A DNA stretch of 64,000 bases from Parvibaculaceae bacterium Mf 1.05b.01 (lineage in GTDB: Bacteria; Pseudomonadota; Alphaproteobacteria; Parvibaculales; Parvibaculaceae): contig BAOK01000002.1 of the NCBI GenBank assembly GCA_000509225.1, forward strand, positions 438,496 through 502,495. The letters run 5' to 3'. The position numbers were made by a program, and so were the translations under genes. Each line of letters begins with the position of its first letter. Position 1 is the first letter of the stretch. Shown in pieces: positions 1 to 64,000 of the stretch. The notes below the pieces were generated by a model that saw nothing but the letters and a program-made list of their open reading frames with translations, was not told the origin of the DNA and searched no databases.

Positions 1-10
1 TTTGCCATGT

Positions 11-35
11 CCCCCTGTCTTCGCTAAACACGGGG
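11..35 (+). promoter_or_regulatory. Short interrupted hairpin upstream of sdhC
   Basis: CCCC-c-TGT (11-18) can pair with ACA-c-GGGG (28-35). It is followed by TATATT (38-43), which could be a -10 element for sdhC. It could equally be the end of a terminator for a gene left of the window. The preceding sequence is missing, so the role is open. Confidence 0.25.
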
Positions 36-99
36 CCTATATTCCCAACGGTGTCGCATCCGGCAGAGGGGCTGGATGATACCTATCAAGGACAGAACC

Positions 100-516
100 A
101 TGGCAGAAACGTCTGTGAAGGCACCGGTGCGCGCCCGGCCGCTGTCGCCCCATCTGGGGATCTACCGGCCCATGCTCACGATGATGATGTCGATCGTGCA
201 TCGCATCACCGGGGGGGCTCTCTATTTCGGCACACTTCTTCTTGCCTGGTGGCTGATCGCCGCTGCGACGGGACCTGAGGCTTATGGCGTCTTTATGGAC
301 GTTGCCACCTCCTGGTTCGGGCGCCTGGTGCTCTTTGGCTATACATGGGCTCTGATCCATCATCTGCTCGGCGGCATTCGCCACTTCGTCTGGGATTTGG
401 GCAAAGGCTTCGAGCTTGGCACGGTGGAATGGATGGCGCGTCTGTCGCTCGCCGGATCCATCATTCTCACATTGATCGTCTGGGCCGTGGCCTATGCGAT
501 GGCAGGAGGGCTCTGA
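100..516 (+). CDS. sdhC: Succinate dehydrogenase cytochrome b556 subunit SdhC
   Basis: Membrane anchor of complex II that helps bind haem b and passes electrons from succinate to ubiquinone in the inner membrane. The 138-residue protein carries the family signature RPLSPHL..YRP near residues 13-24, followed by SIVHRITGG (31-39). Three hydrophobic helices follow. The haem-ligand motif HLLGGIRH occupies 88-95, and His88 corresponds to the known haem-binding histidine by spacing. The ATG at 100 is preferred over one at 76 because AAGGA (88-92) lies 7 nt upstream. It is first in sdhCDAB, with one base between its stop and the sdhD start. Confidence 0.95.
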   Translation: MAETSVKAPVRARPLSPHLGIYRPMLTMMMSIVHRITGGALYFGTLLLAWWLIAAATGPEAYGVFMDVATSWFGRLVLFGYTWALIHHLLGGIRHFVWDLGKGFELGTVEWMARLSLAGSIILTLIVWAVAYAMAGGL

Positions 517-517
517 A

Positions 518-901
518 ATGGCTGATATGCGCACCCCTCTCTCCCGTGTTCGGGGTCATGGATCGGCAAAGTCCGGTACGGATCATTTCTGGCTGCAGCG
601 GCTCACGGCAATTGCCAATGTGCCCCTTGTGATTTTCGCGCTGGCGTCTGTTGTCGCGCTTGTTGGCGCTGACTATGCAACGGTGAAAGCCTATCTTTCC
701 ATGCCGGTGGTTTCGATCCTCTTCCTGCTTCTCATCCTGTCGGGCGTGTATCACATGCGCATCGGCATGAAAGAGATCATCGAGGATTACGTGAATGGTG
801 AGGGCATGAAGTTGCTCTCCATCATCGGCAATAATTTTTTTGCGGCAGTGGTCGGCCTGGCCTGCATTTATGCAGTGCTGAAGCTCGGCTTTGGCGGCTG
901 A
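518..901 (+). CDS. sdhD: Succinate dehydrogenase hydrophobic anchor SdhD
   Basis: Second membrane anchor of complex II. The 127-residue protein opens with the alphaproteobacterial SdhD signature MRTPLSRVRG...GTDHFWLQR (4-28). It has three predicted transmembrane helices (about 29-50, 58-78, 99-122). The motif YHMRIGM..IIEDYV (78-92) holds the expected haem/quinone-site residues His79, Asp90 and Tyr91. The ATG at 518 follows a strong AGGAGGG (504-510) inside the end of sdhC. An upstream ATG at 494 in the same frame has no such site. It is translated from the same transcript as sdhC. Confidence 0.95.
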   Translation: MADMRTPLSRVRGHGSAKSGTDHFWLQRLTAIANVPLVIFALASVVALVGADYATVKAYLSMPVVSILFLLLILSGVYHMRIGMKEIIEDYVNGEGMKLLSIIGNNFFAAVVGLACIYAVLKLGFGG

Positions 902-921
902 CCCACCAGTAGGAGATGGCG

Positions 922-2718
922 ATGAGCGCCTCGACAGAGTACGAATTTACAGATCACACATTCGATGTGGTTGTGGTGGGTGCCGGCGGTGCTGGCCTTC
1001 GCGCGACATTGGGCTGCGCGCAGGCTGGCCTTAAGACAGCGAACATCACCAAGGTCTTCCCGACACGCTCGCACACAGTTGCGGCTCAGGGGGGCATTTC
1101 CGCAGCGCTTGGCAATATGGGCCAGGACGACTGGAAATGGCATATGTATGACACCGTGAAGGGGTCAGACTGGCTGGGCGACCAGGATGCGATTGAATAT
1201 CTCTGTCGCAATGCGCCGGAAGCCGTGTATGAGCTGGAGCACTTTGGGGTGCCGTTCAGCCGGACGGAAGAAGGCAAGATCTATCAGCGTCCATTCGGCG
1301 GCATGACCACTGATTATGGCAAAGGTATTGCCCAGCGCACCTGTGCGGCGGCTGACCGGACCGGTCACGCGATCCTGCATACGCTTTACGGCCAGTCACT
1401 GCGGTATGACGCTGAGTTCTTCATTGAGTATTTCGCCATCGACCTCATCATGGATGATGAAGGGGCGTGTGTTGGTGTTGTCGCGTTGAAGATGGATGAT
1501 GGCACGCTGCATCGTTTCCACAGCAATGAAACGATTATGGCGACCGGTGGGTATGGCCGGGCTTACTTCTCGGCGACATCTGCGCACACGTGTACCGGTG
1601 ACGGCAATGCTATGGCGCTTCGTGCCGGCCTGCCGTTGCAGGATATGGAATTTGTGCAGTTCCACCCGACAGGCATTTATGGGTCAGGCTGTCTGATCAC
1701 GGAAGGCTCGCGCGGGGAAGGCGGCTATCTCGTCAATTCCGACGGGGAGCGCTTTATGGAGCGCTATGCCCCATCGGCGAAAGACCTCGCATCCCGTGAT
1801 GTGGTTTCCCGGTCCATGACCATGGAAATCCGCGAAGGGCGCGGCGTGGGCGCAGAGAATGATCATATCTTCCTGCATCTCGACCATCTGGACCCGGATA
1901 TTCTTGCAGCCCGTCTTCCAGGCATATCTGAATCCGCGCGCATCTTTGCGGGCGTGGACGTGACCAAGGAGCCGATCCCGGTCATCCCAACCGTTCACTA
2001 CAATATGGGCGGCATCCCCACGAACTATCATGGGGAAGTGATTGCGGGCGACCCGAACGATCCGGAGAAAACGGTTCAGGGTCTTATGGCAATTGGCGAA
2101 GCAGCCTGTGTATCGGTACATGGGGCGAACCGCCTTGGTTCCAACTCTCTCATTGACCTGGTTGTGTTTGGTCGGGCGGCGGGTCTGCGCGCTGGCGAAA
2201 AACTCACCGCCGGTGGTCCTACCAAGCCATTGCCGAAAAACGCCGGTCAGAACTCCATTGGGCGCCTTGATCGCTTCCGAAATGCCAAGGGCAGCACGCC
2301 GACGGCTGAGCTGCGTGGTCGCATGCAGCGTGTGATGCAGAATAATTGTGCGGTCTACCGGACCGGTGAAGTTCTGGAAGAGGGCGTGAAGCTCATGGAG
2401 CAGGTTCATGCCGGGTCGGAAGACATTGGTGTCACCGACCGGTCGCTCATCTGGAATTCCGATCTCATTGAGACGCTCGAGTTCGACAATCTCATCATTC
2501 AGGCCCGTGCCACGATGAATGGCGCGGATGCAAGGAAGGAAAGCCGCGGCGGCCATGCCCGGGAAGACTTCTCGACCCGAGATGATGAAAACTGGATGAA
2601 GCACACGCTTTCCTGGGTGGATGATGCAAGGAACGTGTCGCTTACTTATCGTCCCGTGCACACTTACACGATGACGAATGAAGTCGACTATATCGAACCC
2701 AAAGAACGCGTCTATTAG
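922..2718 (+). CDS. sdhA: Succinate dehydrogenase flavoprotein subunit SdhA
   Basis: Catalytic flavoprotein that oxidises succinate to fumarate on the cytoplasmic face of complex II. It has 598 residues, normal for the family. The N-terminal dinucleotide fold is [13 protein letters not shown] (16-28). His51 in SHTVAAQGG is the expected covalent FAD attachment site. HPTGIYG (248-254) and the SRGEGG loop (263-268, Arg264) form the dicarboxylate site. The ATG at 922 is preferred to one at 916 because AGGAG (911-915) is 6 nt upstream. Transcription continues to sdhB across a 125-base palindrome-rich gap. Confidence 0.97.
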
Positions 2719-2766
2719 AGCGGGATGAGGAAGAGCGGGCGCCGGTTTTCCGCCCGCATCCCGCTC
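2718..2766 (+). repeat. Perfect hairpin after sdhA, likely dispersed repeat copy
   Basis: GAGCGGGATG (2718-2727) is the exact reverse complement of CATCCCGCTC (2757-2766). An inner stem, GCGGGC (2735-2740) with GCCCGC (2752-2757), makes a nested structure starting at the sdhA stop codon. No run of T follows, so it is unlikely to terminate transcription before sdhB. From general knowledge it resembles dispersed intergenic palindromes of Hyphomicrobiales genomes. It may stabilise the 3' end of the sdhCDA message or set its ratio to sdhB. Confidence 0.6.
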
Positions 2767-2780
2767 CAAGTTTTATGTGC

Positions 2781-2823
2781 AATCACGTTTTGTGAATTTG
2801 CAAGAATCAAATTCACCGTGATT
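2781..2823 (+). repeat. Two-step dyad immediately upstream of sdhB
   Basis: Two nested perfect inverted repeats share one centre. AATCACG (2781-2787) pairs with CGTGATT (2817-2823), and GTGAATTTG (2792-2800) pairs with CAAATTCAC (2808-2816). The loop is 7 nt. The dyad ends 20 nt before the sdhB start and next to its ribosome-binding site. It could affect sdhB translation or be the second half of the repeat unit at 2718-2766. Confidence 0.5.
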
Positions 2824-2843
2824 TGTGCGGTAAGGAGAGACAG

Positions 2844-3623
2844 ATGGTTGAACTAGCACTGCCTAAAGGCTCCAAGCCCACCAAAGGCAAAAAGCACGCC
2901 GCACCCGCGGACGCGAAGAACCTGCGCACGTTTAAAGTCTATCGGTATGATCCGGATGGCGGCGCGGATCCGAGCATTGATGAGTATCAGGTCGACATGG
3001 ATAGCTGCGGACCCATGGTGCTCGACGCGCTCATCAAGATCAAAAATGAAACCGATCCAACGCTCACCTTCCGCCGGTCCTGCCGCGAGGGCATCTGCGG
3101 ATCGTGCGCCATGAATATTGATGGCACCAATACACTCGCCTGCACCAAAGGCATTGATGAGGTGAAGGGCGAGGTAAAGATCTATCCTCTGCCGCACATG
3201 GATGTGGTGAAGGATCTGGTGCCGGACCTCACGAATTTCTACGCCCAGCACGCGTCGATTGAGCCCTGGCTCCAGACAACGTCCGTGCAGCCGGAAAAAG
3301 AGTGGAAGCAGTCAACGGAAGATCGCGAGAAGCTTGACGGTCTTTATGAGTGCATTCTCTGTGCGTGCTGCTCGACGTCCTGCCCGTCATACTGGTGGAA
3401 TGGCGACCGGTATTTGGGGCCCGCCGTTCTGCTGCAGGCCTATCGCTGGCTCATTGACAGTCGCGATGAAGCAACTGGCGAGCGGCTCGATAATCTGGAA
3501 GACCCGTTCCGGCTTTATCGCTGTCACACGATCATGAATTGCGCGAAGGCGTGTCCGAAGGGATTGAGCCCCGCGAAGGCGATTGCCGAGATTAAAAGGA
3601 TGATGGTCGAACGCCGCGTCTGA
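2844..3623 (+). CDS. sdhB: Succinate dehydrogenase iron-sulfur subunit SdhB
   Basis: Electron-transfer subunit linking SdhA flavin to the membrane quinone. The 259-residue protein has all three cluster motifs. The 2Fe-2S ligands are in CREGICGSC with Cys100 (80, 85, 88, 100). The 4Fe-4S ligands are in [12 protein letters not shown] (170-181), and the 3Fe-4S ligands in [12 protein letters not shown] (227-238). The N-terminal 25 residues are Lys/Ala rich and probably flexible. The ATG at 2844 has AAGGAGA (2832-2838) upstream, whereas an in-frame ATG at 2823 has none. It is last in the operon and followed by a terminator. Confidence 0.97.
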
Positions 3624-3643
3624 TTGTTTTGCACTCACGTTTC

Positions 3644-3678
3644 AAAAGCCGCTGCCTCACAAGGGTGGCGGCTTTTTT
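3644..3678 (+). terminator. Rho-independent terminator of sdhCDAB
   Basis: AAAAGCCGC (3644-3652) pairs with GCGGCTTTT (3668-3676) and runs into a T tract. It lies about 20 bases after the sdhB stop. Confidence 0.9.
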
Positions 3679-3705
3679 GTTTGGTGCGTGTCCCCATAGG
3701 CAATT

Positions 3706-3916
3706 TGTCACCACCCGACTTGTTCGGGTGGTCCAGGAGCGGTGTCGCACCGCCTTTGTTTGTCGCCCTGGATTGCCCGGATAAACCGGGCAATGACACT
3801 AGCGGTTTGGAGAGGCTGTACGGCCTACCGCCACTGTCACCCTCGGGCTTGACCCGAGGGTCTATTGGGCTTCTCGACTCTGTATGGATGCTCGGGTCGA
3901 GCCCGAGCATGACAGC
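3706..3916. repeat. Cluster of REP-like palindromes (two composite units)
   Basis: Four strong hairpins come in two pairs. Unit A is CCACCCGA/TCGGGTGG (3711-3731) and TTGCCCGG/CCGGGCAA (3773-3793), with GCGGTG/CACCGC (3739-3753) between. Unit B is CCCTCGGG/CCCGAGGG (3840-3860) and ATGCTCGGG/CCCGAGCAT (3888-3910). Each unit starts with a GTCA-type end and finishes in ATGACA, so each is a larger inverted arrangement. This matches small dispersed palindromes of alphaproteobacteria whose minus-strand translation reads like LGLDPSIH...DPRVKPEGD. Apparent ORFs here are therefore not genes. Confidence 0.75.
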
Positions 3917-4004
3917 AGGGGATTGAGGCGCATCAACGCTCACGTCTTGACGTGGCCACAAAAATCGGGAGTCCTGCTCGAAATAGTCATTTTGGGAGGA
4001 GCCC

Positions 4005-4352
4005 TTGGCCCACCTCGTTCCACTTACAGTCTGTTACTCAATACCTGAAGCTCATGTGCTTGGCTCGGCGCTCCGTGTTGAGGGAGTCTATGCATCAATT
4101 GCAGCGGTTCATCATGCAACTCTTTCTTGGACTCACTTGGTGGCTTTGGGCGGTCTGGAAGTCCGGGTCCTCGATGTTCAGATGAGCGAAGCGCAGAATG
4201 TCCTAGCTAGTGTGGTCCCGCATTCCGAAATTCAGCCGGAATCGGAGGCTTTTAGACAACGGCCCTGGTTTTACACTGTTGTGTTCTCCCTAATGCTATT
4301 GGTCAGCACTTGGTATCCGTTGTGGCTTAAACATCGACGTTGGAAGTCGTAG
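4005..4352 (+). CDS. DUF2007-like protein with C-terminal membrane helix
   Basis: A 115-residue protein of unknown biochemical role. Residues about 6-70 resemble the DUF2007 'signal-transducing protein' domain: a short beta strand, a helix with PEAHVLGSALRVEGV (14-28), then ALGGLEVRVLDVQ (47-59) and a last helix. One hydrophobic segment (about 91-106) is followed by basic residues, suggesting a C-terminal inner-membrane anchor. The chosen start is TTG, because GGGAGGA (3994-4000) sits 4 nt upstream and no ATG fits. The gene is more AT-rich than its neighbours and stands alone between the repeat cluster and creD. The domain call is by pattern recognition only. Confidence 0.65.
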   Translation: MAHLVPLTVCYSIPEAHVLGSALRVEGVYASIAAVHHATLSWTHLVALGGLEVRVLDVQMSEAQNVLASVVPHSEIQPESEAFRQRPWFYTVVFSLMLLVSTWYPLWLKHRRWKS

Positions 4353-4481
4353 CGTTGAAGGCATTTTGAGTTGCCGCCCCAACATCGCCGCAAATGAGTC
4401 TCTGAGCTGCCGCAGTCGGGTCCAAGTGCGGCCCATATGATCCATGAAAGTGCTCCCCATCAGTTTCAGGGGACCTTATCC

Positions 4482-5855
4482 ATGTCAGCCATCGATCCAG
4501 CACTTGCTACCCGTCCATCTTTCCGTCCGTCACTGCACAGTCCGGGGGTGAAGTTTTTCGTGATTTGCGGGCTCACGCTCGCGCTGATGATCCCGATGCT
4601 GTTTGTCTGGATGTTGATCGAAGATCGGCAGAGTTATGAATTTCAGGTCGTGCAGGAGGTCGCCGAGAGCTGGGGCGCCGAACAAAGCGTCGCCGGGCCC
4701 TTTCTGGTGGTGCCTTTCCGGGGGAATTTTACCAACACACAGAATGGTGTGACGACCAATGTGTCGCGCAAAGATTTTTTGGTTCTCCTGCCCGATGAGA
4801 TGACAGCGACCGTGCGCAGTAAGGTCTCCCTTCGCGAGCGCGCCATTTATGAAGTGCCGGTTTATCACGCAGATACTCTGATCGAGGGACGCTTCCCCAC
4901 CCGCGACAAAATCATGGAGCGGTTGCCTGAGGGCTATCAGCCGCAATGGGGTGATGCCTTCATCGCGCTTCGCATTCAGGACCCGACAGGTCTTCGAGAG
5001 GTTCCGGGTCTCCGCCTTGGTGCGGCGCCAACTCCCGTCGAATTTGTTCCGAGCCTCAATCTGCCGCAAAGCGATTCCTATGGTGGGCTTCATCTTCCTT
5101 TGCCGGAAGGTGCGTTAGATGAAGCTTTGCCTTTCTCGGTGACGATGGCGTTCAATGGCACGCAGTCTTTGAGCCTTGCCCCTGTCGGGCAGACAAGCTC
5201 TATCCGCATGACGTCTGACTGGCAGCACCCCAGTTTTGGCGGTGGCTATTTGCCCGATACCTATGTCTTGAGTGCAGGCGGGTTTGAGGCGGATTGGTCT
5301 GTGCCCTATGTGGCGCGCTCCTATCCCCAGTCCTGGCTCTATTCAGATCAGAGCATTTCGCCTTTGTTTGGGAAGGCCGTGAAGGTGGGGTTTGTTGAAG
5401 AAGCAGATAGCTATCAGCTTGTCTCGCGGTCGGCCAAATATGCGATCCTGTTTCTGGCCACTGGGTTCCTTGCGGTCTTTTTGCTGGAGCTTCGTGCCGG
5501 TACCCGCGTGCACGCGGTGCAGTATGTGCTGTTTGGTTTTGGCCTTGTGATTTTTTATGTGCTGTTGCTGGCCTTTGCAGAGGTCATTGGCTTTGCTGCA
5601 GCCTATGCCGTGGCAAGTGGTGCGGTGGCGGCGCTCAACGGGGGCTATGTAGCCGCCGTCTTCGGTCAGGCCCGGCGTGGCGCAATCGCCGCCCTCTCTC
5701 TGCTGGGGCTTTATGGATTGCTCTATGTCATTCTGCAGGTGGCCGCATATGCGCTATTGGTAGGGGCGATGATTGCCTTTGGTGTGTTGGCGCTCACGAT
5801 GTATGCCACGCGATCGGTGGACTGGTCGGGCGCGATAGGGGCACCGGCAGAATAA
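4482..5855 (+). CDS. creD: CreD-family inner membrane protein
   Basis: A 457-residue CreD family protein. In gamma-proteobacteria this family is induced by the CreBC two-component system and linked to envelope integrity; the biochemical function is unknown. There is one N-terminal transmembrane helix (about 22-45), then a large periplasmic domain to about residue 320. A C-terminal block of about five closely spaced helices runs from about 325 to 440. The ATG at 4482 has AGGGGA (4468-4473) 8 nt upstream and is preferred to 4437. No creBC genes lie nearby, so its control here may differ. Confidence 0.85.
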   Translation: MSAIDPALATRPSFRPSLHSPGVKFFVICGLTLALMIPMLFVWMLIEDRQSYEFQVVQEVAESWGAEQSVAGPFLVVPFRGNFTNTQNGVTTNVSRKDFLVLLPDEMTATVRSKVSLRERAIYEVPVYHADTLIEGRFPTRDKIMERLPEGYQPQWGDAFIALRIQDPTGLREVPGLRLGAAPTPVEFVPSLNLPQSDSYGGLHLPLPEGALDEALPFSVTMAFNGTQSLSLAPVGQTSSIRMTSDWQHPSFGGGYLPDTYVLSAGGFEADWSVPYVARSYPQSWLYSDQSISPLFGKAVKVGFVEEADSYQLVSRSAKYAILFLATGFLAVFLLELRAGTRVHAVQYVLFGFGLVIFYVLLLAFAEVIGFAAAYAVASGAVAALNGGYVAAVFGQARRGAIAALSLLGLYGLLYVILQVAAYALLVGAMIAFGVLALTMYATRSVDWSGAIGAPAE

Positions 5856-5979
5856 GCGAGCGTTCGGTGACGCATGAAAAACCACCATTCTCCGCGAAAC
5901 GCATGCACATAGTTTGCATAGGGTTTTGGGTGAGGTAGAGTGGTATTTAAACGGGGTACGCAACATAGGAGCCTGGCCA

Positions 5980-6480
5980 GTGAACCAGATACAACGCCTT
6001 TTTGGCGGAGCGCTACTTACTCTTGGAACGATGGGCCTTGCTGCCGCACCTGCGAGCGCTGCCGAATATATCGGGACGATTGAACCCAATGACATTGTCG
6101 AGATGCTTCGGGACAATGGGTATGAGGATGTTCATATCGCCGACACCGATTATGAGGATCTGCCGATCCTGAATTTCAAGCTCGCGGACTCAAATGCCGT
6201 CGTCTATTTCTATGAGTGCGGCAAAACGGGCAAGGCGTGTGAATTCCTGCAGCTTTATGTGGGCTGGTCCATGGATAATCGCCCGAGCTACAAAGCGATC
6301 AATGACTTCAATGCCGGTGAGCGCTTCAGCCAGGCCTATATTGATGACGAGAACGATCCCGTGATTGAACAATGGGTCACGCTTGAAGGCGGCATTTCTG
6401 ATGTGAACTTCATCAATACGGTGGCGACCTTTGGCGAAGTGGTCGACAAGTTTGAAGATCTGATTGAGTGGGAAGGCTAA
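5980..6480 (+). CDS. Exported YbjN-domain protein
   Basis: A 166-residue secreted protein with a YbjN (PF10722-type) domain. The domain resembles type III secretion chaperones and has no settled function. The GTG start at 5980 is chosen because ATAGGAG (5965-5971) is 8 nt upstream and it yields a clean signal peptide: a hydrophobic core, then a cut after PASA near residue 26. An ATG at 5914 would bury that signal. The mature part is acidic and contains two cysteines (YECGKTGKACEF) that could form a periplasmic disulfide. It stands alone and ends before a terminator. Confidence 0.75.
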   Translation: MNQIQRLFGGALLTLGTMGLAAAPASAAEYIGTIEPNDIVEMLRDNGYEDVHIADTDYEDLPILNFKLADSNAVVYFYECGKTGKACEFLQLYVGWSMDNRPSYKAINDFNAGERFSQAYIDDENDPVIEQWVTLEGGISDVNFINTVATFGEVVDKFEDLIEWEG

Positions 6481-6505
6481 GCCTTCCTCTCCTTCGAGAT
6501 TTAAG

Positions 6506-6548
6506 ATGCCCTCTCCTTCTGGTCGAAGGGGAGGGCATTTTCTTTTGG
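6506..6548 (+). terminator. Terminator after the YbjN gene
   Basis: ATGCCCTC plus CCTTC (6506-6519) pairs with GAAGG and GAGGGCAT (6525-6538). A T-rich run, TTTTCTTTT, follows. Confidence 0.85.
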
Positions 6549-6678
6549 GCGCGGGCGGCCCGATACTGACGATCGTCTGCTGTTCCCTGTGTCTATAAGA
6601 CTGCCGGAGCACCCAAGCAAAACTTGGGTTCTTTTCAGACTTTTCGGATTTTTTGTCGTGTGGGGTTGCAATTTCATT

Positions 6679-6702
6679 ATATTTCTATAATTATCAAAAT
6701 AT
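6679..6702 (+). promoter_or_regulatory. ArsR operator over the arsR -10 element
   Basis: A 24-base AT-rich imperfect dyad centred at 6690/6691, with outer arms ATATTT and AAATAT, contains TATAAT (6686-6691). The arsR ATG follows 9 bases after that -10, so the message may be leaderless. No Shine-Dalgarno sequence is visible. AT-rich dyads overlapping the promoter are usual for ArsR/SmtB repressors, which suggests autoregulation of arsR-arsI-arsC-aqpS. The -35 (TTGCAA, 6666-6671) is only 14 bases away, so the promoter may be weak. Confidence 0.6.
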
Positions 6703-7033
6703 GGAAATGATGAACGCAATAGAAGCGCTTGGCGCCTTGGCTCAGGAAACCCGGCTGGAAATCTTCCGCACGCTTGTGCGGGCTCATTCGCCAAATGCAG
6801 AGGAGGCCGGATTGCCCGCCGGAGGTTTGGCAGAGCAATTGGGTGTTGCTGCCCCCACGCTCTCCTTTCATTTGAAGGAACTCACCCGGGCAGGGCTGGT
6901 CTCTGCGCGCCGCGACGGGCGCTCCATCATTTACACGGCAAACCTTGGCGGTATGCGTGCCCTTGCCGATTACCTATTGGAAGATTGTTGTCAGGGCGCA
7001 TGTGCGCCGTCGTTAGAGGAAACAGGAACATGA
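6701..7033 (+). CDS. arsR: ArsR-family repressor, C-terminal cysteine type
   Basis: A 110-residue winged-helix repressor of the ArsR/SmtB family and probable arsenic sensor of the operon. The recognition region is QLGVAAPTLSFHLKELTRAGLV (46-67), and the beta wing RRDGRSIIYT follows. The classic helix-3 site (CVC) is absent. Instead Cys96, Cys97 and Cys101 sit at the C-terminus (CCQGAC). This resembles ArsR proteins of the Acidithiobacillus type and those selective for trivalent methylarsenite. ATGs at 6701, 6707 and 6710 are all possible. Its stop overlaps the arsI start (ATGA). Confidence 0.85.
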   Translation: MEMMNAIEALGALAQETRLEIFRTLVRAHSPNAEEAGLPAGGLAEQLGVAAPTLSFHLKELTRAGLVSARRDGRSIIYTANLGGMRALADYLLEDCCQGACAPSLEETGT

Positions 7034-7458
7034 AAAGATTACATGTGAGCTTTGGTGTTGCAGACCTGGAAAAATCTGTGGCGTTCTACTCGACACTCTT
7101 TGGACAGGACCCAACGACGCAGAAGGACGACTATGCTAAATGGTTGTTGGATGACCCTCGTGTGAACTTTGTTCTGGAGGCAGGCGGGGAGCAGTCTGGT
7201 TTCAACCATGCGGGCATACAGGTCGAGAACGAAGAAGAACTAGCCCCCTTGTTCGACCAGCTGAAGCAGGCTGAAGGCCCCTATCTGCCTGAAGGAGTCA
7301 CGACCTGCTGCTATCACAAGTCTGAGAAGAGCTGGACGACCGACCCCGACGGCGTCATGTGGGAAGCATTTCACACCAAGCACCAAACTGAGGAGCGGGG
7401 AACGGGGCCTGTGGCGGTGGCTGATGAGACACCGAAGCTCGGCGGGTGTTGCATGTAA
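7030..7458 (+). CDS. arsI: ArsI/CadI-type dioxygenase (C-As bond lyase family)
   Basis: A 142-residue glyoxalase/bleomycin-resistance-fold protein. ArsI enzymes of this family use Fe(II) and oxygen to demethylate methylarsenite to arsenite. The vicinal-oxygen-chelate ligands fit His5, His60 and Glu112. The vicinal cysteines Cys93-Cys94 in TTCCYH, with the following W-T-DPDG motif, match known ArsI proteins. An extra Cys pair (140-141) lies at the very C-terminus. It overlaps arsR by 4 bases and is therefore translationally coupled. CadI, a cadmium-induced relative, is the alternative, but the arsenic context favours ArsI. Confidence 0.8.
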   Translation: MKRLHVSFGVADLEKSVAFYSTLFGQDPTTQKDDYAKWLLDDPRVNFVLEAGGEQSGFNHAGIQVENEEELAPLFDQLKQAEGPYLPEGVTTCCYHKSEKSWTTDPDGVMWEAFHTKHQTEERGTGPVAVADETPKLGGCCM

Positions 7459-7527
7459 CTGTCACGGAACTGTCAAACGCGCATGAAACCGTCTGCGGAC
7501 ATATATTCGTTTCCCAATGGAGGCTCC

Positions 7528-8055
7528 ATGTCGGGTCATTCCACTATCTATAATGTTCTTTTTCTGTGTACCGGCAACTCTGCGCGCAGTCTGCTCGCTG
7601 AAGCCTATCTGAATTCCATTCCCGGAATTCCCTTTCGCGGATTTTCGGCGGGAAGCCATCCGACGGGAGCGCCGAACGAGACGGCTCTGGAAACTCTTCA
7701 AACAGCGAAGATTTCCATAGACGGCCTGCGGTCCAAGTCGTGGGATGAGTTCGCGGTCGACGGCGCACCGGCAATGAATTTTGTCTTCACCGTTTGCGAC
7801 AATGCAGCTGGTGAAGTCTGCCCCATCTGGCCCGGCCAACCGATGAGTGCGCACTGGCCGTTTGAGGATCCAGCAGCTTTTGAAGGACCGGAGGTTGAAA
7901 AGCGTGCAGTCTTTCTGGATGTGTTTCGTCAAATCAGGTCACGGATTGACATTTTTGTGAACCTTCCAATGTCCAGCCTGGATGAGCTCTCCTTGCAACG
8001 GGAGTTGGATAAGATCGGCGATAGCTCCGCCGACCAGAAGAACGAAAGCGCATAA
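7528..8055 (+). CDS. arsC: Arsenate reductase ArsC, LMW-phosphatase fold
   Basis: Reduces arsenate to arsenite. The 175-residue protein has the P-loop CTGNSARS with Cys14 and Arg20 (C-x5-R). Asp114 in PFEDP is the general acid. Cys90 and Cys98 can carry the disulfide relay of the thioredoxin-coupled class. The ATG at 7528 is preferred to 7483 because GGAGG (7519-7523) lies just upstream and the protein then starts next to its first beta strand. It is third in the ars operon, and its product would be released through the AqpS channel downstream. Confidence 0.9.
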   Translation: MSGHSTIYNVLFLCTGNSARSLLAEAYLNSIPGIPFRGFSAGSHPTGAPNETALETLQTAKISIDGLRSKSWDEFAVDGAPAMNFVFTVCDNAAGEVCPIWPGQPMSAHWPFEDPAAFEGPEVEKRAVFLDVFRQIRSRIDIFVNLPMSSLDELSLQRELDKIGDSSADQKNESA

Positions 8056-8062
8056 CACTTTC

Positions 8063-8728
8063 ATGCAGGAAATTGATTTTGGACGTCGCCTTGTTGCCGA
8101 GGCGTTGGGCACCTTCTTTTTGCTGGCCACCGTCGTGGGGTCGGGAATTATGGGGGAGACCCTTGCGGGTGGAAACAGTGCGATTGCCCTTCTGGGCAAC
8201 ACGATCGCGACGGGCGCAATCCTCGCGGTTCTTATTCTGATCTTCGGACCCATATCAGGTGCTCACTTTAACCCTGCGGTGACGCTTGCCTTTGCCCTTC
8301 GTCGTGAGATTGGCTGGGGGCAGGGAGCTGTCTACGTCCTGGTGCAGATCGTTGCTGCTGTCGCCGGCGCCGTGGTGGCTCACCTGATGTTTGATCAGTC
8401 GCTGATCCAGAGCTCGACCCATGTGCGCACGGGCCCTGGCCAATGGACCGGCGAGATCGTTGCCACGTTTGGCCTGGTTGCCACCATTCTCGGCTGCATC
8501 AAGGCGGCGCCGCAGGCGGTTCCTTATGCGGTGGGGCTCTTCATAACAGCGGGTTACTGGTTCACATCCTCCACCTCGTTTGCCAACCCGGCCGTGACCA
8601 TTGCCCGCACCTTCACGAACACGTTTTCGGGCATTCATCCTGATAATGCGGCGCTCTTTATCGCCGCTCAGCTCGCAGGCGCCGTTGCCGCGACGTTTAT
8701 CATGGGCTGGCTCCTTAAGCGCCCCTGA
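8063..8728 (+). CDS. aqpS: Aquaglyceroporin, probable arsenite channel AqpS
   Basis: A 221-residue MIP-family channel with six predicted membrane helices and two NPA boxes (70-72 in HFNPAVT, 175-177 in FANPAVT). In Sinorhizobium meliloti an aqpS in an arsR-aqpS-arsC operon lets arsenite leave down its gradient. This gene begins 7 bases after arsC, so the same role is inferred. Neither ArsB nor Acr3 is encoded nearby, which strengthens the idea that this channel is the exit route. The downstream gap to mmsA (8729-8905) shows no clear terminator. Confidence 0.88.
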   Translation: MQEIDFGRRLVAEALGTFFLLATVVGSGIMGETLAGGNSAIALLGNTIATGAILAVLILIFGPISGAHFNPAVTLAFALRREIGWGQGAVYVLVQIVAAVAGAVVAHLMFDQSLIQSSTHVRTGPGQWTGEIVATFGLVATILGCIKAAPQAVPYAVGLFITAGYWFTSSTSFANPAVTIARTFTNTFSGIHPDNAALFIAAQLAGAVAATFIMGWLLKRP

Positions 8729-8905
8729 TCGCCCGCTGTGTTGGGCCTTTGTTTCTGGCGAATATCTTGATCACCCTGGAGCTGTGATACGCCGCTTCCC
8801 GGTTCAGGCTCTTGCAGCGAACCGTCGCGAGCGCTAGGAACAGAGGGCGAATTAAGAAGATCTGACCCAGGGAGGCGTACCCGGCAACGGGGCCGCGTGA
8901 AGAGC

Positions 8906-10405
8906 ATGGCCAAAGAGCTGCATCACTTTATCAATGGCGCGAAGGTTGCTGGCACGAGTGGCCGGACGCTTGGTGTCTTTAATCCAAACACGGGTGAGGT
9001 CACCGCTCAGACACCGCTTGCAAGTGCCGATGAAGTGCGGGCGGGCATTGCATCTTCTGCCGCCGCCTTTCCTGGCTGGGCCGCCACGAACCCGCAGCGC
9101 CGCGCGCGGGTCATGTTCGACTTCAAACGCCTGCTCGAAGACAATATGAATGAGCTGGCGGAGATGCTTTCCTCTGAACATGGCAAGGTGATCGCCGACA
9201 GTAAGGGCGATATTCAGCGCGGTCTGGAAGTGATCGAGTTTGCCTGTGGCATTCCGCATCTCCAGAAAGGCGAGTTCACGGAAGGCGCTGGTCCGGACAT
9301 CGACATGTATTCCATGCGCCAACCTTTGGGCGTGTGCGCAGGTATCACACCATTCAATTTCCCGGCCATGATCCCCATGTGGATGTTTGGTGTGGCGATC
9401 GCCTGCGGCAACACGTTTGTGTGCAAGCCATCTGAAAAAGACCCGAGCGTGCCACTGCGCCTGGCGGAGCTGTTCATGGAAGCCGGTGCTCCCGCCGGTG
9501 TCCTCAATGTGGTGAATGGGGACAAGGAAGCTGTCGATACGCTTCTGACGGACCCCGCAGTTGAAGCCATCAGCTTTGTCGGCTCCTCGGCCATTGCTGA
9601 ATATATTTATGCAACCGGTGCGGCCCACGGGAAGCGGGTGCAGGCGATGGGTGGCGCGAAGAACCATGCCATCATCATGCCAGACGCAGATCTTGACCGT
9701 GTCGTCGATGATCTTATCGGTGCCGGGTATGGCTCCGCTGGGGAGCGCTGCATGGCGCTTTCGGTTGCAGTACCCGTCGGAAAGGAAACGGGTGACCGGC
9801 TGATTGAGAAGCTCATCCCGCGGGTTGAGAGTCTGAAGGTGGGGCTTTCGACTGATACGGACGCGGACTATGGACCGATGGTCACCGCTGAGCAGCGCGA
9901 CAAGGTCGCGGGCTGGATTGCTCGCGGTGTGGAACAGGGCGCTGATCTGCTCGTTGATGGTCGCGGTTTTGAACTGCAGGGTTATGAAGATGGTTTCTTT
10001 ATCGGTGGGTCGCTCTTTGACAATGTGACGCCGGATATGGATATCTGGAAAGAAGAGATTTTCGGACCCGTTCTGTCAGTTGTGCGCGCCGACACGTTTG
10101 AAGAGGCAGCAAAGTTGCCAAGCGAGCACCAGTACGGGAACGGCGTGGCGATCTTTACCCGTGATGGGGATGCTGCACGTAGTTTTGCGTCGAACGTCAA
10201 TGTGGGCATGGTGGGGATCAACGTGCCGATCCCCGTGCCGCTTGCCTATCACTCATTTGGCGGCTGGAAGCGCTCCGCCTTTGGCGACACGAACCAGCAC
10301 GGCACGGAAGGCGTGAAGTTCTACACCAAGGTGAAGACTGTGACGTCGCGCTGGCCGACCGGCGTCAAAGAAGGCTCCAGCTTCGTCATCCCAACGATGA
10401 AGTAG
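8906..10405 (+). CDS. mmsA: Methylmalonate-semialdehyde dehydrogenase (acylating)
   Basis: Converts methylmalonate or malonate semialdehyde with CoA and NAD+ to propionyl- or acetyl-CoA in valine, beta-alanine and inositol breakdown. The 499-residue protein has the family N-terminus HFINGAKVAGTSGRT and the oxyanion Asn151 in TPFNFPAM. The catalytic Cys282 lies in the CoA-dependent signature GSAGERCMALS, which separates MmsA from ordinary aldehyde dehydrogenases. The start may be ATG 8906 or GTG 8897; neither has a strong ribosome site. It is monocistronic, with a terminator downstream. Confidence 0.92.
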   Translation: MAKELHHFINGAKVAGTSGRTLGVFNPNTGEVTAQTPLASADEVRAGIASSAAAFPGWAATNPQRRARVMFDFKRLLEDNMNELAEMLSSEHGKVIADSKGDIQRGLEVIEFACGIPHLQKGEFTEGAGPDIDMYSMRQPLGVCAGITPFNFPAMIPMWMFGVAIACGNTFVCKPSEKDPSVPLRLAELFMEAGAPAGVLNVVNGDKEAVDTLLTDPAVEAISFVGSSAIAEYIYATGAAHGKRVQAMGGAKNHAIIMPDADLDRVVDDLIGAGYGSAGERCMALSVAVPVGKETGDRLIEKLIPRVESLKVGLSTDTDADYGPMVTAEQRDKVAGWIARGVEQGADLLVDGRGFELQGYEDGFFIGGSLFDNVTPDMDIWKEEIFGPVLSVVRADTFEEAAKLPSEHQYGNGVAIFTRDGDAARSFASNVNVGMVGINVPIPVPLAYHSFGGWKRSAFGDTNQHGTEGVKFYTKVKTVTSRWPTGVKEGSSFVIPTMK

Positions 10406-10459
10406 AGATCAGGGTCCCCTGAGCTGCCAAAGAGTTGAATTGGCTCTAGGTAATAGATG

Positions 10460-10494
10460 GGAGTGCTCTTACATATGGGGGCACTCCTTTTTCT
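10460..10494 (+). terminator. Terminator of mmsA
   Basis: GGAGTGC (10460-10466) pairs with GCACTCC (10481-10487) and is followed by TTTTTCT. It ends only 15 bases before the next gene's start. Confidence 0.85.
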
Positions 10495-10509
10495 ATGGTG
10501 GTTTGCCCC

Positions 10510-11337
10510 ATGTCCGACAATCAAATTGACCTTGAAGCCTATCTTGCCCGAATTGGTTATGAAGGCGGCCGGGAGCCGACGCTGGAGACCCTGACAGCGA
10601 TCCAGTTTGCCCATGCCACTTCTATCCCTTTTGAGAATCTCAGTATTCTGTTCGGACAGGGTGTGCAGCTAGATCTCGAGACATTGCAGGATAAAATTAT
10701 TGGTGCCTGCCGTGGTGGCTATTGTTTTGAGCAGAATGGTTTGGCGCTCGCCGCCCTTCGCCAATTGGGCTTCAAGGCCAGGGGTTTGATCGGTCGCGTG
10801 CGCTGGATGGTTGAGGACGGTGTTGCGGCGCCTTTGACGCATATGCTGATCTGCGTTGAGTTTGAAGATGGCGCGTACATCTATGATGGGGGCTTTGGCG
10901 GTATTCGTCTGACTGGCGTGTTGAAGCTGGAACCTGATCTCGTTCAGAAGACGCGACATGAGGATCATCGCATTGTTCAGGTTGGCGAGAACTATACGAT
11001 CCAGGCTGATCTCGGGTCCCAGTGGGCGAATGTGTGTGAATTTACCCTCACGCCGCAGTCGCCCGTCGATTACGAATTGTCGAGCTGGTACACGTCCACT
11101 CATCCGGAATCTCTCTTCACTAACAATCTGATTGTTGAACGCCCATCTGCAGACGCAAGGCGCATGATTTTCAACAACACATTTGTTGAACGAAAACGTG
11201 GCGAAGACCAGACAGTTCGTGAGATTGCGGATGTCGATGAGATGGTTGCGCTGCTTGATCAGCACTTTGGTCTTCCCGTGGAAGCGGATGAGCAGCGAAA
11301 AGTCTTGGAACGGTTTCTCGTCCCGCCAGCTTTGTAA
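10510..11337 (+). CDS. Arylamine N-acetyltransferase
   Basis: Transfers acetyl groups from acetyl-CoA to arylamines and hydrazines in the cytosol. The 275-residue length is typical. The catalytic triad is clear: Cys72 in RGGYCFEQN, His111 in THML, Asp126 in YDGGFGG. The N-terminal PFENL (40-44) is also conserved. ATGs at 10495 and 10510 are both possible and neither has a Shine-Dalgarno sequence. The start almost abuts the mmsA terminator, so either a leaderless transcript or read-through is needed. The physiological substrate cannot be inferred from its neighbours. Confidence 0.9.
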   Translation: MSDNQIDLEAYLARIGYEGGREPTLETLTAIQFAHATSIPFENLSILFGQGVQLDLETLQDKIIGACRGGYCFEQNGLALAALRQLGFKARGLIGRVRWMVEDGVAAPLTHMLICVEFEDGAYIYDGGFGGIRLTGVLKLEPDLVQKTRHEDHRIVQVGENYTIQADLGSQWANVCEFTLTPQSPVDYELSSWYTSTHPESLFTNNLIVERPSADARRMIFNNTFVERKRGEDQTVREIADVDEMVALLDQHFGLPVEADEQRKVLERFLVPPAL

Positions 11338-11411
11338 ACGTCCGAAAGTGGCGAGCTTGCGGATCAATCCATCCTTATATCCAACGTCTCACCAGAACAG
11401 GGACAAGACGC

Positions 11412-12236
11412 ATGAGCCAGAAAGCCACTACACAAAAAGATCGGGCAGAACGCTTAAAGGCGCTCCACAAGCTGGATAAGCCCCTCGTCATCCCCAACCC
11501 CTATGACCGTGGCACAGCACGTCTTCTTGAGGGGCTAGGGTTTGATGCGCTGGCGTCATCAAGCGCCGGCTATGCTTATTCCATCGGCACGCTCGACAAC
11601 CGCGTTGGGCGCGATGCGATGTTGGCGCATATTGCGGAGATTGTTGAAGCAACCCCCTTGCCGGTGAACGCTGACCTGGAGAATGGCTGGGGAGACGCGC
11701 CGGAGGCGGTAGCCGAAACGATCCGGCTTGGGATTGCTGCCGGGCTTGCGGGTGGGTCCATTGAAGATATGACGCCGGACCGTTCGCTCTATCCCATCGA
11801 TATGGCAAAGGCTCGAATTGAAGCGGCGGCAGAGGTGGCGCATGGCGGCGAGGTTTCTTTCGTTCTCACAGCGCGCGCTGAGAATTACTTGGTGGGTGAC
11901 CGCAATCTAAGTGCTGTCATCGAACGATTGCAGGCCTATCAGGACGCGGGCGCGGATGTGCTTTATGCGCCGGGCCTCACCGATATTGACGAGATCGCTG
12001 AGCTTGTGCGCTCTGTCGACCGTCCGGTGAATGTGCTGGCGGGCTTGCCGGGACATGCACTGACTGTCGATCAATTGGCCGCTGCTGGCGTGAAGCGGAT
12101 CAGTACCGGGAGTGCTCTTGCAGTCGCTGCGCTTGGCGGGTTTTTAAAAGCAGCCAAAGAGATCAGGGACCAAGGCAGCTTCACTTTCACCAATGATGAT
12201 CCGCCTTATGGGGACCTCACAAAGCTCCTTGGCTAA
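11412..12236 (+). CDS. PEP mutase/isocitrate lyase family protein
   Basis: A 274-residue TIM-barrel enzyme of the PEP phosphomutase-like group (PF13714-type), which includes 2-methylisocitrate lyase, oxaloacetate decarboxylase and phosphonopyruvate enzymes. Visible landmarks are VIPNPYDRGTAR (26-37), ALASSSAGYA (46-55), the metal-binding region PVNADLENGWG (93-103) and GGSIEDMT (114-121). The KRCG-type catalytic loop of true isocitrate lyases is missing, so the exact reaction stays open. The start follows AGGGACA (11398-11404). It ends with a 4-base convergent overlap with the minus-strand MazG gene. Confidence 0.8.
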   Translation: MSQKATTQKDRAERLKALHKLDKPLVIPNPYDRGTARLLEGLGFDALASSSAGYAYSIGTLDNRVGRDAMLAHIAEIVEATPLPVNADLENGWGDAPEAVAETIRLGIAAGLAGGSIEDMTPDRSLYPIDMAKARIEAAAEVAHGGEVSFVLTARAENYLVGDRNLSAVIERLQAYQDAGADVLYAPGLTDIDEIAELVRSVDRPVNVLAGLPGHALTVDQLAAAGVKRISTGSALAVAALGGFLKAAKEIRDQGSFTFTNDDPPYGDLTKLLG

Positions 12237-12568
12237 CCGACTTCAGAGTTAGGCGCGTCGGTCGTTGGATCGAACCGCCATTTGCGGCTGATGGCCGCTT
12301 CCAGATCGATATTGTGCTGTCGTGCGAATAGAAGGACGTGGCCCAGAAGGTCTGCTGTTTCATCTGACATGTCGTGGTGCAGGGCTGCTTCAGACTTGCC
12401 CTTTCGCCGTCCATGCCCCGCCCATTTCATCCAGGCCTGGGTCAGTTCGCCGAGCTCCTCCTGCATTTTGAGCGTGAACCACTCTTCTGTGCGCGTGATG
12501 CCATTGTCGGCGGCATATTTCTTTGATGCCTGTTCAAATCGCGTGGTGAGAGATATGAGTGAGGTCAC
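12233..12568 (-). CDS. MazG-like nucleotide pyrophosphohydrolase
   Basis: A 111-residue all-alpha NTP pyrophosphatase-like protein. The metal-binding motif EELGE (37-41) and the later DETAD (68-72) fit the MazG superfamily pattern E-x-x-E...E-x-x-D. Such enzymes hydrolyse (d)NTPs to NMP and pyrophosphate, often for house-cleaning; the substrate is unknown here. The start is GTG at 12568 with AAGGAG 8 bases upstream, because the nearby ATG runs straight into a stop. It is transcribed against the PEP-mutase gene and divergently from zapE. Confidence 0.78.
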   Translation of the reverse strand: MTSLISLTTRFEQASKKYAADNGITRTEEWFTLKMQEELGELTQAWMKWAGHGRRKGKSEAALHHDMSDETADLLGHVLLFARQHNIDLEAAISRKWRFDPTTDAPNSEVG

Positions 12569-12647
12569 GGCATTTGCTCCTTTTGCCTAGAAGGCTAGCA
12601 GAGGCGCTGTGTTCTTGAAATGTTCTTTTTGGATGTTCGCGCTCTAA

Positions 12648-13766
12648 ATGACAGACGGCCCGGTTCAGAAGTATCGCGCACTGACAGATGGTGGGGATAT
12701 TGCCCACGATCCCGCGCAGGAACGCGCCGTGCGCAACCTGCAACGGCTGCACGATGCGCTGAGTGATTGGCGTCCCGGCTTAAAGACAGGTCGGCTGCGC
12801 TTTCTGGGCCTTGGTCAGCCGGTCAGCCCTCCTGAAGGTATATATCTCTGGGGCGATGTGGGCCGGGGCAAATCCATGCTGATGGATATGTTCTTTGAGA
12901 CCGCCCCTGTTGCTCAGAAGCGCCGGGTGCATTTTCACGAGTTCATGGCGGAAACCCATGAGCGGATCTTCGCATGGCGCAAACGAGAGAAGGCGGGACA
13001 GGCCAAGGGCGATGATCCGATCCTGCCTGTGGCCTCTCAGATCGCGCGTGAAGCGACCCTGCTCTGCTTCGATGAGTTTCAGGTTCACGATATCGCGGAT
13101 GCGTCAATTCTCGGGCGGTTATTTACCCGGTTGTTTGAGCTGGGCGTGGTCGTGGTCGCCACCTCCAACAGGGCGCCGTCTGGCCTCTATGAAGGCGGGC
13201 TCAACCGCCATCGTTTCCTGCCGTTTATCGATCTCGTTGAGCAGGCCATGGAGGTGGTGCCGCTGGATAGTGATACGGATTACCGGCTCGACCGCATGAA
13301 CGGCATGCCTGTCTATTACGTGCCGCTTGATATGGGCGCGGATCGGAAAATGGATGCCTGTTTCGATAGCCTGACAAACAATCTCAAACCCAAGCCACGA
13401 ACACTTGCGGTCAAAGGCCGCGCGGTTGACGTCCCACAAGCGGTGCATGACGTTGCGCGCTTCAATTTCTCGGATCTTTGCGCGAAGCCATTGGGCGCTT
13501 CTGACTATCTGAAGATCGCGGAATGTTTCAGCACGGTCTTCATTGATCACATCCCCGAACTCAGTGCCGCCAACAGGAACGAAGCCAAGCGTTTCGTTAC
13601 ACTCATTGATGCCTTCTATGAAAGAAAGGTGCGGCTGGTGGCGTCTGCTGCCGTTGAGCCGCATGCGCTTTACAAAAGCGGTGATGGCAGCTTTGAATTT
13701 GAGCGGACGGTTTCAAGGCTGATGGAGATGCAGAGCGCAGACTATCTGGATGCTCACAATCCGTGA
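12648..13766 (+). CDS. zapE: Cell division ATPase ZapE (AFG1-like)
   Basis: A 372-residue AFG1/ZapE P-loop ATPase. In E. coli ZapE associates with the FtsZ ring and modulates constriction; mitochondrial AFG1 assists protein turnover. Walker A is GDVGRGKS (69-76) and Walker B LLCFDEFQV (138-146). The AFG1 signature HFHEFM (95-100) is present. Placement before mdh-sucCD is a frequent alphaproteobacterial arrangement. The start at 12648 has no strong ribosome site but gives the normal N-terminus with the YRALTDGGDIAHDPAQ region. Confidence 0.92.
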   Translation: MTDGPVQKYRALTDGGDIAHDPAQERAVRNLQRLHDALSDWRPGLKTGRLRFLGLGQPVSPPEGIYLWGDVGRGKSMLMDMFFETAPVAQKRRVHFHEFMAETHERIFAWRKREKAGQAKGDDPILPVASQIAREATLLCFDEFQVHDIADASILGRLFTRLFELGVVVVATSNRAPSGLYEGGLNRHRFLPFIDLVEQAMEVVPLDSDTDYRLDRMNGMPVYYVPLDMGADRKMDACFDSLTNNLKPKPRTLAVKGRAVDVPQAVHDVARFNFSDLCAKPLGASDYLKIAECFSTVFIDHIPELSAANRNEAKRFVTLIDAFYERKVRLVASAAVEPHALYKSGDGSFEFERTVSRLMEMQSADYLDAHNP

Positions 13767-13877
13767 TTTGGTGCAGGTTTCTGCGGCCCTAAGTCCAACA
13801 ATTTAATTGGTTCCCTCGATTGCTCGTATCTGGGGCAGGCTCTGACCATGTTCATACAAACTGTATGGGAGCGTGAG

Positions 13878-14906
13878 ATGAGCGAGAAAGCGATATATCA
13901 GCACGGATCAACCATGGGGCCCTGGCGGCTTCTGCGCAGGGCAGGGTTAGCCATTTTGGCGGGTGTGCTCCTGCTCATTATTGGCGGCATGGTGTTCCAG
14001 CGCATTGGCGAGATGCGGGCGGCGTCGCTTTACCCTGCGCCTGGTCAGCTCTACGATCTAGGAGATGTTTCTCTTCATATGGTTTGTCGTGGTGCTGGCG
14101 ATCAGACGGTGGTGTTCTCGTCGGGCATGGGCAATCCGGCGTCCAGCTGGCGGCCGCTTGAACGGCTGCTGGAGCCTGATTTTCGGGTTTGCTCCTATGA
14201 CCGGGATGGTTTGGGGTGGAGCGAAGACAGTGGCGGTGCGAGAGATGCCGGGCTTGCAAGTGACCGGTTGGCTCGCTTGCTGGACGCTGCATCGATCACC
14301 GGTCCGGTCATTCTGGTTGGCCATTCCTATGGGGGCGTCGTCGCCCGCGTGTTCGCGAAGGATTATCCTGCACGGGTGGGTGCCCTCATTCTTTTGGACT
14401 CAAGCCATGAAGATATGGGGGAGCGCTTTCCGCCACTTGCTCAACAGGGTTTCCGGGATCTGTTGGAAGGTTTTCAGCTGGCGCCCTGGCTTAATGTGTT
14501 CGGGGTGCCGCGCGCCTTTGATCTGTTTGCCCCGGCCATTGATGGTCTGGAAGGAGCGGACTATGAGCAGTCGCTGGCTCTGTTGAATTCCATCTCCCAT
14601 ATGCGCGGCACAGCTGAAGAAGCACGGGGCTGGGAACGAACGGCTGTTGCGGGCCGTGAGGTCGCACAAGCAGGTCTGGGACATCTTCCGCTGGATGTCT
14701 TTGTCGCGGGCGATTGGCCTGACGAGATGTTGCCCAGCTGGACTGAGATGCAAACTGAACTGTCGCAGCTGTCTTCCAATGGGCAGTACTATCTAGTCGC
14801 TGAGGCAAACCATCCTCAGATCGGGATGTCAGATAAGTATATCCCGTTGGTGGTTGCTGCTGTGCGTCGGCGTGCAGTGGAACTCGTTCCCGACCAAGCG
14901 CAATAA
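13878..14906 (+). CDS. Membrane-anchored alpha/beta hydrolase
   Basis: A 342-residue alpha/beta-fold hydrolase with an N-terminal signal anchor (hydrophobic 22-40 after a basic stretch), so the catalytic domain should face the periplasm. The nucleophile elbow is GHSYGG with Ser150, the oxyanion region is CSYDRDGLGWS (105-115), and a late EANHP supplies the likely catalytic His. Substrate is unknown; haloalkane- or ester-type hydrolases share this pattern. The ATG at 13878 is chosen over 13848 because GGGAG (13867-13871) lies 6 bases upstream. It converges with the lipoprotein gene. Confidence 0.8.
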   Translation: MSEKAIYQHGSTMGPWRLLRRAGLAILAGVLLLIIGGMVFQRIGEMRAASLYPAPGQLYDLGDVSLHMVCRGAGDQTVVFSSGMGNPASSWRPLERLLEPDFRVCSYDRDGLGWSEDSGGARDAGLASDRLARLLDAASITGPVILVGHSYGGVVARVFAKDYPARVGALILLDSSHEDMGERFPPLAQQGFRDLLEGFQLAPWLNVFGVPRAFDLFAPAIDGLEGADYEQSLALLNSISHMRGTAEEARGWERTAVAGREVAQAGLGHLPLDVFVAGDWPDEMLPSWTEMQTELSQLSSNGQYYLVAEANHPQIGMSDKYIPLVVAAVRRRAVELVPDQAQ

Positions 14907-14908
14907 AA

Positions 14909-14930
14909 AAGGGTGGCCAAAGCCACCCTT
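14909..14930 (-). terminator. Terminator of the minus-strand lipoprotein gene
   Basis: AAGGGTGGC (14909-14917) and GCCACCCTT (14922-14930) form a 9-bp stem with a 4-base loop. On the minus strand it runs into a T tract (14904-14910 as A's on the plus strand), so it best serves the lipoprotein gene. It may also stop the hydrolase transcript from the other side. Confidence 0.85.
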
Positions 14931-14951
14931 CCAAATTCAAAGACCAGCTGT

Positions 14952-15689
14952 TCAGTTCGCAACAGGTTCTGGCAGGATAACGGCACCGTCTGTTCGTGTG
15001 CCTGGAAGTGCCTGGGGTTCAGCACTTGCAAGCTGGCGATTGGTGCCAGACTGTGCATATCGCGACCCGTCTCTTCGGGTGGTCAGCTCATAGGACCAGG
15101 ACTGACCGTAGGACGCTTGAAGCATTCCAAATGATACGGGCTGTCTGGTCCGCTCTTCCGGTGCAGCGCTGGCTGTTTCCAATGCGAACCTGTCGCGGGC
15201 GATTCCCCGGTCAATAGGCGCGAAGCCCAATGCGATCAAATCCTCTTCTGAAGAAAGACCGCGGTCTGTGTCGGCCGACGCAAGCGTTGTTGTCGATCCT
15301 TGGCCCTCGTCGAAGAGCGCTATCACACCTTCGAAATCACCGTCGGTTGCACTGTCACTATGTTCAACGCAGAAGTCGCGTTCCGAGCGCAACATGGCTT
15401 CCAATATCCGGCAATCCTTGCCGGTCGCTGCAGACAATGCATGTTCTGTCAGATCCTGGCCGGACATAAATGTTGAAACAAGACCCGCGATGGATGCAAT
15501 TTCGCCGATCGTCAGCGCACCAATGATGGGTGATGCACACCCTGAAAGCATCAGACCAGCCGCAACAGTGGCGGCTATCCCTGACTTGCGGACACGATTT
15601 TTTTTGCTTGCTGGTTGTTGAGCCTTTGGGCCCGTGGTGAGTGGCCGAAACGGCTCATCACCTATATGCGTATTTAACCCCTTTGGCAT
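14952..15689 (-). CDS. Predicted lipoprotein of unknown function
   Basis: A 245-residue protein with an internal lipobox, LMLSGCAS, after the hydrophobic stretch SGIAATVAAGL. The region TGKDCRILEAMLRSERDFC resembles small conserved alphaproteobacterial lipoproteins, but no function is known to me. The N-terminus is odd: about 45 polar residues precede the signal-like segment, and no in-frame ATG, GTG or TTG lies close to it. Either the annotated start (ATG 15689, or GTG 15692) is right with a long cytoplasmic tail, or an unusual start is used. The C-terminal half is low in hydrophobics and Ser/Thr rich. Confidence 0.6.
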   Translation of the reverse strand: MPKGLNTHIGDEPFRPLTTGPKAQQPASKKNRVRKSGIAATVAAGLMLSGCASPIIGALTIGEIASIAGLVSTFMSGQDLTEHALSAATGKDCRILEAMLRSERDFCVEHSDSATDGDFEGVIALFDEGQGSTTTLASADTDRGLSSEEDLIALGFAPIDRGIARDRFALETASAAPEERTRQPVSFGMLQASYGQSWSYELTTRRDGSRYAQSGTNRQLASAEPQALPGTRTDGAVILPEPVAN

Positions 15690-15692
15690 CAC

Positions 15693-17126
<1,434 letters not shown>

Positions 17127-17152
17127 GTATCGCATCTTTTGTGATTTGAAAG

Positions 17153-17177
17153 CGGGGCCTCTGGGCCCCGTTTTTTT
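17153..17177 (+). terminator. Terminator of mdh
   Basis: CGGGGCC (17153-17159) pairs with GGCCCCG (17164-17170), followed by seven T. Confidence 0.95.
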
Positions 17178-17202
17178 GTGCTGAGACTCCATTTTCTTTG
17201 AG

Positions 17203-17226
17203 TATTGACACTATTTATGTCAATAT
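17203..17226 (+). promoter_or_regulatory. Perfect 8-bp dyad upstream of the MBL-fold gene
   Basis: TATTGACA (17203-17210) and TGTCAATA (17219-17226) are exact inverted repeats with an 8-bp AT-rich spacer. The left arm contains a consensus -35 (TTGACA, 17205-17210). The size and symmetry suit a dimeric repressor such as a TetR-type protein, and two TetR-like genes follow downstream. Which regulator binds is inference. Confidence 0.5.
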
Positions 17227-17263
17227 ATGGATCTAGGTCAAAATGAGAGGGAGGACCGGGAGA

Positions 17264-18340
17264 GTGAAACGCGTTTTGTTATATGGCGTTGGTACCATTT
17301 TTATTCTCGTGGCGTTGGTTGTCATAGGCCTCAGGATTCCGGCAGTTCAGGACATTGTGTTGGAGCGGGGGGCGACTGCTGTGATTGCGGCAGAACCGGT
17401 CGACTTGTCGGACCCTGATGGCCTGACCCTCATATTCTGCGGGACCGGCGGGCCTTTCCCGGATCCAGAGAGGGCCGGTCCTTGCACACTTGTGGCCGCA
17501 GGCGGTCGGGTGTTTCTTGTTGATAGCGGGACAGGTGGCGCGCAGCGGCTGCAACAGCTTCGAATTCCTATGGGGAAAATCGAAGGTGTGCTCTATACCC
17601 ACCTGCATTCTGATCATATTTCCGGGCTGGGTGATATTGCCCTCAACAGCTGGGCCGGCGGGCGCAAAGGACCATTGACGCTTTACGGGCCGCCTGGTGT
17701 CGAAGGCCTTGCCAGCGGGACATTTGATGCTTTCGGGATCGATAGCAAATCCCGCATTGATCATCACGGCGCCGAGGTTTTTGCCCCCCAAGCGCAACCG
17801 ATCAGTTCAAAATCATTTGTCGTTCCGGGCCGCGATGACACGGTCACCGTCATCGACGAGGGTGATTTGAAGGTCACCGCATTCAAGGTCGATCATGTGC
17901 CGCTGGAAAACGCCTATGGCTACCGGATTGAATTCAGAGACCGGACTGTCGTGTTCTCCGGTGACACGGTGCGTGACCAAAATATGGTGCGCTTTGGTGC
18001 GGACGCTGATGTCATGGTTCACGAAGTGATGGGAATGGCCAACATTCATACGATCATTGGTGCCCTTCGTGACACAGGCCAATCAACAACGGCGAAGATT
18101 TTGACTGACGCCTCGGAAGTGCATACCTCGCCCGTTGATGCTGCTGAGGTTGCCAATGAGGCGAACGCCGCGCTGCTGATTTACAATCACATCGTGCCAC
18201 CAATGCCGCTTGGTGTAATGGAAGACATTTTCATGCGCGGTGTCTCTGACGTCAGGTCAGAGGGTGTGATGCTTGGCTATGACGGCTTGCGGGTGCGTCT
18301 ACCGGCAGGGTCCGATGAGATTGAGGTCGGGGCACTTTGA
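17264..18340 (+). CDS. Exported metallo-beta-lactamase-fold hydrolase
   Basis: A 358-residue MBL-fold protein most like the RNase Z/arylsulfatase branch. Zinc ligands are visible: HLHSDH (H-x-H-x-D-H), then later GDTVRDQN and HEVMG, and a final YNHI. An N-terminal signal anchor (VKRVLLYGVGTIFILVALVV) predicts a periplasmic location, which argues against tRNA processing and for a hydrolase of an organic ester. The GTG start at 17264 is preferred to ATG 17243 because GGGAGGA (17249-17255) is 8 bases upstream. A dyad in its promoter suggests repressor control. Confidence 0.78.
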   Translation: MKRVLLYGVGTIFILVALVVIGLRIPAVQDIVLERGATAVIAAEPVDLSDPDGLTLIFCGTGGPFPDPERAGPCTLVAAGGRVFLVDSGTGGAQRLQQLRIPMGKIEGVLYTHLHSDHISGLGDIALNSWAGGRKGPLTLYGPPGVEGLASGTFDAFGIDSKSRIDHHGAEVFAPQAQPISSKSFVVPGRDDTVTVIDEGDLKVTAFKVDHVPLENAYGYRIEFRDRTVVFSGDTVRDQNMVRFGADADVMVHEVMGMANIHTIIGALRDTGQSTTAKILTDASEVHTSPVDAAEVANEANAALLIYNHIVPPMPLGVMEDIFMRGVSDVRSEGVMLGYDGLRVRLPAGSDEIEVGAL

Positions 18341-18485
18341 TCATTTTCTTAATATAAAATGAGTATTTCACTTTAACTTATCAAGTTTTGCCTACTTTTT
18401 TGTCAGTTAAGGCTAGTGGACCCCTTCCCAAACACGCTCACTGGCTTATCGTTATCCCTACAGAAGATGGGGTCGGGCAAAAACT

Positions 18486-19064
18486 ATGAGTGTTGAGTCA
18501 AGCAGTGCGGGCGTTGATCAGGAGAACGTGCGGGAAAAGGTCAGGAAAGCTGTCTTCAGGCTTATGCATGATGACCGAAAGATTCCTGATCCAAAAAATC
18601 TCGCTGAAAAGTCAGGTGTGCCTGAAGAGGTGATCAACCAAATCTACCCAACGATTGAGGATCTGGCAGTTGATATCACCGATGTGTTGGACGCCAACCT
18701 GGCGCCTCAATATGACGCTTTCCCTGAGCCCGGAGATCTGCCCGATATGCTCGCCAAGCTCGTTGAGGTCAGGATTGATCTCTATGAGGAAACAGCTTTT
18801 GTGCGGACCTATGCAGAAGTCTCTGAACATATGTTTCCCAGCATCCGTGAAAAAAGGGCGGTCAGAGACGGCCTGTTTCGCGCGCGCATTTTCGAGATGT
18901 TGCAGCCTCATTTCGGTCAGAAGACCGATGATATGGCGGCTCAGGTTGAAGCGCTGGTCAGCTGGGAATTCTGGCGCCACATGCGCAACGTCCAGCGATT
19001 GAGTGAAGAGCAGACGCGCAGGATTATCAGCAATCTGGTTCGGCAGGTGGTTCGGGCCCCCTAG
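18486..19064 (+). CDS. TetR-like transcriptional regulator (paralogue 1)
   Basis: A 192-residue protein with a divergent TetR-type N-terminal helix-turn-helix: REKVRKAVFRLMHDD, then LAEKSGVPEEVINQIYPTIEDL near 39-60. The C-terminal ligand domain ends with SWEFWRHMRNVQRLS, a motif shared with the next gene (SWDSWRHLRGVQRLS). The two therefore look like tandem paralogues that diverged after duplication. The ATG at 18486 has only a weak G-rich site upstream. It may control the MBL-fold gene, but no operator copy was found in front of it. Confidence 0.65.
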   Translation: MSVESSSAGVDQENVREKVRKAVFRLMHDDRKIPDPKNLAEKSGVPEEVINQIYPTIEDLAVDITDVLDANLAPQYDAFPEPGDLPDMLAKLVEVRIDLYEETAFVRTYAEVSEHMFPSIREKRAVRDGLFRARIFEMLQPHFGQKTDDMAAQVEALVSWEFWRHMRNVQRLSEEQTRRIISNLVRQVVRAP

Positions 19065-19162
19065 TGGGGCGTGTGCTGGCCTAAAACCTTCTACGCCTCT
19101 CACTCTTTCGGGTGATTGACGGCAAAATCTGGCTGTGTTCCGCTGATTTTAAGGGGGAGCGC

Positions 19163-19759
19163 ATGCGGACAAACCGTCACAAGAGCCGGCTTGAGAATAC
19201 TGTTCGGACCAGCATTCGCGACGCTGCGTTGTGCCTGGCTGCGCGCGATCGGGTCATTCCGACACTTGAGACGCTTGTTCAGGAGACGGGCCTGTCCGCA
19301 GCTGAGATTGAAGCTCACTTTCCATCAATGGATGACATGGCGACCGAGATTCGCAAGGTCGCAGCAGATTTGTTTGACGACCTTGAAGACGCCATGCCTG
19401 CCAAGGGTGCCTTGATCTCCATGCTTGAGGACCTGGTGGTCCTGCGGGCCCGGTATTATGAAGCAGCGGCGGATTTCAAGCATTTGGGGGACGCAGGCGG
19501 ACGTTTTCTGCCGTCTGTTGCTACTTCCCAGGCGATCCGGGCTGCGCAGTATCGGACCCGACTGACCGAGATGCTCGAACCGCATTGTCTTGGCAAAACC
19601 GCTGATATGGTTGCAAAGGTCGAAATGATGACCAGCTGGGACAGCTGGCGACATCTTCGTGGCGTACAACGGCTCAGTCCAGACCAGGCTATTGACCTGC
19701 TGAAGTCAGTTCTGACTGCCGTTGCGTCACAGGTCAATCCACACGCATTGGCGGAATAA
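19163..19759 (+). CDS. TetR-like transcriptional regulator (paralogue 2)
   Basis: A 198-residue TetR-like regulator: N-terminal helices TVRTSIRDAALCLAARD and LVQETGLSAAEIEAHFPSMDDM form the DNA-binding part. The shared WRH-x-R-x-VQRLS motif shows it is a paralogue of the gene 99 bases upstream. The ATG at 19163 is chosen because AAGGGGGAG (19151-19159) precedes it; an in-frame ATG at 19112 has no such site. Its product lacks the classic YYHF/YxHF signature, having EAHF instead. Target and ligand are unknown. It ends 116 bases before sucC. Confidence 0.65.
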   Translation: MRTNRHKSRLENTVRTSIRDAALCLAARDRVIPTLETLVQETGLSAAEIEAHFPSMDDMATEIRKVAADLFDDLEDAMPAKGALISMLEDLVVLRARYYEAAADFKHLGDAGGRFLPSVATSQAIRAAQYRTRLTEMLEPHCLGKTADMVAKVEMMTSWDSWRHLRGVQRLSPDQAIDLLKSVLTAVASQVNPHALAE

Positions 19760-19875
19760 AGCGCCTTTAGCGCCGCCTTGCCGGTTGATATGCAAACCTT
19801 GGGTGCTATAAACGGCCCGTCTCTTTCTCACCATTTCCGACGCAGATTCGCGTCGATCCAGCCGGTGGACTGCCC

Positions 19876-21045
19876 ATGAATATCCATGAATATCAAGCCA
19901 AGTCGGTGCTCGCGAAATATGGCGTGCCCGTTCCTAAGGGGAAACCCGCGTTTAGCGTCGATGAAGCGGTGAAGGCTGCGGAAGAATTGGGTGGCCCGGT
20001 TTGGGTTGTCAAAGCGCAGATCCATGCAGGCGGTCGCGGCAAAGGTGGTGGCGTAAAGGTCGTTAAATCGATCGATGAAGTCCGCCAGGAAGCTGAACGT
20101 ATGTTGGGCATGACCTTGGTCACCCATCAGACTGGACCTGAAGGGAAAAAAGTCGGCCGGATCTATGTTGAAGATGGGTCGGACATTGCGTCAGAGCTTT
20201 ACCTCTCTGCTCTTGTGGATCGCGCCAATTCCCGTGTCTCGTTTATCGCTTCCACCGAAGGCGGCATGGACATCGAAGAAGTCGCCGCAAGCACGCCGGA
20301 GAAAATCCTTACCTTTGACATCGATCCTGCGAGCGGCATTTCCGGCTTTCATGGTCGCAAGGTTGCCTACGCACTTGGTCTTTCAGGCGATACGGCGAAG
20401 CAGGCCGTCGCGCTAATCTCAAAGCTTTATGATGCCTTCGTTGGCGAAGACATGAGTCTCTTGGAAATTAATCCTCTGGTCGTAACCGGCTCGGGCGATG
20501 TGATCTGCCTTGATGCCAAGATGAACTTTGATGACAACGCGCTCTATCGTCACAAAGACCTGTTGGAACTGCGTGACCTTGATGAAGAAGACGCGCATGA
20601 GATTGAGGCGTCAAAGTATGACCTCAACTATGTAACGCTTGACGGCACGATCGGCTGCATGGTGAACGGTGCGGGTCTTGCCATGGCGACCATGGACATT
20701 ATCAAGCTCTACGGATCAGAGCCTGCCAACTTCCTAGATGTGGGCGGTGGCGCGACGACGGAGAAAGTCACTGCAGCCTTCAAGATCATTCTGTCGGACC
20801 CGAATGTTGAAGGCATTCTGGTGAACATCTTTGGCGGCATTATGCGCTGCGACGTTGTTGCTGAAGGCGTTGTTGCTGCCGCTAAAGAGGTCAAGCTGGA
20901 CGTGCCATTGGTTGTCCGTCTTGAAGGAACCAATGTGGAGCAGGGGAAAGAAATTATGGCCAAGTCCGGCCTGCCGATCATTTCCGCTTCTGATCTTGCC
21001 GACGCGGCAGACAAAATCGTTAAAGCCGTGAAGGAGGCCAAGTAA
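19876..21045 (+). CDS. sucC: Succinyl-CoA synthetase beta subunit
   Basis: ATP-grasp subunit of the ADP-forming succinate-CoA ligase, which makes ATP from succinyl-CoA in the TCA cycle. The 389-residue length is standard. It opens with MNIHEYQAK and has [14 protein letters not shown] (48-61), a nucleotide-site glycine loop. LLEINPL (195-201) carries Mg ligands, and GGIMRCD lies near 316-322. Its TAA stop overlaps the sucD ATG by one base. The upstream gap has no terminator from the TetR-like gene, so some read-through is possible. Confidence 0.97.
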
Positions 21046-21920
21046 TGGCTGTTCTCGTTGATGCAAACACCAAAGTAATCTGTCAGGGCTTTACCGGCAA
21101 TCAGGGCACCTTCCACTCTGAAGGCGCTATCGCCTATGGAACAAAAATGGTTGGGGGTGTGAGCCCAGGCAAAGGCGGGTCTACGCATCTTGACCTTCCT
21201 GTGTTCAACACGGTTGCTGAGGCTGTCGACAAGACGGGCGCTACGGCGTCGGCGATTTATGTGCCGCCTCCATTTGCAGCGGATGCGATCCTTGAAGCCA
21301 TCGACGCAGGCATTGAACTTGCCGTCTGCATCACAGAGGGCATCCCTGTCCTTGATATGGTGAAGGTGAAGCGGGCACTCAGCGGGTCGAAAACGCGCCT
21401 TGTCGGGCCCAATTGCCCAGGTGTTATCACGCCAGGTGCGTGCAAGATCGGCATTATGCCCGGTCATATTCACCAGTCTGGGTCTGTGGGTATTGTCTCA
21501 CGCTCTGGTACGCTCACCTATGAAGCAGTTGCCCAGACAACGGCGACAGGCATGGGCCAGTCCACGTGTATTGGTATTGGCGGCGACCCGGTCAATGGGA
21601 CGAACTTCATTGATTGTCTCGACATGTTCCTGGGCGATGAGCAGACCGAGTCCATCATTATGATTGGTGAGATCGGCGGGTCCGCGGAAGAGGAAGCGGC
21701 TGAGTTCCTCAAGGCGTCTAAAGTGAAGAAGCCTGTCGTTGGCTTCATCGCAGGTGTCACCGCACCTCCCGGACGGCGCATGGGTCATGCGGGCGCGATT
21801 ATTGCCGGCGGTAAAGGTGGTGCGGAAGACAAGATGGAAGCGATGCGCTCAGCGGGCATCACCGTTTCGCCATCGCCGTCTGCTCTGGGAACGACTTTGG
21901 CGGATGTGCTTAAAGGTTAA
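21045..21920 (+). CDS. sucD: Succinyl-CoA synthetase alpha subunit
   Basis: Partner of SucC that carries the phosphohistidine intermediate and binds CoA. In this 291-residue protein, [12 protein letters not shown] (15-26) is the CoA-binding fold and GPNCPG (121-126) is conserved. His248 in [11 protein letters not shown] is the phosphorylated residue. The strong AAGGAGG (21031-21037) lies inside sucC, giving tight translational coupling. Confidence 0.97.
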
Positions 21921-22115
21921 TCACCTCTTAACGCACGTCCGGCTCTTCACTTTTTCTGGCGTGAGACTTGTGTTTTTGTCTCGCGATTTTAAATGGCTAG
22001 TTAACGACCTGCGTGGCACACTCAGGAAATTAACCATACGACCTCGCGCGGAAATCTGCTTTCTGAGCACCCCGGCGAGGGTTTGAGAGGAGTGCGGGGA
22101 AGACCTGCACCAGCC

Positions 22116-25061
22116 ATGATGAGCAAAAGCAGTTCAAACGAACAGCTTGAACGGACATCGTTCCTGTTTGGTACCAACGCCCCCTTTGTTGAAGAGCTTT
22201 ACGCCCGTTTTCAAAACGACCCCCAATCTGTTGATGCGGAATGGCGGACTTTCTTCTCGTCACTCGGTGATGACACTGCCGATGTTTTGAGAGAAGCAGA
22301 GGGCGCGTCCTGGAAGCGCCAGGACTGGCCGATGCACGCTAATGGGGAGATGGTCAGTGCGCTGGACGGCAACTGGCCGGCGGCAGACGAAAAGGTCATT
22401 CGCACCAAACTGCAGGCACGTGAACCAGAGGCATCCGAGGAGAGTATTCGGGCCTCAACTCTCGATTCTGTCCGCGCGATCATGATGATCCGCGCCTATC
22501 GTATTCGTGGCCACCTTGATGCGGATCTCGATCCGTTGGCGCTGCGCGAAGAGAGCCATCATCCCGAGCTACAGCCTGAAAGCTATGGCTTTGGTCCAGA
22601 AGACCTCGATCGACCTATCTTCCTTGATTATGTGCTGGGGCTCGAAACTTCGACGATCCGCGAGATGTTGGAGATCCTGCGTCGGACCTATTGCGGGACT
22701 TTCGCGGTTGAATTTATGCATGTTTCGGACCCTGAAGAGAAAGCCTGGATCCAGGAACGTATCGAGGGTCGCGACAAGGAAATCAGTTTTACGCGGGAAG
22801 GGCGTCTGGCCATTCTCGACAAGCTCATCCACGCGGAAGGGTTCGAGAAGTTTCTTGCGGTGAAATATACCGGTACGAAACGCTTCGGCCTCGATGGCGC
22901 AGAAGCGACCATCCCGGCGCTTGAACAGATCATCAAGCGGGGCGGCGCTCTTGGTACCAAAGAGATTGTGGTGGGCATGCCTCACCGTGGTCGTTTGAAT
23001 GTGTTGACGAATGTGATGGGCAAACCCTATCAGGCCATTTTTCATGAATTCTATGGTGGCTCTGCCAATCCTGAAGATGTGGATGGCTCAGGCGATGTGA
23101 AATACCACCTTGGAGCGTCGTCGGACCGCGAATTTGACGGCAACAAAGTGCATTTGTCGCTGACGGCCAATCCGTCCCACTTGGAAATTGTCGACCCTGT
23201 CGTGCTCGGTAAGGCCCGGGCGAAGCAAGATCAACTTCATGATCGGGAGCGCGGATCTGTTATCCCGCTGCTCCTTCATGGCGACGCTGCCTTTGCCGGC
23301 CAAGGTGTTGTCGCTGAGTGTCTCGGGCTTTCCGGCCTGAAAGGGCACCGGACAGGCGGGTCGATCCACTTCATTGTCAACAACCAGATTGGTTTTACAA
23401 CTGCGCCGCACCATTCGCGATCTTCACCCTATCCGTCTGACATGGCGAAAATGGTGGGTGCGCCGATCTTTCATGTGAATGGCGATGATCCGGAAGCTGT
23501 GGTTCACGCGGCGAAGGTCGCTGTTGAGTTCCGCCAGAAATTCGGCAAGCCGGTGGTGATCGATATGTTCTGCTATCGCCGCTTTGGTCACAATGAGGGT
23601 GATGATCCGTCTTTGACGCAGCCGCTGATGTACAAAAAGATCGGCAATCAATCCACAACGCTTGAAATTTATGCGAAGCGCCTGGTGGATGAAGGCCTTG
23701 TCACACAAGCTGATGTTGATGAACGGATTTCAGGCTTCCGTGCGCAGCTTGATGGTGATCTCGCCGCCGCAAAAGGCTTCCGCCCCAACAAAGCTGATTG
23801 GCTTGACGGCAAATGGTCGGGCTTTGCCCAAGCGCAGGGTGATGCGCGGCGTGGGGAAACAGCGGTCCCGCATGAAACCCTTGTTGAGATCGGCGAGAAG
23901 ATCACAACGATCCCTGATGAATTCAATGCCCACAAGACGCTGCAGCGCTTGCTGAAAAATCGTCGGAAGATGATCGAAACCGAAGCTGGTATTGACTGGG
24001 GAATGGCCGAACATTTGGCCTACGGATCCTTGCTGCATGAAGGCACAGGCGTTCGCTTGGTGGGTCAAGATTCTGAGCGCGGGACTTTTGTTCAGCGTCA
24101 CTCCGTGTTGAATGACCAGGTGAACGAAGATCGTTTCATTCCGCTCAACTCCGTTGCTACGGGTGATGCAGAGTTTGAAGTGATCAACTCCATGCTGTCG
24201 GAAAATGCGGTGCTTGGTTTTGAGTATGGATACAGTCTTGCTGAACCCAATTCCCTCGTCCTTTGGGAAGCTCAGTTTGGCGACTTTGCCAATGGCGCGC
24301 AGGTCGTGATTGACCAGTTCATTTCCAGTGGTGAGCGTAAATGGTTGCGCATGTGTGGCCTTGTGATGCTGTTGCCGCATGGATATGAGGGGCAGGGCCC
24401 AGAGCACTCATCAGCACGGTTGGAGCGCTACCTGCAGCTTTGCGCAGAAGACAATATGCAAGTGGTGAATTGCTCAACGCCTGCGAACTATTTTCATGTT
24501 CTGCGTCGCCAGATGCACCGGAACTTCCGTAAGCCGCTGATCATTATGACGCCGAAGTCTCTTCTGCGACATAAGCGGGCAGTTTCAACGTTGAAAGAGC
24601 TTGGACCTGATAGTTCATTCCACCGGTTGCTATGGGATGACGCGGAGCTTCTGCCTGATCAGAAGATCAAGCTGGTGGACGACAAGAAGATCCGTCGTGT
24701 CGTGATGTGTACCGGCAAGATTTATTACGATCTTTACGAGAAACGCGAAGAGCATGGCATTGACGATGTGTACATCTTGCGTGTCGAACAGCTTTATCCG
24801 TTCCCAGCGCGGGCGCTGATCAAGGAGCTGGGTCGTTTCGAGAACGCAGAATTTGTTTGGTGCCAGGAAGAGCCGAAGAATATGGGTGCCTGGTTCTTCG
24901 TCGAACCGAATATTGAGTGGGTCTTGTCGCATGTTGGTGCGCGCAAGCGCCGGGCAACCTATGCCGGTCGCCCTGCGGCCGCCTCGCCTGCAACAGGCCT
25001 CATGAGTAAACATCTTCAAGAACTGAACCAGCTTCTTTCTGAAGCATTGATCGTCGACTGA
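22116..25061 (+). CDS. sucA: 2-oxoglutarate dehydrogenase E1 component
   Basis: Thiamine-diphosphate E1 of the 2-oxoglutarate dehydrogenase complex, decarboxylating 2-oxoglutarate and loading succinyl onto SucB lipoyl groups. The 981-residue length fits the family. The E1o N-terminus ([13 protein letters not shown]) is present, as are [11 protein letters not shown], the ThDP/Mg region [11 protein letters not shown]...NNQIGFTT, and the conserved [14 protein letters not shown]. The ATG at 22116 is preferred to a TTG at 22083, giving the normal N-terminus. A 195-base gap after sucD suggests a separate promoter or processed transcript. Confidence 0.96.
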
Positions 25062-25084
25062 CTGATAGAAAACGGCAGGAAATT

Positions 25085-26356
25085 ATGAGCACTGAAATTC
25101 GCGTCCCTACGCTCGGTGAATCCGTCACAGAGGCAGAGGTGATCCAATGGTTCAAACAGGCTGGCGACGCAGTCGCTGTCGACGAGCCGCTGGTGGAGCT
25201 TGAAACAGACAAGGTGACGATTGAGCTTCCGTCTCCTGCGGCAGGCGTTCTGGCGGAAATCACCGTTGAAACCGGTGAGACTGTCGAAGTGGACGCGCTT
25301 CTCGGCATGATTGGCGACGGCGATGGTGCTGTTGTCAAAGCAAAACCAGCAGCTGCGAAAGAAGAAGTTAAAGCGGAGCCAGCGCCAAAAGCAGAGCCGG
25401 AACCGGCGCCAGCACCTGCTGCGGCATCAGATGGCGGTAGCGAGGCCTTGTCCCCAGCTGTGAAAAAGCTGATTGATGAGAACGGCCTTGATCCCTCTAC
25501 GATTTCGGGCAGCGGCAAAGACGGTCGCATCGTCAAAGGTGATGTGCTGGCGGTGCTTGAGGCAAAAGGTGCCGCGGCTCCGGCAGCTGCACCAGCTGCC
25601 CCGATCGCAGTCCCCGCTGCAGCGAAACCTGCCAACGCTCCGGCTGCTGATCAGGGTGCCCGGGAAGAGCGCGTGCGCATGACCCGTCTTCGCAAGACGA
25701 TTGCGACGCGCCTTAAAGAGGCGCAGAACACAGCGGCCATGCTGACAACGTTCAACGAAGTTGACCTTGGCGCGGTGATGGCGGCGCGCTCCCAGTACAA
25801 AGAACTGTTTGAGAAAAAACACGGCGTGCGTTTGGGTTTCATGAGCTTCTTCGTCAAAGCCTGTATTACAGCGCTCAAAGACATCCCGGCAGTGAATGCT
25901 GAGATTGATGGCGACGAGCTGGTCTACAAGAATTTCTACAATATTGGTGTCGCGGTCGGGACCGACAAAGGTCTTGTTGTGCCTGTGGTGAAGGATGCCC
26001 AGGACCTGTCGCTCGCTGGTATTGAGAAGGCGATCAACGCATATGGTCAGGCAGCCCGTGACGGGAACCTCAAGATTGACGATTTGCAGGGTGGAACGTT
26101 CACTATTTCCAATGGCGGTGTCTACGGTTCGCTCATGTCGACCCCGATCTTGAACGCGCCGCAGTCCGGCATTCTGGGCATGCACAAAATTCAGGAACGT
26201 CCGATGGTTGTGAATGGAGAGATCCAGGTGCGTCCTATGATGTATCTGGCTCTGTCCTATGATCACCGGATTGTCGACGGCAAGGAAGCTGTGACCTTCC
26301 TGGTGCGGGTTAAAGAATGTCTGGAAGACCCACAGCGTCTGCTTCTTGATCTCTAA
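25085..26356 (+). CDS. sucB: 2-oxoglutarate dehydrogenase E2 (succinyltransferase)
   Basis: Core of the 2-oxoglutarate dehydrogenase complex, moving the succinyl group to CoA. The 423-residue protein has one lipoyl domain with Lys43 in ETDKVTIE and an Ala/Pro/Glu-rich linker (about 80-120). A peripheral-subunit-binding domain follows (about 122-157), then a second Ala/Pro linker. The catalytic domain ends with SYDHRIVDG (His394, Asp398). GCAGGAAA before the ATG is the likely ribosome site. It is separated from sucA by only 23 bases. Confidence 0.97.
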
Positions 26357-26427
26357 AAATCTGGTGGCGGGTCTTTCTGGACGAGAAGCCTGCCCAATGC
26401 TGCTTAATGCGAAGGTAGGGTTCTCCC

Positions 26428-27831
26428 ATGTCCGACACGTTCGATCTTATTGTTATCGGTGCAGGCCCTGGCGGCTATGAATGTGCGATCCGCGCGTCTC
26501 AATTGGGGATGAGCGTTGCGTGCGTTGAAAAACGTGATGCGCTTGGTGGCACCTGCCTCAATGTCGGATGTATTCCCTCAAAAGCTTTGCTTCATGCGTC
26601 TGAGCTTTTTGCGGAGACCGACCATTTTGAGAAGATGGGCATCAAAGTCGGTAAGCCGAAGCTCGACCTTGGCGCCATGCAGAATTTCAAACAGCAGGCG
26701 ATCGATGGGAATACGCAAGGCATCGAATTCCTGTTCAAGAAAAACAAGATTGAATGGGTAAAGGGCACGGGAACCCTCAAAGGCGCAGGCGAAGTTGAAG
26801 TTGCGCTCACCGAAGGCGGAACGCGGACGCTGAAGGCGTCAGACATCGTCCTGGCGACAGGGTCAGATGTTGCGCACCTGCCTGGAATTGATGTTGATGA
26901 AAAACAGATTGTCTCCTCAACGGGGGCTCTTGAACTTGAGAAAGTTCCCGGCAAGCTGGTTGTTGTGGGCGGCGGCGTGATTGGTCTTGAGCTTGGGTCT
27001 GTCTGGAATCGTCTCGGTTCCGAGGTCACCGTTGTTGAATTCCTACCTGCAATTCTGCCGGGCATGGATGGAGAGGTAGCGAAAACTTTCCAGCGGATTC
27101 TGAAGAAGCAGAAATTTGCCTTAAAGCTTGGCTCCAAAGTGACCGGTGTTGAGAAGAGCGGGAAGGGTCTCAAAGTGTCTATCGAGCCTGCCAAAGGTGG
27201 CGACGCGGAAGTATTGGATGCGGACGTGGTTCTGGTCTGTATCGGTCGGGTCGCTTACACGGAAGGTCTGGGGCTCGACAAAGCTGGTGTGGAGGTTGAT
27301 GAGCGCGGCCGCATCAAAGTGGATGCACATCTTAAAACCAATGTGGATGGGGTTCACGCGATCGGCGATGCGATAATCGGACCCATGCTTGCTCATAAGG
27401 CAATGGAAGAAGGCGTGGTCCTGGCTGAGAGACTGGCCGGCCAATCGCCTCATATGAATTACGACGTCATTCCCGGTGTTGTGTACACGCAGCCAGAAGT
27501 GGCCTCTGTCGGCAAGACCGAAGAAGAATTGAAAGAAGCCGGTATCGAGTATCGCGCTGGCAAATTCCCCTTCACCGCAAACGGTCGTGCGAAAGCAAAC
27601 CAGCAGACTGATGGCTTTGTGAAAATCCTGGCGGACAAAAAGACCGACAAGGTTCTGGGTGTTCACATCATCGGCACGCAGGCTGGTGAGATGATCCATG
27701 AGGCTGTGACAGTGATGGAGTTCGGCGGCGCTGCGGAAGATATTGCGCGCACCTGCCACGCGCACCCGACCTTGTCTGAGGCTGTCAAAGAGGCGGCGCT
27801 TGCTGTGGATGGCCGCCCGCTTCATATGTAG
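26428..27831 (+). CDS. lpd: Dihydrolipoyl dehydrogenase
   Basis: E3 flavoenzyme that reoxidises the dihydrolipoyl groups of SucB with NAD+. The 467-residue protein has the FAD fold IVIGAGPGGYECA (8-20) and redox disulfide Cys43/Cys48 in GGTCLNVGCIPSK. A second NAD-binding fold, VVVGGGVIGLELGS, follows, and His446/Glu451 in HAHPTLSEA come from the partner subunit site. It completes the sucA-sucB-lpd set. An additional lpd for pyruvate dehydrogenase is usually located elsewhere. It converges with the minus-strand membrane protein gene, 6 bases apart. Confidence 0.97.
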   Translation: MSDTFDLIVIGAGPGGYECAIRASQLGMSVACVEKRDALGGTCLNVGCIPSKALLHASELFAETDHFEKMGIKVGKPKLDLGAMQNFKQQAIDGNTQGIEFLFKKNKIEWVKGTGTLKGAGEVEVALTEGGTRTLKASDIVLATGSDVAHLPGIDVDEKQIVSSTGALELEKVPGKLVVVGGGVIGLELGSVWNRLGSEVTVVEFLPAILPGMDGEVAKTFQRILKKQKFALKLGSKVTGVEKSGKGLKVSIEPAKGGDAEVLDADVVLVCIGRVAYTEGLGLDKAGVEVDERGRIKVDAHLKTNVDGVHAIGDAIIGPMLAHKAMEEGVVLAERLAGQSPHMNYDVIPGVVYTQPEVASVGKTEEELKEAGIEYRAGKFPFTANGRAKANQQTDGFVKILADKKTDKVLGVHIIGTQAGEMIHEAVTVMEFGGAAEDIARTCHAHPTLSEAVKEAALAVDGRPLHM

Positions 27832-27837
27832 CGATTG

Positions 27838-28248
27838 TTAGCCAGGGCCGACCTTGCGGTGCCTTACGAACTCGGCACCGGCCATGATCCCCAATGGCAA
27901 GAGTGCCAAGAAGCTCAGATGGTACCAGACTGGTAGCAGATCCCAGTAGCTCGCCTGAACGGCGGTGCCGACTGTAAGTTGCAGCAGGCTCAAGACAGCG
28001 GCGTGGCGTCGGTGGTGGGTATCCGCGATCAAGGCGTTCACGCCTCCTGCGATCAGTGAGTAGACCAGCGTCAGCGCCAGCATGGATATGTTGATGGTGA
28101 TGAAGGGTGATGTTCCGTCTTCATTGAAGAATGACGGGAAACTTAAGAATACCAGTGTGTTTATTGAGATGCAGATGATGGACCAGGCAACAAACCCCCC
28201 TATTGTCGGACCTACGATTTTCCAGTTTTGTTTCACTTTTGCCCTCAT
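27838..28248 (-). CDS. Small four-helix membrane protein, unknown function
   Basis: A 136-residue inner-membrane protein with about four predicted helices (near 12-36, 50-70, 80-100, 108-126) and short charged ends. I do not recognise a family. It is divergent from the TetR gene at 28347. Its predicted promoter (TTGACC, 18 bases, TTATAT on the minus strand) contains a perfect palindrome exactly between -35 and -10. Repression by that TetR protein is therefore a strong inference. Control by a TetR suggests a transport or stress role, but no substrate can be named. Confidence 0.6.
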   Translation of the reverse strand: MRAKVKQNWKIVGPTIGGFVAWSIICISINTLVFLSFPSFFNEDGTSPFITINISMLALTLVYSLIAGGVNALIADTHHRRHAAVLSLLQLTVGTAVQASYWDLLPVWYHLSFLALLPLGIMAGAEFVRHRKVGPG

Positions 28249-28275
28249 TTAGCTGTTAATCTAGTCGTTGTCTAA

Positions 28276-28305
28276 ATATAACTAGACATTGTCTAGATAG
28301 GTCAA
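28276..28305 (-). promoter_or_regulatory. Promoter with TetR-type operator in its spacer
   Basis: Read on the minus strand, TTGACC (plus 28300-28305) and TTATAT (plus 28276-28281) are spaced by 18 bases. CTAGACATTGTCTAG (28282-28296), a perfect 7-1-7 palindrome, fills that spacer. A degenerate second copy, CTAGTCGTTGTCTAA (28261-28275), starts exactly 21 bases away, two helical turns. Binding would block the membrane-protein promoter and probably the divergent regulator gene. Confidence 0.65.
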
Positions 28306-28346
28306 ATCACAAAAATGAGAGGGCGGGATGAGAAAGAGCGGTTGCT

Positions 28347-28967
28347 TTGAATGAAACGAAGAATAGCCAGTATCATCATGGAGATCTGAGGCGTGCTTTG
28401 TTGGACGCTGCGGCTCTGTTGGTTGAGAGAGATGGGCTGGGTACTCTCTCCCTTCGCGAGGTTGCACGCGAGGCAAAGGTGAGCCACGGCGCGCCGCGTC
28501 ATCACTTTGGGTCAAAAGCCGGATTGCTGACAGCACTTGCGACCGACGCCTTTGAGGCGATGCAAGCGGCGATTGTTGAAGAGGCTGGCAAGCAGAAGGA
28601 CCGGAGCCCGAAATCTTTCTTTGAAGCCGTCGGACTGGGCTATGTGCGATATGCCGTGAACCACCCTGGTATGTATTCACTGCTGTTTAGACGTGATCTC
28701 GTTGATCCGACGGAAGAAGGCTACAAGCAATCCAGTGATGCTGCTTGGGGCATGTTGAATGAGACGGTAATGGCGCTCTCCGAAGTGGGGTTTATCGACA
28801 AAAAAGAGACCCCAATGATTGCCGCCCTGTCGTGGAGTGTCGCGCACGGACTTTCGTTGCTGACCACGGAAGGGCGTTTGGCGGACCGTTTTCCGAAGCT
28901 GGCGGATGAAGCTTTTGCGCGACGTGTCGTCAAAATGTATGTCAGCCGAATAGTGCAGGCGAATTAG
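28347..28967 (+). CDS. TetR/AcrR-family regulator
   Basis: A 206-residue TetR regulator. YHHGDLRRALLDAAALLVERDG (residues 9-30) starts the DNA-binding domain, and REVAREAKVSHGAPRHHFGSK carries the recognition helix. The C-terminal part resembles the WHG-type TetR ligand domain (LGYVRYAVNHPGMYSLLFR). The only suitable start is TTG at 28347, with a weak AAAGAG upstream. The palindromic site between it and the divergent membrane-protein gene is its probable operator. It overlaps the convergent xerC stop by 4 bases. Confidence 0.85.
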   Translation: MNETKNSQYHHGDLRRALLDAAALLVERDGLGTLSLREVAREAKVSHGAPRHHFGSKAGLLTALATDAFEAMQAAIVEEAGKQKDRSPKSFFEAVGLGYVRYAVNHPGMYSLLFRRDLVDPTEEGYKQSSDAAWGMLNETVMALSEVGFIDKKETPMIAALSWSVAHGLSLLTTEGRLADRFPKLADEAFARRVVKMYVSRIVQAN

Positions 28968-29974
28968 AGATCAGTTTTTTGGGCCGGATGGGCTTTGTCG
29001 TAAACCTCTCTCAGCCGGTCTGTATCGACCTCTGTATAGACCTGTGTCGATGACAGGCTCGCATGGCCGAGCAGTTCCTGGATGGATCGCAGATCACCTC
29101 CCGCACTTAGCAGGTGCGTCGCAAAAGAATGGCGGAGCGCATGCGGTGTTGCTGTGTCGGGAAGCCCCAAGCGCGCCCGCAGGGTCGCCATTAGTTTTTG
29201 TACTTCCCGTGGATTGAGCCTTTTGCCCCGGACGCCGACAAAAAGTGGGTCGCCCCCATCAAGTGGATGCGGGCAGAGGGCACGGTACTGATCGACGGCA
29301 TCGCTTGCTGCGGGCAGCACGGGAACGATGCGTTCCTTGTTGCCCTTGCCGATGATGCGCAGTGTCTCTCCTAAGGGGGCATCATGTTGGTTGAGTGACA
29401 GGGCCTCGGCAATCCGCAGCCCACAGGCATATAGCAGTGTGATGATGCTTGTGTCGCGGGCGGCGACCCAGGGCTCTGCCGAAATGGTCTTGGCGTCTTC
29501 CAACAGATTGAGCACTCCTGCCTCAGACACGGGCTTGGGGATGTTGTGGGGGATTTTTGGGGTCTTCAGGCGTTTGAGCGCATGGTTTGTCGCCAGACTC
29601 TCGCGTTCCAGATGTCCATAAAAACCGCGCAGGGTGGAGAGGGTTCTGGCAATGCTTTTGGCGCTTAAGCCTTCTCGGCGGCGATGAGCGAGGAAGGCGC
29701 GGAAGTCGCTGACAGAGAGGTTGGCTAAGTCCTCAAGGGTGGCATCACCCTCCAGGTGATCGAACAGGAACTCGAAGAAGCGCATGAGATCACGCGCGTA
29801 GTTCTCTATGGTTTTGGGGCTTGCCCGTTTCTCGCTGGTGAGGAAGGTCAGGTAGCTGGAAACGGCTTTGGTTGCGGAAGCAGCGCCTGCGATGGTTGCG
29901 GCAACTTCTTCTAGCGGGCCGTTCAGGCGGCCAGCTATTGGTCTCTCTAAACGTTTTGAGGCAGGTCCAACCAT
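28964..29974 (-). CDS. xerC: Tyrosine recombinase XerC
   Basis: Site-specific recombinase acting with XerD at dif to resolve chromosome dimers. The 336-residue protein has an N-terminal SAM-like core-binding domain (about 34-125) and the catalytic domain. All catalytic residues are visible: Arg187 (CGLRIAE), Lys210, His278 and Arg281 (HALRH), His304 (GHASLSSTQ), Tyr313. The chromosomal setting next to DUF484 matches the usual xerC context rather than an integrase. Its start overlaps the DUF484 end by 28 bases, implying an operon. No dif-like site was identified. Confidence 0.93.
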   Translation of the reverse strand: MVGPASKRLERPIAGRLNGPLEEVAATIAGAASATKAVSSYLTFLTSEKRASPKTIENYARDLMRFFEFLFDHLEGDATLEDLANLSVSDFRAFLAHRRREGLSAKSIARTLSTLRGFYGHLERESLATNHALKRLKTPKIPHNIPKPVSEAGVLNLLEDAKTISAEPWVAARDTSIITLLYACGLRIAEALSLNQHDAPLGETLRIIGKGNKERIVPVLPAASDAVDQYRALCPHPLDGGDPLFVGVRGKRLNPREVQKLMATLRARLGLPDTATPHALRHSFATHLLSAGGDLRSIQELLGHASLSSTQVYTEVDTDRLREVYDKAHPAQKTDL

Positions 29975-30690
29975 AAGCGCACCGCGCGTTCAACGACGCG
30001 GCCCATAAACTCAAGCAGGTCTGCTGCCTGTGTTGGGTGAAATTGTTCCGGATGGGCTGACCCCAACGCCAGAATTCCAGGTGGGGTGGATTTTGAGAAG
30101 GTGAGGCGCACCAAAGCTTCTGATCTGACGTGAGGTGCAGACCCGCCATAGAGGCCCGGGTTTGAATTGATCTCCGCGCTCAAGCGGTAAGGTTCGCCTG
30201 ATCCAATCAGTGCATCAACACCGTTTGCTTCGAGAATGCGCAAACCTCTGACGCCAAGTCCCGGCACATCTGCTTTGCTTTCAACCGCAAGGGCGACCGT
30301 GTCGAGGTCGAGCGCTGCTGCGAGGCCAGAAGGTTCCGTAATAAAGGCAATGAGTTCCTCAAAGCTTTTGGAATCCATGAGTTTCAGGACAGCAATCAAA
30401 ACACGGTCGCGGGTAAGCGCGTTGATGGAGGCCGCGTCGATGAGTTCTGCCTGGATGTCGCGGAGTTGTCCCACCTGGTGTTGAAGGCGCCCGATCATGA
30501 CCGATTGAAGGTCGAGCACATTGTTGCCCGAGGCGTTCTTGGGCGCGCTCATCGATGCAATCAAGTCATCATCGTCCAAAATGAAATCTGGATTTGCCAG
30601 CAGATATTGTTTCACCGCCTCGGCGGTGAGTGACCCATCGACAGGTTGCGATGCATCATGTTGTTGGCTTGGATCTATTGGACGCGACAT
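29947..30690 (-). CDS. DUF484 family protein
   Basis: A 247-residue GAF-like DUF484 protein (YigA relatives), of unknown biochemical role but typically cotranscribed with xerC. The N-terminal VKQYLLANPDFILDDDDLI (26-44) is the family hallmark. It is followed by a coiled-coil-like stretch (LQSVMIGRLQHQVGQLRDIQAELIDAA region) and a GAF-like domain from about 90 to 235. It overlaps xerC by 28 bases. The upstream aldolase gene begins 23 bases away on the same strand, so these three genes may form one transcript. Confidence 0.88.
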   Translation of the reverse strand: MSRPIDPSQQHDASQPVDGSLTAEAVKQYLLANPDFILDDDDLIASMSAPKNASGNNVLDLQSVMIGRLQHQVGQLRDIQAELIDAASINALTRDRVLIAVLKLMDSKSFEELIAFITEPSGLAAALDLDTVALAVESKADVPGLGVRGLRILEANGVDALIGSGEPYRLSAEINSNPGLYGGSAPHVRSEALVRLTFSKSTPPGILALGSAHPEQFHPTQAADLLEFMGRVVERAVRLWLDLPQNV

Positions 30691-30713
30691 GCTTTGAAGG
30701 TTCCTGATTACCG

Positions 30714-31373
30714 TTAGCCTGAAATCTTTTGGCCGGTTTTTTCCCAGTCTGCGAGGAATGCCGCGAGACCTTTGTCTGTTAGTGGGTGCGCCACGAGTGT
30801 GCGAAGTACAGATGGGGGGACCGTCACGACATCTGCACCAATTAGAGCCGCGTCTTTTACATGGTTTGGATTGCGGATTGAAGCCACCAGGATTTCGGTG
30901 TCGAGATCGTCGTAATTATCGTAGATCGCACGAATGTCCTCAATCAACTCCATGCCATCAATGTGAATGTCGTCCAGACGCCCGACAAAGGGGGAGACAT
31001 AGGTTGCCCCTGCTTTGGCGGCGAGCAAGGCCTGGGTTGCTGAGAAGCAGAGCGTGACATTTGTCTTGATGCCCTCGGCGGTCAGTGCGCGACAGGCTTT
31101 CAGCCCTTCCCAAATGAGTGGAAGCTTGACGACAACATTGTCAGCCAGTTTTGCAACTGTCTTGCCTTCCTTGATCATGCCATCTGCATCGAGCGCTGTT
31201 ACTTCCGCGCTGACCGGGCCGTCGATGGTTCCGCAGATCTCTTTTACAACTTCAAAAAAGTCGCGGCCTGTTTTAGCGACAAGTGATGGGTTGGTCGTAA
31301 CGCCATCGAGCAAGCCTGAATCACTCAGGTCGCGAATCTCATCAATGTCTGCTGTGTCGATAAAAAACTTCAT
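30714..31373 (-). CDS. fsa: Fructose-6-phosphate aldolase/transaldolase-like
   Basis: A 219-residue short transaldolase-family enzyme. The Schiff-base lysine is Lys83 in VVVKLPL, the TTNPSL motif (26-31) is conserved, and [12 protein letters not shown] follows. This length matches the FSA/small transaldolase group, which catalyses dihydroxyacetone or sedoheptulose-type aldol exchange. The family is often annotated as 'probable transaldolase' in alphaproteobacteria, and sequence alone does not settle which activity it has. It is divergent from priA across 143 bases. Confidence 0.88.
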
Positions 31374-31445
31374 GTCGTGCTATGGCCTCTGGTCGCGCTG
31401 CCCAAGTGTCGGACTTCATTGTTATGTGGGGCGCATTGTCCATCG

Positions 31446-31465
31446 CCTTGGCGAATTTGCCAAGG
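31446..31465. promoter_or_regulatory. Perfect dyad between fsa and priA
   Basis: CCTTGGC (31446-31452) and GCCAAGG (31459-31465) are exact inverted repeats around gaattt. It lies 73 bases from the fsa start and 52 from the priA start. It may be an operator for either gene or a 5'-UTR hairpin. Confidence 0.35.
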
Positions 31466-31516
31466 AGAGAAAGAGAGTTACTGCGCGCACCCTTGTTGAA
31501 GGGTTAAGGTTGATAC

Positions 31517-33730
31517 ATGCCGAGCGAATTTTCAGACAGCGATCTTTTTAAGGATGAAGCGCCCCAGAAGCAGCGGGTTGTCTCCGTGCTATTGCCGCTC
31601 GGCATTCCCGGACCTTATGACTATGCGGTGCCTGACACGCTTAAAGTTGGTGCAGGTGATTATGTGACTGTGCCTTTGGGGCCACGTGAAATTCTGGGTG
31701 TCGTTTGGGGAGAGGGCAGTGGCGAGGTCGGTCACAATCGATTGAAATCAATTATCGACAAACTTGATGCACCGCCCATGACCCATGCGCTTCGTCAGTT
31801 TGTTGATTGGATTGCGGTCTACACCTTGTCCCTGCCTGGTGCCGTGTTGCGGTTGGCGGTTCGGGTGCCAGGCGCCTTGGAGCCTGCCGGTGTGCGCACG
31901 GTTTATCGTCTGGGTGGGCCGCCGCCTGGGCGCATGACGCCCGGCCGGGAAAAAGTTCTTGAGCTGGCTAAGGATGGTTTTGCGCGGACACCGCGCGAAC
32001 TTGCGGATGAGGCGGGTGTTTCTACGGCCGTGGTGCGTGGTCTCATCGATGCAGGCACCTTTGAAGCGTTGGAACTGCCTGCGGATGCCCCCTTTGAGGC
32101 CCCTGACCTGGAACGCGCAGGTGCGGATCTTTCTGAGGATCAGCAATTTTCGGCAGATCAGCTAACGGCGCGTATTGAGCAGGGTGGTTTTTCCGCCCAG
32201 CTATTGGATGGCGTCACCGGGTCTGGCAAGACTGAGGTTTATTTCGAAGCTGTTGCGGCGGCTTTGGCCAAAGGGCGACAGGCTTTGATCCTGCTGCCGG
32301 AAATTGCGCTGACGGGACAGTTTTTGCAGCGGTTTGAGGCGCGGTTCGGCTGTCGCCCGGCGGAATGGCATTCAGATCTTTCCACCAAAGAGCGAAAGCG
32401 CGTCTGGCGTGCGGTTGCTGATGGAACAGCAAAAGCGGTGGTGGGCGCGCGCTCTGCGCTTTTCCTTCCTTATCCGGATCTCGGTCTCATCGTCGTGGAC
32501 GAGGAACATGAGAGCGCCTTCAAGCAGGAAGACGGTGTTTCCTATAATGCGCGGGATATGAGTGTCGTTCGGGGCTCGCTTGGCGGGTTTCCGGTCGTGC
32601 TGGCGTCTGCCACACCGTCGCTTGAAACCATGGCCAATGTCTGGTCGGGCAAATATGAACATCTGGTCCTGCCCGAACGACATGGGCCTGCTGTGATGCC
32701 CGCAGTTGGCGCTATCGATATGCGCGCCCATCCGCCTGAAAAGGGCGAGTGGATTTCGCCTCCCCTTGTGAGAGAGATAGCGGAGGCGCTGGAAAAGGGT
32801 GAGCAATCGATGCTCTTCCTCAACCGCCGGGGATATGCGCCGCTCACGCTCTGCCGGACCTGCGGGCACCGGATTGGCTGTCCGGAGTGCGATTCATGGC
32901 TGGTGGAGCACCGGTTTCGAAAGGAACTGACCTGTCACCATTGCGGATACTCGGCACCGGTGCCGCGGGCCTGCCCGTCATGTGGTGATGAGGATGCGCT
33001 GATTGCCTGTGGTCCTGGGGTGGAGAGAATCGCTGAGGAAGTGGTGCAGAAATTCCCTCAGGCCCGATTGGCGCTGTTGTCATCAGACAGTTTGCGCGGT
33101 CCAGCGGCGCATGCGGAAGCGATCCGGCAGATCACTGATCACGAAGTTGATGTGATTGTCGGCACCCAGATCGTCGCGAAGGGCCATAATTTCCCGCTTT
33201 TGACCGTCGTTGGTGTTGTGGATGCGGATTTGGGACTGGAAAACGGGGATCTACGCGCGGGCGAGCGCACCTTCCAGCTCCTGCATCAGGTGGCGGGGCG
33301 AGCGGGCAGGGCAGACCGGCCAGGGCGTGTTTATCTGCAGACCTATATGCCAGAGCATCCGGTCATGCAGGCACTTATTGAAGGAGAGCGGGATCGCTTT
33401 CTGGAGCGGGAGGCATCCATGCGGGAGCGGACCGGCTATCCGCCTTACGGGCGTTTGGTGGGGATTGTGGTTTCCGGCCCGAACCCGCAACAGGTGCACG
33501 CAGTGTCCAGAGAATTGGCCAGATCACACGGGCCGCAAGAGGGAATCAGTGTCTTTGGACCAGCGCCAGCACCTCTGGCACTACTGAGAGGCCGACACCG
33601 GGTGCGATTCCTCGTAAAAAGCACCAGAAACGTGCCCATTCAGGACTATGTAGCCGAATGGCTTTCCCGCGTGAAAGTGCCCAATGCAGTGCGGGTCTCT
33701 GTGGATGTGGATCCCTATTCATTCCTTTGA
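31517..33730 (+). CDS. priA: Primosomal helicase PriA
   Basis: Restarts stalled replication forks by loading the replisome at D-loops. The 737-residue protein has an N-terminal DNA-binding domain. The helicase core follows: Walker A GVTGSGKT (232-239), DEEH in VVDEEHESAFKQED. A zinc-binding insert has eight cysteines in four pairs (CRTCGH, CPEC, CHHCG, CPSCG). The C-terminal domain ends in SVDVDPYSFL, the typical PriA terminus. AAGG a few bases upstream is a weak ribosome site. It precedes the atp operon, as in related genomes. Confidence 0.96.
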   Translation: MPSEFSDSDLFKDEAPQKQRVVSVLLPLGIPGPYDYAVPDTLKVGAGDYVTVPLGPREILGVVWGEGSGEVGHNRLKSIIDKLDAPPMTHALRQFVDWIAVYTLSLPGAVLRLAVRVPGALEPAGVRTVYRLGGPPPGRMTPGREKVLELAKDGFARTPRELADEAGVSTAVVRGLIDAGTFEALELPADAPFEAPDLERAGADLSEDQQFSADQLTARIEQGGFSAQLLDGVTGSGKTEVYFEAVAAALAKGRQALILLPEIALTGQFLQRFEARFGCRPAEWHSDLSTKERKRVWRAVADGTAKAVVGARSALFLPYPDLGLIVVDEEHESAFKQEDGVSYNARDMSVVRGSLGGFPVVLASATPSLETMANVWSGKYEHLVLPERHGPAVMPAVGAIDMRAHPPEKGEWISPPLVREIAEALEKGEQSMLFLNRRGYAPLTLCRTCGHRIGCPECDSWLVEHRFRKELTCHHCGYSAPVPRACPSCGDEDALIACGPGVERIAEEVVQKFPQARLALLSSDSLRGPAAHAEAIRQITDHEVDVIVGTQIVAKGHNFPLLTVVGVVDADLGLENGDLRAGERTFQLLHQVAGRAGRADRPGRVYLQTYMPEHPVMQALIEGERDRFLEREASMRERTGYPPYGRLVGIVVSGPNPQQVHAVSRELARSHGPQEGISVFGPAPAPLALLRGRHRVRFLVKSTRNVPIQDYVAEWLSRVKVPNAVRVSVDVDPYSFL

Positions 33731-34015
33731 ATGATTGGTTCCGGCGGACTCGCGGGCAATGGTCCGTTTGCGCATGAAGTGCGACAAAAATGACGTCGAA
33801 TTGCCGCACCTGCGCGATTTTCTGGCGCTATTTCTTGGTGGGGCATTGCGCCTGCTATGCCTGCGTGTTAACACACGCCCGGTTTCGGGGCTGGTCAGTT
33901 TTCTGGTCTATTTCCCATTGCCATAACATCAATGTTTTCAGGAAGTTACCTGTTCGTCCTGGCCCAACCGGGAATCTCGGGTAACCCTCCAAAACCAAGC
34001 GTTGCGAGCACACAC
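33731..34015 (+). other. Gene-free region before atpH
   Basis: 285 bases that should contain the atp promoter. Small dyads seen are GTGTTAACAC (33865-33874) and AACAT/ATGTT (33925-33936). No near-consensus promoter and no terminator for priA were recognised. An in-frame extension of atpH back to 33932 lacks family-like sequence. Confidence 0.4.
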
Positions 34016-34576
34016 GTGTCAGCTGATAAACCCCTCGCTTCCGGCGTCGCCGGTCGCTATGCAACAGCTCTCTTTGAGCTGGCAGACCAGGCAGGCGCCC
34101 TTGATACGGTCGCTGCAGACCTTCAGGGTCTGAGCGGTCTGATCGATACGTCTGTTGACCTGAAGCGGCTTATGAGAAGCCCCGTCTTCTCCACCGACGA
34201 GCAGGCCGCCGCCATGTCAGCGATTCTGACAAAGGCTGGCGTTCAGACATTGACCCAGAATTTTATCGGCGTGGTGATTGCCAACCGCCGAATTTTTGCC
34301 CTTCAGGACATGATCCGCAGTTTTGGCCAGCTTCTGGCTCAGTCGCGCGGTGAAATTTCTGCTGATGTTACCAGCGCTCACCCGCTGGGCGATCCGCAGG
34401 TTGCGGCGCTGAAAGAAGCGCTCAATGCCGCGATGGGTCGTGACGTACAAATCGAAACACGGGTGGACAAGGAGCTGCTAGGCGGTCTCGTTGTCAAAGT
34501 GGGAAGTCGCATGATTGACTCCTCACTCCGCACCAAACTCAATAACCTCAAATTTGCGATGAAAGAGGCTGGCTGA
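34016..34576 (+). CDS. atpH: ATP synthase F1 delta subunit
   Basis: Delta subunit (OSCP homologue) that ties the F1 head to the peripheral stalk. The GTG start at 34016 gives 186 residues, the normal length. An upstream ATG at 33932 adds 28 residues without family character. Typical features are [13 protein letters not shown] near the N-terminus and the C-terminal [26 protein letters not shown]. No strong Shine-Dalgarno sequence precedes GTG. Its stop overlaps the atpA start by one base. F0 genes are not in this window, as usual for alphaproteobacteria. Confidence 0.93.
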
Positions 34577-36105
34577 TGGACATTCAGGCCGCGGAAATTT
34601 CTGCAATCCTTAAGGAACAGATCAAAGGTTTCGGTGACGAAGCCGAGGTCTCGGAAATCGGACAGGTTCTGTCCGTTGGTGACGGTATCGCCCGTATTTA
34701 CGGTCTCGATAACGTGCAGGCCGGTGAGATGGTCGAATTCCCAGGTGGAATTCGGGGCATGGCACTGAACCTGGAAAGCGACAATGTCGGCGCCGTGATT
34801 TTCGGTTCTGACCGTGACATTAAAGAAGGCGACACCGTTAAGCGGACCGGCGCCATCGTGGATGTGCCGGTTGGCAAGGGTCTCTTGGGTCGTGTGGTTG
34901 ATCCGCTCGGCAATCCAATCGACGGTAAGGGTCCTATTGAGGCGACAGAGCGTCGTCGTGTGGACGTGAAGGCGCCAGGCATTATCCCGCGTAAATCTGT
35001 GCATGAGCCCATGCAGACGGGCCTGAAAGCGATTGACGCTTTGATCCCGATTGGTCGTGGCCAGCGTGAGCTGATCATTGGTGACCGTCAGACCGGTAAA
35101 ACGGCTGTGGCGATTGACGCCATGCTCAACCAGAAGCCTTTGAACCAGGGCGATGATGAGAGCAAGAAGCTCTATTGCGTATATATCGCGGTTGGCCAGA
35201 AGCGCTCAACGGTTGCGCAGATCGTAAAGACGCTGGAAGAAAACGGCGCTCTTGAATATTCCGTGGTTGTTGCGGCGACGGCGTCTGAGCCTGCTCCGCT
35301 TCAGTTCCTGGCACCGTTTGCGGGTTGTGCGATCGGCGAATATTTCCGTGACAATGGCATGCATGCTCTGGCGGTTTATGATGACCTTTCCAAGCAGGCT
35401 GTTGCTTATCGTCAGATGTCTCTTCTTCTTCGTCGTCCTCCTGGGCGTGAAGCTTATCCTGGGGACGTTTTCTATCTTCACTCACGTCTGCTCGAACGGG
35501 CTGCGAAGCTCAACGAAGACAATGGCTCTGGCTCATTGACGGCGCTGCCGATCATTGAAACCCAGGCGAACGACGTGTCTGCCTACATCCCGACCAACGT
35601 GATTTCGATCACCGACGGTCAGATCTTCCTGGAAACAGACCTCTTCTATCAGGGCATTCGTCCTGCGGTGAATGTGGGTCTGTCGGTGAGCCGGGTTGGT
35701 TCATCTGCTCAGGTAAAAGCGATGAAGCAGGTTGCCGGTAAGATTAAGGGTGAGCTGGCGCAGTACCGCGAAATGGCGGCGTTTGCGCAGTTTGGTTCTG
35801 ACCTTGATGTGACCACGCAGCGTCTTCTTAATCGTGGTGAGCGTCTGACCGAGCTTCTGAAGCAGGGTCAGTTCTCGCCTCTCAAGATTGAAGAGCAGGT
35901 TGTTGTGATCTACGCCGGTGTGAACGGCTATCTTGATGGCATCCCAACAACGGATGTTGGCCGTTACGAAGAAGAGCTACTTCGCACGGTGCGCGATAAG
36001 AACGCTGATCTTCTCGACACGATCCGTCAGGAGCTTGCGCTCTCTGATGCGACGGAAGCGAGCCTCAAAGAGGTTGTCGAGAGTTTCACTAAGGCGTTTG
36101 CTTGA
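34576..36105 (+). CDS. atpA: ATP synthase F1 alpha subunit
   Basis: Non-catalytic nucleotide-binding subunit of F1. The 509-residue protein has a beta-barrel N-domain, the Walker [10 protein letters not shown] near residue 169-177 and the conserved [20 protein letters not shown] segment that contributes the arginine finger region. The C-terminal helical domain is complete. It is coupled to atpH by a TGATG junction. Confidence 0.97.
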
Positions 36106-36137
36106 GCCTTCTTCTGACCAAACAGGACTGATGGCAT

Positions 36138-37031
36138 ATGGCCAGCCTTAAGGAACTAAGAAACCGGATCTCCAGCGTGAAGAACACGCAGAAGATCACG
36201 CGTGCCATGCAGATGGTTGCGGCGGCAAAACTACGCCGGGCGCAGGAAGCTGCTGAAGCGGCTCGTCCTTACGCTGCTCGCATGAGCGGCGTGTTGGCGA
36301 ACCTCTCTGCGGGCATGGAAGGTCGTGATGGTGCCCCTGAATTGATGGTGGGCACAGGCAAAGATGATACGCATCTTCTGATTGTTGCGACGTCTGAGCG
36401 TGGCCTATGCGGTGGGTTCAATTCTTCCATCGTGCGCCTGGCACGCGAAGAAATTATTCGCCTTCAAGGTCAGGGCAAAACGGTCAAGATTTTGCCTGTT
36501 GGCAAAAAGGGCCGCGACCAACTGAAGCGTCTTTACAGTGACCTCTTCGTTGATTTTGTTGATCTATCTGAAGTGAAGCAGGTTGCCTTCTCCAATGCTG
36601 ATGGAATTGCTTCCCAAGTTCTCTCGCTCTTTGAGGCGGGTGAATTTGATGTCTGTACGCTTTTCTACTCTGAGTTTGAGAGCGTTGTGACGCAGATCCC
36701 TACAGCCTTGCAGCTGATTCCAGCGCGGATTGAAGCTGTCGAGGGCGCAGAAGACGAAAGTGTCGATCTGGGTGGTGCGGCTTACGAGTACGAACCAGAA
36801 GAAACAGACATTCTGAAAGAATTGCTGCCGCGGAATATTGCGGTGCAGATCTTCCGGGGTCTTCTAGAGAATTCTGCGTCTGAGCAAGGCGCGCGTATGT
36901 CTGCGATGGACAATGCGACACGGAATGCGGGTGAGATGATCGACAAGCTGACGATCACCTATAACCGCTCCCGCCAGGCTCAGATTACGAAAGAATTGAT
37001 TGAGATTATTTCGGGCGCTGAAGCGCTCTAA
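36138..37031 (+). CDS. atpG: ATP synthase F1 gamma subunit
   Basis: Central rotating shaft of F1. The 297-residue protein has the conserved N-terminal helix [24 protein letters not shown] (first 18 residues diagnostic) and a Rossmann-like middle with [10 protein letters not shown]. The long C-terminal helix contains [13 protein letters not shown]. It lies 32 bases after atpA. The ATG at 36138 is set by the family N-terminus. Confidence 0.97.
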
Positions 37032-37062
37032 GATATTTTGTTGGACGCTAGCCTCTTGTTGA

Positions 37063-38511
<1,449 letters not shown>

Positions 38512-38539
38512 CTTCAGAGCTTGAACAGAGGTTTGCCTC

Positions 38540-38938
38540 ATGGCTGAAAAGCTGAAATTTGATCTCGTAGCGCCTGAGCGTCTTTTGATGTCGACGGAAG
38601 CAGAGATGGTCATTGTGCCAGGTGCTGAAGGTGACTTCGGTGTGCTGGCGGGCCATGCGCCTGTTATGTCGACACTGCGTGTTGGTGTGCTTGATGTTAG
38701 CGGGACCGATGGCAATGACATGCGTATTTTCGTGCGCGGTGGTTTTGCCGAAGTGACACCTGCTGGCCTCACGGTTTTGGCGGAGGAAGCAGTTCCGTTG
38801 TCGGAACTTGATGCGGCGGCACTTGATCAGCGGATCAAAGACGCCAGTGAAGATGTTCAGGATGCGTCTACGGATGAAGCTAAATCCAAGGCGCAGGCCC
38901 ATTTGGACCAGCTTCAGGAGCTCCGCGCCGCGGTCTGA
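38540..38938 (+). CDS. atpC: ATP synthase F1 epsilon subunit
   Basis: Epsilon subunit that couples gamma to the c-ring and can inhibit ATP hydrolysis. The 132-residue protein has the N-terminal beta sandwich (FDLVAPERLLMSTEAEMV...GAEGDFGVLAGHAP region) and a C-terminal helical part rich in Asp/Ala. It is last in atpHAGDC and followed at once by a terminator. Confidence 0.96.
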   Translation: MAEKLKFDLVAPERLLMSTEAEMVIVPGAEGDFGVLAGHAPVMSTLRVGVLDVSGTDGNDMRIFVRGGFAEVTPAGLTVLAEEAVPLSELDAAALDQRIKDASEDVQDASTDEAKSKAQAHLDQLQELRAAV

Positions 38939-38963
38939 TTGACGCAAAAACCCTAGTGTTTTA

Positions 38964-38992
38964 GGCGGTACTCTTCGGGTGCCGCCTTTTTC
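38964..38992 (+). terminator. Terminator of the atp operon
   Basis: GGCGGTAC (38964-38971) pairs with GTGCCGCC (38979-38986), including one G-T pair. The loop is a stable TTCG type and five T follow. Confidence 0.93.
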
Positions 38993-39093
38993 ATGAGGTT
39001 GAGGCCTGCTGACCTGTCGCATTCGCGCTTTTGACAGATCAGTCTATAATGGCCGCTAAGGCCTGCGTGAGCCTGTGAGTGATGGGATGTAGC

Positions 39094-39915
39094 ATGAACG
39101 ATCATTGGACGTTAGACGATATCGAGTGGGCGCAGTTTGACGCCGCGAAGGTAGATGAGGATTTGCTCGCCGCGATCAAAGCTGCAGCGCTGGTCGAGGC
39201 AAATGCAGGCGACTATGTGCTCTATCTCCTAAATGTCTTTTCCGACCGTCCAGACGTATGTGCGTCTATCGAGCAATGGGGACGTGAAGAAGAACAACAT
39301 GGTGCGGCTTTGGCGCGCTGGGCAGAGCATGCCGATCCGACGTTTTCGTTTGAACGCTCCTTGGAACGGTTTAAGGAGATTTACCGTATTCCTGTAGGTG
39401 CGGAAGAAAGTGTCCGAGGGTCGCGTGTTGGTGAAATGATCGCTCGGTGTGTTGTGGAAAGCGGCACGTCTTCGTTCTATACCGCGATCAAGGAAGCAAC
39501 TGAAGAACCGGTCTTGCAAGATATTGCCCGGCGCATCGCGGCAGATGAATTTCGGCACTACAAGCTTTTCTATGACACATTGCAGAAGCTGGACGAGACC
39601 CCAACGCTCTGGGAGCGTGCAAAGGTTGCTCTGCTCCGTGTCAATGAAGCCGATGATGATGAACTCGCGTCTGCCTATTATGCGGCGAATACGTCAAAGG
39701 GAGACGGGGTCGTTTATGACCGAAAGAAATTTGCTGCGGCGTACGAAGCTCGCGCCCTTGGTCTCTATAAGCGTCACCACACCAATCGAGCAATCTCAAT
39801 GATTGCAAAGGCTGTGGGTATTGCACCGCATGGTCGCTTTATGCGGATGCTGGAACCAATTGTGTGGAAAGTCTGGCAGCGACGGACCCGTAAAGCCCAG
39901 GCGGTTGCGGCCTAA
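39094..39915 (+). CDS. Ferritin-like di-iron domain protein
   Basis: A 273-residue helical protein with the spacing of a ferritin-like di-iron site. There is a Glu in VEANAGDY (about 31-38), REEEQHG with an E-x-x-H pair (66-72), a Glu in VVESGTSSFY, and DEFRHY with a second E-x-x-H. This resembles rubrerythrin or acyl-ACP-desaturase-type four-helix bundles. A basic C-terminal tail (KVWQRRTRKAQ) may bind membrane or nucleic acid. Its reaction is unknown. ATG 39094 is preferred over 39079/39082 by the weak GGGAT site. It overlaps the convergent rppH end by 4 bases. Confidence 0.7.
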   Translation: MNDHWTLDDIEWAQFDAAKVDEDLLAAIKAAALVEANAGDYVLYLLNVFSDRPDVCASIEQWGREEEQHGAALARWAEHADPTFSFERSLERFKEIYRIPVGAEESVRGSRVGEMIARCVVESGTSSFYTAIKEATEEPVLQDIARRIAADEFRHYKLFYDTLQKLDETPTLWERAKVALLRVNEADDDELASAYYAANTSKGDGVVYDRKKFAAAYEARALGLYKRHHTNRAISMIAKAVGIAPHGRFMRMLEPIVWKVWQRRTRKAQAVAA

Positions 39916-40418
39916 GCGTCTGCGAGGTTTTGGACGGTATCGCGGAATTCTGCGACCACCTGGGCATAGACGTCCCGCTTGAAGGGGACGATCAGAGCGG
40001 CAAGTTCGTCAATGTCTGCCCATCTCCAGGCAGCGAATTCCTGGTGATCATCGGCGGCAATATCGATATCGCTATCGTCACCTGTAAAGCGCAGCAGAAA
40101 CCAGCGTTGTGTTTGCCCGCGATACTTTCCCTTGAGCGCCTTGCCGATAATCTCTTTGGGCAGATCGTAATTGTACCAATGCTCAGATTCCTGAACGATC
40201 TCTGCCTTGTCGGTTCCGGCCTCTTCCGCGAGTTCGCGCAATGCTGCTGTCGCTGGCTCCTCACCCTTGTCAATGCCGCCCTGGGGCATCTGCCAGGCGG
40301 TGTCATGGCTGTCGTCGGAATATCCGATCCGGTCACCGATCCAGACCTTTCCTTCCGAATTGATGAGCATGATGCCGACACAGCGGCGATAAGGCAGTTC
40401 GGTTGATTTATCGGACAT
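39912..40418 (-). CDS. rppH: RNA pyrophosphohydrolase RppH
   Basis: Removes pyrophosphate from the 5' end of triphosphorylated mRNA, starting decay; also called (di)nucleoside polyphosphate hydrolase. The 168-residue protein begins with the typical LPYRRCVGIMLIN. Its full Nudix box runs from Gly47 to Gly68 (G-x5-E-x7-RE-x2-EE-x-G). HEWYNYDLP-like HWYNYDLP and KGKYRGQTQRWFLLRF are further RppH marks. The next gene upstream on this strand ends about 24 bases away, a common gene order in this class. Confidence 0.93.
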   Translation of the reverse strand: MSDKSTELPYRRCVGIMLINSEGKVWIGDRIGYSDDSHDTAWQMPQGGIDKGEEPATAALRELAEEAGTDKAEIVQESEHWYNYDLPKEIIGKALKGKYRGQTQRWFLLRFTGDDSDIDIAADDHQEFAAWRWADIDELAALIVPFKRDVYAQVVAEFRDTVQNLADA

Positions 40419-40442
40419 GGACTTCTCAGAAACGTAGGTGTG

Positions 40443-41630
40443 CTAGCCGTCTATGGCTGTTGCGCTCACGGGTATCAGAACAATGTCGTCTTGCCCAAGG
40501 TTTTCTGTCCATTTCTGGATGCGTTCAATGGTCACTGGGAAAGCAGTGCCGAGACCCACGACAACACCGTTCTGACTTGCCTGCTGTTGAAGAGCAACGA
40601 GAGCTGCGTCAATGGCGCGTGGCGTGCGGGTGGGGTCCACAGAGCGGTTGCCTTTGGTCCAGGGCAGGCCCAGCTCTTGCGCAAGTTCTGGCGCTGTGCT
40701 TCTGCGGCTGGTGCCCGGATCGACATACATGACGCCCCGGCTTTCCAGCGCTTCGAGAATGGGTTCCATGGCGGCTTTGTCTGAGGTGAATTTCGCCCCC
40801 TGATAGGATGTCACTCCGACATAGCCGGTAAAGCGGCTCATCAGCCAGGACAGACGATCCAGATTGTCGCCGGCGCTGAGCGAGGTCAGCAAGGTATAAG
40901 GTCCTGGATCGTTGGCTGGATAGTCGTAAGGCTCCATGGGCAATTCCAGAAGGACTTCATGGCCTGCGGCACGTGCCTGGTCGATCCAGCTCTGGAGATT
41001 GCGCCCATAGGGAGCAAAAGAGAGAGTGATCTCTGGCGGTAGTTTTTCGATGGCGTTGCGTGTTGCGGTCTCAGAGATTCCCAATCCCCCGACAACCAGC
41101 GCGACGCGCGGCAGGCGCACATTAGCTGCGGTGAGGCCCGAGGGGCGCGCGTAAGCTGTTGATGCGCGCTGCCCCGCAGAGCCAATAACAGGCAAAGGCC
41201 CGTGAGGTCCGTTGGCGATCAGGCCGGGCAGGGGCGCAGCCGGTAGTGCAGTGATAGCAGCGACGGATTGATTTGCAGGGCGCGGCGTCTCTTCAGGCTG
41301 CGAAGGTGCGGGCTCTGGCTCTGCGGGTTCTAAGGATAGGGGGAGCGGTAAAGAGACGCTTGTGTCTTCCAGCGGCTCCGGGGCGATTGGGTCATCGGCT
41401 GTCCCGGACCTCAAGATGTCTGGTGCAGGAATAGCAGGCTCGGCGCTCAGCTCAATGACCTGCTGCGGACCAATGTAGCTCGGATTGCCCGTCGCCCAGA
41501 GCCAGAGGATGACGGCACCGTAGGATAGGGCAACGGCGAACGCACCGACAGCCAGTGGGCTGATACGGCTCGCGTGCATGCTGGGCAATAGTCGCCGTTT
41601 CTCGGTGCTTGCAGTTGAACTGCTTGCCAT
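40443..41630 (-). CDS. Divergent polysaccharide deacetylase (YibQ family)
   Basis: A 395-residue envelope protein: N-terminal transmembrane helix (about 26-47), a long Pro/Glu/Ala-rich linker (60-150) and a C-terminal divergent polysaccharide deacetylase domain (about 170-390, PF04748-type). The core includes RVALVVGGLGIS, LSFAPYGRNLQSWI and HEVLLELPMEP. The family is usually encoded with envC and ctpA, as here, and is thought to act at the periplasmic cell wall, though its reaction is uncertain. The neighbouring order rppH-yibQ-ctpA-envC-gpmI is conserved in this class. Confidence 0.85.
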   Translation of the reverse strand: MASSSTASTEKRRLLPSMHASRISPLAVGAFAVALSYGAVILWLWATGNPSYIGPQQVIELSAEPAIPAPDILRSGTADDPIAPEPLEDTSVSLPLPLSLEPAEPEPAPSQPEETPRPANQSVAAITALPAAPLPGLIANGPHGPLPVIGSAGQRASTAYARPSGLTAANVRLPRVALVVGGLGISETATRNAIEKLPPEITLSFAPYGRNLQSWIDQARAAGHEVLLELPMEPYDYPANDPGPYTLLTSLSAGDNLDRLSWLMSRFTGYVGVTSYQGAKFTSDKAAMEPILEALESRGVMYVDPGTSRRSTAPELAQELGLPWTKGNRSVDPTRTPRAIDAALVALQQQASQNGVVVGLGTAFPVTIERIQKWTENLGQDDIVLIPVSATAIDG

Positions 41631-41669
41631 TCAATCCGGTCCTTAGGGGCCGTTGTCCGTTTCTTGAAA

Positions 41670-41695
41670 CCAGAGACAGGGCCTCATGTCTCTGG
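41670..41695 (-). terminator. Hairpin after ctpA, possible terminator
   Basis: CCAGAGAC (41670-41677) pairs perfectly with GTCTCTGG (41688-41695). On the minus strand it is followed only by TTTC, so termination may be partial and let transcription reach the deacetylase gene. Confidence 0.5.
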
Positions 41696-41769
41696 CTGCT
41701 CCAATTTACCAGTCGACGGCTTGGTGGAGAGCTTGCCGCTCCCCATCTTACCCGGTGCCTGGTATCTGT

Positions 41770-43098
41770 TTAGTTAGCGACCGTCGCGCTTTGGTCGTCT
41801 GTATTTGCTTTCACTTCATATGTCCGAACACCATTTAGAAGGTCCAAGGCATATTGCAGCTGAAGATCGTCGGCGCGGTCTGCCGGGACGTAGGACGGTG
41901 AGCCAGACGTTTCTTCCTTGCCGTTTTCTGCTTCCAGGTGTCCTGGAAGAGCCGCTTCGCCGGTTATTCTGCGTTGACGCTCATCATCCACTTCCTGATG
42001 GACCTCAATATCTGGCTCAATGCCTGTGGCCTGAATGGAGGTGCCACTTGGCGTGAAATACCGCGCTGTGGTCAGGCGGATAGCGCCATCAGACCCCAAT
42101 GGAATAATTGTCTGGACGGAGCCTTTGCCGAATGAACGCGTGCCGAGAACCGTTGCACGCTCATGGTCCTGCAGGGCGCCGGCGACAATCTCGGACGCGC
42201 TGGCGGATCCGCCATTGATCAGAATGATCACCGGTTTGCCGTCTACCTTGTCACCGCCGCGGGCATTGTAGCGCTGTGTTTCTTCAGTGCGACGCCCGCG
42301 TGTTGAAACGATTTCACCCTTGTCGAGGAATGCATCGGAGACTGCTATGGCCTGATCCAGCAGGCCACCAGGATTGTTCCGCAGATCAAGGACATATCCT
42401 TTCAAGCGGTCTTCGCCGATGAGCTCGGATAATTCTTCGATGGCATCATCCAACCCGGTTGAGGTTTGCTCGTTAAAGCTCGTAATGCGGATATAGCCAA
42501 TGTCATCTTCCCGCTCGAAGCGGACGGACCGAATGGTGATGATGTCGCGGGTGACCTTTACATCAAACGGCTCATCAACGCCTTCGCGGAGAATGGTTAG
42601 TGATATTGTTGTGTCGACAGGCCCGCGCATTTTTTCCACCGACTCGCCAAGGGTCAGACCCAAGATCGGTGTGTCGTCCAGATGTGTGATGAGATCGTTT
42701 GGCAGGAGACCCGCTTTTTGCGCAGGGGTGTCATCAATTGGGGTTACGACCTTGATCAGGCCGTTTTCCATGGTGACTTCAATGCCGAGCCCGCCAAATT
42801 CGCCGCGGGTCTGAACCTGCATATCGCGGAAGCTCTTCGGGTTCAGGTAGCTTGAATGCGGGTCTAGCGAATGCAGCATGCCATTGATGGCATTGTCGAT
42901 CAGCTCTGAGTCTTCGGTTGGTTCGACATAGTCAGCGCGCACCCGTTCAAAGACATCGCCAAACAGATTGAGCTGGCGATAGGTTTCTGAATTGGCTGCA
43001 TTGGCCGCAGAATCGTTGGTGAGAGGCTGCAGCGCAAAGACTGTTACGCCGGCTACCAGCGTGCCAATAGCAAAACTTGCAATTATGGACCTATTCAT
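41770..43098 (-). CDS. ctpA: Carboxy-terminal processing protease CtpA
   Basis: Periplasmic serine protease of the S41 family that trims or degrades envelope proteins, including murein-hydrolase regulators in other bacteria. The 442-residue protein has a signal peptide or anchor (5-22) and a PDZ domain (about 98-180). The protease core has Ser298 in NGGSASASEIV and Lys325 in FGKGSVQ, with LDLRNNPGG upstream. Its ATG overlaps the envC stop by one base (TGATG). The association with an EnvC-like activator next door suggests shared cell-wall work. Confidence 0.95.
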   Translation of the reverse strand: MNRSIIASFAIGTLVAGVTVFALQPLTNDSAANAANSETYRQLNLFGDVFERVRADYVEPTEDSELIDNAINGMLHSLDPHSSYLNPKSFRDMQVQTRGEFGGLGIEVTMENGLIKVVTPIDDTPAQKAGLLPNDLITHLDDTPILGLTLGESVEKMRGPVDTTISLTILREGVDEPFDVKVTRDIITIRSVRFEREDDIGYIRITSFNEQTSTGLDDAIEELSELIGEDRLKGYVLDLRNNPGGLLDQAIAVSDAFLDKGEIVSTRGRRTEETQRYNARGGDKVDGKPVIILINGGSASASEIVAGALQDHERATVLGTRSFGKGSVQTIIPLGSDGAIRLTTARYFTPSGTSIQATGIEPDIEVHQEVDDERQRRITGEAALPGHLEAENGKEETSGSPSYVPADRADDLQLQYALDLLNGVRTYEVKANTDDQSATVAN

Positions 43099-44396
43099 CA
43101 GCCTCGGGCCTTCCTATCACTTGCGACAAACCAGGGTCTTGGGTCGACGGGTGCTCCGTTTCGCCTCAACTCAATATAGAGCGCCGGCTTGTCGCTGCCA
43201 GCGTTCGAAGATTCTTCAGAGCGGGTCAGTTCTGAGCCAGTCTGGCCCATCGCGCCGACGGGTTCGCCTGCCAGCACATTTTGGCCAACAATTCCGTCGA
43301 TTCGGGTCATGCCCGCAAGGAGCAGATGGTACCCCTCGCCGACCTCCAGGATCAAGAGTTGCCCGTAGCGTCTAAAGGGCCCCGCAAAGGCAATTCTGCC
43401 ATCAAACGGCGCAGTTACGGGGGCTTCAGGCCGGGTCTCAAGCGTTAACCCTTGTACCGTTCCGCCAACACCATCATCGGTTCCATAGCGACCGAGCGCA
43501 ATTCCCTCGACAGGTGGCCTGATAAGCCCTTTGGACGCTGAAAAGAGGTGGCTTGGGGCGAGATTAGGGGTAAGCGCGGCGACCTGACGTTCGGCCGGTA
43601 TGGGGTCTGTGGTGGAAGGCACTGCCGGTTCGGTGAAGGCAGGGCGAGGGACGGGCGTTCTGCTGGCTGCCCGTGCCTCAAGGCGCGCGATCAAGTCTTT
43701 AAGGCTTTCTGCCTCACGAGAAAGTGTGGCAAGAGCTGCCGCTTCTTCTTCGGCGAGGGCTCGCGCGGCCGCTTGAGCGCTGACTTTGGCTTTCAGCAGC
43801 AGGTTCAGTGTTTCTCGCTCTCCGGACAGATCAAGAGAGGCTGTATCAAATGTTTCTTGTTCGGCGACCAGATCCGCTTTGACTTTCTCCAATTCTTCCA
43901 GCCGTTCGCGTATCTCTCGGGCGTCTTTCTCGAGTTTGGGCACAATGGTCGAGAGTAAAAGAGCACTTCGCATCGCCGACACGGCATCATCCGGGCGTAC
44001 CGCGAGCGCCGGGGGCGGATTTCGGTCAAGTCGTTGCAGGGCGGCGAGCGTATCTGTCAGCTCTGCGCGGCGTGTTTCCAGTTGTGCCAGGAGCACGGCC
44101 TGCGCTGCTTCGAGGCCAGCGAGTCGGGTCTCTGAATCTGTTACGTCGCGCTCACGGGCTTGGACCCTGGCAGCTGCTTCAATGAGCTGTTGGCGGATGT
44201 CTTGCACTTCATCAGCGAGCGCATTTGCCTCTGCCTCTAACTGTTTGCGACGCTCGACCCGATCTTCAATTTCACCTTCCAGCTCCTGAAGGCGTGTCGG
44301 GTCCGTCTCGTTTGCGAACGATGGAATACCTGTGACAAGGCCGAGGCTGACCAGCGCCGCACCAGCTAGGGTGCAGGCTGTGTTAAACGGCCTCAT
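43098..44396 (-). CDS. EnvC-like murein hydrolase activator (degenerate LytM)
   Basis: A 432-residue exported protein. It has a signal peptide (cut near SFANE, 28-29), two long coiled coils (about 33-120 and 160-250) and a C-terminal LytM/M23-like domain (about 305-430). The M23 zinc ligands are not seen: the usual G-x-D/H position reads LTLETRPEAPVTAPFDG, and the H-x-H region reads YIELRRNG. This matches EnvC proteins, which activate amidases rather than cut peptidoglycan themselves. It overlaps gpmI by 14 bases and ctpA by one, so the three are cotranscribed. Confidence 0.85.
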   Translation of the reverse strand: MRPFNTACTLAGAALVSLGLVTGIPSFANETDPTRLQELEGEIEDRVERRKQLEAEANALADEVQDIRQQLIEAAARVQARERDVTDSETRLAGLEAAQAVLLAQLETRRAELTDTLAALQRLDRNPPPALAVRPDDAVSAMRSALLLSTIVPKLEKDAREIRERLEELEKVKADLVAEQETFDTASLDLSGERETLNLLLKAKVSAQAAARALAEEEAAALATLSREAESLKDLIARLEARAASRTPVPRPAFTEPAVPSTTDPIPAERQVAALTPNLAPSHLFSASKGLIRPPVEGIALGRYGTDDGVGGTVQGLTLETRPEAPVTAPFDGRIAFAGPFRRYGQLLILEVGEGYHLLLAGMTRIDGIVGQNVLAGEPVGAMGQTGSELTRSEESSNAGSDKPALYIELRRNGAPVDPRPWFVASDRKARG

Positions 44397-45966
44397 GGGC
44401 CTCCGCCTCGTTGGACACCAGGAGTGACATGCCGGTCATTTCCTGGGGCTGTGGCGCATCGAAGAGTGCCAGGAATGTGGGTGCCACGTCTGCCAGTCGG
44501 CCAGGCTTCAGTGCGATGTTTGCCATCGCAGCCGGTGGTCCGTCGATCACCAGCGGTACAGCAGCGCGGGTGTTTCGTGCATTTGCTTTGCCTGCATCGT
44601 CGGTGCGCATGTCTTCAGCGTTTCCGTGAGATGCTGTAATCATCAGGGTGCCGCCGCGTTTCTCCAGAATGGCGGTAATCTTGCCCAGTGCCTTGTCGAC
44701 AATTTCTGCTGCCTTCTTCACCAAAGCCGGGTCGCCGGTGCGGGCGGCGAGCCCAACATTTGGGAAGTGCACAATGATGGCGTCTGCACTTCCCGCTTTC
44801 ACTGCGCTCACGGTCTCATTCGCCAGGTCGAGTGCCGCCAGATCAGGTTTCTTCTCAAACAGCTGGCGCTTGGGGCTTGGCACCGCGAGGTGCGACTCGC
44901 CTTCAAAGGCAGCGGGCCTGCCGCAGAGCTGATAGGCGCCCAGTGCGAAGGGAGATGCCTCATCGGATATGTAGAGTTGTCTTTTTCCGGCAGTTGCCAG
45001 GGCTTCGCTCAAGGTTCCGTTCAGGCGCTGCTCCTCAAAAAGAGCCGGTATCTGGTCGCGCAAGGGGTAAGCGAGAGGTGTGAGACTGCAAACTGCCGAG
45101 AGCTCTACCGGTGCAATGCCGATCGTTGACGTTTCTGATGTATCGGCCAGGGCCGCCATTAATGGTGCCGCGCCGTCCGCGCGCAAAAGGGCAAGCAGCA
45201 AGGCATCATCCTGACGCAGGCCTCCGTAGCCAGTAAGAATGGCAGGTGGGATGTCGGCGTCGCAAAGGCCTTTTTCGTAGCACTCGGCGATATAGGGCAC
45301 GGCGTAGTCGACTGACACGGCTCCGGCTTCGACGATGGCCTTCAAGGCAAGACCTGTCTGGCCTTCGCGTTGGAGCCGGTCAAAAGCGTAGCGGCGCCCC
45401 ATGACTGACACGAGTTGCGCGTTGTCTGCCCCCTCAATGTCATGGAGAAATTCACCGAGGCAGTCAGCACCACTCTGTGCGCCTGCATCCTCACCATCCA
45501 GAATCGCGTGGATCCAGACCTGCACACCTTCGTGGCTCATCAGTGCTGCCAGCACGGCCAAATGATATTGGTGCCCCTCAACGCCTGCAGGTGAAATCAA
45601 GCCGACGAGATGGATGGCACCCCCGACACTGCGCGCTTTCAAGATAAGATCTTGCAGCTCTCGATTGTCTGCAATGGGTTCAGGTCCGTCGCCTGCAAAA
45701 GCAGCGTTTACGCGCACTGCGAATTGCGGCTCTGTCCGGCCCGCGCCGATTGCGCGGTGTCCGGCTTCCAAATTGCCCGGCTGATCAGGGCCAAGGCCCA
45801 CAGCTTCCCCGCTTGCGGCCAACATTGTTCGCACTCCGCGTGCAGCCAGACGATCGAAGATAGGCGTCTTGGCATTCGCAATCCCGTTTCCGTCTGAGTC
45901 TGCGCGATTTCCCCATCCGTCCAGAATGGCAAGTACGACCGGTTCTGTGCTTGTCGCGCGCGCCAT
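44383..45966 (-). CDS. GpmI homologue lacking most catalytic residues
   Basis: A 527-residue homologue of 2,3-bisphosphoglycerate-independent phosphoglycerate mutase, with full family length and fold motifs (VVLAILDGWG, Asp16 kept). By comparison with B. stearothermophilus GpmI, many active-site residues are replaced. The phosphorylated Ser in GNSEVGH is Leu66 (GNLEAGH). His123 is Glu130, Arg153 is Glu159, Arg264 is Asp254 and Lys336 is Ser338. Metal ligands Asp403, His407, Asp444 and His462 read Gly405, Arg409, Ser446 and Asn465. The reading frame is open and undamaged, so this looks like a pseudoenzyme. It is coupled to envC. Confidence 0.82.
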   Translation of the reverse strand: MARATSTEPVVLAILDGWGNRADSDGNGIANAKTPIFDRLAARGVRTMLAASGEAVGLGPDQPGNLEAGHRAIGAGRTEPQFAVRVNAAFAGDGPEPIADNRELQDLILKARSVGGAIHLVGLISPAGVEGHQYHLAVLAALMSHEGVQVWIHAILDGEDAGAQSGADCLGEFLHDIEGADNAQLVSVMGRRYAFDRLQREGQTGLALKAIVEAGAVSVDYAVPYIAECYEKGLCDADIPPAILTGYGGLRQDDALLLALLRADGAAPLMAALADTSETSTIGIAPVELSAVCSLTPLAYPLRDQIPALFEEQRLNGTLSEALATAGKRQLYISDEASPFALGAYQLCGRPAAFEGESHLAVPSPKRQLFEKKPDLAALDLANETVSAVKAGSADAIIVHFPNVGLAARTGDPALVKKAAEIVDKALGKITAILEKRGGTLMITASHGNAEDMRTDDAGKANARNTRAAVPLVIDGPPAAMANIALKPGRLADVAPTFLALFDAPQPQEMTGMSLLVSNEAEAHEAV

Positions 45967-46102
45967 TTAAGTGCCTCTCTTTAAGTCTTTGGGTCTTGAT
46001 GCGCTGGCGCAATTGCCAGTGCAAAAAAGAATCGTTCTTCACCGGTGGGAAGGGAGCGACCCTACTGAGCGGGTCATATCCTGTCCAGAGTTGAGGGTCT
46101 GC

Positions 46103-46588
46103 CTACCCCTCTCGGTGGTAGGGGTGGCCTGCTATAATTGTTGCTGCCCGGTACAATTGTTCGCACAACATAGCCCGCGCCATCATGTGTGGCCATGTTT
46201 GGCTCCCGAATGAGAGCTTGAAATCTGCGCGGTTCCTGACGTCATCGCTTAAGCCGCCCGCGCCGCCGATCACGAATGCACAGGTGGGCGCACCCTCGTC
46301 GCGCCACAGGCAGAGCTTCTGGGAAAACTCCTTGCTTTTCAAAGAGCGTCCACGTTCGTCGAGGACGATAAGTTTTGCGCCTTTGGGCAGGGCTTGGAGA
46401 ATCTTTTCACCTTCTCGAGCAGCCAGTTTTGCGCGTCCAAGGCTCTTCTTCTCTTCTACTTCGGTGAGAGCCAGCGGCCCGAGGCTCAAAGCTTTGCCCT
46501 GACCATCAAACCGTTTTGCGAAATTGTCGAAAAGGTCCTTCTCGGGGCCCGGCTTCATCCGGCCCACAGCAATAATCTCTACCCGCAT
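46103..46588 (-). CDS. rlmH: 23S rRNA pseudouridine-1915 N3-methyltransferase RlmH
   Basis: SPOUT-class methyltransferase modifying pseudouridine 1915 of 23S rRNA on assembled ribosomes. The 161-residue length is standard. The SAM-binding knot includes FVIGGAGGLSDDV (109-121) and the C-terminal HMMARAMLCEQLYRA...GHPYHRE signature is complete. It begins 6 bases after rsfS, with which it is commonly cotranscribed. The 136-base gap to the gpmI homologue contains a small CTGGC/GCCAG hairpin but no good terminator. Confidence 0.95.
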   Translation of the reverse strand: MRVEIIAVGRMKPGPEKDLFDNFAKRFDGQGKALSLGPLALTEVEEKKSLGRAKLAAREGEKILQALPKGAKLIVLDERGRSLKSKEFSQKLCLWRDEGAPTCAFVIGGAGGLSDDVRNRADFKLSFGSQTWPHMMARAMLCEQLYRAATIIAGHPYHREG

Positions 46589-46594
46589 CGCGGT

Positions 46595-47020
46595 CTAGCT
46601 GATGGCGATCCGCTCAGCCGTTACGTCGGCCGACCACATCTTTTCCAGCTTGTAAAACTCGCGAACCTCTGGCCGGAAGATGTGAATGATCACATCACCA
46701 CCATCGATCAGAACCCAATCAGATTGCGTTAGTCCTTCCACGCGTGCATTTCCGAGGCCTTCCTCTTTCATGCGCCGTGTCAGATGATCCGCCAATGCGC
46801 CAACATGTCGTTGAGAGCGACCACTTGCGACGACCATATGGTCGGCGATCGCAGACTTTCCCTCAAGGTTGATCGACACAATCTCTTCGGCCTTGTCATC
46901 GTCGAGACAAGTCAGAACGAGATCGAGCATTGCGTTTGATTGGGCTTGGGTTGATTTTTCTCCAGCCGACGTGGGGGTCTTGCCGCCCGCAGGTGACTGA
47001 GATTGGACTGAAGAGTCCAT
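46595..47020 (-). CDS. rsfS: Ribosome silencing factor RsfS
   Basis: Binds ribosomal protein L14 and blocks joining of the 50S and 30S subunits when nutrients are low. The 141-residue protein has the RsfS core from about residue 31 (MLDLVLTCLDDDKAEEIVSI) through SDWVLIDGGDVIIHIF and the terminal EVREFYKLEKMWSA. The first 30 residues are Ser/Gln/Gly rich and could be absent if translation starts at Met31 (46930 region). Neither start has a clear ribosome site. Confidence 0.92.
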   Translation of the reverse strand: MDSSVQSQSPAGGKTPTSAGEKSTQAQSNAMLDLVLTCLDDDKAEEIVSINLEGKSAIADHMVVASGRSQRHVGALADHLTRRMKEEGLGNARVEGLTQSDWVLIDGGDVIIHIFRPEVREFYKLEKMWSADVTAERIAIS

Positions 47021-47237
47021 GTTTTGAGCGCTCAGGGATAACTCCTTGTCCCCAAATCGGGGTCCCTATGCATGACGACGGCAGAGGCATATTGGCCTCT
47101 GCGAGAGGCGCAGATCACGGCTCTCATGGGAAATATGACTCCTTGCCCGCGACAATTCAATGAAACCCCGCATGAATGATGGAATCAGTGAAATATTTAT
47201 TACTTTCAATGGCTTAGCTAGTTGCGGGGAAGGCGGT

Positions 47238-47828
47238 CTAAGTCTCTTGGCGCAGCTTCGTGGCAGAAATTGGATTCTGAGGGCCTTCCAGGAAGCAAAT
47301 GGCCGGTGCTTTCAGCCTAGGAAGACGCGCGGCATCGGACGCGTCTAGCCACCTGGACCGGTAGGTCGTTGCTGCCGGCGACAGGCGGGCCCTCAAGTTA
47401 AAGCCTGGGCGGGGATAGATCGCCATGGGGATGGTTTCAACCAGCTCACGCCATCTCGCCCAGCGGGGCAACTGGACCATATTGTCCGCACCCATGAGCC
47501 ATACGAAGTGAACCTGGGCATAGCGGGTTTGCAGAGCGTCCACAGTATCGATGGTAAAGCGGGTGCCGAGATGAGTCTCGATATCCGTGACGACAATTCG
47601 CGGGTGAGCCGCGCATAGTTTTGCGCTCTGCGTTCTCACGTTCAGCGGTGCCATATCGCCTGCCGATTTGAGAGGGTTTTGCGGAGAGACCAGCCACCAG
47701 ACCTGATCAAGCTGCAATTGGCGCAGTGCCATCAGCGAAACAAGTCTGTGGCCTTCATGGGCGGGGTTAAACGAGCCGCCGAGCAACCCAACTTTCAGGC
47801 CTGGACTGGTTGCGAGAGGAAGTTTCAC
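47238..47828 (-). CDS. nadD: Nicotinate-nucleotide adenylyltransferase
   Basis: Adenylates nicotinate mononucleotide in NAD synthesis. The 196-residue protein has the nucleotidyltransferase motif GLLGGSFNPAHEGHR (14-28) with the T/H-x-G-H element HEGH. WLVSPQNPLK and the late ISATKLR also fit the family. It sits 9 bases after proA. The 217-base gap before rsfS (47021-47237) shows no gene and no clear terminator. Confidence 0.93.
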   Translation of the reverse strand: MKLPLATSPGLKVGLLGGSFNPAHEGHRLVSLMALRQLQLDQVWWLVSPQNPLKSAGDMAPLNVRTQSAKLCAAHPRIVVTDIETHLGTRFTIDTVDALQTRYAQVHFVWLMGADNMVQLPRWARWRELVETIPMAIYPRPGFNLRARLSPAATTYRSRWLDASDAARLPRLKAPAICFLEGPQNPISATKLRQET

Positions 47829-47837
47829 AGCGCAGCG

Positions 47838-49127
47838 TTACGGACGGGCCTGGCCGCTGCCGCGCACCTGATATTTGAAGCTGGTGAGTTGTTCCAGTCC
47901 AACCGGCCCGCGGGCGTGAAACTTACCTGTGGCGATCCCGATCTCTGCCCCCATGCCAAATTCACCGCCGTCTGCATATTGTGTCGACGCATTGTGCAGG
48001 ACGATGGCGCTGTCGACTTCATTGAGGAAGCGCGCCGCGGTCTCGGCGTTATTGGTCACGATGCAATCGGTGTGGTCAGAGCCGTGCTTGCTGATGTGGT
48101 CCATCGCCTCTTTTACGTCATCGACAACGGCGATGGAGATGATCGCATCGAGAAATTCAGTCCCGTAGTCCTGATCGGTTGCTGGCTTCACGCGGGCATC
48201 GGCTGCCTGGCTCGCGTTGTCGCCGCGAACTTCACAACCTGCCTCGATCAGGCTCGCAATAACCGGCGCGAGGTTTTTGTCCGCGGCACCTTTGTCGATC
48301 AAAACCGTTTCTGCCGCGCCGCAGATGGCTGTGCGTCGCATCTTGGCATTCACAACAATTTCTTTTGCCATGGTGAGGTCGGCATCGCGGTCCACATAGA
48401 CGTGGCAAATGCCATCCAAATGCGCGAAGACGGGGACGCGGGCTTCGTTCTGCACTCGTTCCACCAGCGAGCGACCGCCACGGGGAATGATGAGATCGAG
48501 ATTGCCGTCCAGGCCTTTGAGCATTTCGCCCACAGCGGCGCGGTCTGTTGTTGGTACGATTTGAACAGCGCCATCAGGCAGGTTTGCAGCTGCCATGCCT
48601 TCTTCGAGGCATTCGAAAATGGCGCGGCTTGAATGAAAGCTTTCGGAGCCGCCGCGCAGGATGGCTGCATTCCCTGCTTTCAGACAAAGGACTGCGGCAT
48701 CTGCGGTTACATTGGGACGGCTTTCATAGATCACGCCAATGACACCAAGGGGTACGCGGACACGGGAAATATTGAGTCCGCTCGGCTGCTTCCAATCGGC
48801 CATTACATCACCAACCGGGTCCTTCAGACCTGCGACGTCTTCAATGCCTTTGGCGATTGCCTCAATACGGGCATCGTCGAGCATCAGGCGATCCATCATC
48901 GGTGCTGAAAGGTCTTTTGCGCGGCCAACTTCCATGTCTTTGGCATTGGCTTCCAAAATGTCGCCAGCATTTGCGCGCACAAGCATGGCACTTGCCAGAA
49001 GGGCCGCATCTTTCTGCTTAGTCGGGATGGTTGCGAGCTTCTTTGCGGCAGCGCGAGCACGCGCGCCGATATCTGCCATGATGGCTTCAATATCGTCATT
49101 TGCTGCGTTCAGATCGGCGATGCTCAT
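47838..49127 (-). CDS. proA: Gamma-glutamyl phosphate reductase
   Basis: Second step of proline synthesis, reducing gamma-glutamyl phosphate with NADPH. The 429-residue protein belongs to the aldehyde dehydrogenase fold. The family segment [18 protein letters not shown] is clear, and the catalytic Cys lies in [19 protein letters not shown] 49127 is preferred to 49172 because AAAGGATAAAGG precedes it and it gives the normal N-terminus. It follows proB by 4 bases. Confidence 0.95.
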
Positions 49128-49131
49128 GCCT

Positions 49132-50271
49132 TTATCCTTTGTCTTCGTTTCTGAGTGTTTTCTTGAGCACAAGATCGTCCCGGTGGATCATCTCAGATCG
49201 TCCACGATAGCCCAGAAGGGCTTCAATTTCACTGCTGTTATGCCCGGCTATTTCTTTAGCATCCGTGCTGGAATAGGCGGAGAGGCCACGGGCCAGTTCT
49301 TCGCCGGTCCCGTTTTTCACGAGAACCGCATCGCCGCGATCGAACGTGCCTTCAATGCCGACAACGCCTGCGGGCAGAAGCGACCTGCCTTCGCCAAGTG
49401 CTTTGGCTGCGCCTGCATCAACCAACACTGCACCCGAGGCCTGAAGCGCCGCGGCGATCCAGCGCTTGCGTTCTGTATTGGGGTCAGAATGGGCATCGAA
49501 CCACGTGCAGCGCGCGCCGTCAGCGAGCGCCTTTAGGGGATGCATGTTTCGACCATTGGTGATGACCATGTGGCAGCCGGATTGCGTGGCAATCTGCGCG
49601 GCGGTGATTTTTGTCTTCATGCCACCCCGCGATAGATCCGATCCGGCATCACCTGCCATGGCTTCTATCTCTGCGGTTACATGGGGGACTTCGGGGATGT
49701 GTTTCGCGCCCGCCTCACCTGGAGGGGAAGTGTAGAGGCCATCTATATCGGAAAGAAGCACAAGACAATCGGCACTGATCATGGAGGCCACCCGCGCAGC
49801 CAGCCGGTCATTGTCACCATAGCGAATTTCGGCCGTGGCAACGGTGTCATTCTCATTGATCACGGGAACGGCACCTAGTTTCAGGAGTGTTGTGACTGTT
49901 GAGCGGGCGTTTAAATAGCGGCGTCGCTCTTCGGTGTCGTCCAGAGTGACAAGCACTTGAGCGGTGGAGAGGCCGCGTTCGGCAAGCGCTTCCTGAAAAG
50001 CGTGCGCCAGATGAATCTGTCCAGCTGCTGCAGCGGCCTGGCTTTCTTCAAGCTTCAAAGGCCCGGCAGGGAGCCCGAGAGCATGACGGCCGAGCGCAAT
50101 GGCGCCGGAGGAAACGACAACAATATCCTGTCCCTTCGCGCGCATCGCTGCGATGTCGTCCATGAGCGCGTCAAGCCATGAACGATTAAGCTTGCCTGTT
50201 TCACTTTCAACAAGAAGGGCTGACCCGATTTTGACAACGATGCGTTGTGCGTGCTCTAGACGCGACCTCAT
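49132..50271 (-). CDS. proB: Glutamate 5-kinase
   Basis: First, usually proline-inhibited, step of proline synthesis. The 379-residue protein has an amino-acid-kinase domain ([26 protein letters not shown]) and a C-terminal PUA domain (about 275-365). ATG 50271 is preferred over GTG 50280: it overlaps the obgE stop as ATGA, and AAGGG lies 8 bases upstream. The gene is therefore translationally coupled to obgE and proA. Confidence 0.95.
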
Positions 50272-51317
50272 GGCTGCCACCCTTGTGAGGTGGATACCTC
50301 GTCTTCTTCAGGCTGGGCTTCTTTCCCGCGGTGCAGATTGATTTCTTTGAGCAGCTTGTGGAGCACGGGGCGGACGCCTTCACCTGATACGCCAGAGAGG
50401 ATCATGATTTCCTGGCCAGCTGCTTCTTCCAGCGCTGCTTTGCGTTCGGCCACAACATCATCGGTCAGCGCATCACATTTGTTGAGCGCAATGATGACTG
50501 GTTTTTCCGCTAGTCCATGCCCATAGGCTTTCAATTCGCCCTTGATGGTGCGATAGGCGCCAACGACATCTTCTTCTGTCCCATCGACGAGATGGAGAAG
50601 AATGTTGGTGCGCTCTACGTGACCAAGGAACCGGTCACCGAGGCCTGCACCATCATGGGCGCCCTCAATGAGACCAGGGATGTCGGCGAGTACGAAGCCG
50701 TCATTTTCCATGTCGACGACGCCCAAGTTTGGATTGAGGGTCGTGAAGGGATAGTCGGCGATTTTGGGTTTCGCACGTGAGACAGCTGCGAGAAAGGTAC
50801 TCTTGCCTGCATTGGGCAGGCCGACAAGACCAGCATCAGCGATGAGCTTCAGCCGCAGCCAAATCCACATCTCCTTGCCTTCCTGACCTGGATTGGCATG
50901 ACGAGGGGCTTGATTGGTTGCGGTCTTAAAGTGCGCGTTGCCAAAACCGCCATTGCCGCCCTGGAGAAGGACAACACGCTGGCCCACCTCCGTCATATCG
51001 GCAATGAGTGTCTCATTGTCTTCTTCAAATACTTGTGTTCCGACAGGGACCTGGAGGATAGAATCTTCCCCGTTGGGACCGGATCTGTCGCGACCCATGC
51101 CGTGGACACCGGTCTTGCCTTTGAAGTGCTGACGATAGCGATAGTCAATGAGAGTGTTGAGACCGTCGACGCACTCCACGATCACATGGCCGCCGCGACC
51201 GCCATCGCCACCATTGGGGCCCCCGAACTGGACATACTTCTCCCGCCGAAAGCTGATCGAGCCAGCGCCGCCGTCGCCTGAGCGAATATAGATTTTTGCT
51301 TGGTCCAGGAACTTCAT
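50268..51317 (-). CDS. obgE: Obg-family GTPase (CgtA)
   Basis: Essential GTPase that helps 50S ribosome assembly and links to stress signalling. The 349-residue protein begins with the Obg domain ([27 protein letters not shown] region). G1 is GLPNAGKST near 167-175, G3 is DIPGLIEGA, and NKCD is G4. The C-terminus is acidic ([13 protein letters not shown]). It overlaps a GNAT gene upstream by 4 bases and proB downstream by 4. Confidence 0.96.
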
Positions 51318-51889
51318 AATAGCCCCTTTTGAGCCTGCCAGCGCGCTTGGGTCAAGCGATACTCACATTTGGGGCATGTTTCCTGTCGAGCTTCGCTCCA
51401 TCCGGACTTTTCACGCAAGAAAGTAAAGCCCGCCCTCTCCAGAACTCGCGCAGATGCGACATTGTCTGCGAAGAGGTCCGTGAGGAGAAGGTTAATGCCC
51501 AGCTCGTCGAAAGCGTAGCTGAGGATTGCGGCGACGGCTTCGCTCGCATAGCCATTGCGCCAGTATTCTTTGCCGATCCAATAGCCGATGCCCGTCGTGT
51601 CGTCGCCCCGGTTCTCAATATTGATGGAACCGATCAGCCTGTTGCCCTGCCAGATCGCGAAGGTCAGGTCAGTGCCCTGGGCTGCGCATTTACGATGGCT
51701 TGCGATCCAAGTTTCGGCAAATGAAAGCGGATAGGGGTGGGGAACGGGCGCCATCATGCGCGCTACCTCCCATTCGCCAGCTAGGTGACAGACAGTATGT
51801 GCGTCTTCCAGTCTGAATGCACGCAGTGTCAGCCGTGCTGTTTTCAGAACGGGTTCTCCCCCTTCAGGTAATGTGAAGACGCGTTTCAT
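51314..51889 (-). CDS. GNAT acetyltransferase (RimJ/RimL type), copy 1
   Basis: A 191-residue GNAT protein. Core features are [23 protein letters not shown] (17-39), the acetyl-CoA beta-bulge region [19 protein letters not shown], and the C-terminal [13 protein letters not shown]. It resembles the RimJ/RimL ribosomal-protein acetyltransferase group, but the substrate is unknown. A C-terminal pair in CPKCEYRL could bind metal. It is the nearest of three related GNAT genes to obgE and overlaps it by 4 bases. Confidence 0.85.
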
Positions 51890-51893
51890 GTGC

Positions 51894-52409
51894 CTACCAG
51901 TTGTCTTTCAGGTCTTCCCAGAGATGACGGTTTGTTGTGACGTCGTAGCGCTCAACCTCAGCGTCGCGTGCAAGGCAGAAAACCTTGCTTTCGCCGGTCA
52001 CCTTGAAACCACTGCGTTCCAACACAATGCCTGACGCAGGATTGTCTTTGAAGAAAGACGCGCCGAGGTCATGCATGTGTTCTGTCTCAAAGAGGTAGGA
52101 GACGAAAGCGCGGGATGCTTCTGTCATGACGCCTTTGCCCCAAAAAGGTTTGCCCAGCCAGTAGCCGTACTCCTGCTCCTGGGCGATGCAACCAGCTAGG
52201 GCGCCCTCCACCTCGATTGCACAGATGATGTCAGGGGAGGCATCATGGCTTGCGATCCATTGATCAGCCATCTCCCGTGTGTAGGGGTAAGGTACGCGGG
52301 TGAGTTTGGAGCAGATATCCCAGTCACCCACATATTCCGTGACGAGAGCTGCGTCCTCTGGCTCAAAAGTGCGGAGACGCAAGCGGTCGGTGGTCAGGAT
52401 CGTGGTCAT
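51894..52409 (-). CDS. GNAT acetyltransferase, copy 2
   Basis: A 171-residue GNAT of the same subfamily as its neighbours: TDRLRLRTFEPEDAALVTEYVGDWD, then YGYWLGKPFWGKGVMTEASRAF, NPASGIVLERSGF and the shared ending VFCLARDAEVERYDV. The ATG at 52409 overlaps the upstream gene's stop as ATGA. A longer reading from 52649 lies entirely over that gene and is not credible. Close similarity of the tail to copy 3 (FCLARDEELD) shows these two arose by tandem duplication. Confidence 0.83.
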   Translation of the reverse strand: MTTILTTDRLRLRTFEPEDAALVTEYVGDWDICSKLTRVPYPYTREMADQWIASHDASPDIICAIEVEGALAGCIAQEQEYGYWLGKPFWGKGVMTEASRAFVSYLFETEHMHDLGASFFKDNPASGIVLERSGFKVTGESKVFCLARDAEVERYDVTTNRHLWEDLKDNW

Positions 52410-52957
52410 TGTGCGCTTTCCCGGTGCTGTTGGGCTGTCAGTTCCAGCACGATGCAGTCTAGCTCTTCGTCGCGGGCGAGACAGAAGCGTTTGTCTTCGC
52501 CGACTTCCTCGAAACCAACTTTTTTGAGGACCCGACCAGAGGCAGGGTTGGCCTTGAAATGACCTGCTGCGAGGCGTTCGACACCTAGAATGTCGAAGGC
52601 GAATTCGACCAGAACACGCGTCGCCTCTGAGGCTATGCCTTTGCCCCAATAGGGTTCCCCGATCCAGTAGCCGATCTCCATAGAGCCGCTTTCGGTCATG
52701 CTGAGACCGATTGTGCCCACAAGTCCGGGCTTTTTTGTTTCAATGGCAAATGGCCAGCTGTCTCCAGCGGCCCGGCGTTCCTTGTGACCGGCGATCCATT
52801 CTTCTGCCGCGTCTTTGGGGTAGGGATGAGGGATGCGCGCCACCATTGACGCCACATTCCAGTTGCTGACGAGTTCCGTCACGCGTGGTGCGTCGTCCAA
52901 TGTGAAGGGGCGCAGCGTCAGTTTTTCGCCTGCAAGGCTTAGTGTTTCGGCAATCAT
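52406..52957 (-). CDS. GNAT acetyltransferase, copy 3
   Basis: A 183-residue GNAT: KLTLRPFTLDDAPRVTELVSNW near the N-terminus, EIGYWIGEPYWGKGIASEATRV for acetyl-CoA binding, NPASGRVLKKVGF, and FCLARDEELD at the end. It starts the run of three GNAT genes downstream of rpmA, after a strong terminator. The three genes therefore need a promoter within 52958-53003 or limited read-through. AGGAGGGTCTC before the start codon (minus strand) is a good ribosome site. Confidence 0.85.
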   Translation of the reverse strand: MIAETLSLAGEKLTLRPFTLDDAPRVTELVSNWNVASMVARIPHPYPKDAAEEWIAGHKERRAAGDSWPFAIETKKPGLVGTIGLSMTESGSMEIGYWIGEPYWGKGIASEATRVLVEFAFDILGVERLAAGHFKANPASGRVLKKVGFEEVGEDKRFCLARDEELDCIVLELTAQQHRESAQ

Positions 52958-53003
52958 GAGACCCTCCTCCTGGAGTGAGAGTGGCTAAATCAGGAGAGAG
53001 AAC

Positions 53004-53038
53004 AAAAAAAGAGAGAGATGGCGAACCATCTCCCTCTC
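53004..53038 (-). terminator. Terminator of rplU-rpmA
   Basis: On the minus strand, GAGAGGGAGATGG (plus 53026-53038) pairs with CCATCTCTCTC (plus 53011-53021) over a TTCG loop. Seven T follow (plus 53004-53010). Confidence 0.95.
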
Positions 53039-53088
53039 GAAATCTTCAGGTCTGGTCGCCACCCGCAGGTGACGATGGCCCCTGCTAT

Positions 53089-53370
53089 TTAGTCTGCTGC
53101 TTTCGCTGCCGGTACGTCCGATGAAAGGACAGAGACATAGGTCCGGCCGCCTGAGCGGGTGCGGAAATTCACTGTGCCTTCAACAGTTGCAAAGATCGTG
53201 TGGTCTTTGCCCATGCCGACATTCTCGCCCGGGTGCCATTTAGTGCCGCGCTGGCGAATGATGATGTTGCCTGGGATCACTGCCTGGCCGCCAGATTTCT
53301 TGACGCCAAGACGGCGGCCTTCACTGTCGCGACCGTTACGGGATGAACCGCCTGCTTTTTTATGAGCCAT
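53089..53370 (-). CDS. rpmA: 50S ribosomal protein L27
   Basis: L27 reaches into the peptidyl-transferase centre of the 50S subunit. The 93-residue protein starts [20 protein letters not shown] (first 20 residues diagnostic). [19 protein letters not shown] is in the middle. No N-terminal pro-sequence is present, so no cleavage is needed. It is second in rplU-rpmA. Confidence 0.98.
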
Positions 53371-53463
53371 TTTTCTCTAACTCCAATTTCCAGAGCCGGT
53401 GCGCTGGAACATTTTCTTTGTCGCATTTTCGAACCGCAAAACGAGTTTGCTGAAAAATGCTTG

Positions 53464-53781
53464 TTAGCCTGCAGCGATGTCCGTGATTTTCAGCAGCGTC
53501 TCGTGCTGACGGTGACCGGCTGTGCGGCGATAATTGTGACGGCGCTTCTTTTTAAAGACCGTGATCTTCCGCGAGCGGCCCTGTTCGACGATTTCAGCTT
53601 TCACTGAAGCGCCACTGATCAGCGGTGCGCCGACTTTTGTGTCAGTGCCTTCACCGCCAACCATCAGAACGTCGGTCAGATCGACCTTGTCGCCGGCTTC
53701 GCCGCCGAGTTTTTCGACCTTGATCACGTCGTCTTTAGCGACCCGATATTGCTTACCGCCAGTGCGGATAACTGCGAACAT
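53464..53781 (-). CDS. rplU: 50S ribosomal protein L21
   Basis: L21 of the large ribosomal subunit, 105 residues. It begins [18 protein letters not shown] and contains [15 protein letters not shown] near the C-terminus, as in the family. It is preceded by a structured leader and a near-consensus promoter, and followed 93 bases later by rpmA. Confidence 0.98.
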
Positions 53782-53808
53782 CTTGAAATTCCATGCAAAA
53801 CAAAATCC

Positions 53809-53849
53809 AGCGGCCCTGCCGACAATCCGGATGGATGTCGGGGACCGCT
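53809..53849 (-). promoter_or_regulatory. Structured 5' leader of rplU-rpmA
   Basis: On the minus strand the transcribed leader folds with an outer stem AGCGG/CCGCT (plus 53845-53849 with 53809-53813). An inner stem CCGACA/TGTCGG (plus 53836-53841 with 53819-53824) follows. It occupies most of the roughly 75-base leader and ends 28 bases before the start codon. Autogenous control by L21 is known in other phyla; here it is only a possibility. Confidence 0.5.
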
Positions 53850-53862
53850 GTGAGTGGCGCGC

Positions 53863-53890
53863 ACTATAGCCGTGGCGCGGGGGCTGTCAA
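53863..53890 (-). promoter_or_regulatory. Sigma70 promoter of rplU
   Basis: Minus strand TTGACA (plus 53885-53890), a 16-base spacer, then TATAGT (plus 53863-53868). This is the best match to consensus in the window, in keeping with a ribosomal protein operon. Confidence 0.8.
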
Positions 53891-53945
53891 CCGGATTCGG
53901 GCAGGTTTAGAGGCCGTTTTTGCCGGTTTTTCAAGCGTTTGGCGG

Positions 53946-54854
53946 TTACGCCTGTTTTTCGGCAGGGCCGCTATTGGAGACGGCCTCCAGAAGTTCTGCT
54001 GATCCAAATGCGGAGCCTGAGCTTTTGACCCCGAGAGAGAATTCTGGCGGGACTACCTCAGGCCCCTCACCGGCCGGCAGCGGCGGGGTGAAATAGCCCA
54101 GGGCATAGGAGCCCATAGCATAGCCGAGCAGTGCCTGAAGCTCCGGATCGAAGTCTTTGGCGATCTCAGGTGGGCAGGATAGATACTGGTTCTCCTCCTG
54201 CCTGAGCCAGCCCAGCGTATAAGTGATGTTAACGCCGGCCCGGTCCCCGTTAGATTTGTTGGCTCCGCCGCCATGGAAAACGGACCCTGTGTAGATTAGG
54301 ACCGACCCCGCGGACATTTCGGCATAGCCAATTTCGTCAGGTTGCGGCACGCGGTCATCCGGCCAATCAATGGAACCAGGCACAACCTGCGTCGCCCCAT
54401 TTTCCTTCGTAAAGTCCGTTGCGGCCCAGATGGTGTTGAGCTGTGGCTCAATTCCTTGCAGATACTTGCCCCAGGCCCAGCGATCGCGGTGGATGGCCTG
54501 CTCGGGCTGTCCGGGCTTGATGCGGATCACCTGGGTCAGGTGAAGCTGATAGGCCTCGCAATTTGGCAGTAGAAAGTCTGCGACTGCGCCGCGAATGTTC
54601 TCGTTCATGACCATTTCCCGACACATGGCCGAACGGGCAACCAAAGCCCCCGTCCTGGTTGTATGGCGACCGGTGAAATCGTCGCGGCCTTCCTCTGTGG
54701 CGTCAACATAGGGGCCGATTTCAGCATTCAGGGTGGCGACCTGCTCAGGGCTCAATACATCTTTCAAAATGACCGCGCCGTCGCGATTGATGACGGCCAT
54801 AATCTCATCTTTGGTGGCCGTTGCCGGCAGCGTTTCGACTTTGGGTGTGGTCAT
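53946..54854 (-). CDS. Phytanoyl-CoA dioxygenase family protein
   Basis: A 302-residue Fe(II)/2-oxoglutarate-dependent oxygenase of the PhyH type. The facial triad fits His122 and Asp124 (HRD) with His194 (VFHGGGANKS), and Arg205 may bind 2-oxoglutarate. Many bacterial PhyH proteins hydroxylate lipids or natural products, and the substrate is unknown here. Its ATG overlaps the upstream TetR stop by 4 bases, so regulator and enzyme share a transcript. The GST gene on the other side of the TetR promoter may belong to the same function. Confidence 0.85.
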   Translation of the reverse strand: MTTPKVETLPATATKDEIMAVINRDGAVILKDVLSPEQVATLNAEIGPYVDATEEGRDDFTGRHTTRTGALVARSAMCREMVMNENIRGAVADFLLPNCEAYQLHLTQVIRIKPGQPEQAIHRDRWAWGKYLQGIEPQLNTIWAATDFTKENGATQVVPGSIDWPDDRVPQPDEIGYAEMSAGSVLIYTGSVFHGGGANKSNGDRAGVNITYTLGWLRQEENQYLSCPPEIAKDFDPELQALLGYAMGSYALGYFTPPLPAGEGPEVVPPEFSLGVKSSGSAFGSAELLEAVSNSGPAEKQA

Positions 54855-55438
54855 AGGATTTCCTCCACTCTCATTGTGTCGCCCAGCAATGAGCGAAGCA
54901 TCAGGTTCAGGTGATCGAGTTGTTTTTGAGCGGGCCAGCCATTTGGATCGAGGGTCGCTCGAACCAGGAGGCCGTCGACAATGGCGATGATGGCGTCTGC
55001 CAGCATGGCAAGACGTTCTTTCGGCGCGCTGCTCTCTTTTGACAGTCGGACAACGAGACTTGATTGAAACTCGTCGTAATATTGCCGGTGAATGTCGGCG
55101 AGGGTGTCGCTGGTGAGTGCCTGGTCAAAAAAGGCTAGCCAGACGCGTGCCGCCAACTGCCCGTCTTCATCCAGAGGCAGAAAGGCCGCGGTGGCTTCGA
55201 ACAGGCTTCCTGCAGCCTCGTTTCCGCGATGGTGGGCCTGGGCAATGACTTCTTCCAGGGCGGCGGCAATCAGTTGGTCTTTATCATTGAAATAGTGGGT
55301 GAGGCTTCCGGTGGTGACACCTGCGACGCGGGCAACATCCACAAGCCGGACAGCATCCAAGCCCTGTTTCCCAATGACGTGGATGGCGGCTTCAGCAAAG
55401 GCGCGGCGTCTTTCTGTATGGTCGACTTTTTTTGGCAT
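54851..55438 (-). CDS. TetR-family regulator (BetI-like)
   Basis: A 195-residue TetR regulator: RRRAFAEAAIHVIGKQGLDAV, then VARVAGVTTGSLTHYFNDKDQL with the typical recognition helix. The ligand domain resembles BetI-type (TetR_C_6) proteins: LPLDEDGQLAARVWLAFFDQA. ATG 55438 lies 7 bases after a TATAAT, so the message may be leaderless. A longer reading from 55555 crosses the promoter and is rejected. It likely represses itself, the PhyH gene and perhaps the divergent GST. Confidence 0.85.
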   Translation of the reverse strand: MPKKVDHTERRRAFAEAAIHVIGKQGLDAVRLVDVARVAGVTTGSLTHYFNDKDQLIAAALEEVIAQAHHRGNEAAGSLFEATAAFLPLDEDGQLAARVWLAFFDQALTSDTLADIHRQYYDEFQSSLVVRLSKESSAPKERLAMLADAIIAIVDGLLVRATLDPNGWPAQKQLDHLNLMLRSLLGDTMRVEEIL

Positions 55439-55445
55439 AATGGTG

Positions 55446-55535
55446 ATTATATAAAAAATACGACCGCGCGCAAGATGAATGACCTGGTGCAGGTTGATAT
55501 CAGGCTTATGGTACCCAAGTTCCATTTTCGAACTT
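55446..55535. promoter_or_regulatory. Divergent control region with two dyads
   Basis: Minus-strand promoter TTGCGC (plus 55468-55473), 16-base spacer, TATAAT (plus 55446-55451) drives tetR-phyH. Two dyads lie between it and the GST gene: ACCTG-gtg-CAGGT (55482-55494) and AAGTTC/GAACTT (55517-55522, 55530-55535). Either could be the TetR operator; the second is nearest the GST start. Confidence 0.5.
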
Positions 55536-55554
55536 ATGTACAGAGAGCAATCCA

Positions 55555-56370
55555 ATGGCTGATCTTCGTCTCTTCTCCTATCTGCCGAACCCCCGTATCT
55601 ACAAAGCGACCGTCACTGCGCGGCTCTGTGATGTTGAGGTGGATGTGCGTGGCGCGAAACCTCGCGAGCTTGCTGATTGGCTTTGGGATGCAGATGCCCG
55701 GCCGTTGACCGATGCGGACAGGCAAGACGGGTCGCCGACAATGCGGGAGGCCAGGACTGGTTTTGCCGGCGTGCTTCATAAGACCGATGCATTTCTGGAG
55801 GCTCATCCTTTTGGCACGGTGCCCGCAGCCTTCAGTCCGGACGGCAAGGTGGGTATCTTTGAATCCAACAGTATTGCGAGGGCCGTAGCTCGGCTTTCCA
55901 AAAACGATCACCTGATCTATGGGCGAGACGCGTATGAAGCGTCGCGGATCGATAGTTTTCTGGATGTCAGCCTGGTCTTTGCCCGTGACACGCAGAAATA
56001 TCTTTTAGCGCTGACTGGTAAATCGATATCGCAGGATCTCTATGACGCGACTGAAAAAGCTGTCGACACTTATATGACCGGCATTGAAAGTGCTTTAGAT
56101 GGTCGCGCTTACCTTGTCGGCGATGATGTCTCGCTTGCAGATGTCTGCTTTGCCGCAGAGATTGTTGAATTTGCCCTGTCTCACTACAACCGTTCGGTTC
56201 TCGAAGCGGCCGGGCTGGTTCCCTTGTTTGATGAGAACCTCAAGGAGCGCTTTCCCCGCGCAATGGCTCATCTGAGTTCCTGTCTTGAGCATAGGGCGTT
56301 TGCCCCTGATCTCGGTGCGCATTACGCACAGATCTTGGATCGTACAGAGACAGGCAACCTGCGGGCATGA
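55555..56370 (+). CDS. Glutathione S-transferase family protein
   Basis: A 271-residue GST-fold protein: thioredoxin-like N-domain (DLRLFSYLPNPRIYKATVTARL), then FGTVPAAFSPDGKVGIFESNSIARAV with the glutathione-site Glu-Ser, and an all-helical C-domain (about 105-250). The layout resembles eEF1B-gamma-like GSTs. Which electrophile it handles is unknown. ATG 55555 follows GAGAGCAATCCA, only a weak ribosome site. It is divergent from tetR-phyH and ends at a strong hairpin. Confidence 0.85.
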   Translation: MADLRLFSYLPNPRIYKATVTARLCDVEVDVRGAKPRELADWLWDADARPLTDADRQDGSPTMREARTGFAGVLHKTDAFLEAHPFGTVPAAFSPDGKVGIFESNSIARAVARLSKNDHLIYGRDAYEASRIDSFLDVSLVFARDTQKYLLALTGKSISQDLYDATEKAVDTYMTGIESALDGRAYLVGDDVSLADVCFAAEIVEFALSHYNRSVLEAAGLVPLFDENLKERFPRAMAHLSSCLEHRAFAPDLGAHYAQILDRTETGNLRA

Positions 56371-56398
56371 ATTTCTGGATGGTTAGCCAAAAAGTAGT

Positions 56399-56429
56399 GG
56401 GCCGGAGGTGCTTGCGACTCCTCCGGCCC
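56399..56429 (+). terminator. Strong hairpin after the GST gene
   Basis: GGGCCGGAGG (56399-56408) and CCTCCGGCCC (56420-56429) make a perfect 10-bp stem. AACCTAAT rather than a T tract follows, so it may block exonucleases or terminate only partly. Confidence 0.6.
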
Positions 56430-56548
56430 AACCTAATAAAACATAGACCCAAGGGGTGAGGATGCTGACCGGCCAGAAGGAAACTGTGCCGACAGGGGCC
56501 TAGTGCTCACCAGGTGCTGCTAACACCGTCAGCAACACGATCACCGTA

Positions 56549-56596
56549 TGTGGGAAAAAATCCCACGTCAACAAAAATGTGGGTAGTTTTCCCACA
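56549..56596 (+). promoter_or_regulatory. Two TGTGGG dyads before the DUF6502 gene
   Basis: Dyad 1 has TGTGGGA (56549-56555) against TCCCACG (56561-56567). Dyad 2 has TGTGGG (56578-56583) against CCCACA (56591-56596). All four half-sites share GTGGG and the dyad starts are 29 bases apart. They end 22 bases before the gene. A possible -10, GATAGT (56605-56610), lies just beyond, so a protein bound here could repress. Confidence 0.55.
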
Positions 56597-56618
56597 AAGT
56601 TTCGGATAGTCTCCAAAT

Positions 56619-57464
56619 ATGGGGGAAATCCTGGAAAAAGATGGGCCAACACGGCCGCTTCTCGGCGCAGTTCGCACCCTATTGCGACCGCTCGTCCGCG
56701 GGCTGGTGCGCCGGGGTGTCCAGCTGCCTCAGATTGTTGAAGAGCTGAAGGCGCTTTATGTTGCTGCTGCACACCAAGAGGCGGCGAAGACGGGACGGGT
56801 GACCCAGAGTGCCATCAGTGTGATGAGTGGCGTTCACCGCAAGGATGTGAAGCGTCTTTTGGAGAGTGCCAGTGACGCACCTCGCCCACCGAGTGCAGCG
56901 TCAATGGGGTCGAAGCTTATCGGGATCTGGATGGGGCGTGCGCCCTTCGCGCAAGATGATGGCAGCCCGCTTCCCTTGTATGAAAAACGGTCTGACGGAT
57001 CGCCCAGCTTTGAGGAGCTTGTGGGTGAAGTGAGCCAGGATGTGCGGTCCCGAGCTGTGCTGGATGATTGGCTCCGGCTCAATGTGGTGTTGCGAAGAGA
57101 TGATGGTTTTGTCGAGCTGAATACGGAAGCGTTCGCGACGCCGGAAGCAGAAGTGGAAGCACTTCACTTTTTTGGTCGGAACCTTCGCGACCATGTATCG
57201 GCTGGTCTGCATAACCTTGAAGGGCAGGACCCACGTTTTATTGATCGGGCAACGTTCTATTGGGGTCTCACGGATTCTTCCATTGAGAAGTTGCGACTGC
57301 TTGCGCAGGAGCTTGGTGCGGAAGCCGTTCGTGAAGCCAACAAGCAGGCATTGGAGCTTGCGACAGAGGACCGGGAGCGGGGCGACGGTCAAAACCGAAT
57401 GACGTTTGGCGTCTATTTTTATGCAGAGCAGGATGAGCCTGAAAACAGGGAGGGCGAGGGCTGA
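56619..57464 (+). CDS. DUF6502 family protein
   Basis: A 281-residue soluble protein of the DUF6502 group; function unknown. The N-terminal part (about 10-85) is helical and basic. It contains VTQSAISVMSGVHRKDVKRLLES (about 66-88), which looks like a helix-turn-helix, so DNA binding is plausible. The C-terminal half (100-270) is helical and acidic. No Shine-Dalgarno sequence is seen before ATG 56619. Its TGA overlaps the lipoprotein ATG by one base, so the two are translationally coupled. The dyads upstream suggest the pair is regulated, perhaps by this protein. Confidence 0.7.
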   Translation: MGEILEKDGPTRPLLGAVRTLLRPLVRGLVRRGVQLPQIVEELKALYVAAAHQEAAKTGRVTQSAISVMSGVHRKDVKRLLESASDAPRPPSAASMGSKLIGIWMGRAPFAQDDGSPLPLYEKRSDGSPSFEELVGEVSQDVRSRAVLDDWLRLNVVLRRDDGFVELNTEAFATPEAEVEALHFFGRNLRDHVSAGLHNLEGQDPRFIDRATFYWGLTDSSIEKLRLLAQELGAEAVREANKQALELATEDRERGDGQNRMTFGVYFYAEQDEPENREGEG

Positions 57465-59089
57465 TGAAAATCCGTGTACTCACTCTCCTTCTTGTTGCCA
57501 GCGTCATCTCCGGATGCGCCGGGCTCGGATCCGTTGCTATGGCACCGTCTGGTACCTCATCGCCGGACGCGGGTGTTGGTGGCACGGGCTATACCGATGT
57601 TGATGGGGCCGACCGTGACCGCGACGAAGGTGTGGGTGGGACCGGATTTGTCTCAGATGTTGCGCAGGCAAGTGGTGGCGACGAAGGTGTTGGCGGCACC
57701 GGCATTTTTGGGGTCATCACTGCATTTGGCAGCATTGTCGTTAACGGCGTGCATATCGACTATGAAGACGAGACCCCGGTTGTTGTGGATGGTGTTGAGG
57801 GCACGCCAGACGATTTTGCTATCGGTCAAGTTGTGGCTGTTGAAGCGCGACCTATGGGTGAGCGGTATCAAGCTAAGTTGGTTGAAGTTCAACACGCTGC
57901 CTTGGGGCCGGTGAGTGATGTGGACGAGGCGGCTCGCACCATCACTGTACTCGGCCAGACCATCCAGGTCGCAGAGACCGATCGTCTGCCATTCATCGAT
58001 GAATGGGTGAGGGTTAGTGGTTTGCGGGGACCGGATGAGCAGGTTGTTGCAACGCGTATTGACTCAGTGCCAGCCTCGCGCGGCGCATTTGTTCGCGGTG
58101 TTGCCCTCTCTGCCGACGGGGAAGGGTTGACGCTCGGTGGATTGCGGTTCGACCGTCCGTTCATCAATGGACGCACCATCGAGATAGGCGATGAGATTCT
58201 GCTTCGTGGGGTTTTCCGGGCGCGCGCGTTTGAAGTCACTGATTTTGTTAAAGCGCCGAGAGATCCTTTTGGCGGGCGCATGTCGGATCTGTTGGTTCAG
58301 GGTTTTGTGGCGTCGAATGCCTCTGGGCTCAACTATGTTGCAGGGCATAACTGGACGCTGCCCGAAGGATTGTCTCAGCGTTTCACCGGTGAAAGATTGC
58401 CTGCAGCGCTCTTTAGAGGGCGTTGGCTTTCAGATGAGATGTCCATCAATCCACAGCCGCATATTCAAATTCCGGGCCTTCTGCGCGATATGCCTTGGGC
58501 GTTGGAAGGGCAAGCTTTTCAAGCAGGAGATATCCCGGACCTGCTGCGAGGCCAGATGCAGGCGAAGGGCCATGACCCGCTTACGATCGACCCAACCACT
58601 CTTCCCAATGTTGAGCAGGTAAGAGCCCTGGTGACAGCGAAGGGGCTGCCTAGTGGATTCCTAAATGCGGCCCAGCCTCTCACAGCTGATCAGCTTTCCG
58701 TTCTTATGGAGATGGGAGGTGCTGACGAAACAGCCGAAGGCATTCAGCGGTTTGATGCTGAGCGTTTCGGTCTCTTCCTTGAACGTCATGAAGCCATCAG
58801 AGAGGTGATCGCAGAAGGTGAATTCGACTCAGCGCAAATGCCACAACTCCAAGCAGTAGAGATGCGTTTGCGGGAGGCGGGCATTGACCCTTCAAAGTTC
58901 GTTGGTGCTCGGCTTGAGTTAGCAGCAGTTGTCGGATTGCTCAGACTGCGGCATGCGGTTGAGCTTGAAGGTTTTGATCCCAAATCCTTGCCACCCGCCA
59001 CGCGTGCACGGCTTAGAGACCTTCTTACGGATCGCGGCGTTCTGCCAGCCCAACTGCCTGCGGCGGTGCGCGCAGCGCCAGCTCCTTAG
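57464..59089 (+). CDS. DUF5666-type lipoprotein with GVGGTG repeats
   Basis: A 541-residue lipoprotein: signal peptide with lipobox ISGC (Cys18), so it is anchored in an envelope membrane. Three GVGGTG motifs start at residues 37, 56 and 75, an exact 19-residue period. Next come IFGVITAFGSIVVNGVHIDYE (79-99) and a run of short beta-rich OB-like repeats (about 85-275) of the DUF5666 type. The last 250 residues are helical and Leu/Ala rich, ending in AAVRAAPAP. Function is unknown. It is coupled to the DUF6502 gene. Confidence 0.75.
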   Translation: MKIRVLTLLLVASVISGCAGLGSVAMAPSGTSSPDAGVGGTGYTDVDGADRDRDEGVGGTGFVSDVAQASGGDEGVGGTGIFGVITAFGSIVVNGVHIDYEDETPVVVDGVEGTPDDFAIGQVVAVEARPMGERYQAKLVEVQHAALGPVSDVDEAARTITVLGQTIQVAETDRLPFIDEWVRVSGLRGPDEQVVATRIDSVPASRGAFVRGVALSADGEGLTLGGLRFDRPFINGRTIEIGDEILLRGVFRARAFEVTDFVKAPRDPFGGRMSDLLVQGFVASNASGLNYVAGHNWTLPEGLSQRFTGERLPAALFRGRWLSDEMSINPQPHIQIPGLLRDMPWALEGQAFQAGDIPDLLRGQMQAKGHDPLTIDPTTLPNVEQVRALVTAKGLPSGFLNAAQPLTADQLSVLMEMGGADETAEGIQRFDAERFGLFLERHEAIREVIAEGEFDSAQMPQLQAVEMRLREAGIDPSKFVGARLELAAVVGLLRLRHAVELEGFDPKSLPPATRARLRDLLTDRGVLPAQLPAAVRAAPAP

Positions 59090-59117
59090 CTGCGTGCCCT
59101 CTAGCCGCCTGCCCCCC

Positions 59118-59870
59118 TTAGTTGCTTGCAGGTGGCTCTGAGCTTTCAATGCTCTGTTGGAACGATCGAACAATCCCAAAGCCAACAAAGTAGAGGGAGG
59201 AAAAGAGCCAGGCTGCAAAGGCGGCTGGTTCACTTTCCAGGAGTGGCGCGTCGGTTTTTGCAATCAGTAGCCAGGTGCTGCTGAGACCCCAGGTTGCTGT
59301 CATGAAAATTGTGATCAGACGCAGTCGCACAACCCGAAAGGGATGAATGAATTTCAGGCGGGTAAAGGTCAGGACACCAAGAAAAGCGATCACGACAATA
59401 TTGGTCATCTGTCCGCTATCTAGAAGGAAGAAACAGAGCACCACCAGGTTCCAGGTCGCGGGAAAGCCTTCGAAATAATTATCGTTGGTTTTCATGTCCC
59501 GATTGCCGAAGCAATAAAGGGCGGTCACCATGACAAAACTGGCCGCCGCGAGCCCCCATCCCTCCGGCACCATATTCAGCTGCCAGATTATCAGGGCCGG
59601 GATAGCTGTGTAGGTGAGGTAATCGATCACCAGGTCGAGAATGGCTCCGTCAAACCGAGGGGTGTAGCGGGTCACTTCAAAGCGCCGTGCTAGCGGGCCG
59701 TCCAGTCCGTCGATGATGAGTGCCAGGCCCAGCCATAAAAGAGCGGAGCGTCCGTCACCGGCAAAAGTTGCTTCTATCGCCAGCAGACCCGGGATGACCC
59801 CGGAGGCAGTAAAGAGGTGGATCGCCCAGGCGCGCGCGCGGCGCAGCGGCGTGTGTTCTTCGCGTTGCAT
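59118..59870 (-). CDS. pcs: Phosphatidylcholine synthase
   Basis: Condenses CDP-diacylglycerol with choline to make phosphatidylcholine in the inner membrane, a pathway found mainly in alphaproteobacteria and plant or animal associates. The 250-residue protein has about eight membrane helices. Its CDP-alcohol phosphatidyltransferase signature lies in DGLDGPLARR...FDGAILDLVID. NDNYFEGFPATWN is typical of Pcs. ATG 59870, with GGAG just upstream, is preferred to a TTG at 59897. Choline must be imported or available in the habitat. Confidence 0.9.
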   Translation of the reverse strand: MQREEHTPLRRARAWAIHLFTASGVIPGLLAIEATFAGDGRSALLWLGLALIIDGLDGPLARRFEVTRYTPRFDGAILDLVIDYLTYTAIPALIIWQLNMVPEGWGLAAASFVMVTALYCFGNRDMKTNDNYFEGFPATWNLVVLCFFLLDSGQMTNIVVIAFLGVLTFTRLKFIHPFRVVRLRLITIFMTATWGLSSTWLLIAKTDAPLLESEPAAFAAWLFSSLYFVGFGIVRSFQQSIESSEPPASN

Positions 59871-59919
59871 GCGCTCCAAACTAAAGAGAAAGGCCAAACA
59901 TCGCCAGCGCGGGTTTTGG

Positions 59920-60417
59920 TCAGCCTGTCGCGATCAAACGATCTGAAGGCCTCGGGCCGTTGCTTAATGCGCGGTCAATCAGGGAAATCCCTTGGGAGAC
60001 TTCCGCCCAGGATTTCTCGCCCACCTTTTCGACAAACTCCGCCTGCGCGCGTTCCCAATGAGGAGTCGCTGTCCTAAGGCGTTTTGCTCCTTCAGGTGTC
60101 AGGGACAGGTTGCGCACACGGGCGTCTTTTTCATCTGGAATGCTGTCAACGAGGCCTGCTTTGATGAGAGGCTTCAGGTTGCGGGTCAACGTTGTTCGAT
60201 CCATCACAAGTTCTTCTGCCAGCACATAGACGGGCACCTGGCCGAAGCCGGAAATGGCATTCATCAGGGTGAATTGGGTGATCCGCAGACCAGCTTCCGA
60301 GAGATGGTGGTCGTAGAGCTGTGTCACAGCCCGTGTCATTTTGCGGACGGCAAAACAGGCGCAAGACGACCCAATGTGAATGGCTTGCTCAGTGGTTTTA
60401 TTTTGCTGTGTGGTCAT
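59920..60417 (-). CDS. MarR-family regulator
   Basis: A 165-residue winged-helix MarR protein: GLRITQFTLMNAISGFGQVPVYVLAEELVMDRTTLTRNLKPL is the DNA-binding core, and DEKDARVRNLSLTPEGAKR the wing. Two N-terminal cysteines in SSCACFAVRK are common in this MarR subgroup and could sense redox state. ATG 60417 is preferred over TTG 60426. It starts 11 bases after the Fe-S/SCP2 gene and is probably cotranscribed. The dyad at 61808-61829 is its likely operator. Confidence 0.85.
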   Translation of the reverse strand: MTTQQNKTTEQAIHIGSSCACFAVRKMTRAVTQLYDHHLSEAGLRITQFTLMNAISGFGQVPVYVLAEELVMDRTTLTRNLKPLIKAGLVDSIPDEKDARVRNLSLTPEGAKRLRTATPHWERAQAEFVEKVGEKSWAEVSQGISLIDRALSNGPRPSDRLIATG

Positions 60418-60428
60418 GCGGTCCAACC

Positions 60429-61775
60429 TTAGTTGATGTCGCCATAGGTAGGGAAGCAGTCTGCGAGACGATGGAACAGATCGAATGGACCCTCCAGTTT
60501 TATGTCTCCGGTCTTGAGCGCGCTTTCCAACTCAAAGCCCTGTTCGAAGGCACCCATCCAGGCCTCTGACGTTGCTTCAATGACCAGATCAGGGTCGCCG
60601 GTGAGTCCAAACTCGATTTCTATGCGCCGTTGGGCGATGGTGATGGTGGCTTCAAGTGGCATGTCGCCGGTGAGGCGAAGATGGTAGGTCGCGTTCAGGT
60701 CGCCTGCTTTGCGGCGCTGAAAGGTGAGCGTGATGTTGAACAGATAGCTGAAAATGTCTTTCGCGCCGACGTTCCAGCGAACCTGCTTAACGGTCTTTGC
60801 AGGAAAGCGTGACGGCACCAGTGTTTCTGCGTCGGAATTGGGCAGGACGTAAATGGTTTCAGCGGTTTGCTGCAGTGGTTTTACGTGTCTCTCTGCAAAT
60901 CCGACCCTGTCTTCCAGGTAGGGGCTGATAACGTCTTCACCCGCAGGGCAGACGGAGATGCAATAGGCGGCCTTGTAGCTTGGTTTGAAGGAGAGGCTTT
61001 GCCACATGGAGACGACCTCTCCATCGCTCACTTTCTCCCGGTAGTCGTGTTTGTCTTTGGCATCAGCAACCTGCTCGGTCCAGTCGAGAAAGCCGCCGAG
61101 GAACTCCCGGTAATTGTGGGAGTAGCAGGCGGAGAAGTTGAAACTGCCGTCCGGGCCAATGGCTTCCACCGGGCAAGCGGCAACGCAGAGTTTGCATTCA
61201 ACACAAGGGTTATAGTCGAGCGGTTTCGTGTCGTCGGTGACAGCTGCACCGATGAGGATGGTGTCGAGCAGAATGAAATTGCCGAACTTTGGGTGAATGA
61301 CGTTGCGATGAAAGCCGATCTTGCCCATGCCTGCGGCTTCGGCGATAGGCTTGTGGGAGACGGGCCAGCTTTTGCCAGGAAAATCCTGCACCTCCATAGG
61401 GAAGGCGGCGACCGCGTTCACCGCGGGGATGCCGATCGCCTCCAGTTCTTTCACGATATGCCGGGCGGTTTCGTTCACGGACGTGTAGGTCTCGTGGAAT
61501 TCGTGATTGGCGATGGAGCGCGTCGCTGTGCGGACGGCGTCTCTGTTCATGCGGGAAACAATGCTGATAAGCGTTTTTGTCTCCGGCAGGATCGAGAGGA
61601 TGTCCGCCTTCTGGTCGGCAATTTCCGGGCGTTCAATGGAGACGAAGCCCACATCGTCAGCGCCCGCCTTTTTGCAGAGTTCCTTCAACCAGGTTGTGTT
61701 GAGGGGCTCCTCTCGCTCCTGGGACGTCGCGGATGCCCTGACTTTCAGGACGGTGGGGTGATCGTCTAAACGCAT
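60429..61775 (-). CDS. QueG-like Fe-S protein fused to an SCP2-like domain
   Basis: A 448-residue protein. The N-terminal two-thirds resembles epoxyqueuosine-reductase/reductive-dehalogenase-type proteins: AGMGKIGFHRNVIHPKFGNFILL (148-170), then CVECKLCVAACP (191-202). Cys217, Cys272 and Cys276 (CISVCPAGE) follow, fitting two iron-sulfur clusters. About residues 345-440 look like a sterol-carrier-protein-2 lipid-binding domain (LRLTGDMPLEATITI...GDIKLEGPFDLF). Together they suggest reductive chemistry on a hydrophobic ligand, but the reaction is unknown. It is cotranscribed with marR. QueG itself would lack the SCP2 part. Confidence 0.72.
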   Translation of the reverse strand: MRLDDHPTVLKVRASATSQEREEPLNTTWLKELCKKAGADDVGFVSIERPEIADQKADILSILPETKTLISIVSRMNRDAVRTATRSIANHEFHETYTSVNETARHIVKELEAIGIPAVNAVAAFPMEVQDFPGKSWPVSHKPIAEAAGMGKIGFHRNVIHPKFGNFILLDTILIGAAVTDDTKPLDYNPCVECKLCVAACPVEAIGPDGSFNFSACYSHNYREFLGGFLDWTEQVADAKDKHDYREKVSDGEVVSMWQSLSFKPSYKAAYCISVCPAGEDVISPYLEDRVGFAERHVKPLQQTAETIYVLPNSDAETLVPSRFPAKTVKQVRWNVGAKDIFSYLFNITLTFQRRKAGDLNATYHLRLTGDMPLEATITIAQRRIEIEFGLTGDPDLVIEATSEAWMGAFEQGFELESALKTGDIKLEGPFDLFHRLADCFPTYGDIN

Positions 61776-61807
61776 GACCTGGAACCTCTGTCAATCTGAA
61801 CGGCTTC

Positions 61808-61836
61808 AAATATAGATGCATATACATTTATTTCAA
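61808..61836 (-). promoter_or_regulatory. Promoter and MarR-type operator of the Fe-S/SCP2-marR operon
   Basis: Minus-strand TTGAAA (plus 61831-61836), 16-base spacer, TATATT (plus 61809-61814). A 22-bp imperfect palindrome at 61808-61829 (18 of 22 positions symmetric, centre ATGCAT) covers the spacer and -10. AT-rich palindromes with a central TGCA are usual MarR sites, so autorepression is inferred. Confidence 0.6.
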
Positions 61837-61899
61837 GAGACCTCCGTAGAAAGGTAGATAATTTGCGAATTGTGAGCGGGGGCGGCGCTGGGAATGGCT

Positions 61900-61924
61900 T
61901 GTATCAGGAGCGGCTTCTGATACA
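61900..61924. other. Hairpin between the Fe-S/SCP2 promoter and tRNA-Ser
   Basis: TGTATCAG (61900-61907) and CTGATACA (61917-61924) are exact inverted repeats. GGAAT (61891-61895) and ATTCC (61924-61928) can extend the stem past a bulge. Its role is unknown; no T tract follows in either direction. The rest of 61837-62063 shows nothing recognisable. Confidence 0.4.
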
Positions 61925-62063
61925 TTCCGCCGCCAGATGACCGGTTCTATCCTGACAAGGGTCAGGCGAACCGTTCTGTTTTTGTTGACGCGTTTCCGGA
62001 CGGTGAACCGTAACCACTTCTCCTGGAAACGCTTCAACCAGAGACTGACAATGCAGTCTCATG

Positions 62064-62154
62064 CGGAGAGGTGCCGGAGTGGTTGAACGGGGCGGTCTCG
62101 AAAACCGTTGTGCTGGCAACAGTACCCAGGGTTCGAATCCCTGTCTCTCCGCCA
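62064..62154 (+). tRNA. tRNA-Ser (anticodon CGA)
   Basis: A complete 91-base class II tRNA. The acceptor stem is GGAGAGG with TCTCTCC, G is the discriminator and CCA is encoded. The anticodon CGA is at 62098-62100 within GTCTCGAAAAC. A long variable arm follows and the T arm is CAGGG-TTCGAAT-CCCTG. It reads the serine codon UCG. No integrase gene or duplicated 3' end was found beside it. Confidence 0.96.
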
Positions 62155-62184
62155 TGATTTTTGTTGCTGATCAGGAGCATTGTG

Positions 62185-62199
62185 TTGGTCGTTGACCAA
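62185..62199. other. Short hairpin between tRNA-Ser and tetR
   Basis: TTGGTC-gtt-GACCAA is a perfect 6-bp stem located 31 bases after the tRNA end and 19 before the tetR stop. It could assist termination of either transcript. Confidence 0.35.
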
Positions 62200-62217
62200 G
62201 TTTCCGAATCTGACCGA

Positions 62218-62859
62218 TCACCGACGCTGATTCAATAACGCGTCCGTTCCAGGGCCGAGCAATGTCATCAGAATTTTGGCAGCGGCTTCGGGTGTTTCTT
62301 TAAAGCCGCGCTCCGCCCAGACGATGATCGCCCCGCGAAAGGCGCCGCCGATGATCTGCGCTATATATTCATGCACATGGGCGTCAAGCGGTGGCAGGGC
62401 GTTCACACTCACGATGCGGTCCAGCAGCTCTGCGATTGCTTCGCCTGCAGGCTCCAGAAAAACAGCGCTCGGGCACCTGGTTGCGAGCAGGGCAATGGTT
62501 TCCATGTCATCAGCCAGGTGCGAGAGAATTGATATCCCCAACCGACTGTCTGCAACAGGCAGGGTCAGTGCGTCGTTTTCCACCTGAGAGACAGCCCGCT
62601 GAAACATGTTGGCGGCGATCTGTCGGACGACGTTATCCGGCGAATGGAAATGGGCATAGAAGGTTTTCCGCGTGAGTCCGGCGCGTGCAGCAATGGTGGA
62701 GACGGACAGGACTTCAAGTTGCTGCCCGTCCTTCAGTTCGTCCAGAAGCGCGTCACACAGTTTTTGTCGTGAACGCAGGATGCGGCGATCCACCGGCTTT
62801 TCTGCCGTTCCCATCAAGCCGCTGCTTGCCCCTAAATCGACTCCCACGGGTGCCTCCAT
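62218..62859 (-). CDS. TetR-family regulator next to CYP153
   Basis: A 213-residue TetR regulator: RSRQKLCDALLDELKDGQ, then IAARAGLTRKTFYAHFHSPDNVV with the recognition helix. The C-terminal domain (IIGGAFRGAIIVWAERGFKETPEAAA) is like the TetR_C group seen in many fatty-acid or xenobiotic regulators. The start may be 62859 or Met16 at 62814. It is divergent from the CYP153-like gene, and the two promoters overlap, which suggests it controls the P450. Confidence 0.82.
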   Translation of the reverse strand: MEAPVGVDLGASSGLMGTAEKPVDRRILRSRQKLCDALLDELKDGQQLEVLSVSTIAARAGLTRKTFYAHFHSPDNVVRQIAANMFQRAVSQVENDALTLPVADSRLGISILSHLADDMETIALLATRCPSAVFLEPAGEAIAELLDRIVSVNALPPLDAHVHEYIAQIIGGAFRGAIIVWAERGFKETPEAAAKILMTLLGPGTDALLNQRR

Positions 62860-62877
62860 CTGATGACCTTGCGTCAG

Positions 62878-62916
62878 TTATTACACATTTGACACTTTTC
62901 GCCAATTAACTATACA
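62878..62916. promoter_or_regulatory. Overlapping divergent promoters of tetR and CYP153
   Basis: Plus strand: TTGACA (62889-62894), 16-base spacer, TATACA (62911-62916), toward the P450. Minus strand: TTGGCG (plus 62900-62905), 16-base spacer, TAATAA (plus 62878-62883), toward tetR. A 17-base imperfect direct repeat sharing ACATTTG starts at 62881 and again at 62910, covering the -35 and -10 of the P450 promoter. One TetR dimer pair could block both promoters. Confidence 0.65.
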
Positions 62917-63003
62917 TTTGTTACTTAAATTTTTTGCGGGCCTCGTTCGTTGGGAATGGGACCTTTGTGTCGTCTAGGCTTCGCGTTCTGAAGGAGAACA
63001 GGT

Positions 63004-64000
63004 ATGGGATCCCCACTGGCATCAAAGATGGCCTCAACGTCGAATGTCGCCAAAACCCCACTCAGCGAGATTGACGTCTCGCAGCCGCATCTCTTCCGCG
63101 ATGACACTTGGCGCCCCTGGTTTGAGCGCTTGCGTCGGGAAGACCCGGTGCATTTTCTCTCTGACAGTCAGAATGGCGCGTTCTGGTCCGTTACCTCCCA
63201 TGACATGGTGATGGCGGTGGACACCAATCATCAGGTCTTCTCCTCTGAAGTAGGTGGCATTGCCATTGTCGACGCGGACACAACCGATGAGCAGCAGGTT
63301 GCGACTGGGGCCTCCTTTATTTCCATGGATGAACCGCGCCACGGGGAGCAGCGCAGAACTGTGACACCTACAGTGGCGCCGCCGAACCTTGCCAACCTTG
63401 AACCGCTCATCCGGTCCCGCGCCGCGGACATTCTGGATCATCTGCCGGTCGGTGAGACGTTTAACTGGGTGGAGGAAGTCTCGGTTGAGCTGACAGCGCG
63501 GATGCTCGCCACACTTTTTGACTTTCCCTATGAGAACCGGCGAGACCTGATCCGCTGGTCGGATGTGACAACAGCGGTGCCGGAAACCACCGGCGAAGAA
63601 GTCGACATGAAGGCGCGACACGACGCGCTGATGGAGTGCGCGGGCGTCTTTATGGGCCTGTGGCAGGAGCGGGCGGCGGCGGAGCCGAAGTTCGATCTCA
63701 TCTCCATGCTGGCCCACGGGGAAGCGACAAAGAATATTGAAGATGACCCGATCACGATGCTGGGGAACATTCTGCTTCTCATTGTTGGCGGTAATGACAC
63801 AACCCGGAACAGCATTAGCGGCGGGCTTGTCGCTCTTAATCAGTATCCGGAGGAGTATGAGAAGCTCCAGGGGGACCCGAGCCTCATTCCCAACATGGTG
63901 TCAGAAATGATCCGCTGGCAAACGCCGGTCATTCATATGCGCCGGACAGCGCTTCAAGATATTGAGCTTGGTGGCAAGACCATCCGCAAGGATGACAAGG
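63004..64000 (+). CDS. Cytochrome P450, CYP153-like (partial)
   Basis: The first 332 residues of a class I bacterial P450; the window ends before the haem-binding Cys. GGNDTTRNS (262-270) is the I-helix oxygen-activation motif in the form typical of CYP153 alkane/fatty-acid terminal hydroxylases. PNLANLEPLIRSRA, RMLATLFDFPYENRR and RWQTPVIHMRRTAL also match that family from memory. ExxR is Glu301-Arg304. ATG 63004 has AAGGAGA (62990-62996) 7 bases upstream. A ferredoxin and ferredoxin reductase would be expected nearby, beyond the window. It is divergent from tetR. Confidence 0.88.
   Translation, partial: MGSPLASKMASTSNVAKTPLSEIDVSQPHLFRDDTWRPWFERLRREDPVHFLSDSQNGAFWSVTSHDMVMAVDTNHQVFSSEVGGIAIVDADTTDEQQVATGASFISMDEPRHGEQRRTVTPTVAPPNLANLEPLIRSRAADILDHLPVGETFNWVEEVSVELTARMLATLFDFPYENRRDLIRWSDVTTAVPETTGEEVDMKARHDALMECAGVFMGLWQERAAAEPKFDLISMLAHGEATKNIEDDPITMLGNILLLIVGGNDTTRNSISGGLVALNQYPEEYEKLQGDPSLIPNMVSEMIRWQTPVIHMRRTALQDIELGGKTIRKDDK

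Follow-up and report, generated by a model that had tools for sequence, protein, structure and literature searches.

DUF6502 as a probable helix-turn-helix autoregulator of an operon for an exported glycine-motif protein

We found that a regulator of the DUF6502 family, a palindromic DNA site upstream of its gene and a short glycine motif in an exported neighbour occur in near-exclusive association. The best explanation, in which we place good but not complete confidence, is that DUF6502 is a helix-turn-helix (HTH) autoregulator which, through the palindrome in its own promoter, governs a small operon encoding an exported protein with the motif G[IVLM]xG[TS]G. A regulator family of unknown function would thereby gain a probable role and, the binding being inferred, a target in the DNA, and the partner can now be named by a short motif that escapes annotation. 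By analogy, DUF6502 may work most like HetR of cyanobacteria, with which homology has not been shown.

Results

The window, that is, the whole 64,000-nucleotide stretch of DNA that was analysed, contains a DUF6502 gene (56619..57464, plus strand; 281 aa) whose product, the inferred autoregulator, matches PF20112 above the curated Pfam cut-off (E 1.9e-23; 83.1 bits against 27; residues 12-272). It is the sole DUF6502 gene in its 3.82-Mb genome. Its stop codon TGA (57462-57464) shares base 57464 with the start codon ATG (57464-57466) of the partner gene (57464..59089, plus strand), so that the one-base overlap described in an earlier note on this DNA is borne out by the coordinates. That note had also taken the second gene for a large lipoprotein, in agreement with its 541 aa and a lipobox-like ISGC (Cys 18) closing a putative signal peptide (57464..57517, plus strand), which was assigned from the sequence only, without a signal-peptide predictor.

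In the exported partner, three copies of GVGGTG precede a DUF5666 beta domain, behind which comes a helical tail. The copies lie at residues 37-42 (57572..57589), 56-61 (57629..57646) and 75-80 (57686..57703), all on the plus strand, and the stretch of residues 18-75 was modelled with pLDDT below 50. In alignment A4, G56, G58, G59, T60 and G61 of the second copy are near-invariant, as are G77, G78, T79 and G80 of the third, in which G75 is invariant. DUF5666 (PF18914) was recognized above its curated cut-off over the whole protein (E 8.2e-10; 39.3 bits against 27); by a single stretch it scored 23.1 bits in the genome search, under the same cut-off. The best-matching stretch, residues 148-200 (57905..58063, plus strand), belongs to a predicted beta-rich region at about residues 78-330. 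The predicted fold of the partner had no confident match in the PDB, and DUF5666 gave weak OB-like matches (3go5, prob 0.41).

Two GTGGG-N7-CCCAC dyads lie directly upstream of the DUF6502 gene, with the four GTGGG half-sites that the earlier note had reported. Dyad 1 is at 56550..56566 (GTGGGAAAAAATCCCAC; site score 27.2) and dyad 2 at 56579..56595 (GTGGGTAGTTTTCCCAC; site score 21.8), ending 23 nt before the start codon; neither is assigned to a strand. A promoter scan of the dyad region found no sigma-70-type promoter, and two terminator-like matches overlap the dyads. A lone site of this kind is unremarkable by chance, as GTGGG-N7-CCCAC and its reversed control pattern each occur five times in the 3.82-Mb genome. 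Two of the five sit 29 bp apart upstream of the only DUF6502 gene, and another (window position 12691) falls within a long ORF. The stricter GTGGGA-N5-TCCCAC is present once in the genome, at the window DUF6502 gene, and its reversed control likewise once.

The earlier note proposed that its reading would be refuted if DUF6502 genes elsewhere lacked the dyads and the lipoprotein partner, or if the predicted fold had no DNA-binding element; neither condition held. Among 80 named loci, which are the best 80 of 571 confirmed DUF6502 relatives and lean towards the window's clade, GTGGGAAwwwTTCCCAC or a near match is found within 400 bp upstream in 76, compared with 4 of 731 control windows, which rules out a chance origin of the dyads. 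Sites were scored with a weight matrix built from strict TGGG-N7-CCCA sites; by this measure 49 of the best 80 of 571 have two or more, and after clustering at 70% identity a site is present in 57 of the 60 clusters. Within the same best 80, TGGG-N7-CCCA occurs 82 times in 26,490 upstream bases versus 27 times in 889,778 other bases, a 102-fold enrichment; its reversed control gives 0 and 14, respectively. Dyad sites were likewise scored in 29 of the 40 loci from the first whole-genome searches. The proximal dyad is 15-24 nt before the next in-frame ATG or GTG in 39 of the 76 loci with sites (best 80 of 571).

In DUF6502-positive genomes only the location of GTGGGA-N5-TCCCAC is special, not the number. 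The raw total in 37 such genomes was 30 sites in 21 genomes, with no excess over the reversed control (31 sites in 20 genomes), and raw whole-genome counts were therefore dropped as proof. Counted from coordinates, 22 of the 30 sites are upstream of DUF6502 at a distance of no more than 250 bp. Only 1 of 36 DUF6502-negative genomes has a site.

The association has exceptions. Four of the best 80 of 571 loci (L066, L073, L103 and L114) have no near site within 400 bp upstream, and two of these, L103 and L114, have one further off, 537 and 667 bp upstream. Neither exact TGGG-N7-CCCA nor TGGG-N8-CCCA was found in 420 bp for 70 of 190 aligned DUF6502 members. The next lipoprotein gene downstream has a second dyad immediately in front of it in L078, L085, L107 and L115. 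Extra dyad sites away from DUF6502 in G014, G247, G413 and G513 have no G[TS]G-motif gene evidently behind them, and a wider DUF6502 regulon beyond its own operon has not been shown.

The operator spacing follows the DUF6502 phylogeny. A second clade has TGGG-N8-CCCA in place of N7, and on a tree from which the DNA-binding region was left out the N7/N8 difference requires 2 changes, compared with a mean of 22.1 and a minimum of 18 after shuffling. Since the difference is essentially a single event on the tree, the Fisher p of 7e-18 makes it look stronger than it is. Two genomes (G513 and G934) harbor paralogues from the two clades, and the spacing differs between them accordingly. Recognition residue 73 does not by itself account for the spacing, as His is found with N8 in L224 and Tyr with N7 in L200 and L203.

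The exported partner is similarly linked to the regulator. G.GGTG is present in 68 of 78 ORFs adjoining DUF6502 (best 80 of 571 relatives) and in 7 of 589 other ORFs. It is absent from the other ten adjacent ORFs (L052, L061, L077, L078, L085, L094, L097, L103, L107 and L115); L094 has GGSG and L052 a degenerate copy, the loci L078, L103, L107 and L115 contain G.GGTG in a gene elsewhere, and in L061 a GGDEF-like ORF takes that place. Over a larger set, the strict motif is missing from the adjacent ORF in 31 of 176 loci. The Thr/Ser position of G[IVLM]xG[TS]G is Thr in 375 copies and Ser in 26, and up to 13 copies occur in a predicted disordered stretch behind the signal peptide. The co-occurrence with a lipoprotein that the earlier note expected holds for an exported partner, with DUF5666 present in 15 of 18 DUF6502-positive genomes and in none of 22 negative ones. 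DUF5666 itself, however, is not obligatory. The partner is defined more by the motif than by DUF5666, which is replaceable and missing in some partners: 47 loci have DUF5666 and 17 a short membrane-anchored body (best 80 of 571 relatives), a FecR-domain type occurs in L109, and L183 has a lipoprotein of about 100 aa with a single GIGGTG and no DUF5666.

The motif also varies in a structured way. Its third residue differs between paralogues in 7 of 12 multi-DUF6502 genomes (for example GIEGTG and GIGGTG), and relatives of one family carry GIRGTGS. When motif residue x was compared with DUF6502, 10 of the top 14 columns fell within residues 178-281. A charge pairing between residue x and the C-terminal domain is no more than a hint, because a single family makes up the Arg class and 5 loci of three families the Glu/Asp class.

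The DUF6502 model (pLDDT 87.7, pTM 0.74) contains a confidently predicted HTH, consistent with the HTH-like segment noticed earlier. Residues 36-81 superpose on the TetR-family HTH of 3cwr at 1.6 A over 45 residues. The HTH proper (residues 61-83; 56799..56867, plus strand) is delimited by alignment A3, predicted helices 63-70 and 74-83 and matches to HTH proteins, and its G71, H73, R74 and K75 are invariant across 75 relatives. Residues 92-175 of the model resemble IclR-type winged-helix domains (Z 6.3-6.5 over about 70 residues), and a C-terminal helical region (residues 178-271; 57150..57431, plus strand) has predicted helices 178-200 and 219-254. HTH modules of TetR, IclR, sigma region 4 and TrpR give local HTH or winged-helix superpositions, but these cover just 44-73 residues and the remainder of DUF6502 differs.

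Two full-length HetR sequences were ranks 1 and 2 in a Foldseek search of the PDB (E 0.014, prob 0.95; E 0.020, prob 0.93; TM 0.33-0.35), and a second structural alignment placed HetR entries at ranks 1, 3, 8, 24 and 26 (Z 6.1-6.9). This superposition extended over 208-220 residues at an rmsd of about 11 A, and short HTH matches scored just as well. The sequences gave no such indication. With E up to 10 admitted, neither Peptidase_S48 (PF03574) nor HetR_C (PF18460) was among the matches listed for the 75 DUF6502 members, the DUF6502 sequence search gave no HetR chain under the same limit, and hhalign against a two-sequence HetR profile gave a probability of 0.1. A by-eye likeness to HetR in flap and hood was dropped: when profiles were aligned globally and locally, HetR fell inside the null given by shuffles and by 216 unrelated ORFs. 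The search for HetR relatives gave no match in plasmids, none in viral contigs and one irrelevant phage match (E 0.6). As five sequence comparisons show no HetR similarity, we do not file DUF6502 as HetR, and homology is not shown.

Discussion

We propose that DUF6502, presumably as a dimer, would bind GTGGGAAwwwTTCCCAC in its own promoter and thereby control the operon for an exported, usually lipid- or membrane-anchored protein with copies of G[IVLM]xG[TS]G. Both the binding and the dimer are inferred, in the absence of binding data. The proximal dyad typically ends 15-24 nt short of the start codon, so that an overlap with the core promoter, the start of transcription or the leader is unavoidable; this speaks for a repression that a signal lifts. 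DUF6502 is thus probably a repressor, an inference without expression data, and the signal that may relieve it is inferred as well. Of the self-contained, autoregulated envelope system imagined in the earlier note, autoregulation is supported by the dyads and the HTH, while action in the envelope and the sign of autoregulation remain inference.

What DUF6502 senses can be read in two ways. It may be an ordinary one-component repressor responding to a small metabolite or stress, with the partner serving the envelope as a structural or a binding lipoprotein and the glycine motifs being linkers or a docking site for a neighbouring outer-membrane barrel; we give this a little under an even chance. 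The IclR-like region of the model and the weak OB-like matches of DUF5666 would suit it, as would an outer-membrane barrel gene in 47 of the best 80 of 571 loci (Phenol_MetA_deg, PF13557, in two of three scanned). However, a linker is not expected to be the sole element common to otherwise unrelated partners, and one query, without a positive control, gave no relative of the barrel either close to the window gene or elsewhere in its genome. For the same lack of a positive control this null is uninformative, and the barrel was set aside as a required part. Alternatively, the partner may in part be a precursor from which G[IVLM]xG[TS]G peptides are released, re-enter cells, bind the C-terminal domain of DUF6502 and alter its grip on the dyads, as in feedback of the HetR-PatX type. 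We regard this bolder reading as unlikely. HetR heads the structural matches, its ligands (as far as the available parts of the reports show) have the G[ST]G core and Ser/Thr exchange of the partner motif, and the motif is repeated in predicted disorder behind a signal peptide, is common to otherwise different partners (DUF5666, membrane-anchored, FecR and small lipoprotein) and differs between paralogues. Against this, no peptide, protease or importer has been identified, sequence similarity to HetR is lacking, the window partner does not contain the literal RG[ST]GR, glycine-rich motifs can be structural, some adjacent ORFs lack the strict motif, and the motif variants track clade and hence are not independent events. 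Were peptide feedback to hold, Pseudomonadota would possess a HetR-like family with its own exported peptide signal, a self-tuned and possibly cell-to-cell loop in which motif variants and operator spacings insulate paralogues; we offer this equally tentatively.

Two further readings question the operator itself. That the dyads act in RNA, as attenuation or stability hairpins rather than as DNA operators, is suggested by an 86-nt stretch that folds at -31.5 kcal/mol (z -5.2) and by the overlapping terminator-like matches, but any palindrome pair folds well, and the leader past the proximal dyad is just 15-24 nt in many loci. Moreover, 23 of 26 non-strict sites have a broken pair and 1 is changed on both arms, indicating that bases are kept, not pairing; we consider this reading very improbable. 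Least likely of all is that the dyads serve a different regulator, which would control DUF6502 as a mere bystander. Direct binding data are absent, and MarR (59920-60426) and TetR (54851-55555) regulators are nearby; nevertheless, the dyads accompany DUF6502 across classes in which the recurrent gene families do not include the neighbouring regulators, hardly occur in DUF6502-negative genomes and have different spacings where a single genome holds paralogues. Autoregulation by DUF6502 remains the preferred reading.

The earlier note could match the arrangement to no described system. By analogy, and without sequence similarity, the nearest described system is cyanobacterial HetR with PatS/PatX, in which an exported peptide switches the regulator off. 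HetR, the top Foldseek match, is a regulator of similar size (about 280-300 aa) whose N-terminal HTH is joined to two further domains, flap and hood, a layout that the DUF6502 model may share, and the C-terminal helical region of DUF6502 would, by inference, correspond to its hood. HetR binds its own promoter and uses GGG/CCC dyad operators there and in target promoters; the conserved GGG/CCC dyads at the DUF6502 promoter are consistent with this, without binding data. In the available part of one report, the operator in hetP is a 17-bp palindrome with GGG and CCC arms, GAGGGGTCTAACCCCTC (PMC4192349). In contrast to the GGG-N5-CCC spacing that HetR requires (PMC4649674), DUF6502 loci have GGG-N7-CCC or N8. 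HetR ligands are, according to the accessible portions of the sources, ERGSGR and HRGTGR, the latter from exported PatX (PMC4649674; PMC12756182); the window partner has GVGGTG copies instead. The E253 mutation of HetR abolishes PatS6 binding (PMC4649674), and a by-eye alignment showed no evident counterpart of this residue in DUF6502. Unlike in the system of HetR with PatS, HetN and PatX, the DUF6502 partner is large, often carries several motif copies, usually with DUF5666, and shares one operon with its regulator, and the hosts are unicellular and filamentous Pseudomonadota rather than cyanobacteria. Heterocyst-patterning regulatory logic is described, in the part of the source available, as confined to filamentous cyanobacteria (PMC12756182). 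Should the HetR parallel hold, this logic would find its counterpart among ordinary proteobacteria, and where HetR came from would become a testable question.

Other candidates around the gene pair were not retained. A CDP-alcohol phosphatidyltransferase gene (59118-59897, opposite strand) recurs as a third gene only in the window's own relatives, and a defence or phage origin found no support, with no PADLOC or PHROGs family matching either protein at E up to 0.1. A literature search returned no paper on DUF6502, and PF20112 is without a described function; for DUF5666, the literature found, as far as its text was available, contains passing mentions only. The gene pair of DUF6502 and its partner is nonetheless widespread, if unstudied: DUF6502 occurs in 4 to 17 percent of genomes in class, phylum and order samples (12/289, 21/398, 38/250 and 41/244).

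Results and discussion

The inferred regulator gene DUF6502 (PF20112; 56619-57464, plus strand) and the gene for a 541-aa lipoprotein with DUF5666 (PF18914; 57464-59089, plus strand) have nucleotide 57464 in common, and the one-base overlap reported in an earlier note is thus borne out by the ORF coordinates. The paired dyads described there are also present directly 5' of DUF6502, at 56550-56566 (GTGGGAAAAAATCCCAC) and 56579-56595 (GTGGGTAGTTTTCCCAC). DUF6502 occurs once in this genome (3.82 Mb, two contigs). GTGGG-N7-CCCAC, with a seven-nucleotide spacer, occurs at five places in the genome, the same number as its reversed control; what is unusual is therefore the pairing and position of the dyads, not a single dyad. 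Upstream, 3' of a GST-like gene, two 11-bp arms (TGGGCCGGAGG/CCTCCGGCCCA; 56398-56430) form a perfect inverted repeat around an 11-nt loop, probably a hairpin of terminator type that lacks a T run. At 51894-52957 on the minus strand, two adjacent ORFs resemble tandem related GNAT acetyltransferases.

Conservation was assessed in the best 80 of 571 confirmed DUF6502 relatives, obtained by scanning named genome contigs. Their identity to the window protein is 36-89%, and record titles place them in Alpha-, Beta- and Gammaproteobacteria, Magnetococcales, and MAGs labelled Deltaproteobacteria or otherwise. This set is biased to the window's clade, and later samples were therefore added. TGGG-N7-CCCA occurs 82 times in the 26,490 bases 5' of the 80 genes versus 27 times elsewhere in those loci (889,778 bases); the reversed control occurs 0 and 14 times, respectively. 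The operator consensus is GTGGGAAwwwTTCCCAC. The strict TGGG-N7-CCCA form lies within 300 bp upstream in 50/80 loci, and a weight matrix derived from strict sites finds a site within 400 bp in 76/80, confirming that dyads precede other DUF6502 genes. At least two matrix sites are present in 49/80 loci; only 4 of 731 random windows from these loci contain a site. After clustering at 70% protein identity, 57 of 60 clusters retain a site, and 29 of the 40 loci from the first whole-genome searches have one. The proximal dyad ends 15-24 nt 5' of the next in-frame ATG/GTG in 39 of the 76 loci, an approximate distance because start codons were picked by rule.

Across whole genomes, GTGGGA-N5-TCCCAC has 30 sites in 21 of 37 DUF6502-positive genomes, and its reversed control is equally frequent (31 sites, 20 genomes), so that location alone sets it apart: 22 of the 30 sites, from 17 genomes, are no more than 250 bp upstream of DUF6502 (hand count from coordinates). 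The 36 DUF6502-negative genomes compared, which all belong to the same class, include one with the motif and ten with the control. In one locus (L179:1930-1987; contig C38 of genome G247), dyads GTGGGGATTTTTCCCAC and GTGGGAGGTTTTCCCAC, 41 bp apart, lie behind a GntR-type regulator ORF distant from DUF6502, possibly as a second DUF6502 target or an unrelated operator.

Two DUF6502 clades correspond to two operator spacings, N7 and N8. The alignment of 190 sequences comprises the window protein and 189 members retrieved for comparison, one of which is again the window's own copy. Within 420 bp, 95 of them have the exact TGGG/CCCA form with N7 only, 24 with N8 only and one with both, and 70 lack it at either spacing. 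With the DNA-binding region left out of the tree, the spacing label changes twice, versus a mean of 22.1 and a minimum of 18 for shuffled labels. In genomes G513 and G934, which hold paralogues from the two clades, each paralogue has the spacing of its clade. The recognition-position residue is His in 91 N7 versus 2 N8 cases, and another residue in 22 N8 versus 4 N7 cases; the exceptions track clade, and relatedness is not taken into account in the Fisher p of 7e-18. Because spacing tracks clade, also between paralogues, we infer that the operator evolved together with the regulator. This is the main argument for DUF6502 as the reader of the dyads, for which there are no binding data.

The exported partner also recurs. 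The motif G.GGTG, present three times as GVGGTG within a stretch of the window lipoprotein predicted to be disordered, occurs in 68/78 ORFs adjacent downstream of DUF6502 versus 7/589 other ORFs (length at least 150 aa), and six of these seven appear to be additional members of this system. The co-occurrence of the two families, raised in the earlier note, was upheld, with DUF5666 in 15/18 DUF6502-positive versus 0/22 negative genomes (11/13 versus 0/22 within the class). By sequence clustering of the 80 loci, 47 partners are DUF5666-type and 17 short and membrane-anchored; one (L109) has a FecR domain after the motifs. More broadly, G[IVLMF]xG[TS]G is present in 145/176 loci, with Thr 375 times and Ser 26 times. 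Residue x is mostly Gly, with Arg, Glu, Ser and others chiefly in the N8 clade, and differs between paralogues in 7 of 12 genomes holding several DUF6502 genes. In one locus (L183:2678-3902; contig C14 of G143, a genome from the same family as the window), the sole partner is a lipoprotein of about 100 aa with one GIGGTG and without DUF5666; it may represent a minimal precursor, or its gene may be truncated.

The structure model of DUF6502 (75 sequences, pLDDT 87.7, pTM 0.74) contains the suspected DNA-binding element as a predicted HTH at residues 63-83, followed by a winged-helix-like part (92-175) and long helices (178-200, 219-254). The two full-length sequences of HetR, the cyanobacterial heterocyst regulator, rank first and second in a Foldseek search of the PDB (4hri, E 0.014, prob 0.95; 3qod, E 0.020, prob 0.93), with TM values of 0.33-0.35. 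A second structural alignment gave HetR a Z of 6.1-6.9 and an rmsd of about 11 A over 208-220 residues; such Z values are common and level with those of short HTH matches. No similarity to HetR by sequence was detected by hmmsearch, by a Pfam scan of 75 DUF6502 members, by hhalign (run twice against a thin HetR profile) or in a separate profile alignment.

By analogy, HetR is the best model for how DUF6502 may work. According to the cited papers, the HetR operator requires GGG-N5-CCC (PMC4649674), the site at hetP is a 17-bp palindrome (PMC4192349), and PatX is exported and then cleaved before HRGTGR acts (PMC12756182). The HetR ligands ERGSGR and HRGTGR share a G[ST]G core with the DUF6502 partner motif. 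The parallel draws on three partial resemblances, in fold rank, G/C-armed dyad and G[ST]G partner, none of which is strong by itself. In the proposed mechanism, DUF6502 would bind the dyads at its own promoter, without binding data as yet, and the operon, whose product would be the exported motif protein, would most likely be repressed until a signal arrives, because the proximal dyad lies over the start region. The sign of regulation may differ from that of HetR, since the cited papers describe HetR chiefly as an activator. We regard autoregulation by DUF6502 as probable; a peptide loop from the partner motif back to DUF6502 remains a speculative and rather unlikely extension. In the PubMed Central literature, which mostly does not cover subscription journals, we found no paper naming DUF6502 or PF20112 and none on HetR outside cyanobacteria or a HetR-like protein elsewhere; four papers there mention DUF5666, only in passing.

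Other genes recur beside DUF6502. An outer-membrane barrel gene, absent from the window, is present in 47/80 loci (L051 to L125), with Phenol_MetA_deg in two of three scanned. Some Pseudohongiella-type loci have TPR-barrel genes (9 loci) and FecR genes (6 loci) downstream. In L060, the stretch behind the DUF6502 pair (7919-12786) holds a convergent outer-membrane barrel and then a dyad at 9065, which precedes genes for a TPR-barrel protein and a FecR-domain protein; similar families are found again in several Pseudohongiella-type loci. L078, L107 and L115 show a two-sided variant, in which a divergent lipoprotein gene encoding one GIGGTG copy lies opposite DUF6502 at about -0.7 kb and an extra dyad lies 5' of the lipoprotein gene downstream.

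In partly overlapping genome samples, DUF6502 was found in 12/289 (class), 21/398 (phylum) and 9/40 (family) genomes, and in 38/250 and 41/244 genomes sampled from the orders to which two other members belong. One genome (G1039) shows a local expansion to eight DUF6502 matches, two of which contain an internal TGA.
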